Part shown: piece by piece, positions 1-64,000 of the stretch | Position numbering within the stretch: position 1 is the first letter of the stretch | Layout: the number at the start of each line of letters is the position of its first letter | Translations under genes and position numbers: made by a program | NCBI RefSeq assembly: GCF_002954725.1 | Contig: NZ_MSCQ01000001.1 | Location: forward strand, 334,059 to 398,058 | Origin: Photobacterium phosphoreum | GTDB lineage: Bacteria; Pseudomonadota; Gammaproteobacteria; Enterobacterales; Vibrionaceae | Direction: 5' to 3' | Length of the DNA stretch: 64,000 bases | Notes under the pieces: generated by a model | What the model was told of the DNA's origin: nothing | What the model saw: only the letters and a program-made list of their open reading frames with translations | Database searches by the model: none

Positions 1-324
1 ACGCCACAACGGTTCTTTTTTGATTGTCTAGCCAGTTGTGTTAATGCTGAAAAAGACCCTGAACTGCGTGAATTTTGGGGCTGGTGGTTGGTAATGACAG
101 CCACAGAAACGGGCTATGAATATGAATATGATTTTGGTCGTTTTAACGCAGCAGGTGAGTGGGCTAATGGTAAGTTACCCGCTAAACATCGTGATGCGGT
201 ATTAAAAACCTTGGTTGATTTCTACCCTAAACTGACCCCCTTTATTGTGGATGAGTGTGAGTTAACATTAGTACCAGCAGCAACCTTAACGCAAACACCA
301 CTTGCTGAATTATTAGCGAAATAA
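1..324 (+). CDS. crl: Sigma factor-binding protein Crl (5' end missing)
   Basis: The reading frame is open from the first base of the window and ends at TAA 322-324, so the N-terminus lies outside. The visible part contains the Crl-family core FFFDCLA, followed by REFWGWW and a tail of acidic and hydrophobic residues. Crl binds the stationary-phase sigma factor RpoS and helps it assemble with core RNA polymerase. An internal ATG at 88 is not the start, because the conserved FFFDCLA and FWGWW motifs lie upstream of it. Position next to proBA on the same strand is usual for Vibrionaceae and enterics. The family assignment is by recognition of these motifs. Confidence 0.88.
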   Translation, partial: TPQRFFFDCLASCVNAEKDPELREFWGWWLVMTATETGYEYEYDFGRFNAAGEWANGKLPAKHRDAVLKTLVDFYPKLTPFIVDECELTLVPAATLTQTPLAELLAK

Positions 325-572
325 AACAATTTTTGCCTAAAAATAGATGTCATTACCACTAGCGACATTGGATTGTGATTTTATTGAATTACAATAAATA
401 AGTCGTAATATTGTCGCTATGTGGTGGTGTGATTATTAATTTTGAGTGTTTATGCCTCAACAACCCGCTAAAGCCCATTAATATTGATTTTGTCATTGTT
501 TTTTTCTTGTGCTTTCCGGTAGGGATTGATACAACAAAGGACATTTATTATTTCAATCTATTGTTTGATCCC

Positions 573-1727
573 ATGGCTGATTCAAAAAAATCTAATGCTC
601 AAAAGCAAGACGTTGCCGCTGGTGCAGCAACCCATACAATTGTTGTCAAACTAGGTACTAGCGTGCTAACAGGTGGCACACTAAAACTTGATCGTGCTCA
701 TATGGTTGAGTTAGTGCGTCAATGCGCTATGTTACGTAGTCAAGGGCATAAAATTATTATTGTTACTTCTGGCGCAATTGCTGCTGGTCGTGAGCATTTA
801 GGTTACCCCGAACTACCCAAAACCATGGCGAGTAAGCAACTACTTGCTGCTGTTGGACAAGGACGCTTAATTCAAGAGTGGGAAACCTTGTTTGGCATTT
901 ATGGGATCAACATTGGTCAAATGCTATTAACCCGCGCTGATTTAAACGATCGTGAGCGTTATTTAAACGCGCGCGATATGTTAGTGGCATTATTAGATAA
1001 TGGTATTGTTCCGGTTGTAAATGAAAACGATGCCGTAGCAACCACAGAAATTAAAGTCGGTGATAATGATAATCTATCTGCACTCGTGGGTATTTTAGGC
1101 GGTGCTGACAAACTATTATTAATGACTGATCAAGCTGGCTTATTTACAGCAGATCCACGTAGTAACCCTGATGCTGAATTGATCCATGAAGTGCATACCA
1201 TTGATGATAAATTACGTAAATTAGCTGGCGGTACCGTTGGCGGTTTAGGTACGGGTGGTATGGCAACCAAGCTACAGGCCGCTGAAGTGGCTTGTCGTGC
1301 TGGCATTGAAGTGATTATCGCAGCTGGACGTCGAGTTGATGTGATTGTTGATCTTGCGGCAGGTAAAGCAGTGGGTACACGTTTTCTACCATTAGAATCA
1401 CCGCTTGAAGGTCGTAAACAATGGATCCTTGCCGGTCCTCCGCCAGCAGGCGATATTGTGATTGATAATGGTGCAGCTATTGCGGTACAACAAAAAGGCA
1501 GTAGCTTACTTGCTAAGGGTATCACACAGGTTAAAGGCACATTTGAACGTGGCGAAGTTGTGCGAATCTTTGATGACAAAAATGTATTACTAGCACGTGG
1601 TATTAGCCGTTATTCAAGTGATGATATGATTAAAATTTCGGGTAAGCATAGTCATGATATTCATCATATTTTAGGTTATGAATATGGTCATGCCGCGATT
1701 CACCGTGATGATATGGTTGTTATTTAA
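573..1727 (+). CDS. proB: Glutamate 5-kinase ProB
   Basis: Catalyses ATP-dependent phosphorylation of glutamate, the first step of proline synthesis in the cytoplasm. The 384-residue product has an amino-acid-kinase domain ([10 protein letters not shown] near the N-terminus, the VTSGAIAAG loop, NENDAV and the GTGGMATK segment) and a C-terminal PUA-like domain (from about residue 280), as in full-length ProB. An open frame extends upstream to 411, but that leader is hydrophobic and unlike ProB. The start at ATG 573 was chosen because the product then has the normal length, with a slightly long polar N-terminus. proA follows after 61 bases, so the two form a proBA operon. Product and mechanism are established for the family. 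Confidence 0.95.
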
Positions 1728-1788
1728 TAGCTGTGGTAAGTCACATCGTTAACTCATCAGTCGATTCGAATTTAAGTAAGGAATTATT

Positions 1789-3045
1789 GTGAATCTTGAA
1801 ATAATGGGACAAGCGGCGCAGCAGGCTGCGTTTGAATTAGCTACCACAGCAACGGCAGTAAAAAATACTGCATTGGCGATTATTGCGGATGAATTAGAAG
1901 CGAATCAAGCGACGATTCTTGCGGCAAATAAACAAGACATTGATGCGGCTATTGCAAGTGGTATGTCAGATGCGTTAATTGATCGTTTATTACTCAATGA
2001 TGATCGCATCAGTGCGATTGCCAATGATGTCCGTAATGTGATTAATTTAAATGATCCCGTTGGTGCTGAACTCGATAGCCGTGTACTTGAAAATGGCATG
2101 CGTTTAAGTCGTCGTCGAGTGCCATTAGGTGTTGTTGGTGTGATTTATGAAGCGCGTCCTAATGTAACCATTGATATTGCAGCACTCTGTCTTAAAACAG
2201 GTAACGCGAGTATTTTACGTGGTGGTCGTGAGACTTTCCATTCCAATATGGCATTAGTTAAAGTGATTCAAGCGGCATTGGCTAAAGCGGGTTTACCTGC
2301 GGCATCAGTGCAATATATTGAACAACCTGATCGTGAATACGTATCGCAGTTATTAAAGTTAGATCAATACGTTGATATGATTATCCCTCGTGGTGGCGCT
2401 GGCTTACATAAGATGTGTAAAGAAAATAGCACTATTCCAGTGATCATTGGTGGCTTTGGTATTAGCCATATGTATGTTGATGACAGTGCGGATTTATCAC
2501 GCTCGTTAGATGTGGTTGAAAACGCGAAAGTGCAACGTCCTTCTGCATGTAATTCATTGGATACATTGCTGGTTAACGAGCAAATTGCTGCGACATTCTT
2601 ATCACGTTTAGTTGAATGTATGAATAAAGCTCAAGTGACATTAGTGGCTGATGATGCTGCGTTTAATTTACTTGAAGGTAAAGCAAGCCTGTTACGTAAA
2701 GCGGAAGCGGGTGATTTTGATACCGAATGGCTAAGTTATACGTTAGGCGTGAAAGTGGTTGCGAACGTCGATGAAGCTATTTTCCATATGCGTAAACATA
2801 ATGCTAGCCATTCAGATTCGATCTTAACCAATAATTTGCAAGCAGCAGAGCGGTTTGTGAATGCAGCAGGCTCAGCAGCGGTATACGTTAACGCATCAAC
2901 TCGTTTTACTGATGGTGCGCAATTTGGTTTAGGTGCAGAAGTGGCGGTTTCAACGCAAAAACTGCATGCTCGCGGCCCTATGGGCTTAGAAGAATTGACC
3001 AGTTATAAGTGGGTCGGTATTGCTGATTACCTAAGCCGCCCGTAA
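1789..3045 (+). CDS. proA: Gamma-glutamyl phosphate reductase ProA
   Basis: Reduces gamma-glutamyl phosphate to glutamate semialdehyde with NADPH, the second step of proline synthesis. The 418-residue protein shows an aldehyde-dehydrogenase-like fold signature: [10 protein letters not shown], the RGG loop, and the nucleophile region [11 protein letters not shown] with its cysteine, then [13 protein letters not shown] near the end. GTG 1789 is preferred as start because AAGGAA lies about six bases upstream. The next in-frame ATG at 1804 is less well placed. It is the last gene of the proBA operon and is followed by a strong hairpin terminator at 3072. Confidence 0.95.
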
Positions 3046-3071
3046 CGAATACCAGAAGCGAATAAATATCA

Positions 3072-3107
3072 AAAAAGCTGCCGATAAAATGGCAGCTTTT
3101 TTATTGT
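3072..3107. terminator. Bidirectional rho-independent terminator between proA and the NUDIX gene
   Basis: An inverted repeat AAAAAGCTGCC / GGCAGCTTTTT with an eight-base loop has an A-run on the left and a T-run on the right. It can therefore end transcription from proA (plus) and from the convergent NUDIX gene (minus). Confidence 0.9.
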
Positions 3108-3139
3108 TTTTTGATTGGCGTAGATTAACGTTTAATCAC

Positions 3140-3682
3140 TTAGATCACTTGTTTAAGTTTTGCAAGCCCATACGCGGCAATCGTAACGCAGTCTTTTAAT
3201 TCGCCATTGATGATCATTGCTTCAAAGTCGGCAATAGCAAAAGATTGGCTGATCAAATCTTCTTCTTCAACATCTCGGTGTTGCTCAGGCGCAGTATGTA
3301 ATTGGGTTGCTAAATAGATATGGCAGGTTTGGTTTAAAAAACCATAAGCAATAAATTGGTTACCTAAATAGGTCATTTCATCTGCGACTAATCCCGTTTC
3401 TTCTTGCAATTCGCCTTTGGCAAGATCAAGGTGATCGGCATCAGGATTTGCCTCCCAAGCACCTTGTGGAATTTCCCAGCATCGTTGTTGAATGCTATAG
3501 CGAAATTGTTGTACCAAATGAATATAGCCATTATCAATGGCTAAAATAGCGGCACAATCAGGTTTTTCTACTACCCCATAAATACCTTCGGCACCACTTT
3601 GACGCTGGATTTTATCTTCGCGTACTGTCATCCATTTATTTTGATACACAATACGACTGTCTAGTGTTTTGATATCAGTCAT
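3140..3682 (-). CDS. NUDIX hydrolase (ADP-ribose pyrophosphatase-like)
   Basis: A 180-residue cytoplasmic hydrolase of nucleoside diphosphates linked to other groups. The exact substrate is not visible; ADP-ribose or a nucleotide sugar is likely. The NUDIX box is present in the variant form found in the 'WEIPQGxWE' subfamily: IPQGAWE, then AKGELQEETGL, with the metal-binding glutamates of ELxEE. The spacing between the first Gly/Glu and the ELxEE part is a little longer than in the textbook box. The ATG overlaps the end of the upstream small membrane protein gene by eight bases, suggesting translational coupling. Family confident; substrate unknown. Confidence 0.85.
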   Translation of the reverse strand: MTDIKTLDSRIVYQNKWMTVREDKIQRQSGAEGIYGVVEKPDCAAILAIDNGYIHLVQQFRYSIQQRCWEIPQGAWEANPDADHLDLAKGELQEETGLVADEMTYLGNQFIAYGFLNQTCHIYLATQLHTAPEQHRDVEEEDLISQSFAIADFEAMIINGELKDCVTIAAYGLAKLKQVI

Positions 3683-3887
3683 TTTTATCCTGCGAGTTAT
3701 TTTTATCTAACGTATGGTTATTGTCAGCGCTTTTTGATGGTAGAGACTCATCACGTGGTGGCTGTTGCTGGCGTCTTTTTTTGAGTCCGGTACGCATGTA
3801 AGCGGTATATTTTAACGCTAATATATTACTGGCAACCACTGCAACTATAATTACACAGATAACCCAAGGGTTAAAAAGCCATTCCAT
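3675..3887 (-). CDS. Small one-helix membrane protein, DUF2897-like
   Basis: About 70 residues. A hydrophobic N-terminal segment (VICVIIVAVVASNILALKY) is followed by a basic stretch (GLKKRR) and a polar, Asn/Asp/Ser-rich tail, which suggests one membrane span with a cytoplasmic tail. ATG 3887 is preferred over GTG 3893, because GAGG sits five bases before the ATG and overlaps the GTG. The end of the gene overlaps the start of the NUDIX gene. The resemblance to the small gammaproteobacterial DUF2897 family is from memory of that family and is moderate. No function is known. Confidence 0.65.
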   Translation of the reverse strand: MEWLFNPWVICVIIVAVVASNILALKYTAYMRTGLKKRRQQQPPRDESLPSKSADNNHTLDKNNSQDKND

Positions 3888-4047
3888 ATTCACCTCACAA
3901 CAATAATCATTATCTCAACACACTGGATGCAATAAGTGTGATTGATTATGAGCCTAAACCATAATAATAGAGTATCAATAATATGCGTTAGCTGCGATGA
4001 GTTAGTCATCACAACAATGCATAATTATCTACCAACTATCGCATTAT

Positions 4048-4078
4048 TAGCTGTTCAATAGGGTTACTTGAACAGCTA
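4048..4078. repeat. Perfect 11-bp inverted repeat downstream of dapE
   Basis: TAGCTGTTCAA and TTGAACAGCTA flank a nine-base loop. The hairpin lies 28 bases beyond the dapE stop but has no T-run on either side. It could be a processing or stability hairpin, a weak terminator, or an operator. Confidence 0.6.
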
Positions 4079-4105
4079 TTCTGTGGATAAAAAATGCGAG
4101 CGTGA

Positions 4106-5236
4106 TTATAAGATATTACTCAGAATACGCTGATACATGTCAGTCAGTTTTTCAAGATCAGTGACTTTCACGCATTCATTCACTTTGTGGATCGTCGCAT
4201 TGACCGGTCCTAGTTCAACCACTTGTGCGCCTGTGCGTGCGATAAAACGCCCATCAGACGTACCGCCAGTCGTGAGTAATTGTGGTGGTGTATGGTTTAT
4301 CTCAGTGATCGCAGCCACGACTGCATCAACTAACGTACCACTGCCTGTTAAAAACGGATGACCGCTTAAAGTCCATGTTAAATCATAGTCTAAGCCATGC
4401 GCATCCAGTATCGAATGAACGCGACGTTTAATATCGGCGTCGGTTAATTCTGTGCTAAAACGGAAATTAAACTGCACCTCAAATTGACCGGGAATGACAT
4501 TTGATGCGCCAGTCCCTGCGGCGACATTAGGAATTTGAAAACTCGTCGGTGGAAAGAAGTCATTCCCATTATCCCAATGCGTTGTTGCTAACTCAGCCAG
4601 AGCGGGCAGTGCTTTATGAATTGGATTATTGGCTAAATGTGGGTAGGCAACATGACCTTGAATCCCTTTGACAATCAGATCGCCAGTAATTGAACCACGA
4701 CGACCATTTTTAACAATGTCACCCACAGCATGGGTGCTTGATGGCTCACCGACAATACACATGTCTATTTTTTCATTACGCGCTTCAAGTGTATCAATAA
4801 CGCGAGTGGTACCATTAATGAAAGGACCTTCTTCATCAGAAGTAATTAATAGTGCAATCGAACCGTTATGATTGGGATTTTGTGCGATAAAACGCTCAAT
4901 CGCCACCACCATACACGCCAGTGAACCTTTCATATCAGCAGCCCCTCGTCCATGCAGGTAGCCATCAATAATAGTCGGTTCAAAAGGAGGGGTATGCCAT
5001 TGTTCTACAGGGCCAGAAGGCACAACATCAGTATGGCCTGCAAACACAAATAGTGGTGCTTGTGTACCACGGCGCGCCCATAAATTAGTGGTATCTTCAT
5101 ATACCATTGTTTCAATAACGAACCCTAACGCTTGTAAGCGCTCGATCATTACGGTTTGGCAGCCAGCATCTTCAGGGGTCACTGAAGGGCGGCTCATTAA
5201 GTCTTTTGCTAGTGTAATAACGGGACTGTCAGACAT
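4106..5236 (-). CDS. dapE: Succinyl-diaminopimelate desuccinylase DapE
   Basis: Hydrolyses N-succinyl-LL-diaminopimelate, a late step of lysine and meso-diaminopimelate (cell-wall) synthesis. The 376-residue M20-family metallohydrolase shows [11 protein letters not shown] (zinc histidine), [12 protein letters not shown] (bridging aspartate), TSDEEGP (catalytic and zinc glutamates) and a C-terminal HKVNECV with the last zinc histidine. A mid-protein lid/dimerisation domain lies between about residues 180 and 290. The yffB homologue is only 13 bases upstream on the same strand, as in enterics, so the two are cotranscribed. Confidence 0.96.
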
Positions 5237-5249
5237 CCTTGTATCCTTG

Positions 5250-5603
5250 TTATTTAGTAAGAAAAATAGCGTGGTATTGATCAGGCTTAAAACCTAAGGC
5301 GTAATGATCATTGTGTTGCAATAATGGGCGTTTAATCATGGCGGGTTGTTCCAACATTAATTGCAATGCTGTTTCACGGTTTAAGTCGGCTTTTTGTTCT
5401 GTGGTTAATTGGCGGAAAGTGGTGCCACGTTTATTGACCATCGCCTCCCAACCTAATGCTGCTTCAAAGGTTTCAAGTAACGTCAGATTAATACCATCGG
5501 TGCGGTAATCATGAAATTGATACGCAATATTTTCAGTGGCGAACCATTGCTTCATCTTTTTGATGGTGTCGCAATTTTTTATACCGTAAGCAATTGTAGT
5601 CAT
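5250..5603 (-). CDS. yffB: ArsC/Spx-family protein YffB
   Basis: A 117-residue thioredoxin-fold protein of the arsenate-reductase-like family. The N-terminal [15 protein letters not shown] contains the single family cysteine (NCDT). The C-terminal IKRPLL and LGFKPDQY match the family's conserved arginine/proline region. Despite the family name, YffB proteins are not established arsenate reductases; thiol or glutathione-linked chemistry is the usual suggestion. It is the first gene of a two-gene unit with dapE. Identity as YffB is confident from sequence and synteny; its role is unknown. Confidence 0.88.
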
Positions 5604-5708
5604 ATTTAGGCCGGCTTTTTTTATAATAAGTAGTGGTCTTTTATAGCGAGATTATTAGGTTATCGCAACCATTGCCCTTTATTGGTAGTTATTTAGCGTA
5701 AGTAATAA

Positions 5709-5723
5709 TAATGATGATTATCA
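5709..5723. promoter_or_regulatory. Fur-box-like 7-1-7 sequence
   Basis: TAATGAT-G-ATTATCA matches the 7-1-7 Fur model (TGATAAT-n-ATTATCA) at 12 of 14 positions. It sits between the divergent yffB and winged-helix genes. In AT-rich DNA such a match can arise by chance. Confidence 0.25.
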
Positions 5724-5849
5724 TAAAAATGAGGTCAAACTCGCTTTTATACGTATTAATAACGATTAAACCGAATGTCTCGTTGATCAAACGCAACATC
5801 CTTGTTTAAGAACTGGCAATAATAGACACAGTATATTATGGAGGCCCCA

Positions 5850-6131
5850 ATGGAACTGAATCCAGTTTTTGCCCGTAGACTTTATCTGGCGTTACTTGTT
5901 GAACATACAGAACGCCCTAATGTTCCTCGTTTAATTGAGCAAACAGGTTGGCCGCGACGGACAATTCAAGATGTATTAAAAGCCCTACCAGGGTTAGGGA
6001 TTGAATTGACCTTTATTCAAGATGGACGCCGTCATAATGATGGCTATTATAAATTAAGTGATTGGGGACCTTTTGATCTGCAATGGGTCGAGTCACGAGA
6101 GCAGGATTTAATGGCTTCTTTAGCGTTGTAA
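5850..6131 (+). CDS. Small winged-helix DNA-binding protein
   Basis: A 93-residue protein with a predicted helix-turn-helix: RPNVPRLIEQTGWPRRTIQD reads as helix-turn-recognition helix, followed by a beta-wing-like segment (ELTFIQDGRRHNDGYYKLSDWG). It is probably a small transcriptional regulator. The start at ATG 5850 is set by GGAGG at 5840-5844 with ideal spacing; an in-frame ATG at 5838 overlaps that ribosome binding site. It is monocistronic with a terminator downstream. The same protein is familiar from other Vibrionaceae as a conserved gene of unknown target. Divergent from yffB-dapE. Confidence 0.8.
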   Translation: MELNPVFARRLYLALLVEHTERPNVPRLIEQTGWPRRTIQDVLKALPGLGIELTFIQDGRRHNDGYYKLSDWGPFDLQWVESREQDLMASLAL

Positions 6132-6163
6132 GCCAGCGCAATGGCAGCGCAAGAGTAATACTG

Positions 6164-6213
6164 ACCGCAGTGTGTTTTTAACTAGAAATAGATCGGTCGC
6201 ACTGCGGTTTTTT
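6164..6213 (+). terminator. Rho-independent terminator of the winged-helix gene
   Basis: ACCGCAGTG (6164-6172) pairs with CACTGCGGT (6200-6208) across a 27-base loop, followed by a T-run. It lies between convergent genes; only the plus direction has the T-run. Confidence 0.75.
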
Positions 6214-6247
6214 ATGGCGTTAGTCATCGACTATTAGTAACGTCATA

Positions 6248-6874
6248 TTAATAACCTAACGTTTGTAAATAAAGTACCGTTGCTGCAGTGCGTGATTTTA
6301 CTTGTAGCTTACGCAATAAACTTTTCATATGCACTTTGACCGTTGATTCTGAAATAAATAATGATTCAGCAATAACTCTATTACTGTAACCTTTAGCAAC
6401 TTCTTGTAATATCTGCTTTTCTCTGTCTGTCAGGCTCGAAAAAATCGTATCATTCGTACCGTTATTACTTAAAAAATCCGTTACTACATCACTGTATGCT
6501 TTACCGCCAGTTAAGGCATTTTTTAATAATGCCACGAGTTCATCAGGCTCTGTATCTTTAAGTAAATAGCCATCAGCCCCTGCATCAATAAGCGTTTTAA
6601 TATCGGCATGATTATCTGAAACTGTCAGAATAACAATACAAGCATCAATGGCTTCATTACGTAGCATTATTAGAGTGTCTAAACCTGACATTCCCTTCAT
6701 GTTGAGATCTAATAAAATTAGGTCTACGGGTTTTTTGTGAGCAAGTGCAATCGCTTCATTACCATTACTTGCTTCACTAACCACATCAAATGCAGTATCA
6801 AAACTCAGTAACTGGCCAATGCCTCTGCGCATTAAAGGATGATCGTCAACGATCATTACTTTCCAAGGTGTCAT
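6248..6874 (-). CDS. narP: Nitrate/nitrite response regulator NarP
   Basis: A 208-residue LuxR/NarL-type response regulator. The receiver domain (residues 1-120) has the acidic pair in MIVDDHP, the phospho-acceptor aspartate in LILLDLNM, and KD in LLKDTEPDE. The C-terminal LuxR-type helix-turn-helix runs from LTDREKQILQ to TVKVHMKSLLRKL. The start at ATG 6874 has AAGGAT upstream and lies just after the narQ stop. A longer frame from 6922 would overlap narQ and add residues foreign to the family. It controls nitrate-responsive genes, very likely the adjacent nap operon, where a matching binding site is present. Confidence 0.94.
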   Translation of the reverse strand: MTPWKVMIVDDHPLMRRGIGQLLSFDTAFDVVSEASNGNEAIALAHKKPVDLILLDLNMKGMSGLDTLIMLRNEAIDACIVILTVSDNHADIKTLIDAGADGYLLKDTEPDELVALLKNALTGGKAYSDVVTDFLSNNGTNDTIFSSLTDREKQILQEVAKGYSNRVIAESLFISESTVKVHMKSLLRKLQVKSRTAATVLYLQTLGY

Positions 6875-6878
6875 CTTT

Positions 6879-8573
6879 TTATCCTTCTGATAATGCGAAT
6901 TGCAACTTAACTTGGCAGCCAAGGCCGATTTGAGAATGAATGATTAATTCCCCTTTTAAGCGAGAGGCTCGTTCTTGCATAATATTTAAGCCATAGTGAT
7001 TGAGTTTTGAATTTGAAGGATCAAACCCAATTCCATCATCAGCAATTTCAACATTAATGACGTTTTGTTGTTGGTGACAAGCTATTTTAATGTGGCTGGC
7101 ATCGGCATGCTTGATGGCATTTAATACCGCTTCACGAATAATTTGTAGTAAATGGACTTGATTATGGGCAATCAATGCCATTGAGGGTAATTGGTTATCA
7201 ACCTGAAATTGCGCCGAGGTTTGATCTTGTAATGACGTCAATAATTGATTGAGTGCCTCACTAAAATTAGCCTCTTTAATGGTTAATCTAAATGTGCTTA
7301 ATAATTCTCGTAATTGGGTATAAGCATTAGAGAGTTCTTCATCAATGACTTGTACTGTTTGTTGCTGGTTATCATTGGTATTGGTATTGAGTTGCCGTTT
7401 TAATATCGTTAATTGGATTTTTAAATACGATAATGATTGTGCCAGAGAATCATGCAGTTCTCGAGCAATAGTGGCACGCTCTTCCATTAACAGTAATTGT
7501 TCGGTTTGTTTTTGGGTGCGATTGTAATAAATACCGCGACTTAAAATATTGGCGATATTTTCGATCAAAGCCAGATCAGGGCAGGGTAATTGGTATTGCC
7601 ACCATAACTGACCCATCATTTCGCCATCAATCAGTAATGGCTGCTGATGCCAAGCTGTTGACTGGTACTCACCCACGGTGATTTTTGTGGTGGTGTCATT
7701 GGATTCTTCAATAATCAGTTTGGCTGCCGTTAAACCATCAATGGCAATTAATGTTTCTAGCATATGCTGAAAATGTTGATGTGTTAAACGACTAACGGAT
7801 AACTGTTGTGAGCAATTGTAGAGTACTTTTAGTGATTCATTCGCATGGCGTAGCCGATGGGTTTTTTCACTAACACTCTGTTCTAGATCTGAATAAAAGT
7901 TATCTAGATCCACCGCCATTTGCGTAAATGTACGCGCAAGAATACCGAGCTCATTGTCACTTTTATTATTAATCGTTAAGGCAAACTGATGCTGTTTAAT
8001 CTGTTTACATCCCGCCATTAATTGATTGAGCGGCACCACTATTTTTCGCTGTGTGAACTGAATCGTAAATAACACCACCATTAAAATCAGCAATAACCCC
8101 ACCGCACTAATTAATGCCAATAGATACAATTTATTTTCGGATGATTGTTGTAATTCAAACACAAACTGATCAATCCGCTCAACAAACGGCGCGACTTGAG
8201 TTAAATATCCATTTTTATCCATTTGATCTAACTGTGAGCGCACCGCCTGCCAAGTAAGAAGTAATTCAGTGTAATGATCCTGTATTTTCTGCGGCACATA
8301 CCAATGATGCAATGCTTGCATGGTGGGTGATGTTAAGGATTGTTCAAACTCAAGAGTATGAAGGTTAAGTCGCGGTGATTGGGTTTCAATATCAAATGCT
8401 AATCGATAACTTTGCATTCTTAACGAGCCCGCAGTATTGATGGCGGCAGCATCGTTAAGGCTCGAAACTAACATGCATAACGCTAAGCTACTCGTGGCAG
8501 AAACTAAAAATAGAATGGCCACCATTGAACGACCAATTGTAGTGGTAACCGAATTGACTTTTTGTTGTTGCAT
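6879..8573 (-). CDS. narQ: Nitrate/nitrite sensor histidine kinase NarQ
   Basis: A 564-residue membrane sensor that phosphorylates NarP in response to nitrate or nitrite. Order of parts: an N-terminal membrane helix (about 15-37); a periplasmic sensor with the P-box AAAINTAGSLRMQSYRLA typical of NarX/NarQ; a second membrane helix (about 148-172); HAMP; a coiled coil and a GAF-like central module; then HisKA_3 dimerisation (EERATIARELHDSLAQSL, the phospho-histidine in ELHD); and the HATPase domain (REAVLNAIKHA, DDGIGFD). narP follows after four bases. The pair is transcribed away from napFDABC. Function is established for the family. Confidence 0.94.
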   Translation of the reverse strand: MQQQKVNSVTTTIGRSMVAILFLVSATSSLALCMLVSSLNDAAAINTAGSLRMQSYRLAFDIETQSPRLNLHTLEFEQSLTSPTMQALHHWYVPQKIQDHYTELLLTWQAVRSQLDQMDKNGYLTQVAPFVERIDQFVFELQQSSENKLYLLALISAVGLLLILMVVLFTIQFTQRKIVVPLNQLMAGCKQIKQHQFALTINNKSDNELGILARTFTQMAVDLDNFYSDLEQSVSEKTHRLRHANESLKVLYNCSQQLSVSRLTHQHFQHMLETLIAIDGLTAAKLIIEESNDTTTKITVGEYQSTAWHQQPLLIDGEMMGQLWWQYQLPCPDLALIENIANILSRGIYYNRTQKQTEQLLLMEERATIARELHDSLAQSLSYLKIQLTILKRQLNTNTNDNQQQTVQVIDEELSNAYTQLRELLSTFRLTIKEANFSEALNQLLTSLQDQTSAQFQVDNQLPSMALIAHNQVHLLQIIREAVLNAIKHADASHIKIACHQQQNVINVEIADDGIGFDPSNSKLNHYGLNIMQERASRLKGELIIHSQIGLGCQVKLQFALSEG

Positions 8574-8723
8574 TGTGGATTAGCGACCTGTGTATGTGAA
8601 AAATTATTAATAGAATGGAGTGGCGGTGATTATTTTTTAGTGTCATTTCTATCATATTAATTTTTCAATGGTGAATTAAGCGATTTTTTTTAGCAAATAT
8701 TAGCCATTACTGCGTATGTTTTA

Positions 8724-8737
8724 TTGATCCTGATCAA
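8724..8737. promoter_or_regulatory. FNR-binding site upstream of napF
   Basis: TTGAT-CCTG-ATCAA is a perfect match to the FNR consensus TTGAT-N4-ATCAA. It lies about 143 bases before the napF start in the narQ-nap divergent region. It would give oxygen control of nap, and possibly of narQP. Confidence 0.85.
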
Positions 8738-8751
8738 TGTATGAAGGCAAT

Positions 8752-8767
8752 TACCCCTTTGTGGGTA
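8752..8767. promoter_or_regulatory. NarP-type 7-2-7 heptamer palindrome
   Basis: TACCCCT-TT-GTGGGTA fits the NarP/NarL inverted heptamer pair (TACYYMT-N2-AKRRGTA) at all but one position. Its centre is 29 bases downstream of the FNR site centre, the same order (FNR then NarP) as at the E. coli napF promoter. An AT-rich stretch at 8783-8796 could hold the -10 region. Binding is inferred. Confidence 0.8.
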
Positions 8768-8879
8768 TGTTCGCAGTTATGACGATATTTAAAAATAACG
8801 TAAAAGAACATTAATAGAAAGTGAATGGTGTGAGAGCGATGATTTGTCACTATTTACTGTACGCATGAAGGAGAGGGCT

Positions 8880-9362
8880 GTGATTAATCGTTCGCGTCGA
8901 AGTTTATTTACTCGTCAACAGCCATCCCAACAGCAACGTTTACCTTGGATAAAGAATGACAACACTTTTACTGATCATTGTCAGCGTTGCAATGCTTGTG
9001 TTGATGCTTGCCAAACTAACGTCATCGTTAAAGGCGATGGTGGCTTCCCTGTGGTGGACTTTAATCATGGTGAAGGAGAGTGCAGCTTTTGTTATCAATG
9101 CGCAGAAGTGTGCCCTGAACCTTTATTTGAACCACAGTACCAATTGCCATGGACACATATAGCGACCATTAATTCATCGTGTATTGCACTGAATAATATT
9201 GAATGCCGCAGTTGCGGTGACCAATGTGAAATTCAAGCCATCACTTTTGCATTGCAAGTGGGGAAGGTTGCACAACCGATAATCAATACGGTTGATTGCA
9301 GTGGTTGTGGTGCTTGCATAAGTGGCTGTCCGGTGGCTGCAATTGAAATGATAACGCCTTAA
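8880..9362 (+). CDS. napF: NapF ferredoxin-type protein
   Basis: A 160-residue cytoplasmic iron-sulfur protein involved in assembly or iron-sulfur loading of NapA. It carries clusters of cysteines in 4Fe-4S patterns: CQRCNACVDAC, CSFCYQCAEVCP, CRSCGDQC and CSGCGACISGCP. The N-terminus RSRRSLFTR is typical of NapF. GTG 8880 is preferred over TTG 8844 and ATG 8865, since AAGGAGAGG (from about 8868) precedes it at good spacing and the product then has normal length. First gene of napFDABC; it follows the FNR and NarP sites. Confidence 0.92.
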   Translation: MINRSRRSLFTRQQPSQQQRLPWIKNDNTFTDHCQRCNACVDACQTNVIVKGDGGFPVVDFNHGEGECSFCYQCAEVCPEPLFEPQYQLPWTHIATINSSCIALNNIECRSCGDQCEIQAITFALQVGKVAQPIINTVDCSGCGACISGCPVAAIEMITP

Positions 9363-9386
9363 ATTTAAACATTATAGAGAGTAAAC

Positions 9387-9659
9387 ATGACATTACATGA
9401 AGTGCATACCTCAAGCCTTATCGTTCACGTTAAGCCACAATATCTCGCCGCGATCAGCCAACAAATTTTAGCTATACCGAATACTGAAATTCCTGCGACA
9501 AGTGAAGAAGGTAAAATTATCGTAGTACTTGAGACAGAGAACCAAGGCTACGTAACTGATGCAATTGATAAAATTAACAATTTAGACCACGTGTTAATCA
9601 CTTTTTTGGTCTATCACCATATTGAGCACTACGATACACACGCTGAGGGTAAGCTATGA
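9387..9659 (+). CDS. napD: NapD chaperone
   Basis: A 90-residue cytoplasmic chaperone that binds the twin-arginine signal of NapA and holds back export until the molybdenum cofactor is inserted. The ferredoxin-like fold sequence fits the family: [11 protein letters not shown] at the start, IPNTEI and a repeated beta-alpha-beta pattern. Its TGA overlaps the napA start as ATGA, so the two are translationally coupled. Identification rests on family motif and operon position. Confidence 0.92.
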
Positions 9660-12142
9660 AAATGACAAGAAGAGCATTTGTGAAAGCAAATGCTGCAGCG
9701 TCTGCTGCTGCGGTAGCGGGTATTTCGTTACCTGCATCAGCGACGAATTTAATTGTGAGTTCTGATGAAACCAACATTAAATGGGATAAAGCGCCTTGTC
9801 GTTTTTGTGGCACTGGCTGTTCAGTTTTAGTGGGTACTAAAAATGGACGGGTGGTTGCAACTCAAGGCGATCCTCAAGCTCCGGTAAATAAAGGCCTCAA
9901 CTGTATTAAAGGCTATTTTTTATCGAAAATAATGTACGGTAAAGATCGCTTACAAACCCCATTATTACGCATGAAAGATGGCCAATACCATAAAGAGGGC
10001 GAGTTTACGCCTGTTTCATGGGATCACGCCTTTGATGTCATGGCCGAGAAGTGGAAAGCGGCATTGAAAAAGCAAGGTCCATCGGGTGTCGGTATGTTTG
10101 GCTCTGGTCAATGGACAGTAATGGAAGGCTATGCTGCTTCTAAAATGATGAAGGCAGGTTTTCGATCTAATAACATTGATCCTAATGCCCGTCATTGTAT
10201 GGCATCTGCAGTCGTCGGTTTTATGCGTACTTTTGGTATTGATGAACCAATGGGGTGTTATGACGATTTAGAACATGCGGATGTGTTTGTGCTGTGGGGC
10301 TCAAACATGGCTGAAATGCACCCGGTGTTGTGGACCCGATTGACTGATCGTCGTTTGAGTCATCCTCATGTCAAAGTCAATGTATTATCGACTTATGAGC
10401 ATCGTTCGTTTGAACTTGCTGATAACGGCATGATCTTCCACCCACAAACTGATTTAGTGATTGCTAACTATATTGCCAATTACATTATTGAAAATGATGC
10501 AGTGAATTGGGACTTTGTGAATAAACATACCCATTTCAAACGTGCTCAAACAGATATCGGTTATGGTCTGCGTGATGATAACCCATTACAAAAGCAAGCG
10601 GCTAACCCTAACTCTGGCGATTTATTCCCGATGACGTTTGAGGAATATAAAGCGTCAGTGGCTGATTATACTCTTGAAAAAGCATCCCAAATGTCTGGGG
10701 TTGAGCCTGAAAAGTTAGTTGAATTAGCGAAGTATTACGCTGATCCTAATCTCAAGGTAATGTCACTGTGGACTATGGGTATGAACCAACATACTCGTGG
10801 TGTGTGGATGCAAAGCTTGGTTTATAACTTGCATTTATTAACCGGTAAAATATCAACTCCAGGGAATAGCCCATTTTCATTAACGGGCCAGCCTTCTGCG
10901 TGTGGTACTGCCCGTGAAGTGGGTACTTTTGCTCACCGTTTACCAGCAGATTTAGTGGTCACTAATCCTAAGCATCGCGCTATTGCTGAAAACATTTGGA
11001 AGCTTCCTGAAGGCACGATCCCACCTAAACCTGGGTATCACGCTGTACAGCAAGATCGAATGCTAAATGACGGTAAGTTAAATGCTTATTGGGTGATGTG
11101 TAATAACAACATGCAAGCGGGCCCAAATATTAATGAGGAACGCTTACCAGGTTATCGTAATCCTGATAACTTTATCGTGTGTTCAGACCCTTATCCGACC
11201 GTTACAGCGCAAGCATCTGACTTGATTTTACCAACCGCAATGTGGGTAGAAAAAGAAGGGGCTTACGGTAATGCTGAACGTCGTACTCAAGTGTGGTATC
11301 AGCAAGTTAAAGCGCCGGGTGAAGCGAAATCTGATTTATGGCAGATCATGGAGTTCTCCAAGCGGTTTAAGGTTGAAGAAGTTTGGGATGAAGCGCTGCT
11401 TAATAAGATGCCGCAATACCGTGGCAAAACCATGTATGACATTTTGTTCCGCAATGGCCAAGTTGATAAGTACCCATTAACGCAAGCGCAACCATTAAAT
11501 GATGATGCACAAGCGCAAGATTGTTATGTTCAAAAAGGCTTATTTGAAGAATATGCCACATTTGGACGTGGGCATGGACATGATCTTGCCCCTTATGAAA
11601 CCTACCATAAAGTACGTGGTTTACGTTGGCCGGTTGTCGATGGTAAAGAAACCCAATGGCGCTTTAAAGAAGGCTCTGATCCGTATGCTAAAAAAGGATC
11701 AGGTTGGGACTTCTATGGCAAGCCTGATGGAAAAGCATTTATTATTTCAGCACCCTATGAAGCGCCACCAGAAGTGCCTGATAAAGATTATGATATGTGG
11801 CTGTGTACTGGGCGAGTGCTAGAGCATTGGCATACTGGCACCATGACCCGCCGTGTACCTGAATTATATAAAGCAGTGCCTGATGCGTGGTGTTATATCA
11901 ATCCTCAAGATGCAAAAGCCCGTAATCTTCGTCGTGGCGATGAGGTGTTATTAGCTTCTCGTCGTGGTGAAGTGCGTTGTCGAGTTGAAACCCGTGGTCG
12001 TAATCGCCCTCCAGTAGGATTGGTTTTTGTACCGTTTTTTGATGCCAATATTTTAGTTAATAAATTGATTTTGGATGCGACGGATCCATTGTCGAAACAG
12101 ACAGATTTTAAAAAGTGTCCTATTAAGATCACCAAGATCTAA
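9656..12142 (+). CDS. napA: Periplasmic nitrate reductase catalytic subunit NapA
   Basis: An 828-residue molybdoenzyme that reduces nitrate to nitrite in the periplasm. The twin-arginine signal TRRAFVK is followed by an Ala-rich hydrophobic region ending in PASA. The 4Fe-4S ligands are C48, C51, C55 and C83 (CRFCGTGC ... NC). The molybdenum-ligand cysteine is C181 in [13 protein letters not shown]. The C-terminal molybdopterin-dinucleotide domain includes [16 protein letters not shown]. Length and motifs are those of full-length NapA. Electrons come from NapC through NapB. Other-frame open frames inside the gene are shadows. Confidence 0.98.
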
Positions 12143-12210
12143 TCAATTAATTCAGCGAACGATTGTTGTCGTTCGCTGTGACTAGAATATGCCTAGTAAC
12201 GGAGAACAGC

Positions 12211-12729
12211 ATGAAACGATTATTTTTTGCCGCATTAGTCGCAGGGCTAATGCTGACCGGAATTGCTCATAGTGATGATAGTGATTCGGCAGCAGCAACC
12301 GCAACCGCCGCAAATATTGCAGCGGCAGCTAAACTGGATAACCCTGGTGGTATCGGCGGCGTTGAGTCGTTACGAGGAATGGTTGAGTTAGAGACAACAC
12401 GTCCAGCGGATCCAATGAAACACTACCCTAAAGATCAAGGCCTTATTGATAGTGACTATGTTTATCAGCCACCATTGATCCCTCATAGCATTCGTCATTA
12501 TGAAGTGTCGCTCAATGCCAATAAATGTTTAGCGTGCCATAGCTGGAAAAACGCTAAAGAAATGGGTGCGACCAAGATCAGCGTTACTCACTATGTGTCA
12601 CCACAGCAAGGCCAAGTGTTATCTGATGTTTCACCAAGTCGTTATTTTTGCTTGCAGTGTCATGTGCCACAAGCGGATGCAAAACCCTTGGTTGAAAATG
12701 ATTTCAAGCGTGTCAATGCACTACGTTAA
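12211..12729 (+). CDS. napB: NapB diheme cytochrome c subunit
   Basis: A 172-residue periplasmic electron-transfer subunit of NapAB. It has a Sec signal peptide (MKRLFFAALVAGLML to about residue 21), an Ala-rich spacer, and two c-type heme sites, CLACH and CLQCH. ATG 12211 has GGAGAA just upstream; the frame stays open to 12163 but that extension precedes the ribosome site and is not part of the gene. It lies between napA and napC. Confidence 0.95.
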   Translation: MKRLFFAALVAGLMLTGIAHSDDSDSAAATATAANIAAAAKLDNPGGIGGVESLRGMVELETTRPADPMKHYPKDQGLIDSDYVYQPPLIPHSIRHYEVSLNANKCLACHSWKNAKEMGATKISVTHYVSPQQGQVLSDVSPSRYFCLQCHVPQADAKPLVENDFKRVNALR

Positions 12730-12759
12730 TCGTGACTGAATAGTAAAAAGGGTTTACCT

Positions 12760-13335
12760 ATGAAGTTGTTAAAAACATTTTGGTTACGACTAAAAACACC
12801 CAGTAAAGTGGCGGTTGGATTAGTGCTTTTTATGGGATTTATGGGCGGGTTATTATTCTGGGGCGGGTTTAATACCGTGATGGAAAAAACCAACTCTGAA
12901 GAATTTTGTGCGGGATGTCATGCGCCAATCGTTAAAGAAATTCAAGAAACCATACATTTTTCAAACCGTTCTGGCGTGAGAGCGATTTGTTCAGATTGTC
13001 ATGTGCCGCACAATTGGACCGATAAAATTGTGCGTAAGGTACAGGCATCAAAAGAGATTTTCTCGCACATGATGGGCACGATTGATACTCCTGAAAAATT
13101 CAATGCTCGCCGTGGTCACCTTGCCGAGCGAGAATGGCAACGAATGAAGAATAATGATTCTCAAGAATGCCGTAATTGTCATCAGTTCAATTATATGGAT
13201 TTTTCTGAGCAAGCCCCGCGTAGTGCTAAGCAACATTCAACCGCATTAGCCTCCGGTGATAAAACCTGTGTTGATTGCCATAAAGGGATTGCTCACAAGT
13301 TGCCTGACATGAAAGATGTAGCTGGATGGCAATAA
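12760..13335 (+). CDS. napC: NapC tetraheme quinol dehydrogenase
   Basis: A 191-residue membrane-anchored cytochrome of the NapC/NirT family that takes electrons from quinol and passes them to NapB. One N-terminal membrane helix (about residues 15-38) precedes four heme-binding CxxCH motifs: CAGCH, CSDCH, CRNCH and CVDCH. No napG or napH is present, so NapC is the only visible quinol route in this operon. Confidence 0.96.
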   Translation: MKLLKTFWLRLKTPSKVAVGLVLFMGFMGGLLFWGGFNTVMEKTNSEEFCAGCHAPIVKEIQETIHFSNRSGVRAICSDCHVPHNWTDKIVRKVQASKEIFSHMMGTIDTPEKFNARRGHLAEREWQRMKNNDSQECRNCHQFNYMDFSEQAPRSAKQHSTALASGDKTCVDCHKGIAHKLPDMKDVAGWQ

Positions 13336-13349
13336 GCTAAGGAGAAACG

Positions 13350-13487
13350 ATGAGTACGCTAGAATCGGTAATTTGGCATACGCTGGGTTATATCGCGATG
13401 CCAATGATTATTTTGTCTGGTTTTGTGGCTGTAGCTGCGGTAAGCGTGTGGCTGTTGTCGTTAGGTAAAGATAAAAAACTGGATTAA
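13350..13487 (+). CDS. 45-residue one-helix protein of the nap operon (TIGR02808-like)
   Basis: A 45-residue open frame starts 14 bases after napC with GGAG at 13341-13344. It is almost one membrane span (YIAMPMIILSGFVAVAAVSV) with a short basic end (GKDKKLD). It matches the description of TIGR02808, a tiny family reported next to periplasmic nitrate reductase genes in Vibrio and Photobacterium. It is the last gene before the terminator, so it is probably part of the operon. Function unknown; a membrane-anchoring or NapC-partner role is only a guess. Confidence 0.8.
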   Translation: MSTLESVIWHTLGYIAMPMIILSGFVAVAAVSVWLLSLGKDKKLD

Positions 13488-13510
13488 ATCGTCATAACAG
13501 TATGATTGTT

Positions 13511-13556
13511 AAGCCATGGTTGCCATAGTGAATACTAAGGTGACCATGGCTTTTTG
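13511..13556 (+). terminator. Terminator of the nap operon
   Basis: AAGCCATGGT pairs with ACCATGGCTT around a loop, followed by a T-run. It lies 23 bases after the small membrane protein gene. Confidence 0.88.
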
Positions 13557-13579
13557 TTATGTTCATTGTGGTTAGCAAA

Positions 13580-14050
13580 TCAGTTGCTGGTGGATGTATC
13601 ATGGATCAGCTGTTGCTCGACCAATAACGTTCTAAATTGTTGAGCACGTTTACGATTTACGCCAAAATCAGAGTAGCCACTACGGGAAATAGATCTTACT
13701 TGGAGTTGCTGGGCTTGTTGTTTAACTTCAAAATCATCAATGAATCCAAATACCGCACTGCGAACTTCTATATGAAAATAATGCTCATCTTGCTCGATCA
13801 GTTTTGCTCCCGGCAATGTTTGCGCAAGAGCAACAATATCTGACCACTTTTGTATACCTTTAGGAGTAAGCGTAAAAGGGGCTAGCTTAAATTTTTCACG
13901 CTGTTCGATAGTTGATACACAATGGGATTTATTATCGCATGGGGTGTCTATTTGACGCTGCCATGGCGTTGATTGTGGATCAGCGCAACCACTGATTAAC
14001 CCACTTAATGCTGTTATAAAGCCAACAATCTTCATATTTGCTCTCATCAT
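13580..14050 (-). CDS. DUF1499-family lipoprotein
   Basis: Up to 156 residues. A hydrophobic leader ends in a lipobox (SGLISGC), so it is probably a lipoprotein. The mature part has the DUF1499 pattern: HCVST near the start of the domain, YFHIEVRSAVFGFIDDFE, and SRSGYSDFGVNRKR near the end. The first ATG at 14050 forms an ATGA overlap with the upstream DUF2956 gene; ATG 14035 (starting MKIVG) would give a more usual leader, so the start is uncertain. The family is widespread in bacteria and its role is not known. Confidence 0.82.
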   Translation of the reverse strand: MMRANMKIVGFITALSGLISGCADPQSTPWQRQIDTPCDNKSHCVSTIEQREKFKLAPFTLTPKGIQKWSDIVALAQTLPGAKLIEQDEHYFHIEVRSAVFGFIDDFEVKQQAQQLQVRSISRSGYSDFGVNRKRAQQFRTLLVEQQLIHDTSTSN

Positions 14051-14403
14051 AGTACGTTGCTATACGCTAAATAAGCACCAAAACCAATCCAAGAAGCCAC
14101 AATAATCCCCCATGGTAGCCAATGTTGCTTATAGATAATTTGTGGGGCGGGTAGTGGATTATCGATAGTCTCTGACTGATTATTTTTAGATTGGGTTGTT
14201 TTTTTCTTTAATTTATCACGATCTCTGGCTTTGGATTTTTGTTGTTTTTTATATTGCTCAATCCCTTTCTGAATTCCTTGTGCGATCAGTTTAGTTTGTT
14301 CCTTGGTTTGGCCTTCTTTTTGCGTAGCCTTAGCCACTCTCAATGCTTCTATTTGTGTTTCTGCAGAGGGAGTAGCATTTTTTTTGATGGTCGCCATGCG
14401 CAC
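14047..14403 (-). CDS. DUF2956-family small membrane protein
   Basis: 118 residues. A Lys/Gln/Thr-rich, strongly basic N-terminal part includes TPSAETQIEALRVAKATQ and TKEQTKLIAQGIQKGIEQYK, which I recognise as DUF2956. One C-terminal membrane helix follows (WLPWGIIVASWIGFGAYLAY), so it is probably a tail-anchored inner-membrane protein. GTG 14403 has AAGG six bases upstream, whereas ATG 14397 is less well spaced. It overlaps the DUF1499 gene. Function unknown. Confidence 0.75.
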   Translation of the reverse strand: MRMATIKKNATPSAETQIEALRVAKATQKEGQTKEQTKLIAQGIQKGIEQYKKQQKSKARDRDKLKKKTTQSKNNQSETIDNPLPAPQIIYKQHWLPWGIIVASWIGFGAYLAYSNVL

Positions 14404-14840
14404 TATTGACCTTAATAGATGAATGATAGGTAAATGTTAGTATATCTGATTACTTAATCTTAGCAGTAGCGATGTCATCAATGAGGTTATTGTCATATGT
14501 GTGTTTTTTTATATAGATTGTTATTTTTGTATGAAAGTTTCAGATTTAAATGAATAATCTGTTAATACTATATTCATAATGTAACTTTATGATTAGAAAG
14601 AATTTAGTTTGATGCTTTTGGCGGTGTTGTTGATTGATAAATGACCATAACTTGTTGGTATTAGATCAAAAAACGTGACTTGTGCGGCAATATAAATAAA
14701 TGAAAAGTGCGGTGTTCCACAAAAATAACGCTTAAATAGTACTTAATATGCAGTGATCGATTAGAGTCGAATTAAGCCATAGTGTGCTGATGCTATCGAG
14801 ATTGATGCGTATTAAGTTGAACAAGTGTGAGGGAAGTTGT
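14404..14840. other. Divergent intergenic region without recognised genes
   Basis: 437 bases between the DUF2956 (minus) and DUF2919 (plus) genes. AT-rich; it must hold promoters for both, but I see no strong operator, RNA gene or coding frame. A weak frame in the last part continues the DUF2919 gene upstream. Confidence 0.5.
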
Positions 14841-15287
14841 TTGCTTTATCCTATCAATGCCTACGATGAGCATGGGCAGTTAAAATTAAATAAGATGTTA
14901 TGGCTTACGTTGATTTTTAATGCGAAAGCACTGGTGATTTTTGTCATGGCAGGGGTTAGTCGAACACAAGGTGGGCAACTACTTGAATTGATTTATCCGC
15001 TGCGAGACACACTTTATATCGGCATGGTGTTGGGAAGCCCAGCCTTATTATTAATGTGGTTATCAGGTCAGCGTAGTAGCACTAATAAAGTTATACATTA
15101 TCTGTGGCAGCATGGAAAAAAATTATTAATAGCTGCTTACAGTATCGATTTTGCTTTGCAAATATATCATCTCGTGTTGAGTCAAGGTGCATTTTCTTGG
15201 GTCCGTGCATTAACCTTGTTATTAACCGTTTGGCTTGGATTGTATTTAGTTCGAAGCTCACGAGTGAAGGATGTATTTGCACATTAG
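14841..15287 (+). CDS. DUF2919-family inner membrane protein (YfeZ-like)
   Basis: 148 residues. The N-terminus LYPINAYDEHGQLKLNK matches the opening of the DUF2919 family, followed by about four membrane segments (LWLTLIFNAKALVIFVMAG; TLYIGMVLGSPALLLMWL; a middle helix; ALTLLLTVWLGLYLV). TTG 14841 is chosen as start because GAGGGA lies six bases upstream and the product then begins as in the family. The frame is open to GTG 14784, which would add an odd polar leader. Function unknown. The next gene begins 19 bases after its stop. Confidence 0.68.
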   Translation: MLYPINAYDEHGQLKLNKMLWLTLIFNAKALVIFVMAGVSRTQGGQLLELIYPLRDTLYIGMVLGSPALLLMWLSGQRSSTNKVIHYLWQHGKKLLIAAYSIDFALQIYHLVLSQGAFSWVRALTLLLTVWLGLYLVRSSRVKDVFAH

Positions 15288-15306
15288 CTTGTAAGAGGTA
15301 GTCGTA

Positions 15307-15723
15307 ATGGAAATGTTCGGAATGGGTAAAGGGCAATTATTTCTTAGTACATTATTGAGCCCATTAGCTATGGCTGATTGGTTGCTCGATATTAGTTTTG
15401 AAATGCACAGTGCTTGTCGCTTGCGTCAAATGGTCAATACATCATTGTCTTTATTACCCGGTGAAGAAACCATTTTTTTTGAAGGTTTGAGTCAGGATAA
15501 TCATCATTCATACCGTGAAGTCGTGGGTAAAGCACAACTGTTAGACGTTTCAGCAGATAGTGTGAGTATTGCATTTAAAGTACAAGAACGATTAGATGAC
15601 GGTGGCTGGCGGACTATTTTGGCACAAACATTATCGACTGGATTAAATATGCCAATGTTATTTGAATCAGGTGAGCCAAATTGTGAGCATGTTAAATTGC
15701 AGGTTGAGGTGATGACTGCATAA
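15307..15723 (+). CDS. Hypothetical protein downstream of the DUF2919 gene
   Basis: 138 residues, not recognised. No signal peptide or clear membrane helix. It is a mixed alpha/beta-looking acidic protein with a stretch of short beta-like segments (SIAFKVQERLDDGGWRTILA) and two cysteines. AAGAGGT lies before ATG 15307. Short spacing to the DUF2919 gene suggests cotranscription, and a terminator follows. Confidence 0.65.
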   Translation: MEMFGMGKGQLFLSTLLSPLAMADWLLDISFEMHSACRLRQMVNTSLSLLPGEETIFFEGLSQDNHHSYREVVGKAQLLDVSADSVSIAFKVQERLDDGGWRTILAQTLSTGLNMPMLFESGEPNCEHVKLQVEVMTA

Positions 15724-15760
15724 GCCATCAATTGATAATTTATGACAATTATACTTAAGA

Positions 15761-15790
15761 AACGCGACTATTTTTTAGTGGCGTTTTTTT
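15761..15790 (+). terminator. Rho-independent terminator
   Basis: AACGCGACTA / TAGTGGCGTT with one mismatch and a short T-rich loop, followed by seven T residues. Confidence 0.75.
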
Positions 15791-15886
15791 ATGACTGGTT
15801 GTTTATTATCAGAATGCCACTCAATCTTTGATCTGCTGATTAATCCTATTTCGTTATTGCTTGCCGTGATGTATTTCCTTCTAATA

Positions 15887-16130
<244 letters not shown>

Positions 16131-16283
16131 AACCAACCAATTAAGAGTATTGATACAATCGCGCCATAGTCTCGCTGACTCACATATTCGTTATTATTGA
16201 TGTCATGGTATTAAATTGGATAGTTAACGCGTGTCAGGGGATATAGGGTGGGCTACTAGATGCTGATTAGGATTTTTAGACAT

Positions 16284-16315
16284 AAAAAAACGCAGCTAGA
16301 AAGCTGCGTTTTTTA
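16284..16315 (-). terminator. Terminator of ptsHI-crr
   Basis: CGCAGCT-agaa-AGCTGCG flanked by an A-run and a T-run, directly after the crr stop on the minus strand. The symmetry would also allow termination in the other direction. Confidence 0.9.
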
Positions 16316-16332
16316 TTAAGATATTAACAATC

Positions 16333-16842
16333 TTATTTCTTGATGCGTAGTACTGGTGTTTCACCAACGTTTACAGCACCAGATAGCTTGATTAACTCTT
16401 TGATCTCATCCATGTTAGAGATAACTACAGGCGTCAATGTTGACTTAGCTTTCTCTTCTAGAAGTGCAAGATCGAATTCGATGATAGTGTCGCCAACTTT
16501 AACAGTTTGGCCTTCTTCAGCGATGCGAGTAAAACCTTCGCCTTTAAGTTCAACAGTATCAATACCGAAGTGAACAAAAAGCTCGATGCCATCGTCAGAC
16601 TCAATAGAGAATGCGTGGTTAGTTTCAAAAATCTTACCGATAGTACCGTTTACTGGTGCAACCATTTTGTTGCCAGTTGGGCGGATAGCGATACCATCAC
16701 CAACGATTTTTTCAGCAAATACTACATCAGGCACATCTTCGATGTTAACGATTTCACCAGAAAGAGGTGCAATAATTTCAATAATACCAGCTTCGCTGCT
16801 GTCGTCAGAAACCATTTTCTTTAATTTGTCAAACAGGCCCAT
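16333..16842 (-). CDS. crr: PTS glucose-specific enzyme IIA (Crr)
   Basis: A 169-residue soluble phosphocarrier that receives phosphate from HPr and passes it to membrane EIIBC. In its two states it controls adenylate cyclase and inducer exclusion. H76 (ETNHAFSI) and H91 ([12 protein letters not shown]) are the paired active-site histidines, and KGEGF follows. Last gene of ptsH-ptsI-crr, 43 bases after ptsI, with a hairpin terminator beyond. Confidence 0.97.
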
Positions 16843-16885
16843 ATCGTTGCTCCTAAGCGTTGTTATTTTATCAGCTGCTATATTA

Positions 16886-18610
16886 TTAGCAGATGGTTTT
16901 TTCTGCGATGAATTTTTCTACGTGCTCTTCAATCTCAGCAGCAGTTGGAAGAGTTAATGCATACTCTGCCATTGCTTTAACGTCAGCAAAGTTAGCGTTA
17001 CGGATAACTTTCTTAACGCGAGGGATAGAAATCGCACTCATGCTGAACTCGTCAAGACCCATACCTAATAGCAGTAGGGTAGCACGTTCGTCGCCAGCAA
17101 GCTCGCCACACATACCTGTCCACTTACCTTCAGCGTGAGAAGCATCAATAACTTGCTTGATCACAGTAAGTACAGCAGGCGATAGCGGGTTGTAGAGATG
17201 AGAAATAAGCTCATTACCACGGTCAACTGCTAGAGTATACTGGGTTAAATCGTTGGTACCAATACTAAAGAAAGAAACTTCTTTTGCTAAATGGTGCGCA
17301 ATCGCTGCAGCTGCTGGTGTTTCAACCATAACACCGATCTCGATGTTAACGTCAAACGCCAAGCCTTCAGCGGTTAATTCAACCTTAAACTCTTCAATTG
17401 CTGCTTTTAATGTACGTACTTCTTCAACCGAAATAATCATCGGGAACATGATACGAACTTTACCGTGAGCTGATGCACGCAAGATAGCACGGAATTGAGC
17501 ACGAAGAATTTCAGGGCGATCTAAGCTGATGCGAATTGCACGCCAACCCAAGAATGGGTTCATTTCCTTAGGAAGATCTAAATAAGGTAGATCTTTATCA
17601 CCACCGATATCCATAGTACGGATAATCACTGGCTCGCCATGCATTGCTTCGGCAACTTCTTTGTATGCTTGGTACTGTTCTTCTTCTGTAGGCAAAGAAT
17701 CACGGTCCATAAACAAGAATTCAGTGCGGTATAGACCAACGCCTTCACCGCCATTACGGTTAACGCCGTTACAGTCTTTAACTGTACCTACGTTACCGCA
17801 GACTTCAACTTGCTTGCCATCAAGTGTAATAGCAGGAAGATCTTTTAGCTTCGCTAATTCTTCTTGCTCTGCTTTATCAGCATCACGAATAGCTTTAAAT
17901 TTGTTTAGTTCATCTTCACTTGGATTGATAACAACCTGATTATTGATTGCATCAAGAACTAACATATCGCCGTTCTTAACTAAAGATGTAATGTTATTAG
18001 TACCTACAATAGCAGGGATTTCTAGTGAACGGGCCATGATAGAGGTGTGTGAAGTACGACCACCGATATCAGTAATGAAGCCAAGAACGAACTCTAGATT
18101 AATTTGTGCTGTTTCTGATGGTGTTAGGTCATTAGCGACCAAAATCACTTGCTCATTAATAGCACTTAAATTAATAACATTAATGCCTAATGCATTCTTA
18201 ACAAAACGGCTACCGATATCACGAATATCACTTGCACGTTCTTTTAAGTATTCATCATCAAGAGATTCAAGGGTTTGTGCTTGTTCTTCAATGATCGAAT
18301 AAATCGCATAATCAGCTGATTGCTTATCTTTAATAAGGGCTATAATTTCTTCTTCTAGCTCCTCATCTTCAAGCAACATGATGTGACCTTCAAAGATGGC
18401 TTCTTTCTCTTCACCAAAGGTGATACGTGCTTTTTCTTTGATAACTTCAAGTTGCTCAGCAGATTTTTTTCGAGCGTCGAAGAAACGTTGAATTTCGTTA
18501 TCGATCTGGTCTGCAGCGATTGGAGTTTTGTTTAAAACAATCTCTTCTTCTTGCAATAGCAATGCTTTACCGAAAGCAATACCAGGAGATGCCAGGATAC
18601 CTGAAATCAT
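16886..18610 (-). CDS. ptsI: PTS enzyme I (PtsI)
   Basis: A 574-residue cytoplasmic phosphotransferase that transfers phosphate from phosphoenolpyruvate to HPr. It contains an HPr-binding helical domain, the active-site histidine at about residue 188 in [13 protein letters not shown], and a C-terminal PEP-binding barrel with [18 protein letters not shown] and the catalytic cysteine in GMCGELAGD. Normal length for the family (575 in E. coli). It lies 54 bases after ptsH and upstream of crr. Confidence 0.97.
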
Positions 18611-18664
18611 AGCCTTACCTTTAATTAACTAAAAACGTGGAACTCGTTTGTATACAAACTTAGT

Positions 18665-18952
18665 TTAGATTTCGCGGAACATTGCGATATCAGCACCGTC
18701 GTGTAGCTCTGTAAGAGTTACTAGCTTATCAACTGCTTCTTGAGCTTGTGCGCCTTCAGCTGCGATAGTAATAACTGCGCCTTTAACTAGGCCAAGAGTT
18801 TGAAGCTTAAATAGGCTCTTAGCACTTGCGCTTTTACCGTTTGAAGTTACTGTGATGTCAGCTTCAAATGATTTTGCATCTTTAACGAACTGTGCCGCTG
18901 GACGAGTGTGTAGGCCGTTTGGTGCAGTGATTTCAACTTGCTTCTGATACAT
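18665..18952 (-). CDS. ptsH: PTS phosphocarrier HPr with C-terminal extension
   Basis: HPr relays phosphate from enzyme I to the EIIA proteins. H15 ([10 protein letters not shown]) and S46 (SASAKSLF) are both conserved. The product is 95 residues rather than the usual 85: the family sequence ends near VTLTELH and here continues with an 11-residue tail, [11 protein letters not shown]. The reading frame up to that point is intact, so this looks like an altered or read-on C-terminus rather than a wrong gene call. First gene of the pts operon; a TATAAT-type promoter lies 66 bases upstream. Confidence 0.93.
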
Positions 18953-19017
18953 ATTTCACCCCAATTTAGATATAGTCGTTATATTAATAGTTTGCTTTAT
19001 GAGCTATAACCTATGTG

Positions 19018-19044
19018 ATTATAAGTCTCAGCATATTTGTTCAA
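19018..19044 (-). promoter_or_regulatory. Candidate sigma-70 promoter of ptsH
   Basis: On the minus strand a TTGAAC -35-like box, a 15-base spacer and a perfect TATAAT -10 box precede ptsH. The short spacer and partial -35 lower confidence. I see no clear CRP site nearby. Confidence 0.45.
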
Positions 19045-19207
19045 GTAGTATAAACTACCTAATAACATGTTGTCTTAGCTTTAATCCAAGTCAAAGTTTT
19101 ATGAGAAACTTTTTTAGATTAATCAAAATTGACTAATAATTGTCCTTTTATTTTGATGCTAAAAATAAAGCGCATCAGCTTTATAGTAAAGCTGAGAATA
19201 AAATGCA

Positions 19208-19235
19208 ACAAAAAAGCCCACAAAGGGCCTTTTTG
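19208..19235 (-). terminator. Terminator of cysK
   Basis: On the minus strand GGCCC-tttgt-GGGC is flanked by an A-run and a T-run, just after the cysK stop. It separates cysK from ptsH. Confidence 0.75.
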
Positions 19236-19271
19236 GGGGGCGATATGCCTATCTAACATCACAAAATGTGA

Positions 19272-20240
19272 TCACTGTTGGGTTTCTTTTTCTGTAAATA
19301 TACCAGCAAAAAGCGCGGTTGATAGGTAACGTTCACCTGAACTTGGCAAAATAACGACAATGTTTTTATCTGCAAATTCTGGTCGTGCAGCAATATTATT
19401 GGCAGCCACAACAGCAGCACCTGATGAGATCCCAGCCAGAATACCTTCTTCATCCATTAAGCGACGGGCCATTTCGATGGCGTCATCAGAACTGACTTGT
19501 TCAATTTCATCGATAAGGGCTAAATCAAGGTTGCCAGGAATAAAGCCAGCACCGATACCTTGAATTTTATGTGGTCCTGGTTTAACTGTTTCACCATTGA
19601 CAGTTTGAGTGATCACTGGGGATTCTGTTGGTTCAACGGCAACAACAGTAATGGCTTTTCCTTGTTGTTGTTTAATGTAACGGCTAACTCCGGTAATGGT
19701 ACCACCAGTACCTACACCCGAAACGAAAACATCAATTTCACCATCGGTTGCATCCCAGATTTCTGGTCCCGTGGTTTTTTCATGAATAGCCGGATTCGCC
19801 GGGTTATTAAACTGTTGCAGCAGTAAATATTTACTTGGGTTTGAGCCAACGATCTCTTCTGCTTTATCAATAGCGCCTTTCATGCCTTTTGCCGCTTCAG
19901 TTAGTACAAGGTTTGCACCAAGGGCTTTTAGTAATTTACGGCGTTCAAGGCTCATGCTTTCTGGCATGGTTAGTGTGAGTTTATAACCACGAGCTGCGGC
20001 CACAAAAGCAAGTGCAATACCAGTATTACCACTGGTTGGCTCTACAAGTTCAATCCCTTCTTTTAGAAGGCCATTTTTTTCTGCTTCCCACACCATATTG
20101 GCGCCGATACGGCATTTAACACTGAAACTAGGATTACGGGCTTCAATTTTTGCAAGCACCTTACCATTACTGACACGATTAAGACGTACCAGCGGGGTGT
20201 TACCAATCGTGAGAGAATTATCTTCGTATATTTTGCTCAT
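19272..20240 (-). CDS. cysK: Cysteine synthase A (O-acetylserine sulfhydrylase)
   Basis: A 322-residue PLP enzyme that makes cysteine from O-acetylserine and sulfide. The PLP lysine is K42 in [11 protein letters not shown]. The substrate loop [12 protein letters not shown] and the phosphate-binding [10 protein letters not shown] loop are present, with an SSGAA motif later. Length equals the enteric enzyme. AAGGAACG precedes ATG 20240. It lies downstream of cysZ and upstream of ptsH, the enteric gene order. The 253 bases to cysZ are AT-rich and no CysB site could be named. Confidence 0.96.
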
Positions 20241-20493
20241 ACTTCGTTCCTTCGTGACAAATTAGACTCAATGTTGAATAGATTAAGCATATACCTGTCT
20301 CGATATTTGCAAAGTAATTAATGGTTATATCTTATTGTTATTATGTGACAGTTGAAACTTATTTTGATCTTTAATGTGTAATTGATTGCGTTTTTTTTGT
20401 TACTTTTTTGGTGTTTTCTTGTGGGGATAATAATAAAGGTCAATAGGGCTGAGATTATTGACCTTTATGTTATGTCGTAATTTAGGTTATTAC

Positions 20494-21255
20494 TTAGTAT
20501 CGTTTAAATTGGCTGCGATAATGATCTACCCACATTGCAGTTGCACCACAAACGGCAATCGGCATTACAAATAAGTTAACAATGGGAACCATGGTTAATA
20601 GCATCACTACGGCACCAAAACTTAATGCCTGACCACGCTTTTGTTTGAGGGCGTCTCGCATATCAGGAAACGGTACTTTATGATTATCAAACGGGTAATC
20701 AACATATTGAATTGCCATCATCCAAGCGTTGAATAAAAACCATAGTATTGGCGCAACAGTTTGGCCAATCGCAGGGATCCACATTAAAATGAGTAATCCA
20801 ATCGCTTTAGGTAGATAATACTTAAGTTTAGTCCATTCACGACCCATGGTTCGAGGCAGATCCTTGACTAATGCTTTGAAGCTATCATCGGGTGGTGTTT
20901 GCCCTGTGAGTTTGGCTTCAAGGTATTCAGCTAACAAGCCGTTAAATGGCGCGGCAATCCAGTTAGCAATTGTGCTGAAAAAATATGAAAATGAAACTAA
21001 CGCGGCAATAGCTAATAATGGCCATAAAAGATAAGAAAGCCAGTCAAGCCAGCTAGGTAAATAACTTAGCCAATGGTTAATCCACCCATTAAGATGGCTT
21101 AATAGTGTCGCAAAAGCACTCCCAAGTAACACAATGTTTATGAGTAAAGGTATAAGGACAAAACGGCGAGTACCTGGTTGAGAGGCAAGCTGTAGGCCTT
21201 GGAAAAAATAACCAGCACCACTGGTTGTTGACTTTGTATTATGCGGTTGTGGCAT
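20494..21255 (-). CDS. cysZ: Sulfate transporter CysZ
   Basis: A 253-residue inner-membrane protein that brings in sulfate for cysteine synthesis. It begins with [32 protein letters not shown] in form, then has several hydrophobic segments and the family motifs [21 protein letters not shown] and [13 protein letters not shown]. Start ATG 21255 has AGGAGAG immediately upstream; ATG 21273 lies before that ribosome site. Divergent from zipA, as in enterics, and it clusters with cysK. Confidence 0.93.
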
Positions 21256-21608
21256 TATTTCTCTCCTGAACATGCATTTTTTAGCGTTTTACTGTTCATC
21301 TGTTTAGATTTCTTTTATAGATATTAATGGTCGAGGTAGAATGGAATCAATGAACAAAATTGTTGTCACTACGTTGACGATAAAATAAAAATGACGAGTA
21401 ACAATACAAAAATGATTTAAATTTGTACAAAAATTACTAAGCTTACACTATCTTGGTTGAATCTCGATATTCACCCTCTCATTGTCAAGTGAGTTTTGGT
21501 ACAGTAAGTCATTCGGTGAGAAATTCTAACTAGATACTAAGTTTCCTAGTAGATTTTTTTCTATTATTAACCCCGTAAAGGGATAACGAGTTAATTTAGA
21601 GTATTCAT
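21256..21608. other. Divergent cysZ-zipA intergenic region
   Basis: 353 bases, AT-rich, holding the control region for cysZ (minus) and zipA (plus). No hairpin, operator or small gene that I can support. Confidence 0.5.
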
Positions 21609-23021
21609 ATGCAGGAATTGCGTCTGGTTCTTATTATTGTTGGTGCGTTAGCTATTGCAGCGCTTCTTTTTCATGGTCTATGGACTAGCAGAAAAGAAAA
21701 GCCAGCTAAATTTGGTGAGAAACCACTAAGTAAAATAGATGAAGTCAATCTTGATAGTCAAGATATTGTCCAAGAGAGTGTTAGTGACGTCCGTGTTGTG
21801 AATAGTACACCGGAAGTGACAGAAGCTAAGTCAAATCAACCTGACGTTACTGCGACAAAACCAGTGTCTAAACGTAAAGAACCTGGTTTTAGTTTTGGTG
21901 AACGTCCTCAACATGATCCATTATTGGGTGAAACTGCAGCTCCAAGTGTGAATACCGCACCGAAAGTTGCGACTCACGAACGTATTGAGCCACAGATGCA
22001 CATTGGATCTGCGCCTCAACCAGCAGTTGCACCTCAACCAACTGTTGCTGTTCAGTCAGTAGCTGCGCCTCAACCAATCGTTGCCGCTCAGCCAGTTGTT
22101 GCACCTCAAGCAACTGTTGCCGCTCAGCCAGTTGTTGCGCCTCAACCAACCGTTGCCGCTCAGCCAGTAGCTGCGCCTCAACCAACCGCTGCCGCTCAGC
22201 CAGTTGTTGCGCCTCAACCAACCGTTGCCGCTCAGCCAGTAGCTGCGCCTCAACCAATCGTTGCTGCTCAGCCAGTAGCTGCGCCTCAACCAATCGTTGC
22301 TGCTCAGCCAGTAGCTGCGCCTCAACCAATCGTTGCCGCTCAGCCAGTTGTTGCGCCTCAACCAACCGTTGCCGCTCAGCCAGTAGTTGCGCCTCAACCC
22401 GTTGCTGCGCCCCAACCAATCGTTGCCGCTCAATCTGTTCCAACACCTATTTTTACGCCTGTTGTTGAAGATGATGTGAAGCCGCAAGAGCCTGTTACTA
22501 AAGCTGCTATAATTGAGACTGTGACAACAATAATACCTGAGCCAGAAATTACTCCAGAACCTGAAGTGATCCTTGAGCCTGAGGTATTACCAGAGCCAGA
22601 GCCTCTACCGCCAACCTACTTATCTGTTTGTGTACATGCACGTAAAGGTAAGGTACTACGTGGACCTTCATTGTTTGCGTGTTTAGAACGTAATGGTTTG
22701 ATTTTTGGTGAAAACTCAGTTTTCCACCGTCATGCGGATTTAGCGGGTACTGAACCTGTTATTTTCTCTGTGACTAACTTGCTTAATCCCGGTACATTTC
22801 CTGAAACAAATTACCAGCATTTTGAAACCCCAGGTATTGGCTTTTTCTTAATGTTGCCATGTTATGGTAAAGCGTCGAGTAACTTTAATATGATGTTACA
22901 AACCGCCCAGCAAATTGCCGATCAACTTAATGCGGATGTGATGGATCAAGATCGTGTCATGATCACCCCTAATCGTATCGCCGCATATCGAGAGAAATCA
23001 GTAAAATATAATCAATGTTAA
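21609..23021 (+). CDS. zipA: Cell division protein ZipA with long Pro/Gln/Ala repeat
   Basis: A 470-residue protein that anchors FtsZ to the inner membrane at the septum. It has an N-terminal membrane helix (residues 3-25, LRLVLIIVGALAIAALLF), a short charged segment, a very long low-complexity linker (about residues 135-280) built of VAAQPVVAPQPT-like units, an acidic Pro-Glu region, and the C-terminal FtsZ-binding domain from about residue 338 (YLSVCVHARKGKVLRGPSL to the end). Much longer than enteric ZipA (about 330) because of the linker. Upstream of ligA, as in enterics. Confidence 0.95.
   Translation: MQELRLVLIIVGALAIAALLFHGLWTSRKEKPAKFGEKPLSKIDEVNLDSQDIVQESVSDVRVVNSTPEVTEAKSNQPDVTATKPVSKRKEPGFSFGERPQHDPLLGETAAPSVNTAPKVATHERIEPQMHIGSAPQPAVAPQPTVAVQSVAAPQPIVAAQPVVAPQATVAAQPVVAPQPTVAAQPVAAPQPTAAAQPVVAPQPTVAAQPVAAPQPIVAAQPVAAPQPIVAAQPVAAPQPIVAAQPVVAPQPTVAAQPVVAPQPVAAPQPIVAAQSVPTPIFTPVVEDDVKPQEPVTKAAIIETVTTIIPEPEITPEPEVILEPEVLPEPEPLPPTYLSVCVHARKGKVLRGPSLFACLERNGLIFGENSVFHRHADLAGTEPVIFSVTNLLNPGTFPETNYQHFETPGIGFFLMLPCYGKASSNFNMMLQTAQQIADQLNADVMDQDRVMITPNRIAAYREKSVKYNQC
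22012..22436 (+). repeat. In-frame 36-bp repeat array within zipA
   Basis: Near-identical 36-bp units (12 codons, VAAQPVVAPQPT with V/A and T/I variation) run head to tail, about eleven full or partial copies. Since the unit is a multiple of three, copy-number change keeps the frame. The repeat also leaves long antisense frames open, which are artefacts. Confidence 0.92.
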
Positions 23022-23049
23022 TCTAATCGATTATTATTACTGCTTACCA

Positions 23050-23079
23050 TTCAGGCTCCTTCGGGGGCCTGAATTTTAT
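23050..23079 (+). terminator. Terminator after zipA
   Basis: TCAGGCTCC-ttcg-GGGGCCTGA with a short T-rich tail, 29 bases after the zipA stop. The stable ttcg tetraloop supports it. Confidence 0.75.
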
Positions 23080-23110
23080 TGTATCTATTGTAGTAACCAT
23101 AATGATTTGA

Positions 23111-25180
<2,070 letters not shown>

Positions 25181-25204
25181 TAAAAATAACCCGATTTAAT
25201 ATTG

Positions 25205-25232
25205 AAGCCTCACACTTGTGAGGTTTTTTTTT
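25205..25232 (+). terminator. Terminator after ligA
   Basis: CCTCAC-actt-GTGAGG followed by a run of eight or more T residues. Confidence 0.85.
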
Positions 25233-25647
25233 GTCGTTATTTGGTCAATGGCTGGAGCTGTTATTAAAAATGAACTTAATTTTTGATGTTTATTTAATGG
25301 TGATAATGAAAAATATTTTAGATTGACATCCATAGCCGATTATTTTTGAGCTTGCTAATGGCGCTATTCTAAAAACACGACACTGTTCACAATAACAAAT
25401 GATATATTATCTAACATGTTGTTTATTAATGGTTATTTTTTTGTTTTTATCCTGAGGGTAAAAACATATGACATTGATCACGATAGCGCCAAAAGTTTGC
25501 ACTCAATCATAGTTTCACTATTAAAAAGTAAGTTCTTATTGATGTTTTGCGCTGCGAAAGTAGTCTTAGTACCGAAGTTACTTAAAAGTTCAATTTAAAA
25601 CGAAATAATATGAATTGGTTGAAATGATTCGACCGACATATAGGAGA
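25233..25647. other. Long AT-rich leader region upstream of the porin gene
   Basis: About 415 bases with no supported gene. TTGACA occurs at 25323-25328 but without a well-spaced -10. TAATAT near 25606 could be a -10 of the porin promoter. The length suggests multi-factor control, as for other Vibrionaceae porins, but no specific site can be named. Confidence 0.4.
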
Positions 25648-25691
25648 TTTACTTGCCACCTTCGGCGGCCAACCTTTCAGGGGCAAGTAAA
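25648..25691 (+). promoter_or_regulatory. Hairpin in the porin mRNA leader
   Basis: TTTACTTGCC and GGCAAGTAAA form a perfect 10-bp stem 16 bases before the porin AGGAG site. AGGAG at about 25642 followed by TTG 25653, in frame with the porin, lies in its left arm. Confidence 0.65.
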
Positions 25692-25718
25692 CAGCTAATA
25701 TCTTTTAGGAGTTATTCC

Positions 25719-26783
25719 ATGGAAAACATGTTCAAACGTACGCTACTTGGCGCTGCAATCGCAACAGCAGCAATGGCTTCAACGGGAGCAAACGCAGCAA
25801 TCGATCTACTTGACGGCAAAGTACAGATGTACGGTCAGGCAGCTGGTTTTGTTCAATACGGTATGCCAAAAGCGGATAAATCAGATGATACAGTAAGTGC
25901 TGTTATTGAATCACGTATCGGTTTCCGTGGCGCAGTTGAATTTGATAACTTTGCTCCAACGCTACTATGGCAAATTGAAGGCGGTAATGCTGATAACGGC
26001 GGTTACGATCCAAACGAGTCATGGAAACACCCAAATAACGGTGCACTAGGTGCACGTGATACTTTCCTTGGTTTCCAATTTGATGGCATCGGTTCTATCA
26101 AATACGGTCGTCAATTAGTTGCTGCATATAACTACGTTGACTGGCCACACTCAAACCCAGGTCTAGGTAATGTATTTGACTGGAACCAAGATATTGGCGC
26201 ATCATTTGAAGATCGTACCAACAACAACCTTCGTTTTGATTCTGCAAACTTTGGTGGCTTTAACGTTCAAGCAACGTTAAGCAACATGGCAACATCTACT
26301 GATAATGTAGCATACAGTATTGCAGCATCTTACTCTGCAGATATGTTCTCTGTACATGCGGGTTACTACGATAACTCTGCTGAAGCAGCGAATACTGATA
26401 CATTCTTGGCAAATACTGGTTCACAATATTCAATCGTTGGTGGTTCTGTATTCCTTGGTAATGTTACGCTAACTGCTGCTGGTAAGTATATGACAACTGA
26501 TGTTGCTCTAGGTACTAACAGTCAGTGGGCATGGTCTACAACGGCGCAATATGTTCACAATGGTCAGTGGGTGTACAAAGTTGGTTACGCAGGTACTGCT
26601 GAAGCTGATATCGCTGGTAAAGGTAAGCAAGCAGATACTGAAGATACAGCAATTACAGCACGTCTAGGTTACTTACTACCAAGTGCATACCTATTTACAG
26701 ACGTTCGTCATTACAATATGAATGGCGGTACGGAAGGCGGTGACTCAACTAACCTACTTATGGGTGTTGAATACTACTTCTAA
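25719..26783 (+). CDS. Outer-membrane general porin (OmpU/OmpH-like)
   Basis: 354 residues including a signal peptide (MFKRTLLGAAIATAAMAS to ANA about residue 25). A trimeric beta-barrel porin pattern follows: alternating hydrophobic strands, IESRIGFRGAVEF, TFLGFQFDGIGSIKYGRQ (a general-porin signature) and a terminal YYF for insertion by Bam. Codon choice is strongly biased towards the codons seen in highly expressed genes. ATG 25719 has AGGAG upstream; an in-frame TTG at 25653 would put 22 polar residues before the signal. Exact porin type (OmpU, OmpH, OmpL) cannot be decided here. Confidence 0.92.
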   Translation: MENMFKRTLLGAAIATAAMASTGANAAIDLLDGKVQMYGQAAGFVQYGMPKADKSDDTVSAVIESRIGFRGAVEFDNFAPTLLWQIEGGNADNGGYDPNESWKHPNNGALGARDTFLGFQFDGIGSIKYGRQLVAAYNYVDWPHSNPGLGNVFDWNQDIGASFEDRTNNNLRFDSANFGGFNVQATLSNMATSTDNVAYSIAASYSADMFSVHAGYYDNSAEAANTDTFLANTGSQYSIVGGSVFLGNVTLTAAGKYMTTDVALGTNSQWAWSTTAQYVHNGQWVYKVGYAGTAEADIAGKGKQADTEDTAITARLGYLLPSAYLFTDVRHYNMNGGTEGGDSTNLLMGVEYYF

Positions 26784-26809
26784 TTTGTACCTAAATTAGA
26801 ATGTTTTAG

Positions 26810-26841
26810 AACGAGCATTGATTATCAATGCTCGTTTTTTA
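26810..26841 (+). terminator. Strong hairpin terminator/attenuator between porin and DUF2057 genes
   Basis: ACGAGCATTGA-tta-TCAATGCTCGT followed by six T residues. The next gene's ribosome site begins within ten bases of the T-run, so it must depend on read-through or RNA processing. Confidence 0.88.
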
Positions 26842-26856
26842 TAGGGAGATATAAAG

Positions 26857-27552
26857 ATGAAATTAGGTAAAAATTTATTATTAGCAAGCGCAATGATGAT
26901 GGCTCATGGTGCAAATGCGGCTGTTGAAGTGTCGTTTGCTCCAGATGTTGAAACTGTGATTGTTAACGGCAACAAAACCCTTAATCTCCTAGAAAAAACA
27001 GAAGATTTAACGCTAAATAATGGTCTAAATCAAATTGTGGTTCGCGTATCTAAATTAGTCGAAGGCCAAGGGCAATTAGAAAAATACCGTTCAGAGCCGA
27101 TTGTCATTACTCTAACAGCAAACGATAAACAATTTAAAGTTGTACCTGGTGCGCGTGTTGTTAGTTCAATCGATGTACGTAATTTTGATGCGAATCCGAC
27201 AGTGAAGCTTATTGCATCAAACGGTGATGTTATTAACGCTAAAATGGGTGTACTACCAAAAAATAATAGTGGTGATTCAGCGACCCTTTTCGGCCGTGAT
27301 TATTTAAAAGATTTGGCTTACTATAATCAATCACAAGGTTATGCTTTTGCAGGTGAAAAGCCGCTTGTTGAGCTTAAGAAAAAACCTAAACAATTAGTTA
27401 AAATCGAATCTCCAGCAGCTACCGCAGTAGAACCGGTTGCTATTGTTCAACCGACAAAAATCGTCGCTGCAGAGCAAGAGCTTAAAAACATCTATTCACA
27501 GTTAACGCCACAGCAGCGCAAAGCATTCTTAGGCTGGGCGGTAACACAATAA
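26857..27552 (+). CDS. DUF2057 family secreted protein (YccT/CsgI-like)
   Basis: 231 residues with a signal peptide (cleaved near ANA, about residue 21). The conserved pattern VEVSFAPDVETVIVNGNKT, NNGLNQIVVRV, and the C-terminal LTPQQRKAFLGWAVTQ fit DUF2057, the family of the E. coli curli-related regulator YccT/CsgI. A periplasmic location is expected. It lies 73 bases after a porin and directly behind a terminator-like hairpin, with GGGAG before ATG 26857. Function here unknown; curli regulation should not be assumed. Confidence 0.85.
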   Translation: MKLGKNLLLASAMMMAHGANAAVEVSFAPDVETVIVNGNKTLNLLEKTEDLTLNNGLNQIVVRVSKLVEGQGQLEKYRSEPIVITLTANDKQFKVVPGARVVSSIDVRNFDANPTVKLIASNGDVINAKMGVLPKNNSGDSATLFGRDYLKDLAYYNQSQGYAFAGEKPLVELKKKPKQLVKIESPAATAVEPVAIVQPTKIVAAEQELKNIYSQLTPQQRKAFLGWAVTQ

Positions 27553-27588
27553 TTTATTCTGTAATCAATTATTGATAAATATTATTAG

Positions 27589-27620
27589 AAGCGTAGGAAT
27601 AGAGTGATTCCTACGCTTTA
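27589..27620. terminator. Terminator shared by convergent genes
   Basis: AGCGTAGGAAT-agagtg-ATTCCTACGCT, a perfect 11-bp stem, followed by a T-rich stretch on the plus strand. It lies between the DUF2057 gene and the small secreted protein gene. Confidence 0.8.
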
Positions 27621-27637
27621 ATTTTATGTGTCATCAT

Positions 27638-27808
27638 TTAATAATGATATTTACCTTTCTTTATCTCGCAAAACATAGCTGGTATAAATTCGACATTACC
27701 ATTTTGTAGTTGGCACTCAACGAAAGGGCCTGTGGGTGAATTTTCCGCTTGCAGAGTAAATGGCATCATCAAAAGTGCTCCAGCGCAAAGTCCTAAAAGT
27801 TTTTTCAT
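27638..27808 (-). CDS. Small secreted protein (56 residues)
   Basis: A 56-residue product with an evident signal peptide (MKKLLGLCAGALLMMPFTLQA) and a short mature part, starting ENSPTGPFVEC and ending KKGKYHY, with two cysteines that could form a disulfide. AAGGA lies seven bases before the ATG. No known family is recalled with confidence. It is convergent with the DUF2057 gene and ends at a shared hairpin. Confidence 0.75.
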   Translation of the reverse strand: MKKLLGLCAGALLMMPFTLQAENSPTGPFVECQLQNGNVEFIPAMFCEIKKGKYHY

Positions 27809-28177
27809 GTTTAGTTCCTTTTTTTTGAGAAGTTGATAGCAAATTTACACTTTTATTTTGGTTTAACACTTGTATTTTCGCAAGTTAAAGTAGTGAACTT
27901 TCCTGTTTAAATTTGTTATCTCTTTTTATTTCCTTCCCTCCAATATAATTATTATCGCTATTCTCTTTTTGTTGCTATTTATCATAGTGGGCATGTAGGG
28001 CTATTTATGGCGAATAAAGAGCTGATCCCAGGCTAGTTCTTAATAATAACCAGATTGAATATCTGCTTGTGAAACAGATCAAAGATTGTAGATCTTGGTT
28101 ACAGTGCTAAAATACTCAGCAATAGATTTAGCACAGTAGCTTTTACTGTGTCGTCCATCATTCATAAGGTAATCTCA
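27809..28177. other. Intergenic region upstream of gltX
   Basis: 369 bases between two divergently transcribed genes. TTGTAG and TAAAAT with a 16-base spacer (about 28086-28113) may be the gltX promoter. Nothing else is supported. Confidence 0.4.
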
Positions 28178-29602
28178 ATGACGGTTAAAACTCGCTTTGC
28201 ACCAAGCCCAACTGGCTTTTTGCACGTTGGTGGTGCACGTACAGCACTGTATTCATGGCTATTTGCGAAGCACATGGGTGGCGAATTCGTATTACGTATC
28301 GAAGACACGGATATCGAACGCTCAACTCAAGAAGCGATTGATGCGATTATGGAAGGCATGGAATGGTTAGAGTTAAATTGGGATGAAGGTCCTTACTACC
28401 AGACTAAGCGTTTTGATCGTTACAATGAAGTGGTTGATCAACTGTTAACAGAAGATAAAGCTTACAAATGTTACTGTCCAAAAGCACTGCTTGATGAAAT
28501 TCGTGAGCAACAAATGGCAGATGGCGTTAAGCCGCGTTATGATGCTAATCATCCAAAAATTATCGCAGCTAATGCAGCAGCGACAGCAGATTCTCCATTC
28601 TGTATTCGTTTCCGTAATCCTAAAGAAGGCACAGTGATCTTTGATGATAAGATCCGTGGTCACATCGAAATTTCAAATAGTGAATTAGATGATCTGATCA
28701 TTCGTCGTACTGACGGTAGCCCAACGTACAATTTCTGTGTTGTTATTGATGACTGGGACATGGGTATTACGCAAGTTGTTCGTGGTGAAGATCACATCAA
28801 CAATACCCCTCGTCAAATTAATATTTATAAAGCATTAGGTGCTCCAGTACCTGAGTTTGCACACTGTGCAATGATCCTTGGTGATGATGGCGCTAAGCTT
28901 TCTAAACGTCATGGCGCTGTTGGTGTAATGCAATACCGTGATGATGGTTTCCTACCTCATGCATTACTTAACTACTTAGTTCGTTTAGGTTGGTCTCATG
29001 GCGACCAAGAGATCTTCTCACTACAAGAGATGATTGATTGCTTTACGCTTGAGTCAGTGAGCAAATCAGCGTCAGCATTTAATACTGATAAGCTACTATG
29101 GCTTAACAACCATTACATTAAAACAGCAGCGCCTGAATATGTTGCTAAATACCTGCAATGGCATTTAGATCAAAAACAAATTTCAATTGAAAATGGTCCT
29201 GCAATCACTGAAGTGATCTCGTTAGTGGGTGAGCGCTGTCATACTTTGATTGAATTAGCTGAGCAATCACGCTACTTCTACCAAGATTTCAGTGAGTTTG
29301 AAGCGGGTGCGGCTAAGAAGCATTTACGTCCTGTCGCTAAAGACGCATTAGCATTAGCACTTGCAAAAGTTGAAGCGCTTGAAGAGTGGACAACTGAAAA
29401 TTTACACGCAGTAACAACACAAGTGTGTGAAGAGCTTGAGCTAGGTATGGGCAAAGTGGGTATGCCACTACGCGTAGCGGTTACTGGTCAGGGTCAATCA
29501 CCATCGGTTGATGCTGTAATGCACTTGATTGGTAAAGAGCGTGTGGTAGCACGCATTAAGATGGCACTTGATTATATTGCCACTCGTGAAGCTAACGCAT
29601 AA
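28178..29602 (+). CDS. gltX: Glutamyl-tRNA synthetase GltX
   Basis: A 474-residue class I aminoacyl-tRNA synthetase charging tRNA-Glu. The N-terminal [18 protein letters not shown] contains the HIGH-like signature, and KLSKRHG is the KMSKS-like loop. The C-terminal half is the alpha-helical anticodon-binding domain. ATG 28178 is preferred, with AAGG nine bases before it. The frame is open to 28148, but the extra ten residues are outside the family. Monocistronic, ended by a strong hairpin. Confidence 0.97.
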
Positions 29603-29616
29603 GCATTAGATTTACT

Positions 29617-29656
29617 AAAAAAAGCGGAAACATGATGTATGTTTCCGCTTTTTTAT
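29617..29656 (+). terminator. Terminator after gltX
   Basis: AAAAAAAGCGGAAACAT-gatgt-ATGTTTCCGC followed by six T residues; a long perfect stem. Confidence 0.92.
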
Positions 29657-29695
29657 TACTAGCGTAAAGTTGATCACACTTTTCGTTTTACAATG

Positions 29696-29724
29696 GTGAC
29701 ATTATTTAAAAATATCAATACTAT
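29696..29724 (+). promoter_or_regulatory. Sigma-70 promoter of tRNA-Ala
   Basis: GTGACA (-35), a 17-base spacer and TACTAT (-10) end 12 bases before the tRNA. Confidence 0.65.
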
Positions 29725-29736
29725 AGTCAACATATT

Positions 29737-29812
29737 GGGGCTATAGCTCAGCTGGGAGAGCGCTTCGCTGGCAGCGAAGAGGTCATCGGTTCGATCCCGT
29801 TTAGCTCCACCA
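29737..29812 (+). tRNA. tRNA-Ala (anticodon GGC)
   Basis: A cloverleaf of 76 bases with CCA encoded. The acceptor stem GGGGCTA/TAGCTCC includes one G-T pair. The anticodon loop CTGGCAG gives GGC. The T arm is ATCGG-TTCGATC-CCGTT, which has a T-T mismatch at the second pair (positions 50/64), unlike the fully paired enteric alaW. Other standard positions are present, so it should fold. Confidence 0.96.
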
Positions 29813-29818
29813 AATTTT

Positions 29819-29849
29819 AAAGCTCGTCAGTTAACTGGCGAGCTTTTTT
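29819..29849 (+). terminator. Terminator after tRNA-Ala
   Basis: AGCTCG-CAG-ttaa-CTG-CGAGCT with one internal T-G mismatch, followed by six T residues. Confidence 0.85.
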
Positions 29850-29863
29850 GCGTTTTATAGCGA

Positions 29864-30400
29864 TTAGAAGCGAGCGTTAATAATTGGGAAAATCGGAAGG
29901 TTTTTGCTAACAAAGGTACCTGATTTGTCATAGTTAATTAAACCAATCTGGACACCTTTATTAATATGATCTGTCGCGTTCACTAAACCAAACTGAAGCC
30001 CGTTAAGAGAACCGGCATAGTTAAAGGTACCAAACTGAGCACCAGTGAAATTGCCACCAGTGTAGTTAACCAAACCAAAATCAGCGCCTTTAGCGGTATT
30101 GTTATTCCAGTTAGCTAAGCCGAATTCTAAACCTGTCATGCTTGATGTCGTATGGTTGACACCAAAGGCTAAACCAAAGTTAAGACCGGTAAAGTTATCA
30201 ATAGTTGATAAACCTAATAATGAAAAGTTTACGCCTTTGACTTGGCTTGTTTGCCCGTAAAGTACGCTTAAACGTGCACCAGAGACATTACCAGCAGGTA
30301 GGTTAACGGATGGTAGTGAAAGTTGTACAGGTGTCGCAGCCATGGCCATAGGTGATAAAATAGCCGTCGTTAATACAACTGTTGCGAGAGTTAACTTCAT
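29864..30400 (-). CDS. Secreted GLxxGLxN-repeat protein (VC2662-like)
   Basis: 178 residues with a signal peptide (MKLTLATVVLTTAILSP to AMA). The mature part is made of about eight glycine-centred repeats of roughly 15-20 residues (FTGLNFGLAFGVNHT, MTGLEFGLANWN, AKGADFGLVNYT, FTGAQFGTFNYA, LNGLQFGLVNAT, NKGVQIGLINYD), ending PIFPIINARF. This suggests a beta-solenoid or beta-roll surface protein, like the family annotated VC2662 in Vibrio. ATG 30400 is chosen because the signal peptide starts there; the open frame extends upstream to 30484. Function unknown. Confidence 0.78.
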   Translation of the reverse strand: MKLTLATVVLTTAILSPMAMAATPVQLSLPSVNLPAGNVSGARLSVLYGQTSQVKGVNFSLLGLSTIDNFTGLNFGLAFGVNHTTSSMTGLEFGLANWNNNTAKGADFGLVNYTGGNFTGAQFGTFNYAGSLNGLQFGLVNATDHINKGVQIGLINYDKSGTFVSKNLPIFPIINARF

Positions 30401-31281
30401 ATAAAATCTCAAATAATCTGTTATTAATATTTTAAAAAAACAATATATTAAATGATGATGAATATATATAGTAATATCTAACAAATAAATAGAAATAAGC
30501 TTTTAATATTGATTTAATTAATGGTTGATATAATAAGGTTTTTATTTTTTATCATGGTTTATATAAGTAAATGTATTATTAAGTATTAAATTACAACCAA
30601 TAAGTATAAGTATTTATTATTGCTGTTATATGTATTTCTTTTTCATTAGATTAATATTGATTAAGGTCTGTGTAACAATGCATTTGTCTTGTGAATGTGT
30701 ATTGGTCTATATATATTATTGCTTGTGTTTACGATTATTTTTAGTACTTAAAATATTTTTTTTATTTTAATTTTTTTTTTGATTTTAATTTATTGTTAGT
30801 GATTACTATCCTTTATTTTATTGTTTTTATTGGTTTTTATTTTTTATTTTGATTTTTCGGGTTAATTCAAAAGATTTAAATGGTGTTGGTTTATTATTTT
30901 CTTTACTGTAGACATGTTTAAAAACAATTGTATGAGTGGAAATTAATTAACCATTAAACGTTTATTGGTTAATGAATTTTATTATTAAATGTAATTGTTA
31001 ATTAAGTGCCATATATACATCTTTAATTTCGATGGTTTTTATATGGTTATAAATAGATTTAACACGGAAAAATAAAAGGTGAGATAAGGTAAAGCAAATG
31101 AGGGGCTGTAACCTTAGGGCGGTAGCGTATTTAATCATTAGTATATATCTTAATTATTTGTCTGTATGACTGCTCATCGTAAAAGTAAATAATGACTTAG
31201 GCGTAATTAGATACTCTTATTGTTTACTCAAAAAATTTTCAAAATTTCCTTTTAGTTAACCATATCGGATTGAAATGATTC
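30401..31281. other. Very AT-rich leader of the polysaccharide locus
   Basis: 881 bases without a supported gene, dominated by A/T with long T-runs (for example around 30760-30790). It includes the JUMPstart/ops element near its end. The promoter of the locus must lie here, but I cannot place it. Such composition often attracts H-NS type silencers, which is inference. Confidence 0.6.
31101..31129 (+). promoter_or_regulatory. JUMPstart/ops element (RfaH recruitment)
   Basis: GGCGGTAGCGT (31118-31128) matches the ops core GGCGGTAGNNT. It is preceded by AGGGGCTGTAACCTTA, which resembles the rest of the JUMPstart sequence. It lies about 153 bases before the Wzc-like gene. RfaH bound at ops suppresses early termination in long polysaccharide operons. 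The motif is seen; RfaH control is inferred. Confidence 0.85.
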
Positions 31282-33399
31282 ATGACTGCCATTAGTAATA
31301 AACAAGTAAAACCCACTTCGACAGCGAATGAAGAAATCGACTTAGGTAAGATTTTTGGTGTTTTGCGAGATAGTAAAAAATCTATTCTTGCCATTACCAT
31401 TGTCTTTACTTTACTAGGTCTGATTTATTCTGTTTTTGCTACTCCTATTTATAGATCTGATGTATTGATTCAAGTTGACTCTAAAACCGATGGCTCTTCT
31501 ACGTTTGGAGAGGCAATGACAACAGAGTTCTCTACTGAATCATCAGCAGTTACTGAAATGGAGTTAATTAAGTCTCGTCGAGTGATCGGTAAAGCTGTCG
31601 ACAAACTAAATTTAACTACCTCTGTTGCTCCAGATTACTTACCGCTTATTGGTAAAGGATTAGCACGGTTAACGCATAGTCAGAGTAATGCAACAGTTGC
31701 ACATTTTACTATGCCAGAGGATGCACAAAATAATATTTATCAGTTGAAAATTATCAATGTAGATACTGGTGAATTTGTAGTTACTGATGAAGATAATAGT
31801 AATATCAAGCTGAAGGGCTTTGTTGGACAAGCTATTAAAGATCAAGGTTACAGTTTATTAGTAACAGCGTTAACAGGTGCTAATAATGATACCTTTACGG
31901 TGAAAAAGCTGCCTCGCTTTGATGTTATTGCTTACTACCAAAAATCGTTAGCGGTGGCTGAAGAAGGTAAAGATACTGGTATCATTGAGGTGTCATTAAA
32001 AGGTCAAGATCGATTAAAGACACAAAAGATTCTCAATAGTATCAGTGAAAGTTACTACAAAATGAATGCTGATCGTGCAGCAGCAAGCGCAGATAAGAGC
32101 TTAGAGTTTTTAAATGCACGGCTGCCTAAAATAAAAGCAGAATTAACCAGTGCCGAAGATAAGCTTAATAAGTACCGTGAAGCTAATCAATCAGTTAACA
32201 TAGAAATGCAAGCGAAGTCATCACTTGATGAGCTAGTTGCTTTAAATGGTCAAATTAATGAATTAAGCTTCCAAGAAGCTGATATTTCACGTAGTTACAC
32301 CAAAGAGAATCCACTTTACAAAACATTAATTGAAAAACGTAATGATTTACGAGCTCAAAAAGTACGCTTAACGCAAAAAATTGATCAAATGCCAGAAAAG
32401 CAACGTGAAATTATTCGTTTAACACGTCATGTTGATGTTAACCAACAGACATACATGCAGATTCTTAATAAGATTCAAGAGCTTGATATTGTTAAAGCAA
32501 GTAGCTCTGCAAGCGTACAAATTATTGATACAGCATCTAGTAGCATTAAACCTGTTGCACCTAATCGCATCATGTTGGTTATTGCACCTGCAATTTTAGG
32601 TTTAATTCTGAGTGTATTAATCGCTTTATTCCGCGTTATTTTAAATAATACTGTCGTTGATCCTCAGCAACTAAAAGCAATAGGTCTTCCTGTTTTTGCT
32701 TTGGTACCAAAAACACCAAAAGCAAAGAAAGTATCAAAGACTATTTTGGCTGAAATGGAGTCAGGCGATGTTTCAATAGAAGCACTGCGTACGCTACGTA
32801 ATCGTATATTATTAGCAATGAATAATGCGAATAACAATACAGCGTTATTCACAAGTGCGAGTTCAAGCACTCATTCAGGTAAAACATTTGTAATTACTAA
32901 CGTTGCGGCATTAATGGCTGAAGCGGGTAAGCGAGTATTAATTATCGATGCTGATATGCGTAAAGGTAAAATTGCATCAGCACTTAATGGTAAGCAAGCA
33001 AATGGGTTATCTGAATTACTGAGTGGTAAAAATGATCTTAAAGCAGTAGTAAAAACATCATTAATTACTAACCTTGATTATATCTCTGGTGGTGAAACTT
33101 CAGATTCACCGGCTGAATTGTTAATGCATAATGAATTTAAAACACTCTTAGCCTGGGCGAGTGAACATTACGATGTTGTAATTGTGAATTCAGCGCCAAT
33201 ATTATCTGTTGTTGATGCTTCGATTGTGGGTGCTGCAGTTGGTACTACGGTAATGGTTGGTTGTTATGGTGCTGATACGTTAAAAGATGTCGAACAAGCA
33301 AAACAAAAGTTTGAAGATAATGATGTTGAAGTTGATGGCTTTGTTTTGAACAATGTTATTAAGAAGACAAGTAATCAAGAAATTTTTAAAAAATATTAA
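31282..33399 (+). CDS. Wzc-like polysaccharide co-polymerase / degenerate tyrosine autokinase
   Basis: 705 residues. The N-terminal Wzz domain has membrane helices at about residues 36-55 and 430-450, a long periplasmic coiled coil between them, and a C-terminal cytoplasmic BY-kinase domain. EALRTLRNR (ExxRxxR) and LIIDADMRKG (Walker A') are intact. Walker A is SSSTHSGKT (K534), lacking the usual first glycine. The Walker B position reads VVIVNSAP, with N636 in place of Asp. The C-terminus ends EIFKKY with no tyrosine cluster. Chain-length control and export are likely; kinase activity is doubtful. First gene after ops; no wza or wzb nearby. Confidence 0.88.
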   Translation: MTAISNKQVKPTSTANEEIDLGKIFGVLRDSKKSILAITIVFTLLGLIYSVFATPIYRSDVLIQVDSKTDGSSTFGEAMTTEFSTESSAVTEMELIKSRRVIGKAVDKLNLTTSVAPDYLPLIGKGLARLTHSQSNATVAHFTMPEDAQNNIYQLKIINVDTGEFVVTDEDNSNIKLKGFVGQAIKDQGYSLLVTALTGANNDTFTVKKLPRFDVIAYYQKSLAVAEEGKDTGIIEVSLKGQDRLKTQKILNSISESYYKMNADRAAASADKSLEFLNARLPKIKAELTSAEDKLNKYREANQSVNIEMQAKSSLDELVALNGQINELSFQEADISRSYTKENPLYKTLIEKRNDLRAQKVRLTQKIDQMPEKQREIIRLTRHVDVNQQTYMQILNKIQELDIVKASSSASVQIIDTASSSIKPVAPNRIMLVIAPAILGLILSVLIALFRVILNNTVVDPQQLKAIGLPVFALVPKTPKAKKVSKTILAEMESGDVSIEALRTLRNRILLAMNNANNNTALFTSASSSTHSGKTFVITNVAALMAEAGKRVLIIDADMRKGKIASALNGKQANGLSELLSGKNDLKAVVKTSLITNLDYISGGETSDSPAELLMHNEFKTLLAWASEHYDVVIVNSAPILSVVDASIVGAAVGTTVMVGCYGADTLKDVEQAKQKFEDNDVEVDGFVLNNVIKKTSNQEIFKKY

Positions 33400-33468
33400 T
33401 TTGTAGCTAAATAATAGTTATAACACATTGTTGTTATAACTATTATTCATTAAATTATGAAGTGAATT

Positions 33469-34368
33469 ATGAGAAAAATAATAAATTTTATTTGTCGACA
33501 CTGTAAATTTGCACGCGACTTAAGATATAACATTGGTTTTATACGTGCAAATAGATATATACCATGCTTTAAAAACCCACAAACATTTAATGAAAAAATA
33601 AACTACAGAAAGAATCATCCTAAAAATGAATTGTTTAGTGTTTGTGCTGATAAAATAAAAGCAAAGGAATATGTTGCTGATAAATTATCTTCAGATTACG
33701 TAATAGAAAATTATTATGTAGGCGATAATATTACCACTGAGAAAATTAAAGAAATTTTAGTTGAAAAAGGTGACCTGTTATTAAAAGCAAATCATAATTC
33801 TGGGCCTGTTTATCTCATTAAAGTTGATGCAACAGATGATGAGATTCAACGTAAAGTTGATGATGTAAATAATCAACTTAAAAAAGATTACGGTAAGCAG
33901 CTTAATGAACCTTGGTATAGTGATATAACCCCAAGGGTATTAGTTGAGAAAAGGTTATCACCTCAAGAAGGTGAAACGGATATTCGAGATTATAAGTTCC
34001 ATGTTTTTAAACAAAATGATGGTAGCTTTGAAATTATCTTACAAATAGATTTTGATCGTAGTGGTCATCATTCTCGTTCTTTCTTTGATGATGAGTTAAA
34101 TTGGCTCCCATTCTATACGGTATATAATGATACTGGTGTTTGTATTAAAACATCAATTGAAAAGCCTAAGAATTATGATGTAATGTTAAATGCTGCCAAA
34201 ACATTAGCTGAACCTTTTGGTTATGTACGTGTTGATTTTTATAATGTTGATGGCGTTATTTATTTTGGAGAGCTAACGTTTGCTCAAGGAAGTGGGCGTT
34301 CTAGACTTACTAATAGAGCTTATGACCTTTGGTTAGGGCGTTTATGGCAAGTTGATCCATCATACTAA
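33469..34368 (+). CDS. TupA-like ATP-grasp protein (copy 1)
   Basis: 299 residues. The conserved order of the TupA-like ATP-grasp family is present: FNEKINYRK near the start, ADKIKAKEYV, the ATP lysine in LLKANHNSGP, VEKRLSPQEG, DYKFHVF, and a C-terminal metal/phosphate region with YVRVDFYN and YFGELTFAQGSG. TupA acts in teichuronic acid synthesis in Bacillus; the reaction of the family is not established, though an acid-amine or acid-hydroxyl ligation is expected from the fold. Its position, just after the Wzc-like gene, places it in surface polysaccharide synthesis. A paralogue is at 42112. Cytoplasmic; no signal. Confidence 0.82.
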   Translation: MRKIINFICRHCKFARDLRYNIGFIRANRYIPCFKNPQTFNEKINYRKNHPKNELFSVCADKIKAKEYVADKLSSDYVIENYYVGDNITTEKIKEILVEKGDLLLKANHNSGPVYLIKVDATDDEIQRKVDDVNNQLKKDYGKQLNEPWYSDITPRVLVEKRLSPQEGETDIRDYKFHVFKQNDGSFEIILQIDFDRSGHHSRSFFDDELNWLPFYTVYNDTGVCIKTSIEKPKNYDVMLNAAKTLAEPFGYVRVDFYNVDGVIYFGELTFAQGSGRSRLTNRAYDLWLGRLWQVDPSY

Positions 34369-34518
34369 AATTTATATTTAATAAATATAAGGTTAAAATA
34401 GCTAGAGCGCTTTTTTCATTATATTTTTGAATGTAAATATAAATAATACATTGCTAAATTTGAATTCAAATTTGGCAATGTATTGTGCTAGTTAACTTTA
34501 TACTGTGATTAAATAAAT

Positions 34519-35730
34519 ATGATATCAAAGACTAAAGTAAGCCAAGTTTTATTTTGGATATCTGTCGCAATTGTATCCATTGGTTTTATGGAAAATATTA
34601 ATGCGTTAAGATATAACCTGATGGTACCTTTATTAGGACTTGGATGGGTATTACACTTTTTTTATAGTGATAATAAAATTGATAGAAACAGTACGAAGTC
34701 ATTTATTTTGGTTTCATTACTCATTGCACTTATTGCGTTACCTTCACTTTTAAAAATATACCCCCACGCACATAACTTAGTGAAATATACTTATTATAGT
34801 TTTGTCGTTGGTATGATGGTAAAGATTTTTTCCGCATACAGTATCTTTGTCTTCCTTAAAGGAGATATTAATAAATTAGAAAAAATGATCAAATATGTCA
34901 TTATTTTTAATTTATCAATGTTTTTTCTACAATTTGTCGTCGTGTTCCCTACCGGGTATTACATTGATCCATTAAGAGCAATAACGGGTGAGCCGTCACG
35001 TTATGGTGGTGGTATAGTTATTCCTGTTATTGGTCAAGTTTATCGTTGTACTGGTTTCTTTGAAGAACCATCAACTTATGCTGGATTTATCGTTGTTCTT
35101 TTAGCATCTAAACTTTATTTAAATCCAAAAGTTGATAAGGTTGTACTGGTCGCTGCTGCATCAATTATTCTTTCATTTTCAGTTGCTGCGATTGCTTATG
35201 GCTTAATTGTTATTGGTTATTTCTTTTTAAGAAGTAAGCCTAGTTACTTAAAATATATCTTATTTATATTATCTCCTGTACTTGTAGCTGCGGTTATTAG
35301 TATTGCACTTGATCGTTTAACCTCTCAAGGAGGTAATGCTCAAGATATTCGTGATAACTTAAATACGATGGTGTTTGCTCAGCAGTTACCGATTTTAATT
35401 TTTGGTAATGGAGCACTAGGTATTATGCCTGCTGCTGCTTATGTGATGAATAGTACTGGAGCTATCTATCAACTAGGTATCGCATCATTAAATGATAACG
35501 GCATGTGGTTGTTTTTTATCATTAAATTTGGTTTTTTTGGACTTGTAGCGATAACGTCTTATTTGTTTTTTAAAACCAAATCGACGCTGAACCGAATTAT
35601 GTTATTCGTTATATTATTAACTAAACTAAGTTTTCTATATTTTGGGTTTGTATTCTATTTCTTCTTAATATTTAACAATAAACCGGTGTTAGAAGATGAT
35701 CAAAGTAACATCGAAAGTGATGTTGATTAA
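34519..35730 (+). CDS. Wzy-like polysaccharide polymerase
   Basis: 403 residues with about ten hydrophobic segments and a larger periplasmic loop in the middle. RCTGFFEEPSTYAGFIVVLL resembles the glutamate-proline motif of O-antigen/EPS polymerases and ligases. Wzy joins lipid-linked repeat units in the periplasm. Family sequences are very divergent, so assignment rests on topology, motif and position between Wzc-like and Wzx-like genes. The C-terminal tail is acidic. No SD of note; 150 bases after the previous gene. Confidence 0.78.
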   Translation: MISKTKVSQVLFWISVAIVSIGFMENINALRYNLMVPLLGLGWVLHFFYSDNKIDRNSTKSFILVSLLIALIALPSLLKIYPHAHNLVKYTYYSFVVGMMVKIFSAYSIFVFLKGDINKLEKMIKYVIIFNLSMFFLQFVVVFPTGYYIDPLRAITGEPSRYGGGIVIPVIGQVYRCTGFFEEPSTYAGFIVVLLASKLYLNPKVDKVVLVAAASIILSFSVAAIAYGLIVIGYFFLRSKPSYLKYILFILSPVLVAAVISIALDRLTSQGGNAQDIRDNLNTMVFAQQLPILIFGNGALGIMPAAAYVMNSTGAIYQLGIASLNDNGMWLFFIIKFGFFGLVAITSYLFFKTKSTLNRIMLFVILLTKLSFLYFGFVFYFFLIFNNKPVLEDDQSNIESDVD

Positions 35731-35748
35731 ATAAAGGAAGCTATTTTT

Positions 35749-37137
35749 GTGAATATTCGAGAGTTCAAGGCTTTTTTTTGGAGCTTTGTCGATGGTGTTG
35801 GCTCTCAAGGAAGCCAATTAATTATTACGATCATGTTAGCTCGGTTACTTACCCCTGCTGATTTTGGTGTGATTGGTTTAATTTCAGTCGTAGTCTATTT
35901 GTCTAATGTTATTGGTAATGGTGGCTTAAATAATAGTTTAATTAGAAAGGCCAAAGTTTCGGCTGATGATTTCACTTCTGTTTTTGTCTTTAATATTACT
36001 GTTGGTATATTGCTTTATGCAATTATCTTTTTCTCATCAGGTTTTTTAGCGCATTTTTTAAAATTACCAGAAGCAGAAGTTTATCTTAAGGTTTATGCGT
36101 TAAGTATTATATTTACGTCCTTTGAACAAATTCAACGGGTGACATTAACATTAGATCTTAATTTTAGAACACAAGCTAAAATCACCTTGTTTTCAGTGAT
36201 CTTTAGTGGTGTTATTGCGTTAATTTTAGCTCATTCTGGCTTTGGTGTGTGGGCGCTGATCATTCAAACTGTTGTATTATCATCGGTTCGATGTGTTATT
36301 TTTTGGTGTGTTATTCGTTGGAAACCAACAGGACAATTTAAATGGCCATTATTACTAGAGCATCTTAATTTTGGTTATAAGTTGTTACTCGGTAATTTTG
36401 TTGATGTTGCATATCGATATATGTTTAATTTAGGTATTGGTAAATTTTATTCTGTTACTGATCTTGGTTTTTATAATCAAGCGACTAAATTGACAGAAGT
36501 ACCATCAATGACTATAACGTCTGTTGTTCGTCGTGTTAATTACCCTATCATCAGTAAATTAAGACATAATAATAAATGTTATTTTGGTAACCTAATTAAT
36601 ATTGCTTCTTATATTATAAGTGTTTATTTACCTGTTTCATTATGGTTATCATTTAATTCACATGATATTATTTTAAAACTACTCGGTGAACGATGGGTTG
36701 GCGCTAGTTTATTTTTATCAATATTATCTCTAGCTTTTTTTGTTGTGCCATTATCAAACTTATTTGGTAATATATTATCAGTTGAAGGACGTACTGATTT
36801 ATATTTAAAAATAAGATTATCGGTTAAGTTAATTCTTGGTATAATGTTTGTTCTGATTCATTCTTATGGTATTCATGTGGTTTTATACTTCATAATATTT
36901 GCAACCGTATTCGAATGGTTTGTTAACATTGTTATTTCTCATAAGTATTTTAAATTCCCTGTTTTAAAGTATATAAAAAGAATGGTTTTAATTATGGTTC
37001 CTATCATAATTTCAAGTGTATTAATTAACTATTCTATTAATATAAATTCAATTGTTGGGGGTTTAGCTGTGAAGTTAATATTAAGTATGATTGTACCTGC
37101 TGGTATTTTATTCTTATTATCAAAAGAAAAAGTTTAA
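35749..37137 (+). CDS. Wzx-like oligosaccharide flippase (MOP superfamily)
   Basis: 462 residues with about 12-14 membrane segments. The start FFWSFVDGVGSQGSQLIITI and ARLLTPADFGVIGL are typical of the WzxC/polysaccharide-transporter branch, as is GFYNQATKLTEVPS in the middle. It moves undecaprenyl-linked repeat units to the periplasmic face. GTG 35749 has AAGGAAG upstream. 18 bases after the polymerase gene, so probably coupled. A heptanucleotide repeat lies directly downstream. Confidence 0.88.
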   Translation: MNIREFKAFFWSFVDGVGSQGSQLIITIMLARLLTPADFGVIGLISVVVYLSNVIGNGGLNNSLIRKAKVSADDFTSVFVFNITVGILLYAIIFFSSGFLAHFLKLPEAEVYLKVYALSIIFTSFEQIQRVTLTLDLNFRTQAKITLFSVIFSGVIALILAHSGFGVWALIIQTVVLSSVRCVIFWCVIRWKPTGQFKWPLLLEHLNFGYKLLLGNFVDVAYRYMFNLGIGKFYSVTDLGFYNQATKLTEVPSMTITSVVRRVNYPIISKLRHNNKCYFGNLINIASYIISVYLPVSLWLSFNSHDIILKLLGERWVGASLFLSILSLAFFVVPLSNLFGNILSVEGRTDLYLKIRLSVKLILGIMFVLIHSYGIHVVLYFIIFATVFEWFVNIVISHKYFKFPVLKYIKRMVLIMVPIIISSVLINYSININSIVGGLAVKLILSMIVPAGILFLLSKEKV

Positions 37138-37145
37138 TCATAACG

Positions 37146-37180
37146 ATTATTTATTATTTATTATTTATTATTTATTATTT
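37146..37180. repeat. Heptanucleotide repeat (ATTATTT) x5
   Basis: Five perfect head-to-tail ATTATTT units between the flippase stop and the next gene's ATG (37197). The repeat ends 16 bases before that ATG and no Shine-Dalgarno sequence is visible there. Confidence 0.95.
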
Positions 37181-37196
37181 CCCTCATGGTTTTATT

Positions 37197-38264
37197 ATGA
37201 CACAAAAAAGTATAGATTTATTTATTGATGCAATAAGAAAAGGTGGTGCTGAACGAGTTTGTGTTAACTATGCAAACTATTTAGCAGATAATAACTATAG
37301 AGTACGTATTGTTCTTTTTCGAGAGTATGAAGATTCTTACATTAACCTGTTAGATGACCGTATAGAATTAGTATATTTACATTGTCATAATGCATCTTCG
37401 ATGCTGAAAAAAATAAAAGCCACAAACTTTGTATTTGCTAGTACTGTGATTACATTTAATCATCAAATATCAATTGCATTGTGGTTTTATGATCGATTTA
37501 TCGATAAGACTAAATTTAAATTAATTGCTCGTAATGTCAATTTTCTTAGTCGAGATTTACATATTAGAAAAAACTCGATCAAGAAGTTTGTGACAATATT
37601 ATTGACAAAATTAGTCTATAAAAAAATCGATTATTTTATTGCACAATGTAATGATATGAAAGATGACATGGTAAGTTACCTTTCTATTCCTGAGAGTAAG
37701 ATTACGGTTATTTACAATCCTGTTTCAACCAGTATTTATAAACAACCAGATGCTAAAAAAGATATTGACCTATTATTTGTTGGTCGTATACAAAAACAAA
37801 AAGGTCTTGATTACCTAGCTAATGTACTCGATCTCGTTTCTCAAAAACGTCAGATTAAAGTGTGCATTATAGGTACCGGCGATCTTGAAACAGAACTTCA
37901 GAAAAAGTTAGATGAGATAACAAAACGTAATAATATTGAGGTTGAGCGCATATTAGCGACTGATGATGTAAACAGCTATTATAATCGTTCACGTATTACA
38001 ATTTTAACCTCATTATATGAAGGTTTTCCTAATGTATTAGCTGAATCGTTAACAGTAGGTACACCTGTTGTTTCTTTTGATTGTCCAAGTGGTCCTGCTG
38101 AAATCATTAATAATGGTATTAATGGTTATTTAGTTCCATGCTTTGACTGTGATGATTTTTCTAATAAAGTTATATCACTTTTAGATGATAATCAACTATC
38201 TGATATTAGGTACTTTAATAGCGAAAAGAGTTTTAACTTACTTGAAAAAGTAATAAAAAACTAA
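37197..38264 (+). CDS. Glycosyltransferase, GT4 type (first)
   Basis: 355 residues with the two-lobe GT-B pattern. The N-terminal acceptor-side lobe contains KGGAERVCVNYANYL. The C-terminal nucleotide-sugar lobe has LLFVGRIQKQKGLDYL and SLYEGFPNVLAESLTVGTP, where the EGFPNVLAE segment holds the EX7E glutamates of GT4 retaining enzymes. It adds one sugar of the repeat unit on the cytoplasmic side. Donor and acceptor are unknown. Translation start at ATG 37197 lies just after the ATTATTT repeat and lacks a clear ribosome site. Confidence 0.86.
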   Translation: MTQKSIDLFIDAIRKGGAERVCVNYANYLADNNYRVRIVLFREYEDSYINLLDDRIELVYLHCHNASSMLKKIKATNFVFASTVITFNHQISIALWFYDRFIDKTKFKLIARNVNFLSRDLHIRKNSIKKFVTILLTKLVYKKIDYFIAQCNDMKDDMVSYLSIPESKITVIYNPVSTSIYKQPDAKKDIDLLFVGRIQKQKGLDYLANVLDLVSQKRQIKVCIIGTGDLETELQKKLDEITKRNNIEVERILATDDVNSYYNRSRITILTSLYEGFPNVLAESLTVGTPVVSFDCPSGPAEIINNGINGYLVPCFDCDDFSNKVISLLDDNQLSDIRYFNSEKSFNLLEKVIKN

Positions 38265-38321
38265 CGCCATATTTAAATTTAAAAATCCTATAAATATAGT
38301 TTAGAACTAAATGAGAATAAC

Positions 38322-39476
38322 ATGAAGAAAGTTGTAATATTTGAGTTTTTTACAGGCAATATAGCAGGAGCACAAAAAGTCACATTAAATATCATTCCGA
38401 TGTTGAAGAAGAAATATGATGTTGTCATCTTTCAACGTCTAAATAATACTTTGTACAGTGATACTGTAAAAGAGTTTGGTGACACTAAAAAAATCCCATG
38501 TGAATCGTTGTTTACTAAGGTGTTTGGTACTGGTCGATTTGAGGGAACTAAAAAAACGCTAATGGATAAAGTTTATTTTATCCTTAATGTTTTATTCTTT
38601 AATGTGTTTTCTCTTTTTCATGTAATTAAAGAAAAGCCTGATTATACGTATACATACGATCCTCGTGGTTTTGTATTATCTTGTTTATTACTTAAATTGA
38701 CTAAAACTAAAGTTATTTGGCATCTACATAGTAAGTTAAGTTGTTCTGATAAAGTATCTAAAATAATGATGTCTTTTGTTGATGAAATTATTGTCCCATC
38801 GCAAAATATTAAAGATTCTTTACCCGATAATGATAAAGTAAAGGTCATTTATAATGGCTTTGATCTTAAACGAGTAATAGAAAAAAATCCGAATGACGAT
38901 GTGTTAAATTTATCATTCGTTGGCAGCTTAGTTGCTCATAAAGGTCTTCATAACATATTATTGGCTTTAAAAGACATTAACCATCCAAATGTTAAACTTC
39001 ACGTTTATGGTTCATATTCTCATTCTAATCCATTATTAAATTATGAGGACTATATTAATAGTATAATTACTGACCTCTCTCTACAAGATAAAGTTATATT
39101 TCATGGCTGGTGTTCCGATGTTATACCTGAAATAATGAAGTCTGATTTATTAATTTTCCCATCAGTGATAAACCAAACATTATCATTTAAAGGGGAATCA
39201 ATGAAGGTTAATTCAAGTGAAGCATTACCAACAATAGTGATTGAAGCACTTAGTGTTGAAACTCCTGTAGTTGCGGTAAATACACCTGGTATATCAGAAA
39301 TTGTAGTTGAAAAATCAGATGGTATCATTATTAATGAATCAGAACCGACATTGATAGCTGATGCCGTGAATAAAATTTTGGATAATAACGATTTTTATCA
39401 TCCTGATAGTAGTTTAATTATTAATAAATTTAGTTTAGAAGAAATGCAACAACATATATATGGCACGTTTAAGTAA
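38322..39476 (+). CDS. Glycosyltransferase, GT4 type (second)
   Basis: 384 residues. N-terminal FEFFTGNIAGAQKVTLNIIP has the GA(E/Q)KVT acceptor-lobe motif. NLSFVGSLVAHKGLHNIL, VIFHGWCSDV and PTIVIEALSVETPVVAVNTPGISE form the GT4 donor lobe. The segment between about residues 270 and 300 (QTLSFKGESMKVNSSEALPT) is longer than usual before the EX7E motif. Probably adds a further sugar to the lipid-linked unit. Specificity unknown. It ends before an AT-rich gap of 227 bases. Confidence 0.84.
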   Translation: MKKVVIFEFFTGNIAGAQKVTLNIIPMLKKKYDVVIFQRLNNTLYSDTVKEFGDTKKIPCESLFTKVFGTGRFEGTKKTLMDKVYFILNVLFFNVFSLFHVIKEKPDYTYTYDPRGFVLSCLLLKLTKTKVIWHLHSKLSCSDKVSKIMMSFVDEIIVPSQNIKDSLPDNDKVKVIYNGFDLKRVIEKNPNDDVLNLSFVGSLVAHKGLHNILLALKDINHPNVKLHVYGSYSHSNPLLNYEDYINSIITDLSLQDKVIFHGWCSDVIPEIMKSDLLIFPSVINQTLSFKGESMKVNSSEALPTIVIEALSVETPVVAVNTPGISEIVVEKSDGIIINESEPTLIADAVNKILDNNDFYHPDSSLIINKFSLEEMQQHIYGTFK

Positions 39477-39703
39477 TATAATATCTAACACCTAGTTAAT
39501 TATATAAATTAGCAAATTATTGAATTAATTAAAATAATCACTGTGTCTTTAATATAAGCAGTAATAATTCAATGAGACAGGTTTATGATATTAGATTTAT
39601 TATATTTAATCAGTATGTAGATGCAACTTAAGTACTGATGATTTTTAATCATATAACTTTATTTTACTACAATTATTTGTGTTTAATAAAGAAAGGTTTT
39701 TTA

Positions 39704-40714
39704 ATGAAAAATAGTTTTTTACGACGTCGAGTTTTTGATCTTCGTGTAGGAGTAAAAGATTTACTTTGGGGAATAAAAAACCCTGAATCGTTTAAACGGA
39801 AAAATAATCTTAGCCCTATCATGGGTAGATTTTCATCCTATAAATTTGAGCTTCTTTCTGGTGTAAAGTCAGATGATTATCTTTCTGATAGTTTTTATTT
39901 TAACCGTGTTGAGGGTAAAATAAACAACTTTGAGTTGAGTGATTATTTTAACCATAAAGGTTATTTACCTAGTATTTTACAATCTAATGCTATTCCATTA
40001 TTGATCAATTCTATCTCAGGTGTTGTTTATGATGCTGACGATAAGGTCATTGATGTCAGCGCTGTTGTAGATAGACTGCGTAACGATCCTGTTAATGATG
40101 AATTTGTTATTAAGAGAAGTGTCGGTACTGGCGGTGGTGAAAGTGTTGAAATTGGTAACGCTGATAAAATTATTCCATTTTTCAATCTTTACTATCAGAA
40201 GAAATATGATTTTGTTATTCAGCCGCTAGTGAATCAACATGATAAGTTAGCTGAGTTTAATCCTACATCACTTAATACTGTACGTATTATGACATTAGCT
40301 TATGGTGGCAATGTTCATCATGTTTCAAGTATGGTGAAGATGGGGGGACTAGGTGGCAGAATTGATAATGTCAGTGCTGGCGGTTTATGTATTGGTATTA
40401 AAAATGATGGCTCATTAACAAGCTTTGGCTTTGACTGCTATTTGAATAAAACTACCCGTCATCCGCAAACTAATCTTGAGTTTCCAGATCATTATGAAGT
40501 GCCTTACTTTCATGAAATGATTGATGTTGTTAAAGCAAAACATCAATTATTTAAGAGTCACGGTATTATCTCATGGGATGTTAGTGTTGATAATGATGGT
40601 TACGTTACAATTGTCGAATGCAATACAGCATGGAGCGGTTTAGAGTCACATCAAGCATTCCATGGGCCGGTATTTGAAGATCACATGGAATATATAAATA
40701 ATATTAACTCATAG
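39704..40714 (+). CDS. Sugar-transfer-associated ATP-grasp protein (copy 1)
   Basis: 336 residues. The family motifs are intact: the ATP lysine and glycine loop in VIKRSVGTGGGESVEIG, DFVIQPLVNQHDKLAEFNPTS then NTVRIM, GGRIDNVSAGG, SHGIISWDVSVDNDG and the metal-binding E-C-N in VECNTAWSG. The family (ATPgrasp_ST) occurs in polysaccharide clusters; its chemistry is unproven but the fold ligates an acid through an acyl phosphate. ATG 39704 has AAAGG upstream; the open frame to 39638 was discarded. It is closely related to the next gene, a tandem duplicate. Confidence 0.83.
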   Translation: MKNSFLRRRVFDLRVGVKDLLWGIKNPESFKRKNNLSPIMGRFSSYKFELLSGVKSDDYLSDSFYFNRVEGKINNFELSDYFNHKGYLPSILQSNAIPLLINSISGVVYDADDKVIDVSAVVDRLRNDPVNDEFVIKRSVGTGGGESVEIGNADKIIPFFNLYYQKKYDFVIQPLVNQHDKLAEFNPTSLNTVRIMTLAYGGNVHHVSSMVKMGGLGGRIDNVSAGGLCIGIKNDGSLTSFGFDCYLNKTTRHPQTNLEFPDHYEVPYFHEMIDVVKAKHQLFKSHGIISWDVSVDNDGYVTIVECNTAWSGLESHQAFHGPVFEDHMEYINNINS

Positions 40715-41088
40715 TATTAGATTATTTTATTATATAGCATGTAAATTATCTTTTTTGATAAACATTTAGGCTTAATATTATTTATTTATTCTGAATTTAG
40801 ATATTAGATGAAATTATTAGTTAATTTATTGGGAACTAAATGCTTATAATAGTAATAAATAATGTTGAGTTATTATTGTGTTTGTCGATATTTAAAGGCA
40901 TTAAAAAATTGATGTAAATAACGCTTATAGGTTTTCTTTTTTTTATTCGTTTTTTATATATTATGATAGTGTCATTGTTTTCATACTTTAATCCAATAGT
41001 AATGTTGATATATTAATTAATAACTACCTGTGTATAATGCAGTGTTTTTCATTACATTAATAATAAAATTTTTATATAAGGTTTAAGA
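40715..41088. other. AT-rich spacer between the two ATP-grasp paralogues
   Basis: 374 bases, no gene. A perfect TATAAT (41033-41038) stands 51 bases before the next start but without a good -35, so it is only a possible internal promoter. The size is unusual inside an otherwise compact operon. Confidence 0.5.
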
Positions 41089-42102
41089 ATGAAAGATAGC
41101 TTTGCTCGTCGCTTTGCTTATGAGGTTTTGGCTAATGTCAGGTTTATTAAATATGGCATAAAAAATCCAAAATCACTAAAATGTAAAAATATGCTCAGTC
41201 CATTAACTGGACGCTTTTGGAATTACCGCTATCAAAGTGTTTGTGGTATTGAATCAGATAAATATTTATCTGAACCTTATTTTTACAATAAATTAGAAGC
41301 AAAAGTTAACGATTTTGGTTTGAATAAATTTTTTGACCACAAAGGCTATCTTTCAAATATCTTAAATAGTAATACTATACCAACAATTGCAAATTGTATT
41401 GCTGGAACTATTTATGACAATGACAATGAAGTTATTGTCTTTAATGATTTAGTTTTATTGCTGGAGCAGCTGCCATTGAATTCTGAATTTGTTATCAAAC
41501 GAAGTATTGGTACAGGTGGTGGCAATAGTGTTGAAATTGGTGTTGCAAATCATATAGTTCCATTTTTGAAAACGTATTTTAATGCTAAATATGATTTTGT
41601 AATTCAACCAGTTATAACTCAGCATGATGATCTTGCTATTTTTAACCCATCATCGATTAATACTGTAAGGGTAATGAGCTTTGCTTATCAAGGTAATGTT
41701 TATCCTGTTTCAACAGTATTAAGAATGGGTAATGGTGGTCGTATAGATAATTCTGCTGCAGGTGGTATATCTATTGGTGTCGATAATACTGGTAAGTTGC
41801 GTGATTTTGCTATTGATCACGATTTTAAAAAATATTATCAACATCCAGCAACAGCAACAGCAACTAAATTTTCAGATGGCTATTTTATTCCTTATTTTAA
41901 TGAGCTATTAGATCTTGTTAAAGATAAGCATAGATGTTTAAAAAGCCACGGTATTGTTTCATGGGATCTTACAGTAGATAATGACGGAAATATGTCAATT
42001 ATTGAATATAATGCGGGGTGGGGAGAAATTAACTTTCACCAAGCAAATAATGGTCCTATATTTGAAAACCATATTAAACATATAAAAAGTATTAATAAGT
42101 GA
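41089..42102 (+). CDS. Sugar-transfer-associated ATP-grasp protein (copy 2)
   Basis: 337 residues, collinear with the protein at 39704 along its whole length: NMLSPLTGRFWNYRYQS, VIKRSIGTGGGNSVEIG, DFVIQPVITQHDDLA, GGRIDNSAAGGISIG, SHGIVSWDLTVDNDG and IEYNAGWGEINFHQ. The catalytic E-x-N is kept. The sequences have diverged in many surface positions, so the duplication is not recent or the copies have different substrates. ATG 41089 is preceded by AAGG. A GTG-started TupA-like gene follows after nine bases. Confidence 0.83.
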   Translation: MKDSFARRFAYEVLANVRFIKYGIKNPKSLKCKNMLSPLTGRFWNYRYQSVCGIESDKYLSEPYFYNKLEAKVNDFGLNKFFDHKGYLSNILNSNTIPTIANCIAGTIYDNDNEVIVFNDLVLLLEQLPLNSEFVIKRSIGTGGGNSVEIGVANHIVPFLKTYFNAKYDFVIQPVITQHDDLAIFNPSSINTVRVMSFAYQGNVYPVSTVLRMGNGGRIDNSAAGGISIGVDNTGKLRDFAIDHDFKKYYQHPATATATKFSDGYFIPYFNELLDLVKDKHRCLKSHGIVSWDLTVDNDGNMSIIEYNAGWGEINFHQANNGPIFENHIKHIKSINK

Positions 42103-42111
42103 GGGTGTAAA

Positions 42112-42984
42112 GTGGAAAGTCTAGAATTTAGATTGTTCTCAAAGATCATCTCTAAAATACCAATTAAAACACGATTACAGATTTTGTTTTTTCGTAAATT
42201 TAAACGATTTATCAATTTTGATAATCCTCGGACATATAACGAAAAAATTCAGTGTAAAAAGATTGCAGATCGAAGTGAATTATTAACGATTGGTGCTGAT
42301 AAAATAAAAGCTAAAGATTTCGTTAAAGAGATTGTACCTGAATTATATTTACCCAAAATGCTATGGGTAGGAGATTCACCTGAGTCACTTGATGATTTAG
42401 ATTTATCAACATTACCTCAGGACTATGTATATAAAGCTAATCATACCAGTCAGACGATTGAAATTATTCGTCATGGTAATCATCTTGATAAATCTAAGAT
42501 GAAAGATTTAGCAAAAGATTGGTTGAAAAAAGATCAGTCTGGAGCATTAGGTGAGTGGGCATATGAAAATATACCACCACGGGTATTTATTGAAGAATAT
42601 CTTGAGTTTAATGGTCATGAACCAGATGATTACAAACTCTATGTTTTCAATGGTAAAGTCGGTTTTATTCAGTTAGATTCTGGTCGTTTTACCAGTATGA
42701 CTCGTAACCTTTATGATGCAAACTGGGAAGAACTTGGATTTGAATATCATCATCCTCGTTGTCATCCGGCTCCACCAAAGCCAGAGTATATTGATGAAAT
42801 GATCCGTATTGCCGAAAAGATTGGTCAACAATACGATTTTGTTCGGGTTGATTTGTATTTTTACGACGGAAAAGTAACGTTCAGTGAACTGACAATGTAT
42901 TCAGCATCTGGATTTTTAACGATGCCTGATGATTGGGATCTAAAAATCGGTGATCTGTGGACACAAAATTATAAGGTGAAATAA
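42112..42984 (+). CDS. TupA-like ATP-grasp protein (copy 2)
   Basis: 290 residues, the same family as the protein at 33469: NPRTYNEKIQCKK, GADKIKAKDFVKE, VYKANHTSQTIEII, DDYKLYVFNGKVGFI, and FVRVDLYFYDGK with TFSELTMYSASG. The start GTG 42112 has GAGGGTG seven or so bases upstream. The stop codon overlaps the epimerase start by one base (TAATG). Context suggests it modifies the same polysaccharide whose uronic acids the next gene and Ugd supply; reaction unproven. Confidence 0.84.
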   Translation: MESLEFRLFSKIISKIPIKTRLQILFFRKFKRFINFDNPRTYNEKIQCKKIADRSELLTIGADKIKAKDFVKEIVPELYLPKMLWVGDSPESLDDLDLSTLPQDYVYKANHTSQTIEIIRHGNHLDKSKMKDLAKDWLKKDQSGALGEWAYENIPPRVFIEEYLEFNGHEPDDYKLYVFNGKVGFIQLDSGRFTSMTRNLYDANWEELGFEYHHPRCHPAPPKPEYIDEMIRIAEKIGQQYDFVRVDLYFYDGKVTFSELTMYSASGFLTMPDDWDLKIGDLWTQNYKVK

Positions 42985-43991
42985 TGAAATATTTAGTGAC
43001 TGGTGCTGCAGGTTTTATTGGCGCAAAAGTAAGTGAAGAACTATTAAAAAAAGGTCATGATGTTATTGGTATTGATATCATCAATGATTACTACGACGTA
43101 GCATTAAAAGAAGCACGTTTAGCACCACTGTTAAAAGACAGTAAGTTTGTCTTCAAGAAAATCGATATTGCTCATTCACAAGATGTGCTAGATCTATTTG
43201 CTGAGGAAAAATTTGATCGTGTTGTTCATCTTGCAGCTCAAGCGGGTGTGCGTTACTCGATTGAAAATCCAATGGCATACGCTGATAGTAACCTTGTCGG
43301 TCATCTTAATATTTTAGAAGGTTGCCGTCATAATAATGTTGGCCATCTAGTTTATGCGTCATCAAGCTCTGTCTATGGCCTTAATGCTAAAACACCATTC
43401 GCAACCTCAGATAGCGTGGATCACCCAGTATCATTGTATGCTGCAACTAAAAAATCTAATGAGTTAATGGCGCATTCGTATTCACATTTATACAATATGC
43501 CAACGACAGGATTACGTTTCTTTACCGTGTATGGGCCTTGTGGTCGTCCTGATATGGCACCTTATATTTTCACTAAGAAAATTTTGGATGGCGAGACAAT
43601 TGATATTAACAACAATGGTGATATGTGGCGCGACTTTACCTACATTGATGACATTGTTGAAGGTGTGATTCGTATTGCTGATGTTGTGCCTGTTCGTAAC
43701 GATGAGTGGACTGTTGAAGCCGGTACACCAGCATCAAGCTCTGCACCATACAGCATTTATAACATCGGTCACGGTAGTCCAATTAACTTAATGGATTTTA
43801 TTAAAGCCATTGAAGCAGAATTAGGCATTGAAGCGACTAAAAACTTCCGCGGTATGCAACCTGGCGACGTTTATCAAACGTATGCTGATACTCAAGACTT
43901 ATTTAAAGTAACCGGCTATACCCCTAAAGTCGGCGTTAAAGAAGGCGTTGCGAACCTCGTTCGTTGGTATAAAGAATTTTATAATAAGTGA
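42984..43991 (+). CDS. NAD-dependent epimerase, UDP-glucuronate 4-epimerase-like
   Basis: A 335-residue extended short-chain dehydrogenase/reductase. TGAAGFIG at the N-terminus binds NAD; the catalytic Ser is in YASSSSVYG and the Tyr/Lys pair is Y152AATK. RFFTVYGPCGRPDMA is diagnostic of the UDP-GlcA/UDP-GalA epimerase group (CapI-like). It would turn UDP-glucuronate, from the Ugd gene at 45118, into UDP-galacturonate. The residue preference within the group cannot be settled by eye. Confidence 0.87.
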   Translation: MKYLVTGAAGFIGAKVSEELLKKGHDVIGIDIINDYYDVALKEARLAPLLKDSKFVFKKIDIAHSQDVLDLFAEEKFDRVVHLAAQAGVRYSIENPMAYADSNLVGHLNILEGCRHNNVGHLVYASSSSVYGLNAKTPFATSDSVDHPVSLYAATKKSNELMAHSYSHLYNMPTTGLRFFTVYGPCGRPDMAPYIFTKKILDGETIDINNNGDMWRDFTYIDDIVEGVIRIADVVPVRNDEWTVEAGTPASSSAPYSIYNIGHGSPINLMDFIKAIEAELGIEATKNFRGMQPGDVYQTYADTQDLFKVTGYTPKVGVKEGVANLVRWYKEFYNK

Positions 43992-43995
43992 TCCC

Positions 43996-45108
43996 ATGGC
44001 AAAGATAGCTATATCAGCCAATACGAGTTGGTATTTATTTAACTTTAGAAAGAACACTATATTAGCGTTAATCGAAGCGGGTCATACTGTGACTGCAATT
44101 TCTCCTCGAGATGATTATTCAATAAAACTTGAACAATTAGGGGCGCGATTTATTCACATTGATATTGATCAAGGTGGTACAAACCCGGTTAACGATGCTA
44201 AAACTTATTTCGCTTTTAATGCTATTTTTAAGGCTGAAAAGTTTGATGTTGTATTAAACTTTACGCCTAAAAATAACATTTATGCCACTGTGGCAGCGTC
44301 AAAAAATGGTACTAAAGTCATTAATAATATCGCTGGTTTAGGTATTATCTTTATTAATGAAAATATAACTGCGAAAATTGCTCGAGGTTTATATAAGTTT
44401 AGTCAACGTCGTGCTGATAAAATCTTCTTTCAAAATGAAGATGATCGCGGCCTATTCATCGACAATAAGTTGGCGGATATTTCAAAGACGGATCGTTTAC
44501 CTGGTTCAGGTGCTGATCTCTCGCGTTTTGCAATATCACCAGCAACTGACGATGGTGTGGTAAGTTTTCTGTTAGTTGCACGTATGCTGTATGACAAAGG
44601 TATTGGTCATTATGTTGAAGCTGCTCGCGAATTGAAGCAACGTTATGGCGATAAAGTACAATTTAATTTACTTGGCTTTCTAGATGTTAATAATCCTTCA
44701 GCAGTATCAAGAGCTGAAATGAAAGTATGGGTTGATGAAGGTATCGTTAATTATCTTGGTTTTTCAGACACTGTTGAAGAAGAGATAGCTAAAGTAGATT
44801 GTATGGTATTACCTTCTTTTTATCGTGAAGGTGTACCTAAGTCATTACTTGAAGCGGGCGCTATGGGTAAACCGATTGTGACTACCGACAATGTTGGTTG
44901 CCGCGAAACCGTTGATCATGGTGTTAATGGCTATCTTTGCCAAACACGTTCAACAGCAAGCCTAGTGGAAATGCTGACTAAAATGATTGAGCACACTCAT
45001 CAAGAACGTCTTGATATGGGTTTAGCGAGTCGACAAAAAATCGAAAATGAATTCGATGAAAAAATTATAATCAATAAATACCTAATGGCTATTGAAAGCA
45101 TTATCTAG
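43996..45108 (+). CDS. Glycosyltransferase, GT4 type (third, PglA-like)
   Basis: 370 residues. N-terminal ANTSWYLFNFRKNTI, then IAGLGIIF and the donor lobe ending YREGVPKSLLEAGAMGKPIVT with the EX7E glutamates and DNVGCRETV. This is the PglA/CapM-like GT4 group that often adds an amino sugar or uronic acid to a lipid-linked acceptor. ATG 43996 is chosen, because the alternative frame start (43948) would overlap the epimerase. No clear ribosome site; the epimerase stop is four bases upstream, so coupling is likely. Confidence 0.85.
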   Translation: MAKIAISANTSWYLFNFRKNTILALIEAGHTVTAISPRDDYSIKLEQLGARFIHIDIDQGGTNPVNDAKTYFAFNAIFKAEKFDVVLNFTPKNNIYATVAASKNGTKVINNIAGLGIIFINENITAKIARGLYKFSQRRADKIFFQNEDDRGLFIDNKLADISKTDRLPGSGADLSRFAISPATDDGVVSFLLVARMLYDKGIGHYVEAARELKQRYGDKVQFNLLGFLDVNNPSAVSRAEMKVWVDEGIVNYLGFSDTVEEEIAKVDCMVLPSFYREGVPKSLLEAGAMGKPIVTTDNVGCRETVDHGVNGYLCQTRSTASLVEMLTKMIEHTHQERLDMGLASRQKIENEFDEKIIINKYLMAIESII

Positions 45109-45117
45109 AGAGATTTC

Positions 45118-46284
45118 ATGAAAATTACTATTGCAGGTACAGGCTATGTAGGTCTGTCAAATGCCATGTTATTGGCACAAAATAACGAAGTTATTGCTGT
45201 CGACATTATCGAAGAAAAAATAAAGCTTCTTAATAATAAAAAATCACCGATTGTTGACCGTGAAATTGAATATTTCTTAGAAAATAAAGAACTTAACTTT
45301 GTTGCAACACTTGATAAGCAAATGGCTTATAAAGATGCAGAGTATGTCATTATTGCAACACCGACTGATTACGATACCGTTCATAACTATTTTAATACTT
45401 CTTCTGTAGAAGCGGTAATTCAAGATGTATTAGCGATTAATCCTAATGCTGTAATGGTTATTAAATCAACAGTACCAGTGGGTTACACTAAAGAAGTTAA
45501 AGAGAAATTTGGTTGTGATAATATCATGTTCTCACCTGAATTCTTACGTGAAGGTCGTGCATTGTACGATAACTTATACCCATCACGTATTATCGTTGGT
45601 GAGAAAAGTGAACGTGCTGAAGTATTTGCTGGGTTATTACAGCAAGGCGCGATTAAAGAAGATATTGATGTACTGTTTACTGATTCAACAGAAGCTGAAG
45701 CGGTTAAATTGTTCTCAAATACTTATTTAGCAATGCGTGTTGCTTACTTTAATGAGCTAGATACTTACGCTGAAACAAATAACTTGAATGCTCGTCAAAT
45801 TATTGAAGGTGTAGGCTTAGACCCTCGTATTGGTAATCACTACAATAACCCATCATTTGGCTACGGCGGTTACTGCTTACCGAAAGATACCAAGCAATTA
45901 CGTGCTAACTACCGTGACGTACCAAATAGTATTATTGGCGCTATTGTTGATGCGAATACCACCCGTAAAGACTTTATTGCTGATTCAATTATCAGTCGTC
46001 ATCCAAAGCGTGTTGGTGTCTATCGTTTGATCATGAAGTCTGGTTCGGATAATTTCCGCGCTTCAAGTATTCAAGGTATTATGAAGCGTATTAAAGCGAA
46101 AGGTATTGAAGTTGTTATTTACGAACCAGTACTAACAGAAGATGAATTCTTCCACTCAAAAGTCATTAAAGATTTAAATCAATTTAAACAAGAGTGTGAT
46201 GTTATTGTTTCTAATCGTATGGCTGAAGAATTGAGTGATGTCGCTGAAAAAGTTTACACTCGCGATATATTCCAAGAAGATTAA
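45118..46284 (+). CDS. ugd: UDP-glucose 6-dehydrogenase Ugd
   Basis: 388 residues. Oxidises UDP-glucose to UDP-glucuronate. N-terminal [11 protein letters not shown] binds [15 protein letters not shown] and [15 protein letters not shown] carry the catalytic cysteine C253 and its lysine. Length is that of the enzymes found in capsule loci. It directly follows the third glycosyltransferase. It supplies the uronic acid for the epimerase upstream. Last gene before a 145-base gap and WecA. Confidence 0.95.
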
Positions 46285-46429
46285 TCATAAGAGTAATCAA
46301 TGTGATTGTATTTAATATAATCTTAATTGATTAATGATCGTAAATAATTGAAACAATAGTGCAGTAATATTTCTTTATTATATTCACTATTGTTTCTTTT
46401 TATTTGCTGAATGTATACGATTTAAAAAA

Positions 46430-47518
46430 GTGTTTGTTATGTTTACTGGATATTGTTTTATCTTTATCTTGTCATTGATTTTTTTATTTATGATGAGAGT
46501 TATAGCAAAAAGAGTGGGTTTAGTTGATAAACCTAATGCACGAAAACACCATAAAGGTGCGATCCCATTAGTGGGTGGTATATCTATTTTTGCTGCTATA
46601 TCAGTTACCTTTTTATCATTTCTACCTCACACTCGTGATTTATATTTATATTTAAGCTGTGCTTTAGTGCTGATTGTTCTTGGGGCATTTGATGATCGTT
46701 TAGATATAAGTTTTAAAATACGCTTAATTGTCCAAGCTGGTATTTCTATTGCAATGATTGTGATTGGAGGCCATAGCTTACATAATCTTGGTTTTTTAAT
46801 GGGCAGTGAAACGATTCAACTATCGGTTTTCTCTAGCTACATTATTACTATTATTGGTGTTATTGGTGCGATTAACGCATTTAATATGGTTGATGGTATT
46901 GATGGATTATTAGGTGGCTTAGCTGCTGTTACTATTGGTTCGATGGGCGTTGTGTTCTACTTATCAGGAAATACTTACCTGGGTACAATGTGTGGCTTGA
47001 TTGTGACCGCAATTATTCCTTACATCATGCTTAACCTTGGTATTCCGTTTGGCACGAAAGCAAAAGTCTTTATGGGTGATGCGGGAAGTATGTTTATTGG
47101 CTTTACCGTTGTATGGCTATTGATTAAAGCAACCCAAGATCCAGAATCATATGCTTTCAAGCCTGTAACCGCATTATGGTTAATTGCGATTCCACTTATG
47201 GATATGGCAACAATTATGATCCGTCGTATTCGTAAAGGCCAATCGCCATTTAAGCCAGATCGTGAGCATTTACACCATATTTTTCAACGCATTGGATTAT
47301 CGTCTCGTCAAACATTATTGACTATTTGTGCTATGGCATTGACTTGTTCTGTGATTGGTTTGTGGAGTGATTATGCGGGTATTGCTGAATCAACAATGTT
47401 TGTTGCTTTCTTGGTGATGTTTGTTTGTTACTTTGCCACTATTAGTCATATTTTCCGTATTGTTACTTTTGTACGTAATATCTTAGGGATTAAGACGAGT
47501 AAAGTTAGCACTGATTAA
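46430..47518 (+). CDS. wecA: Undecaprenyl-phosphate GlcNAc-1-phosphate transferase WecA-like
   Basis: 362 residues with about eleven membrane helices. Asp-rich loops are present: GAFDDR, NAFNMVDGIDGL (catalytic), VFMGDAGSMFIG and the HLHHIF motif in PDREHLHHIFQRIGLSSRQ. It links a GlcNAc- or similar 1-phosphate to undecaprenyl phosphate, starting the repeat unit. The start is uncertain between GTG 46430 and ATG 46439, with no good ribosome site at either. A 145-base gap after ugd leaves room for its own promoter. Confidence 0.9.
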   Translation: MFVMFTGYCFIFILSLIFLFMMRVIAKRVGLVDKPNARKHHKGAIPLVGGISIFAAISVTFLSFLPHTRDLYLYLSCALVLIVLGAFDDRLDISFKIRLIVQAGISIAMIVIGGHSLHNLGFLMGSETIQLSVFSSYIITIIGVIGAINAFNMVDGIDGLLGGLAAVTIGSMGVVFYLSGNTYLGTMCGLIVTAIIPYIMLNLGIPFGTKAKVFMGDAGSMFIGFTVVWLLIKATQDPESYAFKPVTALWLIAIPLMDMATIMIRRIRKGQSPFKPDREHLHHIFQRIGLSSRQTLLTICAMALTCSVIGLWSDYAGIAESTMFVAFLVMFVCYFATISHIFRIVTFVRNILGIKTSKVSTD

Positions 47519-47544
47519 TCATATTATATGATTCCAGAAACAAT

Positions 47545-47580
47545 AAAGGCTTAGTAATCGATGATTACTAAGCCTTTTTT
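47545..47580 (+). terminator. Terminator of the polysaccharide locus
   Basis: AAAGGCTTAGTAATC-gat-GATTACTAAGCC followed by six T residues. Strong stem. Confidence 0.93.
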
Positions 47581-47684
47581 ATATGTGTTAGTTGTCGATG
47601 TGAGCGGGCATTCTGAATAGATTTAGTCTAGTAGGGTTTATTGAGTAAGTTTCGAAAGCTGTTTTAAGATGATTTTTTGATGTA

Positions 47685-47714
47685 AAAAAATCAGCACAGA
47701 GGCTGACTTTTTAG
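47685..47714 (-). terminator. Terminator of tRNA-Arg
   Basis: On the minus strand TCAGC-ctctgt-GCTGA is flanked by A-run and T-run, directly after the tRNA. Confidence 0.7.
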
Positions 47715-47718
47715 AATG

Positions 47719-47794
47719 TGGTGTCCCCTACAGGATTCGAACCTGTGTCTAAGACTTAGGAGGTCCTTGTTCTATCCAGCTGAACTAAGGGGAC
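47719..47794 (-). tRNA. tRNA-Arg (anticodon CCT)
   Basis: 76 bases with encoded CCA. On the minus strand the acceptor GTCCCCT pairs with AGGGGAC. The anticodon loop CTCCTAA gives CCT, and the T arm CAGGTTCGAATCCTG is fully paired. Same isoacceptor as E. coli argW, a frequent phage integration site; no integrase or att duplication is seen here. Confidence 0.95.
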
Positions 47795-47928
47795 AAGGTA
47801 GTAAACGCTCGTTACTGATTAACGCTGTCAGATAAGTTATCTGCTGGTTAATGTGACACTATTTATCTAAATGAAATAGGTCAGAGGCACAGTATACGCG
47901 AAAATCAGCAGAGGTTAAGAAAATAGTG

Positions 47929-49065
47929 TTATTGATTCAATTGCTTGGTCAGTAAATCACCAGGTTGAATGCTAGAAGCCAGTTGTAACTGGTTAACGCT
48001 AAGTTCTGCCGACTTTTCATAGACTCGATTCACGGTCAATGTAATCGCCGTTTCAACCATTCGGTTACGTGGAATGCCTTTTTGATCAATGAACCCTGCA
48101 CTATGCCATAATTTAAGTTGATCACCATTGCGGACTCCGTGTACTCGGCCGACATTGATTTGAGCAATACCCTGATGAATATTAATTATTTCAGGTAAGC
48201 TGGCACGACACGAAAGTGCACTTTCAATATCAAGCATCATATTTTGAGCCATGCGTTGAATGCTTTGTCCATATGGCGATACCCAAAAACGCGCTGTTTT
48301 AGTATCAACATGGCTAGTACGGGCAAAAGGCCATAAACCGATATCACGGTAGCTATTTTGATAGATCATTTCACCTGTTTTACCATCCATAATATCTAAG
48401 GTGACCGCAAATTGACGATTAATGGTATTGGGTTGCAATGCGTGATCATCAACGGTTGCTGAAAGATCTGTGATCTCACCACTGACTAAATATTGGGCGT
48501 CATTATCTTCCGCTAACATCATCATTGCATCTGCATGGTTGGCGCTAAAAGGGACTTTTGTGACGCCAGTGACTAAAAAACTTTGTGAACGTTGCTGAAT
48601 GTTTTTTTGTAAGACTTTTGAGAAATCTTCACCTAATTGATAAATACTGCCCATTGCCGCTTGTTGTGGTACTGCCAGTGAAAACTTCCCCAGTAATAAT
48701 CCCTTTTTATATTGTACCTTGTGGCAACTTTTTGCCGATGGGTAAATATCTATTCTGGCAGTGACATACATTTTGCCGCCAGCATCTTTCTGTTCTAGCA
48801 CACTAATATGTCGAATTTCATTGCCACTAAAGCGGTATTGTTGCCGATCTTCTTGTAAATAGGTTTTGAGCTGCGGTAGGCTGGCGATCTCGCCTCCGGT
48901 AAATGTCATGGCTTGGAGTACCGCATTTTCTAAGGCATTGACTCGTGCTGTTGCTTTACTTTCAAGAATGGTCGCCTCACCTGTCACTTGTACCCACTGT
49001 GCATTGCTGGAGTATGAAACGAGCAGGCATAACGCACTCAAACAGATTAATATTTTTTTATTCAT
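47929..49065 (-). CDS. flgT: Flagellar H-ring/T-ring associated protein FlgT
   Basis: A 378-residue periplasmic protein of the Vibrio-type H ring around the LP ring, needed for stable assembly of the sodium-driven motor. A signal peptide (MNKKILICLSALCLLVSYSS to NAQ) precedes the FlgT N-terminal domain WVQVTGEATI, GKMYVTARIDIYPS, a middle TolB-like domain and a C-terminal domain. ATG 49065 begins the signal; the frame is open to 49191 but that part is polar and unlike FlgT. Divergent from flgO. Confidence 0.9.
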   Translation of the reverse strand: MNKKILICLSALCLLVSYSSNAQWVQVTGEATILESKATARVNALENAVLQAMTFTGGEIASLPQLKTYLQEDRQQYRFSGNEIRHISVLEQKDAGGKMYVTARIDIYPSAKSCHKVQYKKGLLLGKFSLAVPQQAAMGSIYQLGEDFSKVLQKNIQQRSQSFLVTGVTKVPFSANHADAMMMLAEDNDAQYLVSGEITDLSATVDDHALQPNTINRQFAVTLDIMDGKTGEMIYQNSYRDIGLWPFARTSHVDTKTARFWVSPYGQSIQRMAQNMMLDIESALSCRASLPEIINIHQGIAQINVGRVHGVRNGDQLKLWHSAGFIDQKGIPRNRMVETAITLTVNRVYEKSAELSVNQLQLASSIQPGDLLTKQLNQ

Positions 49066-49120
49066 AAAAGACCAGTTTAGGTATGTTTTTTGCTTTAATC
49101 GAGATATAGCCACAATGGAA

Positions 49121-49137
49121 TGCAAAGAGTGTTCCCA
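49121..49137 (-). promoter_or_regulatory. Candidate sigma-54 promoter of flgT
   Basis: On the minus strand TGGGAACACTCTTTGCA fits the -24/-12 pattern with GG and GC ten bases apart, with C5 replaced. About 56 bases before flgT. Confidence 0.5.
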
Positions 49138-49152
49138 ATTGGTGTTTATCAT

Positions 49153-49179
49153 TAAAGAAATTGCATTAGTGAGCGATAT
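49153..49179 (+). promoter_or_regulatory. Candidate sigma-28 promoter of flgOP
   Basis: TAAAGAAA-N11-AGCGATAT has the right spacing and partial match to the FliA consensus TAAAGTTT-N11-GCCGATAA, 33 bases before the flgO start. Confidence 0.35.
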
Positions 49180-49212
49180 ATTCTTTATCACACGTAGCTA
49201 GAGTGGCAAAAA

Positions 49213-49848
49213 ATGAACAATATTATACTGGTGATGTGCGTGCTGTTATTAACGGCCTGTGCTGCACCCCAAGTTTATAACGGTAAACAACAGTTTTCCT
49301 CTGCAGGGTATTCATTAACAACACCACCACGGCATACGGTTGATTATTTTGTTGAAGGTCTTACTAATCAGTTAATTGAATCAAACCAATATCTAACCGC
49401 GAGTACACCTTTAGCGGTGACATCGTTTGTGGATTTACAAGACATGGGGGCAACCAATTGGCTCGGTAATGTTGTCAGTGAAAACTTCATGTTTCAAATG
49501 CAGCAACGAGGATTCACTGTGGTTGATTACAAGTCAACAGGGGTGATTAAAGTGACTCGGAATGGTGATTTTAGTATTAGCCGTAATTGGCAAGAGCTAT
49601 CTTCGCAACAACCGGTTGATTATGTATTAACCGGCACTATGCTACGTCAAAGCGGTGGGGTGTTAGTGAATGCCCGTATTATTGGAATGCGCTCGCATGT
49701 TGTGATTGCCACCGCGCAAGGTTTTTTACCCGCAGAGCGTATTGGACGTGATTTAGATTTTATGAATAAGATTCAAATTCGTAATGGTGTGATTATGCGT
49801 ACTGAACAACAACAGCCAACCACCAATAACGTGGTACTACGACCTTAA
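49213..49848 (+). CDS. flgO: Outer-membrane lipoprotein FlgO
   Basis: 211 residues. Lipobox LLLTAC with the lipid cysteine near residue 16. The FlgO domain includes VTSFVDLQDMGATNWLGNVVSENFMFQMQQRGF and YVLTGTMLRQ. FlgO and FlgP form outer-membrane parts of the Vibrio flagellar H ring. ATG 49213 has only a weak ribosome site. flgP begins 11 bases after its stop, so they are one unit. Confidence 0.9.
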   Translation: MNNIILVMCVLLLTACAAPQVYNGKQQFSSAGYSLTTPPRHTVDYFVEGLTNQLIESNQYLTASTPLAVTSFVDLQDMGATNWLGNVVSENFMFQMQQRGFTVVDYKSTGVIKVTRNGDFSISRNWQELSSQQPVDYVLTGTMLRQSGGVLVNARIIGMRSHVVIATAQGFLPAERIGRDLDFMNKIQIRNGVIMRTEQQQPTTNNVVLRP

Positions 49849-49859
49849 GGATAAGCCTC

Positions 49860-50306
49860 ATGACAAAATGGTTAACAGTGATGTTATTGGTAGCAATATC
49901 AGGATGTTCAGCCTCAAACGGTGCGCTTACCCCTGATTTAACCAACAGTAATGAAATGGTATTTGCCGTTGGCTATGCGTCAATCAGTGAACAGAATGGC
50001 CGTACACAAGAAGAAAAAAGTTTACGTGCAATGCGCGCCTCAAAACTCGATGCTTATCGTGAACTGTCTGAGCAAATTTATGGTCTACGCATCTCAGCCA
50101 CAACCTCGTTATCAAATCAGCAATTAGGGCCAGAAAATACCGATGGTGCCGTTGATGGGGTGATTCGTGGTGCGAAAGTGACCCGCAGTTATCCTGTTGG
50201 TGATAGCTATGTAACTGAAATGGAATTAAATCTAGGTTTGATGGAGCGCATGAAACAACACGGTGAAGTGTTTCATGTACCGAATAATCAGCAAGTGATG
50301 TTTTAA
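49860..50306 (+). CDS. flgP: Outer-membrane lipoprotein FlgP (LPP20 family)
   Basis: 148 residues. Signal with lipobox VAISGC. The LPP20-like domain has VGYASISEQ, RAMRASKLDAYRELSEQIYGLRI and EMELNLGLMERM. In Vibrio FlgP forms the H ring together with FlgO. Its stop ends one base before the stop of the convergent flgN, with no room for a terminator. Confidence 0.92.
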   Translation: MTKWLTVMLLVAISGCSASNGALTPDLTNSNEMVFAVGYASISEQNGRTQEEKSLRAMRASKLDAYRELSEQIYGLRISATTSLSNQQLGPENTDGAVDGVIRGAKVTRSYPVGDSYVTEMELNLGLMERMKQHGEVFHVPNNQQVMF

Positions 50307-50307
50307 T

Positions 50308-50736
50308 CTAGGCTTTAAGGTTGGTGCCTAATGAGCGAACATTTTGCGCCTTACCATCACAATTATAGGTCATTTGATGGCGACCACGGCTTTGTTGGAA
50401 CAGGTTATTGAGTTTATGAAAACTTAATTGAGCCCGTTGTAATACTTCGCCATTGATATCATTGCGCTGTTTACATAGCGTCACTAGTTGCTGGATCTCA
50501 TTCACATGTTGGCTGAGTAGTTGGTCATCTTGCAATTGTTGCCGTTGCGGGTGATTAGCAAGTAAGTAGTCATGTTGTTGAATACTATTGATCAGCGTGA
50601 GTTTTTCTTTGGCAAATTGTTCTATTTCTAATGCACGTCGATGAGCGATAGCTGTTTTTTCTTGGTTGAGTAATTCAGCAAGTGATACCAAAGCTGTATG
50701 TTGAAGCTCAAGCAATTGCTCAATAGTGTGTTTCAT
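50308..50736 (-). CDS. flgN: Flagellar chaperone FlgN
   Basis: A 142-residue, mostly helical, Gln-rich protein of the FlgN family (hook-associated protein chaperone for FlgK and FlgL). HTIEQLLELQHTALVSLAELLNQEKTAI in form at the start and LLNQEK/LIN heptads fit coiled helices. ATG 50736 (start of MKHTIEQ) has AAGGAT upstream; TTG 50742 is too close to it. Downstream of flgM on the minus strand. Confidence 0.85.
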   Translation of the reverse strand: MKHTIEQLLELQHTALVSLAELLNQEKTAIAHRRALEIEQFAKEKLTLINSIQQHDYLLANHPQRQQLQDDQLLSQHVNEIQQLVTLCKQRNDINGEVLQRAQLSFHKLNNLFQQSRGRHQMTYNCDGKAQNVRSLGTNLKA

Positions 50737-50843
50737 AACCAAGATCCTTACAGTGAATGCACAATAACAATTAGTTAGTCTTTAATAACATTACTCTTAA
50801 TAGTATTAGCTGTTACTAATATCAGAGGTTAATGACATCAGTA

Positions 50844-51155
50844 TTAAAGGCCCTGAAGTTCATCTTCAAATTTAATCATGTTATTGGCAAGTTTATCGGC
50901 ATCAATAGTATAACTGCCATTTGCGATGGCTTGTTTTATTTCAGCTACTTTTGCGGAGTCAAAGCTCGTTTCAGCCGCTAATTGTTGATGAATTTGGCCT
51001 ACAGCTTTACCTTGAGAGCTTAACGATACCGCATCGTGTTGTGGTTCTACCGTTGTTGCTGTTACTGGCGTATTTTCTGTCGCTGTTTTAGTGTGATTAA
51101 GCGTACGGTTTGTATTCAGTGGTTGTCCACCACGTAGATGATCAATGCTTGTCAT
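50844..51155 (-). CDS. flgM: Anti-sigma-28 factor FlgM
   Basis: 103 residues. The N-terminal half is unstructured and polar (export side). The C-terminal half carries the FliA-binding region (SSQGKAVGQIHQQLAAE, AKVAEIKQAIANGSYTIDADKLANNMI). FlgM holds back sigma-28 until the hook is complete and is then exported. A near-consensus sigma-28 promoter lies directly upstream, giving the usual feedback. Confidence 0.92.
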   Translation of the reverse strand: MTSIDHLRGGQPLNTNRTLNHTKTATENTPVTATTVEPQHDAVSLSSQGKAVGQIHQQLAAETSFDSAKVAEIKQAIANGSYTIDADKLANNMIKFEDELQGL

Positions 51156-51191
51156 AATATTGTACCTGTCGATGTCAATGGTTATAGTCAG

Positions 51192-51218
51192 TTATCGACG
51201 TATAGACTATAAACTTTA
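51192..51218 (-). promoter_or_regulatory. Sigma-28 (FliA) promoter of flgM
   Basis: On the minus strand TAAAGTTT-N11-GTCGATAA matches the FliA consensus TAAAGTTT-N11-GCCGATAA at 15 of 16 positions with exact spacing. It ends 36 bases before the flgM start. Confidence 0.9.
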
Positions 51219-51290
51219 GCTTTTTTTAGTCACTAACGCCAAAATATTATGGCTTATGGTGCTGCGCTTAATAAGTGTATTTTTGAGAAA

Positions 51291-51998
51291 TTAATATTTG
51301 ACCGATACTTCACCAACCGCAGTAATGACCCCATCAATAATACGTTTTGATTTACTGTTTTGCACGCGAATCTCATCGCCGATTGCCCCATCGGATAATG
51401 CCTTTCCTGTGGTCACAATCGCTAACCCTGACTGACCTGCACGAATTAACACACTGTCATTACGGCAGACGAGACAGATATCATTCGCTTGAATCACATC
51501 ACCTGCTTTAACTGCCCGTTTTACTTTTGAACCAATGATTTGTTGTGGATCATTAAAGCTTACACCTCGTTGAAAACGGCTTTCTACCATCACAATTTTT
51601 AAGTTGGCAATACTGAGTAAAGCACCTCGTCCTAAATGGGTCGTAGCGATCACTTGTGGCAATGTTTGTTGGACACTAACCGGGACATATAACTGCCAAT
51701 TTTGACTCTCACAGCGCACTAAGACGGTGACATTGCCCGATAATGTTTGTTTACCTGGCGTAGAGGTGAGGAGAGGGGTGCTGCATGGGGGAAATCGTAA
51801 CCGTGAATCTAACTTAGCGGCAGTAACCTTAATGCTGCCAAAATCTGGCTTGATTAGCGCTTGTTTTATGTGATCTGCTGCCGTTTTTTGAATCAGACTT
51901 GGTTGTGATTGCGGCATTGCATAACTATTTAGACTAAAGCTTAGCAATAGCGTGCCGATAATCATGCAAACTAGATGTAAATATTGATGAGTGATCAC
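51291..51998 (-). CDS. flgA: Flagellar P-ring chaperone FlgA
   Basis: About 235 residues from GTG 51998 (ribosome site GAGAG). A signal peptide (to NSYA) precedes a SAF domain (ATTHLGRGALLSIANLKIVMVES, VKRAVKAGDVIQANDI) and a C-terminal beta domain (SVLIRAGQSGLAIVTTGKALSDGAIGDEIRVQN as a run, ending VSVKY). FlgA assists FlgI P-ring assembly in the periplasm. Alternative starts at 52052 (ATG, longer) and 51965 (ATG, shorter signal) cannot be excluded. Divergent from cheV. Confidence 0.88.
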   Translation of the reverse strand: MITHQYLHLVCMIIGTLLLSFSLNSYAMPQSQPSLIQKTAADHIKQALIKPDFGSIKVTAAKLDSRLRFPPCSTPLLTSTPGKQTLSGNVTVLVRCESQNWQLYVPVSVQQTLPQVIATTHLGRGALLSIANLKIVMVESRFQRGVSFNDPQQIIGSKVKRAVKAGDVIQANDICLVCRNDSVLIRAGQSGLAIVTTGKALSDGAIGDEIRVQNSKSKRIIDGVITAVGEVSVKY

Positions 51999-52118
51999 TG
52001 CATTATGCTCTCTTGTCGGTGTTAGAACGTTGGTCGTTAAGTGACATATCATAAGTAATTATTCATAAAATTGCTTGTATTGGTCACGTTAATATTCTTA
52101 GGCAGGGAGCTGTTTTAT

Positions 52119-53060
52119 ATGTCAGGCATTCTAGATTCCGTTAATCAACGCACGCAGTTGGTTGGCCAAAATCGGTTAGAGTTACTTACTTTTCGACTTA
52201 ATCGACGTCAGCGATATGGGATTAATGTCTTTAAAGTGAAAGAGGTTTTACAGTGCCCGAAATTAACATCAATGCCGAATTTACATCCTTTTGTTAAAGG
52301 GATTGCTTATATTCGAGGTCAAACAATTTCAGTGATAGATATGAGTCTTGCCACTGGTGGTCGGCCTGTCGAAGATATCACTAATTGTTTTATTATCATT
52401 TCTGAATTTAACCGTTCAGTGCAGGGCTTTTTAGTTTCAGCGGTAGAGCGAATTGTTAATATAAATTGGGAGGCGATTTTACCGCCGCCACAAGGTGCAG
52501 GACGAAATAATTATCTTACTGCCGTCACTGAAATAGATAATGAACTGGTAGAAATCCTTGATGTAGAAAAGATTCTTGATCAAATTTCACCAGTAGATAC
52601 GCGATTATCGAATGAATTACTTGATGAAATTAGCTTAATAACACCGCTCGTGAAAACGGTACTCGTCGCTGATGATTCAATGGTCGCGCGTAAGCAAGTG
52701 CAACGTGCGATTGAATCTATCGGTTGTGATTGTATTTGTGTGAAAGACGGTAAAGAAGCCTTTAGAACCCTGCAAAAAATGGCTGAAAAGGGCAGTATTT
52801 ATCAACAATTAGCCTTAGTGATATCAGATATTGAAATGCCTGAAATGGATGGTTATACCTTAACGGCTGCGATCCGTAACGATCCAACGTTAAAAGATCT
52901 GCATGTTATTTTACATACTTCACTGAGTGGGGTGTTTAATCAGGCGATGGTTGAACGTGTGGGGGCGAATGCATTTATTCCTAAATTTAACCCTGATGAG
53001 CTAGGACGGGCAGTAAAAAATGCAATGATCCCTGCGGCTGCGGTTAACATTAGTTCTTAA
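52119..53060 (+). CDS. cheV: Chemotaxis coupling protein CheV
   Basis: 313 residues: an N-terminal CheW-like domain (QLVGQNRLELLTFRL, YGINVFKVKEVL, IRGQTISVIDM) and a C-terminal receiver domain (VLVADDSMVARK with the acidic pair, phospho-Asp in VISDIEMPEMDG, HTSLSG). It links receptors to CheA and its coupling is modulated by phosphorylation. ATG 52119 has AGGGAG nine bases before it; the frame is open to 52071. Upstream of cheR in the usual Vibrionaceae order. Confidence 0.94.
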   Translation: MSGILDSVNQRTQLVGQNRLELLTFRLNRRQRYGINVFKVKEVLQCPKLTSMPNLHPFVKGIAYIRGQTISVIDMSLATGGRPVEDITNCFIIISEFNRSVQGFLVSAVERIVNINWEAILPPPQGAGRNNYLTAVTEIDNELVEILDVEKILDQISPVDTRLSNELLDEISLITPLVKTVLVADDSMVARKQVQRAIESIGCDCICVKDGKEAFRTLQKMAEKGSIYQQLALVISDIEMPEMDGYTLTAAIRNDPTLKDLHVILHTSLSGVFNQAMVERVGANAFIPKFNPDELGRAVKNAMIPAAAVNISS

Positions 53061-53110
53061 ATATAAATATATTTGACGTGTCAGACTATAAAAATAAGAA
53101 AGAGTAATTG

Positions 53111-53938
53111 ATGACAACAGTAACGGTAAATGATCAAGATTATTATGATTTTTGTCTTTTTCTTGAAGCGCAATGTGGGATTGTTTTGGGGGACAATAAG
53201 CAATATTTAGTACGTAGCCGTCTCAGCCCATTAATTAGACGTTTTGGGTTGCAATCGTTGTCTGATTTATTGCAACTAACCCTTACTGGGCGCAATCGTG
53301 AATTACGGGTTGCAGCGATAGACGCGATGACAACCAATGAAACATTATGGTTTCGGGATACTTATCCTTATACGGTGTTAGCGGAGAAAGTATTGCCTGA
53401 ATTAGCTGCAAATAGGCGTCCATTAAAAATATGGTCAGCGGCAAGTTCATCAGGGCAAGAACCGTATTCAATCGCAATGACTATTTTAGAGCAGCAACTG
53501 AAGCGACCGGGGTTATTACCAAATATTCAGATTACGGCGACGGATATCTCACAAACCATGCTCGATATGTGTCGAGAAGGAGTATATGACCAGCTTGCGT
53601 TAAGTCGCGGCTTATCTCCTGATCGTCGAAAAATGTTTTTTGAGTCGCACCTCAGCGGTGGCATGCAAGTTAATCAACGGGTGAAGCAACTGGTGAAGTT
53701 TCGTCCGCAAAACTTAAAAGATAGTTATGTATTATTGGGTAAATTTGACGTGATATTTTGCCGTAATGTATTGATTTACTTTTCTGCTGAAACCAAAATT
53801 AAAGTGCTTAATCAATTAGCGGCGAGCTTAAACCCCGGTGGTTATTTATTCCTTGGCGCATCAGAGTCGTTAACGGGATTATGTGATCGATTTGAAATGG
53901 TACGTTGTAACCCCGGTATTATTTACAAATTAAAATAA
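53111..53938 (+). CDS. cheR: Chemotaxis protein methyltransferase CheR
   Basis: 275 residues. Methylates glutamates of chemoreceptors with S-adenosylmethionine. The N-terminal helical domain includes LVRSRLSPLIRRFG; the SAM-binding part has TTNETLWFRD, WSAASSSGQEPYSIAM, and FCRNVLIYF near the end. ATG 53111 is chosen with AAAGAG upstream. Probably cotranscribed with cheV, 50 bases after it. Confidence 0.95.
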   Translation: MTTVTVNDQDYYDFCLFLEAQCGIVLGDNKQYLVRSRLSPLIRRFGLQSLSDLLQLTLTGRNRELRVAAIDAMTTNETLWFRDTYPYTVLAEKVLPELAANRRPLKIWSAASSSGQEPYSIAMTILEQQLKRPGLLPNIQITATDISQTMLDMCREGVYDQLALSRGLSPDRRKMFFESHLSGGMQVNQRVKQLVKFRPQNLKDSYVLLGKFDVIFCRNVLIYFSAETKIKVLNQLAASLNPGGYLFLGASESLTGLCDRFEMVRCNPGIIYKLK

Positions 53939-54037
53939 GAGCAACAGCAGGTCGTTTAGGGACGAGGGTTCAAGGTTTCGATATTCGAGGTTTAAACCCT
54001 AACTGGAAAGATTGGTCTACATTGTTAGCTATCAAGC

Positions 54038-54119
54038 TCTTATTCTCGTCACCTGCTCTTCCTCGTAACTCGCTCCTTTCCTCTGCTTTCCCTCTTTATT
54101 TCCTCCCCCTCTTTTCCAT
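54038..54119 (+). other. Pyrimidine-rich tract upstream of flgB
   Basis: An about 80-base stretch on the plus strand is almost entirely C and T (TCTTCCTC, CTCCTTTCCTCTGC, CCCTCTTTATTTCCTCCC and so on), ending next to the flgB -24/-12 promoter. An imperfect inverted repeat (AGGGTT ... AACCCT) lies before it at 53965-54000 and may be the cheR end hairpin. Confidence 0.6.
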
Positions 54120-54120
54120 C

Positions 54121-54137
54121 TTGGCATTGTCCTTGCT
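54121..54137 (+). promoter_or_regulatory. Sigma-54 promoter of flgBCDE
   Basis: TTGGCATTGTCCTTGCT matches TTGGCACG-N4-TTGCW with GG and GC at exact spacing; only two bases differ. About 50 bases before flgB. Confidence 0.88.
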
Positions 54138-54185
54138 TTATTGTTGCTGTCATTGTGACTGTGAATTACACCGTAGAGGCAAAGC

Positions 54186-54581
54186 ATGTCGATTTCTTTT
54201 GATAAAGCATTAGGTATTCATCAGCATACCGTTGGTACTCGTGCAACCCGCGCTGAAACATTGGCGAGCAACTTAGCCAATGTCAATACTCCAGGCTTTA
54301 AGGCAAAAGATGTCGATTTTAGTCGTGTCCTACAATCGGCAACCACAGGGGCAAACGTTGGCCTTAATCGTACCAATGGGCGGCATATTACTGCCTCAGG
54401 TGCCGCCAGTGGCGAACAGTTATATCGTGTCCCAACCCAACCTGATACTGGTGATGGCAATACGGTTGATGCGCAATTAGAACAAAACTTATTTATGCAA
54501 AACAGCATTGAATATCAAGCATCGTTGGATTTTTTAGGGTCTAAATTTAAGAACTTAACCAAGGCATTGAAAGGGGAATAA
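54186..54581 (+). CDS. flgB: Flagellar proximal rod protein FlgB
   Basis: 131 residues. RATRAETLASNLANVNTPGFKAKDVDF is the common rod/hook N-terminal motif and the C-terminal segment NSIEYQASLDFLGSKFKNLTKALKG is the FlgB end. It forms part of the rod joining the MS ring to the hook. First gene of flgBCDE; flgC starts three bases after its stop. Confidence 0.96.
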   Translation: MSISFDKALGIHQHTVGTRATRAETLASNLANVNTPGFKAKDVDFSRVLQSATTGANVGLNRTNGRHITASGAASGEQLYRVPTQPDTGDGNTVDAQLEQNLFMQNSIEYQASLDFLGSKFKNLTKALKGE

Positions 54582-54584
54582 TGG

Positions 54585-54995
54585 ATGAGTTTATTTAATA
54601 TTTTTAATGTTACAGGCTCTGCCATGAGTGCAGAATCGGTACGACTGAATACCACCTCAAGTAACCTTGCCAATGCCAATAGTGTTAGTAGTTCTGCCCA
54701 AGAAACCTACAAAGCCCGTCATCCTATCTTTGCTGCAGCACTTGATAGTGCTCAAGGCAGTGCCAGTGTACCAGTACAACTACAAGGCATTGTTGAAAGT
54801 AACGAGCCATTAAGTGCCGAATATAATCCAGAACATCCATTGGCGAACAGTGCGGGTTATATTTACAAATCCAACGTTAATGTGATGGAAGAAATGGCGA
54901 ATATGATTTCCGCATCACGCTCTTACCAAAACAATGTTCAAGTCGCTGATGCCAGTAAGCAAATGCTGATGAAAACCTTGCAGATGGGCAAATAA
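54585..54995 (+). CDS. flgC: Flagellar proximal rod protein FlgC
   Basis: 136 residues. N-terminal SLFNIFNVTGSAMSAESVRLNTTSSNLANANS and the C-terminal SNVNVMEEMANMISASRSYQNNVQVAD region are typical of FlgC rod subunits. GGGGAAT lies before ATG 54585, partly in the flgB stop region, so translation is coupled. Confidence 0.96.
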   Translation: MSLFNIFNVTGSAMSAESVRLNTTSSNLANANSVSSSAQETYKARHPIFAAALDSAQGSASVPVQLQGIVESNEPLSAEYNPEHPLANSAGYIYKSNVNVMEEMANMISASRSYQNNVQVADASKQMLMKTLQMGK

Positions 54996-55012
54996 GTTAA
55001 GGAGTTTGTGTT

Positions 55013-55759
55013 ATGACAACCATTAATGGTACCGGGCAATCTCTTTCTTATCTTGACCAGCTAAAAGGTATGCAAGAAAAGAAGATTGCGCAAGAACAGC
55101 CAACAACAGGCACCAATCAATTAAAACAAGACGATTTTTTATCGTTGTTAACCAAGCAATTAGCCCAACAAGATCCGTTTAAGCCCGTGGGTAACGATCA
55201 GATGATTGCTCAAATGGCGTCTTTTGCGACCGTTGATGGCATCAATAAAATGAATGAACAATTTGGTTCACTCAATAGTGCTATGACATCTAACCAAGCA
55301 CTGCAAGCATCATCACTGGTAGGCCAAGATGTATTAATCCCAAGTGCTTCAGCGCTTAAAAGCCATGATGGTGAAATGGTGGGTATGGTACGGATGCAGC
55401 AAGGGGTCGATAACGCCATTCTACGGGTTGAAAATGAGCAAGGGGTATTAGTGAAAACCGTTACCTTGGGCGCGAAATCAGCTGGTGAACACCCGTTTGC
55501 ATGGGATGGTAAGGACGATGCTGGCAATGTGATGCCGCAGGGTAAATATAACTTCTCGGTATCGGGAACCGTTGGCGGTGAAAGTCAGCAATTTGAAGTA
55601 TTAACACATGCCAATGTAAATAGCGTTTTACTCGGTAATAGTGATGGCAAGGTAATGTTAAATCTGGCTGGGGTAACTAAACCTGTCAATTTAGCGGAAG
55701 TTTTACAAATTGGTAAAAGTGCACAATCAGCATCACCACTTAGTACACAACAAGGATAA
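55013..55759 (+). CDS. flgD: Hook-capping protein FlgD
   Basis: 248 residues. N-terminal QDDFLSLLTKQLAQQDPFKPVGNDQMIAQMASFATVDGINKMN is the FlgD export/core motif. The C-terminal part has Ig-like and tudor-like folds (FAWDGKDDAGNVMPQGKYNFSV). It caps the growing hook and is needed for FlgE polymerisation. AAGGAG precedes ATG 55013. Confidence 0.95.
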   Translation: MTTINGTGQSLSYLDQLKGMQEKKIAQEQPTTGTNQLKQDDFLSLLTKQLAQQDPFKPVGNDQMIAQMASFATVDGINKMNEQFGSLNSAMTSNQALQASSLVGQDVLIPSASALKSHDGEMVGMVRMQQGVDNAILRVENEQGVLVKTVTLGAKSAGEHPFAWDGKDDAGNVMPQGKYNFSVSGTVGGESQQFEVLTHANVNSVLLGNSDGKVMLNLAGVTKPVNLAEVLQIGKSAQSASPLSTQQG

Positions 55760-55767
55760 TTGAACTA

Positions 55768-57120
55768 ATGAGCATGAATATCGCATTAAGTGGCTTGGGT
55801 GCTGCGCAAAAGGACTTAAATACCACCAGTAATAACATTGCCAACGCTAATACCTTTGGTTTTAAAGAGTCACGCGCAGAGTTTGGTGATGTGTACTCAA
55901 ATTCAATTTTCTCTAATGCTAAAACCACCACTGGTGGCGGTGTCCAAACCTCAACCGTAGCGCAACAGTTTCATGAAGGTTCAAGTATTTATACTAATAA
56001 TCCGTTGGATTTACGGGTATCAGGTGCGGGTTTTTTTGCGGTGGCAGATAATAAAAATGAAGCGGCAAACAGTAATTTAACTCGTAATGGTGCGTTTCAA
56101 TTAAACAATGAAAATGAGTTAGTAAACTCTGAAGGTAAATTTTTATTGGGTTATCCCGTTAACCAAGATTCAAATACTGTTGCTTCTTATGAGGCAAAAT
56201 CATTAAAAATTGATGATATTTTTGGACAGCCAACAGCATCTAAAAATATTACGGTTTCACTTAATCTACCCAATAAAGAAACAGTGCCAAAAAGTCAGCC
56301 ATTTGATTTCACGAATACTGACTCATTCAGTCGATCTACATCGTCGACTATTTATGATTCATTGGGTAAGCCGTACAAAATGACCACTTATTATGTGGCA
56401 AAGTATGATCCTAATGCTATTGCTCCTGATTCAACGAATGCTAATACGTGGGATGTTTTTCAGACAATAACTGATAATAATGGTAAAGAAAAAGCATTAG
56501 ATGCAAAAGTTCAGGGAGCATTACCTAATGACAATTCTGCGGCTGGCACCAATGGGCATATGGGCTATGTACTAAAGTTTGATGCTAATGGACAACCATT
56601 AAATACAACGCCATTAAATATTCAAATGGAAAGTTTTGCCGAGGCTGAGATTGAGGTTGGTGGTGCTGATATGGCTCAAGCTTTGATCATGAATTATGAT
56701 GATCCAACCCAGTATGCGTCGGCGTTTGAAGTACGTAAATTTCAAGATGTTGATGGTGCATCGACAGGCTATTTATCTAAAGTAGATATCGATCCCGATG
56801 GTAATATCATGGCGTCTTATTCTAACGGTAAAGATTTGGTTGTTGGTCGGGTAGCAATGGCACGGGTTGCCAATGAGCAAGGGCTAACGCAACTTGGCGG
56901 TTCGTTATGGAATGCTACCCAAGAATCTGGTGAAGTGGTGTGGGGTGATGCATCACAAGGCTCATTTGGTGCTATCAAAAGCGGTACTTTAGAGCAATCA
57001 AATATTGATATGACTCAAGAACTGGTGGACTTGATCAGTGCGCAGCGTAACTTCCAAGCCAGTTCACGAGCCTTGGATGTCAATAATCAACTCCAACAAA
57101 ACATTCTTCAAATTCGTTAA
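55768..57120 (+). CDS. flgE: Flagellar hook protein FlgE
   Basis: 450 residues. N-terminal SMNIALSGLGAAQKDLNTTSNNIANANTFGFKESRAEF and C-terminal SNIDMTQELVDLISAQRNFQASSRALD frame a variable middle domain, exposed on the hook surface. It forms the universal joint between rod and filament. Last gene of flgBCDE, ended by a hairpin. Length is in the Vibrio range. Confidence 0.96.
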   Translation: MSMNIALSGLGAAQKDLNTTSNNIANANTFGFKESRAEFGDVYSNSIFSNAKTTTGGGVQTSTVAQQFHEGSSIYTNNPLDLRVSGAGFFAVADNKNEAANSNLTRNGAFQLNNENELVNSEGKFLLGYPVNQDSNTVASYEAKSLKIDDIFGQPTASKNITVSLNLPNKETVPKSQPFDFTNTDSFSRSTSSTIYDSLGKPYKMTTYYVAKYDPNAIAPDSTNANTWDVFQTITDNNGKEKALDAKVQGALPNDNSAAGTNGHMGYVLKFDANGQPLNTTPLNIQMESFAEAEIEVGGADMAQALIMNYDDPTQYASAFEVRKFQDVDGASTGYLSKVDIDPDGNIMASYSNGKDLVVGRVAMARVANEQGLTQLGGSLWNATQESGEVVWGDASQGSFGAIKSGTLEQSNIDMTQELVDLISAQRNFQASSRALDVNNQLQQNILQIR

Positions 57121-57152
57121 TTTCAGATGCGTTAATTATTATTGTGAGTTGA

Positions 57153-57186
57153 ACAACGCCACCTGCATCGGTGGCGTTTTTGTTTC
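57153..57186 (+). terminator. Terminator after flgE
   Basis: AACGCCACC-tgcatc-GGTGGCGTT followed by a T-run. Confidence 0.9.
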
Positions 57187-57229
57187 TCCAGTTCTCATTT
57201 CTTTCCCGTTGCTATTCTTTATTCACATC

Positions 57230-57246
57230 TTGGCGTAATTTTTGCT
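57230..57246 (+). promoter_or_regulatory. Sigma-54 promoter of flgFGHIJ
   Basis: TTGGCGTAATTTTTGCT has GG and GC at the exact -24/-12 spacing, preceded by a C/T-rich stretch like the one before flgB. 35 bases before flgF. Confidence 0.88.
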
Positions 57247-57280
57247 TTAAATCGGTGAATAAACAAAGGAGTGTCAAAAA

Positions 57281-58030
57281 ATGGATCGGGCGCTGTTTCT
57301 CGCTATGAGCGGGGCAAAACAAGATATGCAAGGCATGCGTGTTCATGCCAACAACCTTGCTAACGTTAGCACAACAGGCTTTCGTGCTGACTTACAACAA
57401 GCACGTAGTATGCAGGTGTTCGGTGAAGGCACTCCGAGTCGTGTGTTTACTATGGCTGAACGTACAGGTAATGATTTTGCGCAAGGCTCTGTGATCAATA
57501 CTGGGCGAGATCTCGATGTTGCCATTCAGGGTGACGGTTGGCTAACGGTGCAAGATGCTAGTGGTCAAGAAGGCTATACTCGCGCAGGTCATCTGAAAGT
57601 TGATCAAATGGGGATGCTGCAAAACAGCAATGGTCAGCTTGTGCTAGGGCGAAACGACAGTCCCATTTTTATTCCTCTGCCAATCAATAAAATTGAAATC
57701 AGTAAAGACGGCACTGTAGCTGTATTACCGAAAGGGGCACCACCAGATGCGATGGTCACCGTTGATCGCATTAAACTGGTTAAACCCGATAATCGTAGTT
57801 TGTTTAAAGATACCGATGGTTTATTTAAACTGATCGGCAATCGTGATCCCTTAGATGCGGATGCCAGTGTCAGTTTAGCCAAAGGAATGCTTGAAGGCAG
57901 TAATGTTAATGCAGTGGCTGAAATGACCAGCATGATCGATTTACAGCGTCACTTTGAAATGCAAGTGAAGTTAATGAAAACCGCTGAAGAAATGGATAAA
58001 TCCTCCTCTTCACTGATGCGTATCAGCTAA
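57281..58030 (+). CDS. flgF: Flagellar proximal rod protein FlgF
   Basis: 249 residues. N-terminal LFLAMSGAKQDMQGMRVHANNLANVSTTGFRADLQQA and C-terminal GSNVNAVAEMTSMIDLQRHFEMQVK fit FlgF. A repeated GDGWLTVQD segment marks the core. Start of the second flagellar operon, directly after the sigma-54 promoter and AAAGGAG. Confidence 0.96.
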   Translation: MDRALFLAMSGAKQDMQGMRVHANNLANVSTTGFRADLQQARSMQVFGEGTPSRVFTMAERTGNDFAQGSVINTGRDLDVAIQGDGWLTVQDASGQEGYTRAGHLKVDQMGMLQNSNGQLVLGRNDSPIFIPLPINKIEISKDGTVAVLPKGAPPDAMVTVDRIKLVKPDNRSLFKDTDGLFKLIGNRDPLDADASVSLAKGMLEGSNVNAVAEMTSMIDLQRHFEMQVKLMKTAEEMDKSSSSLMRIS

Positions 58031-58049
58031 TTACTCAAGGACGATCATT

Positions 58050-58838
58050 ATGCATCCAGCATTGTGGGTCAGTAAAACGGGTTTAGATGCCCAACAAACT
58101 AATATCTCAACTATTTCTAATAACTTAGCTAACGCCTCTACCATTGGTTTTAAGAAAAGTCGTGCTGTTTTTGAAGACTTGTTCTACCAAAATATCAATC
58201 AGCCTGGTGGTAAATCAACCCAAGATACGACATCGCCAAGTGGTTTAATGTTGGGTGCAGGTTCAAAAGTAGTCGCGACTCAAAAAGTGTTTACTCAAGG
58301 TAATACTCAAACCACCAATAACGCCATGGATATGATGATTGAAGGCGATGGTTTTTTCCAAGTATTGCTACCTGATGGTAATATTGGTTATACCCGTAAT
58401 GGTCAATTTACCATTAATGATCAAGGTATTTTAGTTACCAGTGGTAGCGGTTATCCGGTTCAGCCTGAAATTATGGTGCCTGATAATGCAGTGGGTATCA
58501 CTGTCGGTACTGATGGCAAAGTCTCAGCGCGTACTCGTGATCAACAAGAAAATGTAGATCTAGGACAAATTACGACAGCTGATTTTATTAACCCAGCGGG
58601 CATGGAACCGATTGGACAGAACTTATTTTTACCAACGGGCGCTAGTGGTGATCCACAAGAAGGCACGCCGGGCTTAGAAGGTTTTGGTTCTATTCGTCAA
58701 TCTATGCTTGAAACATCAAATGTGAATGTGACCGAAGAGCTCGTCAATATGATTGAAGCGCAGCGGGTGTATGAAATGAACTCAAAAGTGATTTCAACCG
58801 TTGACCAAATGCTAAGTTACGTTAACCAGCAATTATAA
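58050..58838 (+). CDS. flgG: Flagellar distal rod protein FlgG
   Basis: 262 residues. [36 protein letters not shown] at the start, [13 protein letters not shown] in the middle and [24 protein letters not shown] near the end are diagnostic of FlgG. It forms the distal rod through the LP ring. 19 bases after flgF. Confidence 0.97.
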
Positions 58839-58860
58839 CTTTATTGGCAAAGGAATGGCT

Positions 58861-59652
58861 GTGAAAGTACACCAAAATTATTATTGTCGCTGGGGCGTTA
58901 TTGCGTTGATTTGTGGATTAAGTGGCTGTATGTCAACCCCTGATACTGTTGGTAGTGACATTGAGAAAGCCACCACTAATGTTGATGCTGTTGAGGGTAA
59001 GCAGACAGAATCAAAAAGTTTAATTGATCGTTTACGCGCCCGTGAAGATGCTCAAATGAACGATCCTGCATGGAATCCTGTGCGTCCTCAAGAGAAGCCA
59101 GATCATTATGCGACCGCAACCGGATCGTTATTTAATCAAGCTCAAGCGCAAGATTTATATGATGATACTAAGCCGCGTGGCATTGGTGATATTGTGACTA
59201 TCTTATTAGAAGAAAAAACGGCGGCCAAGAAAAGCGCCAGTTCTGATTTAGATAAAAAAACCGATCTTAATATGCAGCCTATCGATCTTGGTGGTAAGCC
59301 GGTCACTTTGCACGATTACACCTTGTCTTATGCGATGGCAAATAATAATACTTTTGCAGGTTCTACCTCGGCTGATCAAAGTAACAGCATTAAAGGCTCT
59401 ATTTCTGTTGAAGTTGTCGATGTACTCAGTAACGGCAACTTAGTGATTCGCGGTGAAAAGTGGTTAATGCTCAATACTGGTGAAGAATATATTCGTGTTA
59501 GTGGCAATATTCGTCCCGATGATATTGATCAAGATAACACTATTGCTTCAACCCGTATTTCTAATGCACGGATTCAATATTCAGGTACGGGTGATCGCCA
59601 AGATATTCAGCAGCAAAATTGGCTGTCACGCTTTTTTAATGTCGCTTTTTAA
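58861..59652 (+). CDS. flgH: Flagellar L-ring lipoprotein FlgH
   Basis: 263 residues from GTG 58861. Signal with lipobox [75 protein letters not shown] and the [18 protein letters not shown] segment are the FlgH core. GTG 58861 is preferred because AAAGGA ends right at ATG 58855 and is well spaced for the GTG. A longer N-terminal linker than in enterics. Confidence 0.95.
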
Positions 59653-59719
59653 TGTCACTTTTTTAATCTCGACGCTTAATTTTGTCTTTTAATTGCATTT
59701 ACTTACATCGGAGAGTCGC

Positions 59720-60811
59720 TTGAAGTTATCGACTATATGTATTTTAGCCTTGGCTTTATTTACCACCACAGCACATGCTGCACGCATTAAAGATGTGGCT
59801 GCGGTTGCGGGCGTGCGCAGTAACCAGTTGGTCGGTTATGGCTTAGTGGTCGGTTTACCGGGAACAGGTGAAACGACCCCGTTTACGGAACAAACCTTTA
59901 ATGCAATGCTGCAAAATTTTGGTATTCAGCTGCCCGTTGGCACCAAACCTAAAACCAAAAATGTCGCTGCAGTGGCTGTTAGTGCGACCTTGCCAGCGTT
60001 TACCAAGCAAGGACAGACGATTGATATCACCGTGTCTTCGATTGGTTCAGCCAAAAGTTTGCGTGGCGGTACGTTATTACAAACATTTCTAAAAGGCCTT
60101 GATGGCAAAGTCTATGCAATAGCACAGGGCAGTTTAGTGGTCGGTGGTTTTAGTGCTGAAGGTGCTGATGGCTCTAAAGTCGTCGGCAATACGCCAACGG
60201 TGGGGCGAATCACTAATGGCGCGATGGTAGAACAAGAAGTCTCAAACCCCTTTGGTCGCGGTGATTACTTAACCTTTAATTTGTACGAATCTGATTTTAC
60301 TACTGCCCAACGAATGTCAGATGCGATTAATCAGTTCTTAGGGCCACAAATGGCGGCAGCAGTTGATGCAACCTCGATTCGAGTTCGTGCACCACGTGAT
60401 GTCAGTCAACGAGTTGCCTTCTTATCAACGGTAGAAAATTTAGAATTTGATCCCGCTGAAGGTTCAGCAAAAATCATCGTGAATTCACGTACAGGTACGA
60501 TTGTTATTGGTCAACATGTCAAGTTACGTCCAGCGGCAATTACCCACGGTGGCATGACGGTATCAATCAAAGAAAATGCCCAAGTGAGCCAACCGAATGC
60601 CTTTGCTGGTGGTGAAACCGTGGTGGTGCCTAATTCACAAATAACCGTCGATGAATCCGATGCGAGAATGTTTAAATTTGAGCCTGGGGTGACGTTAGAT
60701 GAATTAGTGCGAGCGGTTAATCAAGTCGGTGCAGCACCATCAGATTTAATGGCAATTTTACAAGCATTAAAACAAGCTGGTGCCATTGAAGGTCAGTTGA
60801 TTATTATCTAA
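59720..60811 (+). CDS. flgI: Flagellar P-ring protein FlgI
   Basis: 363 residues, near the E. coli length (365). Signal peptide to about AHA, then [33 protein letters not shown], and the C-terminal [34 protein letters not shown] are the family features. TTG 59720 is the start because GGAGAG precedes it by four bases and the signal peptide begins there; the frame stays open to TTG 59693. Polymerises as the P ring. Confidence 0.96.
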
Positions 60812-60848
60812 ATCACTTCGTGCGTCATTACTAGAAAAGAGATCCGCA

Positions 60849-61859
60849 ATGAAACAAATAGAGCCTGGTTTTATTCATGATTTAAGCAACCTTGATCGTC
60901 TACGGGCAGGGATCAGCGAGGATAAACAAGGCTCTTTGCGTGAAGCGGCAACCCAGTTTGAATCTATTTTTACCCAGATGTTATTTAAGTCAATGCGTGA
61001 AGCTAATAGTGCGTTTGAATCTGATTTAATGAGCAGTAATAATGGCAAATTTTATCAGCAAATGCATGATGAACAATTATCATCTCAGCTTAGTACTACG
61101 GGTAGTTTAGGGCTGGCGGATATGATTGTTAAACAACTGGGTGGTGAGCAGCAAGATTTGAGTCAACATAAGCCAACAACGGAGTTACGTCCGCAGCAGC
61201 AACCGCAGCCATTTTCAATTCGACCAATTAATGCTGATAGTGTTGCTTTGCCATTAGCCACAGGTTCGACGGATAAAGCCTTGTCGCTGCCGTTATCTGA
61301 GTCGAGGTTACACCAACAAGTTGCGCCAGTGGTTGCGGTTAAAACCTTGCCTGCCAAACCAACCGAATCATCAATAAAGCCAATAGAGCCAACAAGTTTT
61401 GCCTCGGCTGAAGCCTTTGTCAGTCACATGAAACCTTATGCGAAGCAAGCAGCGCGCGCATTAGGCACCGATCCAGCGTTATTGATTGCTCAAGCGGCAT
61501 TAGAAACAGGCTGGGGGAAAAAAGTGATCAATAATGCTCTAGGCTCCAGCAATAATTTATTTAATATTAAAGCCGATCCTCGTTGGCAGGGGCAAAAAGT
61601 TGCCACTAAGACTTTGGAATTTCATGATGGTATTGCCGTTCAAGAACAAGCGGCGTTTCGATCTTATGATTCTTATCAACACAGTTTTGATGATTTTGTT
61701 AATTTCTTACAGCACAATCCACGTTATTCAAAAGCACTGACCCACAGTAATCAACCACAGCAATTTATTCGTGAAATTCATCAAGCAGGCTACGCCACTG
61801 ATCCTAATTACAGCAATAAGGTATTAGCAGTAATGAAAAAAGTGCAGAGCTTATTGTGA
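60849..61859 (+). CDS. flgJ: Flagellar rod assembly protein/muramidase FlgJ
   Basis: 336 residues. The N-terminal rod-capping domain has AATQFESIFTQMLFKSMREAN and MHDEQLSSQLS. A Pro/Gln/Thr-rich linker of about 80 residues follows. The C-terminal glucosaminidase-type domain has PALLIAQAALETGWGK (catalytic glutamate) and NLFNIKADPRW. It opens the peptidoglycan for the rod. Last gene of the flgF operon in this window. Confidence 0.95.
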   Translation: MKQIEPGFIHDLSNLDRLRAGISEDKQGSLREAATQFESIFTQMLFKSMREANSAFESDLMSSNNGKFYQQMHDEQLSSQLSTTGSLGLADMIVKQLGGEQQDLSQHKPTTELRPQQQPQPFSIRPINADSVALPLATGSTDKALSLPLSESRLHQQVAPVVAVKTLPAKPTESSIKPIEPTSFASAEAFVSHMKPYAKQAARALGTDPALLIAQAALETGWGKKVINNALGSSNNLFNIKADPRWQGQKVATKTLEFHDGIAVQEQAAFRSYDSYQHSFDDFVNFLQHNPRYSKALTHSNQPQQFIREIHQAGYATDPNYSNKVLAVMKKVQSLL

Positions 61860-61942
61860 TCAGAGAGTGCGGTTACAGAGTAACGGTGATCAAAAGAAGT
61901 ACAACAATAGCAGAGTAAAAGCAGCACTAAATAACAATAATA

Positions 61943-62128
61943 TTACACCACAATATCAATGAGACTTGAGACCATTTTAATCAGATCATTACTCTCAAAT
62001 AATGCCCCGTCTACTTCCTTATCAGACACTTGTTTTTTATCTTGTTTATCATCATCGCTGTCAGTGATTAGCGGCACTACGATTTCTTTTATTGCGTAAC
62101 CAATAAGTCCCGAAAGTAAAATGTTCAT
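61943..62128 (-). CDS. Small hypothetical protein antisense between flgJ and flgK
   Basis: 61 residues. A hydrophobic N-terminus (MNILLSGLIGYAIKEIVVPLI) is followed by a charged Asp/Lys stretch (TDSDDDKQDKKQVSDKEVDG). AAGGA lies eight bases before ATG 62128. It could be a one-helix membrane protein or a chance frame. The operon direction is opposite to both neighbours. Around it, 61860-62363 holds no other gene. Confidence 0.45.
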   Translation of the reverse strand: MNILLSGLIGYAIKEIVVPLITDSDDDKQDKKQVSDKEVDGALFESNDLIKMVSSLIDIVV

Positions 62129-62277
62129 TAACGATATCCTTTGTTATAGGGGCTGTTTTGCCATTGCTGTTGTGGGTATTTTATCTATATCGGCAGCAAC
62201 GGCAAAAGTATAAGTAAATAAATGCCAATTAATAGTTTTTATTTAAACCCTGATGTTAGAACGGTATTTATTTAAAA

Positions 62278-62294
62278 GTGGTTCATTTCTTGCT
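62278..62294 (+). promoter_or_regulatory. Candidate sigma-54 promoter of flgK
   Basis: GTGGTTCATTTCTTGCT has GG and GC with exact -24/-12 spacing, though C5 and A6 are replaced. About 70 bases before flgK. Confidence 0.6.
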
Positions 62295-62363
62295 TGTTTA
62301 GCAGCAGCGTTATCGCAACATATTGTTGATAATGGTTTAATTTTCAGTGGGGAGCAATGGGCG

Positions 62364-64000
62364 ATGGCGGTAGATTTGATGCAAATTGGGGTGAGTGGCT
62401 TACGCACATCTCAAAAACAATTGGATGTGGCAAGTCATAACATCACCAACGTCAATACTCCAGGATATAGTCGCCAAGTTGTTGAGCAAAAAACCGATAA
62501 TGCGCAGTGGAACGGTAATAATTACTATGGCACAGGGGCTTACATTGATAACGTTAGTCGTGCTTATGACCAATTTGCTGCCCGCGAACTCACGCTTTCC
62601 ACCACTCAGTTAGAAGAAGCGAACGTTAAACAACAGCATTTAGCCATGTTAGATGATTTTACCTCTAAAAGTGCTGTTAATAGCGTTAACAGTATGAACG
62701 ACTTTTATCATTCAGTGCGTTCATTGGCTGATAATCCGAGCGATCTTGGTAGCCGTCAAACGGTGTTAGAACATGCTAATCAAGCGGCTGTGAACTTAAA
62801 TAATTCCCACGAAACCCTCACCAATATTCGTACCGATGTTGATCAGCAACTGAGCGTGTCTTTAGAGCGGGTTAATGCATTAGGGCAAGAACTTGCCGCG
62901 GTTAATACCAGTTTACAGCAACAATCAAGCAGTGATGGCAGTAATGATCTGTTTGATCAACAGCGCACGCTTATCAATGAATTAGCCAAATATACCCAAG
63001 TGACCGTGTTGGCAGATAAAGGCAGTTTAGCCAATACAGTTATCATTGGCAGCGGTGATACCTTAGTGTCAGGGGTAACTGCATCACAACTTAAATTAAT
63101 TGATGGCGACCCTGATATTGGCAATAAACAAATCGCGTTAATCAATGGCAACAACAGCAAACCGATTAAAAGCGACACTATTGGTGGCAGCTTAGGCGCG
63201 ATGCTAACAGTACGTGATGATGTTATTGATAAAAGTTTGGATCAACTCGGACAAATGGCGATTGGCTTTGCGTCACAGATGAACGATCTCCAACAGCAGG
63301 GTGTTGATCTTAATGGTCAGCAAGGACAAGCGTTGTTCAATGACATTAATAGCCTTAATGCGATGTCACAACGAGCCCTTAAACCGTTTGGTAGCAGCAG
63401 TGATATCAGCGTTAAAATTGATGATATTAACCAGCTTAAACTAGGTGATTATCAATTAGTCAGTGAGGCCGCGGAAGGAATAGATAAAAAAATATCTATT
63501 AGCCATATGGTTATTGATCAACAAGGCAATAAAACTCAACTTGAAGCTAATGATGAAGGTAAGTTTGTTGCCAAGGTTGATGGTTTAGAAATCATCGTTA
63601 ATGAGCAACCTTCTTTGATTGCGGGTGAAACTGAAACCACCATCATTCAACCCTTACGTCGTGGCGCAGCAGATATATCGCTCGCAATGACCGATCCGCG
63701 CAGCTTGGCGGGTCATCGTCAGTTTACAGCTATTGCCGCTGAATCCAATCTCGGCTCAGCAACCATCACTAAAGCAGAGAATGTGCCTGATGATGCAGCG
63801 GGGCGTTATCAACTAAAATTGAATTCAGTTGATGAGAAGATGACAGTAACTGTCACTGATTTAAAAACTAATGCCGAAGTTGAATTAGTCGATAATAGTT
63901 ATTCCGTTGATAAAAGTGCAACCATTGTATTTAAACATGATGATCTCCCTTCTATACCCGTTATGACCTTATCAGCAGGTGCAAAAGCCAATGATAGTTT
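62364..64000 (+). CDS. flgK: Flagellar hook-associated protein 1 FlgK (3' end outside the window)
   Basis: At least 545 codons are open to the window edge. N-terminal MQIGVSGLRTSQKQLDVASHNITNVNTPGYSRQVV is the FlgK start. TKYTQ-like Asn-rich helices and the segment FASQMNDLQQQGVDLNGQQGQALF follow, as in FlgK. ATG 62364 is preceded by GGGGAG nine bases upstream. FlgK joins hook to filament; its chaperone FlgN is encoded at 50308. Confidence 0.95.
   Translation, partial: MAVDLMQIGVSGLRTSQKQLDVASHNITNVNTPGYSRQVVEQKTDNAQWNGNNYYGTGAYIDNVSRAYDQFAARELTLSTTQLEEANVKQQHLAMLDDFTSKSAVNSVNSMNDFYHSVRSLADNPSDLGSRQTVLEHANQAAVNLNNSHETLTNIRTDVDQQLSVSLERVNALGQELAAVNTSLQQQSSSDGSNDLFDQQRTLINELAKYTQVTVLADKGSLANTVIIGSGDTLVSGVTASQLKLIDGDPDIGNKQIALINGNNSKPIKSDTIGGSLGAMLTVRDDVIDKSLDQLGQMAIGFASQMNDLQQQGVDLNGQQGQALFNDINSLNAMSQRALKPFGSSSDISVKIDDINQLKLGDYQLVSEAAEGIDKKISISHMVIDQQGNKTQLEANDEGKFVAKVDGLEIIVNEQPSLIAGETETTIIQPLRRGAADISLAMTDPRSLAGHRQFTAIAAESNLGSATITKAENVPDDAAGRYQLKLNSVDEKMTVTVTDLKTNAEVELVDNSYSVDKSATIVFKHDDLPSIPVMTLSAGAKANDS

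Follow-up and report, generated by a model that had tools for sequence, protein, structure and literature searches.

A Photobacterium phosphoreum polysaccharide locus with four ATP-grasp genes and the predicted parts for an amide-decorated galacturonic acid polymer

Why should a single surface polysaccharide locus carry four ATP-grasp genes, and what might their products attach to the polymer? In the window (the whole 64,000-nucleotide stretch of Photobacterium phosphoreum DNA that was analysed), a Wzx/Wzy locus of 13 genes sits between tRNA-Ala and tRNA-Arg. A JUMPstart/ops element precedes its first gene, and its products include WecA, Ugd, a CapI-like epimerase, three GT4 enzymes and four ATP-grasp proteins. 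Of these four, two are TupA-like (PF14305) and two sugar-transfer-associated (ATPgrasp_ST, PF14397). The features, in order, are as follows.

31092..31129, + strand: JUMPstart with ops core (31118-31128), an RfaH-dependent leader (Rfam RF01707, 43.4 bits, cut-off 35)
31282..33399, + strand: Wzc/Wzz-type chain-length protein with AAA domain (Pfam Wzz, GNVR, WZC_N, AAA_31)
33469..34368, + strand: TupA1 (P0002), TupA-like ATP-grasp (PF14305, 133.7 bits, cut-off 25)
34519..35730, + strand: Wzy-like polymerase, so named because of its 9 hydrophobic segments and the locus context; no Pfam match
35749..37137, + strand: Wzx flippase (PF13440, 246.5 bits)
37197..38264, + strand: GT4a glycosyltransferase (PF00534/PF13692/PF13439)
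38322..39476, + strand: GT4b glycosyltransferase (PF00534)
39704..40714, + strand: ST1 (P0007), sugar-transfer-associated ATP-grasp (PF14397, 110.2 bits, cut-off 31.4; scanned as the longer ORF starting at 39638)
41089..42102, + strand: ST2 (P0008), sugar-transfer-associated ATP-grasp (PF14397, 110.1 bits, cut-off 31.4)
42112..42984, + strand: TupA2 (P0009), TupA-like ATP-grasp (PF14305, 128.7 bits, cut-off 25)
42984..43991, + strand: CapI-like epimerase, taken as a UDP-GlcA 4-epimerase for UDP-GalA supply, a presumed substrate (PF01370/PF16363)
43996..45108, + strand (longest ORF from 43948): GT4c glycosyltransferase, PglA-like (closest solved relative 8dqd, 5.6e-41)
45118..46284, + strand: Ugd, UDP-glucose 6-dehydrogenase (TIGR03026, 338.8 bits, cut-off 189.8; NF011631, 700.6, below its cut-off of 757)
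46430..47518, + strand: WecA-type GlcNAc-1-phosphate transferase, chain initiation (TIGR02380, 491.7 bits, cut-off 326)

The ops core at 31118 is an exact match (mean 0.00 in 100 shuffles), and GGCGGTAG..T was found in 6/6 related Photobacterium loci examined. An RfaH gene scoring above the cut-off lies elsewhere in the P. phosphoreum genome. With JUMPstart and ops ahead of its first gene and RfaH in the genome, the locus has the marks of a JUMPstart/RfaH-controlled surface polysaccharide operon, and the label 'RfaH-type', given to it in an earlier note made from the letters, was borne out. No Rfam family matched the 374 bases that separate ST1 from ST2. The Wzc/Wzz-type protein has no tyrosine-rich tail, with 1 Tyr among its last 30 residues.

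All four ATP-grasp genes scored above Pfam gathering cut-offs and lay where the earlier note had placed them, among the neighbours it had described (Wzx, three GT4 enzymes, epimerase and Ugd); WecA at 46430 is an addition from beyond the range it covered. The same note had held that the ATP lysine and acidic metal ligands are kept, and comparison of the TupA pair with 49 sequences and the ST pair with 17 confirmed this for all four. Residues K62/K106/E160/K176/D256/E268 of TupA1 and K64/K108/E161/K175/D247/E259 of TupA2 fall on positions invariant across the 49, as do K137/R194/D292/E305/N307 of ST1 and K137/R194/D293/E306/N308 of ST2 across the 17. Omega medians were 0.05-0.12 for the four genes in 6-7 species (0.07 for ST1) with no internal stops and, on these comparisons, all four are under purifying selection. 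The four-gene combination, for which the earlier note had suggested a search, was found in identical order in 6/52 Photobacterium genomes and nowhere else among 329 Vibrionaceae genomes. Because the order is kept in six species and the omega medians are low, the set is more than a chance assembly; broken genes or an assembly artefact were ruled out by the absence of stops, the low omega and the synteny in separate genomes.

Could one or more of the four be redundant, or lie outside decoration altogether? P. kishitanii manages without TupA1, which is missing there with no remnant found, and this is a natural deletion. However, the invariant residues, the low omega and the uninterrupted frames extend to all four genes, and we regard redundancy as unlikely. 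Related backbone enzymes accompany 4, 3, 2 or 1 ATP-grasps in different loci, G017 being a one-ligase relative, and this variation is as expected for decorators.

As to what the four proteins do, the predicted folds cover two of them, TupA2 and ST2. The TupA2 model has an ATP-grasp ligase fold nearest to D-Ala-D-Ala ligase; a PDB sequence search with TupA gave no meaningful match. The ST2 AF2 model (pLDDT 84.3) also has an ATP-grasp ligase fold, with ArgX (15.4) and RimK (15.3) as top matches. The fold matches also include ATP-grasp enzymes other than amino-acid ligases, namely biotin/pyruvate carboxylase and carbamoyl phosphate synthetase, and literature searches found no assay of any ATPgrasp_ST enzyme. 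A precedent for the TupA-like proteins is Cj1438C, whose TupA-like ATP-grasp domain is reported to amidate C6 of the glucuronic acid in the HS:2 capsule of C. jejuni, on the growing chain and ahead of the next sugar addition (PMC11800379). Cj1438C and the Photobacterium locus have in common a TupA-like ATP-grasp and a uronic-acid polysaccharide, a likeness of description; in contrast, Cj1438C is a domain fused to a glycosyltransferase, whereas the Photobacterium TupA genes stand alone and are joined by two ligases of another family. The earlier note's proposal that several ligases amidate a uronic-acid polymer is the best-fitting reading, given this precedent and the two predicted folds, with amino acids as the presumed amines and the ATPgrasp_ST pair as presumed partners in the same chemistry.

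None of the 13 locus genes matched an aminotransferase, small-molecule kinase or serinol-type phosphatase family, and the simplest source would therefore be amines that the cell already has, for example amino acids. This bears on an alternative in which the ligases would attach amines of other kinds to uronic acids, be it ethanolamine, serinol, a phosphate of either or polyamines, in the style of the C. jejuni capsule, where the Cj1438C domain uses serinol-P and ethanolamine-P as described (PMC11800379). We consider it improbable: the C. jejuni-type partners for amino-alcohol phosphate synthesis, serinol phosphate included, and for phosphate removal (HAD phosphatase) are not among the 13 locus genes, although such genes might be present in another part of the genome, and the known Vibrio polymer bears amino acids (PMC4663550).

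That polymer, the exopolysaccharide of V. alginolyticus CNCM I-4994, has a repeat of three alpha-GalA and one beta-GlcNAc, with Ala and Ser amide-linked to GalA: residue C, present as alpha-GalA6Ala-(1-3)-GlcNAc, carries Ala, residue A carries Ala (~65%) or Ser (~35%), and B is free (PMC4663550). Because this structure has been solved with both amides, amino-acid amidation is not new to Vibrionaceae, and the earlier note's description of the chemistry as poorly described in the family does not hold. The predicted building blocks of the Photobacterium polymer are similar, GlcNAc and GalA with amide substituents, and three retaining GT4 enzymes would fit three alpha-GalA; the likeness extends to a WecA GlcNAc start, UDP-GalA supply, Wzx/Wzy, a beta link by Wzy and more than one amide ligase. 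At the level of gene families, GlcNAc initiation, UDP-GalA supply, three retaining glycosyltransferases and Wzx/Wzy are all found, with a presumed epimerase substrate and a presumed Wzy. The epimerase gave phmmer values of 6.8e-150 to 5u4q and 5.2e-46 to 6zl6, and its substrate was not settled by family models, with 0 of the 25 NCBIfam matches shown (of 59) reaching the cut-off. The solved relative of GT4c, 8dqd, is an alpha-1,3-GalNAc transferase acting on a diphospho-undecaprenol sugar; being PglA-like, GT4c is suited to an alpha-1,3 link on a lipid-linked first sugar, and is predicted to transfer alpha-GalA onto GlcNAc-PP-Und. Against the likeness, there are four ligases here and three kinds of amide in the CNCM I-4994 polymer, in which one GalA is free, and the Photobacterium polymer is a prediction from genes; literature searches found neither a solved polymer for these Photobacterium species nor a gene locus for CNCM I-4994. 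The Photobacterium locus looks built for a polymer of the CNCM I-4994 type.

We conclude that the locus probably makes an amide-decorated GalA polymer, on which the four ligases join amines, most likely amino acids, to a lipid-linked repeat of the GlcNAc-GalA3 type before export. Taking the gene content, conserved residues, predicted folds of two ATP-grasps, synteny and selection as demonstrated, we infer the substrates, order of steps, residue assignments and polymer structure as follows. WecA would start the repeat by placing GlcNAc on undecaprenyl phosphate, and the three retaining GT4 enzymes would extend it with galacturonic acid supplied by Ugd and the epimerase. While the repeat is still lipid-bound in the cytoplasm, the four ATP-grasp ligases would turn GalA C6 carboxylates into acyl phosphates and couple amines to them, with common amino acids, for instance Ala and Ser, as the most likely choice. 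The first GalA, set on GlcNAc by GT4c, is the most likely target of TupA2, and the tandem ST1/ST2 and TupA1 may serve other GalA residues, or use different amino acids on the same one. Wzx would export the amidated unit, Wzy would link units via beta-GlcNAc, and JUMPstart/RfaH would govern the operon. The position of GT4b is taken by another glycosyltransferase in G012, G053 and P. kishitanii (the one in G012 has GT4 Pfam matches), and the backbone is therefore possibly not the same in every species.

A bolder form of this scheme, which we put forward tentatively, assigns one dedicated ligase to each carboxyl position and amino acid. TupA2 would act on the first GalA, and ST1, ST2 and TupA1 on the others or on a second residue of the same amide; the polymer would be fully and heterogeneously amino-acylated or bear short peptides, and the coat could resemble the Colwellia polymers in inhibiting ice recrystallisation. 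These Photobacterium species are cold-water organisms. Colwellia psychrerythraea 34H is described as having a capsule with Thr and an EPS with Ala, with ice-recrystallisation inhibition reported (PMC5852497); the likeness, marine uronic-acid polymers carrying amino acids, is one of chemistry, and the inhibition is reported for the Colwellia polymers only. If dedicated ligases are indeed at work, ATPgrasp_ST would be a second family of uronic-acid amidoligases.

Several ligases might instead take turns at a single uronic acid, so that a short peptide side chain grows from it. We think this rather doubtful, since no Vibrionaceae polymer with peptides is known to us and the one from V. alginolyticus, as described, carries single residues (PMC4663550). 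For it speak the nearness of the ST2 model to ArgX/RimK/LysX, enzymes that add amino acids to carboxylates, the retention of both tandem genes ST1 and ST2 at 51% identity, and the report that operon-linked peptide ligases often perform successive ligations, for example in teichuronopeptides and O-antigen (PMC4431377). No poly-glutamate synthetase lies beside TupA among the 13 locus genes. The teichuronopeptide of alkaliphilic Bacillus, the namesake of TupA, consists of a glutamate polymer and polyglucuronate; it shares with the present case the ATP-grasp family name and a uronic-acid polymer but differs by its glutamate polymer. N-acylation, in which the ligases would join a carboxylic acid to a sugar amino group instead of amidating a uronic acid, is very unlikely: at many TupA loci the stretch read holds neither a Ugd- nor a CapI-like gene, but no amino-sugar aminotransferase is found among the 13 locus genes and the only likely amino sugar, GlcNAc, is acetylated already.

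Chemical work on marine bacteria has revealed uronic-acid polymers that carry amino acids, and literature searches found no assignment of a gene to each amino acid. For the amidation reading, the locus offers four candidate ligases, grouped compactly and in synteny, with a published structure to aim at, a natural comparison set in the three-ligase P. kishitanii and the one-ligase G017, marker genes to find such polymers in genomes, and a direct test of ATPgrasp_ST function.

Locus comparisons linked GT4c with Ugd/CapI genes, and TupA with GT4c. TupA was present in 13/22 Vibrionaceae genomes with strong GT4c and in 12/307 without (Fisher 3e-11; 6e-6 with a seven-genome clade counted once), where strong means E up to 1e-187, a threshold chosen once the gap down to 1e-133 had become apparent; 9/22 strong-GT4c genomes had no TupA, and with a looser limit of 1e-110 TupA was in 13/29. 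A TupA2 relative lies one gene away from GT4c in 7 Photobacterium loci, and directly adjoins it in G017, Xenorhabdus and E. coli C. Relatives of the pair, at 54/51% in E. coli C and strains of the O8/O9 type (L201, L202, L242) and at 63/56% in Xenorhabdus thuongxuanensis (L058), also have ugd and a gene of the 4-epimerase type close by, although E. coli C itself has an incomplete copy of that second gene. The E. coli loci have one ATP-grasp and Xenorhabdus two, against four in Photobacterium, and the E. coli locus, laid out as galF-rml-TupA-GT4-gnd in the O8/O9-type strains, differs in having rml genes together with GT2 enzymes. An attempt to tie the E. coli C pair to a structurally characterised serogroup gave no result, as the passages found in the E. 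coli C paper name none. Wzy homologues occurred in 11/329 Vibrionaceae genomes, 9 of them strong and all 9 in Photobacterium, and the CNCM I-4994 locus could not be traced by this route, with no strong match beyond that genus among the 329; among 394 genomes of the order there were two weak matches apart from the window's own. Plasmid searches gave relatives all below 60% identity.

A rule that TupA means a uronic-acid polymer was not upheld, as half or fewer of the other TupA loci have uronic-acid genes nearby. Counting TupA-bearing loci only, a Ugd-family gene was present in 19 and a CapI-like gene in 24 of the 53 named loci of at least 15 kb, and among 18 other Vibrionaceae TupA loci strong Ugd was found in 9 and strong CapI in 8. 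The 80 named loci are the best 80 of at least 558 confirmed, taken at ~20 kb each (L189 at 12 kb, L240 at 10.6 kb) with some gene clusters cut off. Nor are four ATP-grasps a record number: seven TupA genes lie within 20 kb in Acetobacterium bakii (L131).

The four ATP-grasp genes listed in the earlier note were all real and correctly placed: two TupA-like (TupA1 and TupA2, PF14305) and two ATPgrasp_ST (ST1 and ST2, PF14397). The range it gave for the locus enclosed all four, but WecA, which is part of the set, fell just outside. The locus was bounded by tRNA-Ala (29737) and tRNA-Arg (47719) and flanked by gltX-type and flgT genes, and its low-G+C block (about 28–38% versus mostly 38–45% elsewhere in the window, in 2-kb steps) was filled by 13 co-directional genes. 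An RfaH gene was present in the genome.

31092-31129, JUMPstart element (Rfam)
31118, exact ops core
Gene order: Wzc-type protein, TupA1, Wzy-like, Wzx, GT4a, GT4b, ST1, ST2, TupA2, epimerase, GT4c, Ugd, WecA

The 30 C-terminal residues of the Wzc-type protein (31282-33399) included a single tyrosine, and the protein thus lacked the usual tyrosine-rich tail.

A TupA gene was found in 11 of the 52 Photobacterium genomes, and all four ATP-grasp genes occurred in the same order in six, the window's own among them. The place of GT4b was taken by another glycosyltransferase in two of the six (G012 and G053), that of G012 matching GT4 models; the stretch analysed in G005 ended after Ugd. P. kishitanii carried a seventh locus, also with another glycosyltransferase instead of GT4b and without TupA1; in the 328 bases that separate its Wzc and Wzy frames, tblastn detected no trace of the missing gene. 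Among the named matches listed for TupA2, the best (94–97%) came from P. malacitanum CECT 9190T, P. aquimaris LC2-065 and P. kishitanii ATCC BAA-1194. Among the 329 Vibrionaceae genomes, TupA was found in 25, the ST profile in ten (three weak) and Wzy homologues in 11 (two weak), and no further genome combined two TupA with two ST genes. Among the named loci (best 80 of 558 confirmed), such sets occurred only in P. malacitanum and P. aquimaris, whose genomes are G001 and G042 of the Photobacterium set. The non-coding gap between ST1 and ST2 (window 40715-41088, 374 bases) was 70–85% identical across six Photobacterium loci despite a median dS of 1.06 for ST1 and 0.73 for ST2. Near its end a −10-like motif, GTGTATAATGCA, was present in four of five rows (G001 left out); P. 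kishitanii lacked it.

We found that the closest solved structure to GT4c was 8dqd, a PglA-type alpha-1,3-GalNAc transferase whose acceptor is a lipid-linked first sugar. Within the stretch analysed, a strong CapI-like match was present in 20 of the 22 Vibrionaceae genomes with strong GT4c, as was a Ugd match (20/22, counting L235, L237 and L241, loci in which it was split over two reading frames), suggesting that GT4c goes with UDP-GalA supply. TupA was found in 13 of these 22 genomes versus 12 of the 307 without strong GT4c, a comparison between genomes related to one another at a threshold chosen on sight of the table; the other nine had strong GT4c but no TupA. Furthermore, relatives of TupA2 and GT4c recurred in Xenorhabdus thuongxuanensis, in a locus with only two ATP-grasps, together with relatives of GT4a (46%), Wzy (40%), GT4b (37%), Ugd (70%) and the epimerase (65%), and in the Photobacterium genome G017 with one ATP-grasp. 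A constant backbone set with a varying number of ATP-grasps is expected of decorating enzymes. Relatives of both were also found in E. coli C and others, the E. coli TupA2 relative being annotated by NCBI as an 'ATP-grasp fold amidoligase family protein'. Of 5426 E. coli genomes, 38 gave a match to part of the Xenorhabdus pair, and that TupA gene was carried by 13. In E. coli C and two further strains of the O9 type (L201, L202, L242), gnd was preceded by rml-wzx-GT2-wzy-GT2-TupA-GT4 and followed by ugd and an epimerase gene, of which the E. coli C copy was incomplete; a uronic-acid amide is therefore predicted there.

The TupA family as a whole did not closely track uronic-acid genes. Named TupA loci of at least 15 kb (n=53, from the best 80 of 558) held Ugd-like genes in 19 cases and CapI-like genes in 24, and the 18 other Vibrionaceae TupA loci held them in nine and eight, respectively. 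We infer uronic-acid amidation from the window locus and its relatives, not from a rule for the family.

GT4 enzymes retain configuration, so three alpha links would be expected. Ugd and the epimerase would supply UDP-GlcA and, given the substrate assumed for the epimerase, UDP-GalA, and WecA would begin the repeat with GlcNAc-1-P. The four ligases probably act on the lipid-linked unit while it is still in the cytoplasm, ahead of Wzx, by analogy with C. jejuni, where the TupA-like domain of Cj1438 is reported to make an amide at C6 of GlcA and amidation to precede addition of the next sugar (PMC11800379). A polymer of the V. alginolyticus CNCM I-4994 type could be made by one WecA, three retaining glycosyltransferases and Wzy, given a supply of UDP-GalA and several ligases. 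The repeat of that polymer is [3)-alpha-GalA-(1-4)-alpha-GalA-(1-3)-alpha-GalA-(1-3)-beta-GlcNAc-(1-]; its GalA adjoining GlcNAc bears Ala, the middle GalA is free and the third carries Ala (about 65%) or Ser (about 35%), named D-Ala and D-Ser by the authors (PMC4663550). Other sources describe uronic-acid polymers with Thr and Ala and ice-recrystallisation inhibition in Colwellia psychrerythraea 34H (PMC5852497) and a D-Ala amide of GalNAcA in Microbulbifer (PMC3210612), and linked ATP-grasp ligases are said to act on teichuronopeptides and O-antigen (PMC4431377). In the literature on ATP-grasp with polysaccharide, O-antigen or amidoligase, covered mostly outside subscription papers, the entries listed neither assigned a function to ATPgrasp_ST nor gave a gene locus for the CNCM I-4994 polymer.

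Further TupA and ST genes were found elsewhere in these genomes and in other retrieved loci.

G000:C1:150460-151173 (L045 10419-11303; also L046-L051), orphan TupA gene
L052 9728-10759 and L054 9627-10658, extra ST gene, 45–47% to ST1/ST2
L053 9377-11845, two tandem ATPgrasp_ST-like genes of P. malacitanum, 22–24% to ST2

The orphan TupA gene was present in all seven locus-bearing genomes with 61–63% identity to TupA2, and in L045, the one locus where neighbours were scanned, it had a lytic transglycosylase gene on one side and an NTPase (DUF84) gene on the other. The extra ST gene adjoined a chitinase-type gene in L052, the locus scanned, and a gene for a VpsR-type regulator lay a few kb off; neighbour lengths in L054 were the same. 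A pair like that of L053 was also found in G042, and a single such gene in G005. In Acetobacterium bakii (L131), seven TupA-like genes lay in one 20 kb polysaccharide locus, which also held a Ugd-family gene and a CapI-like epimerase.
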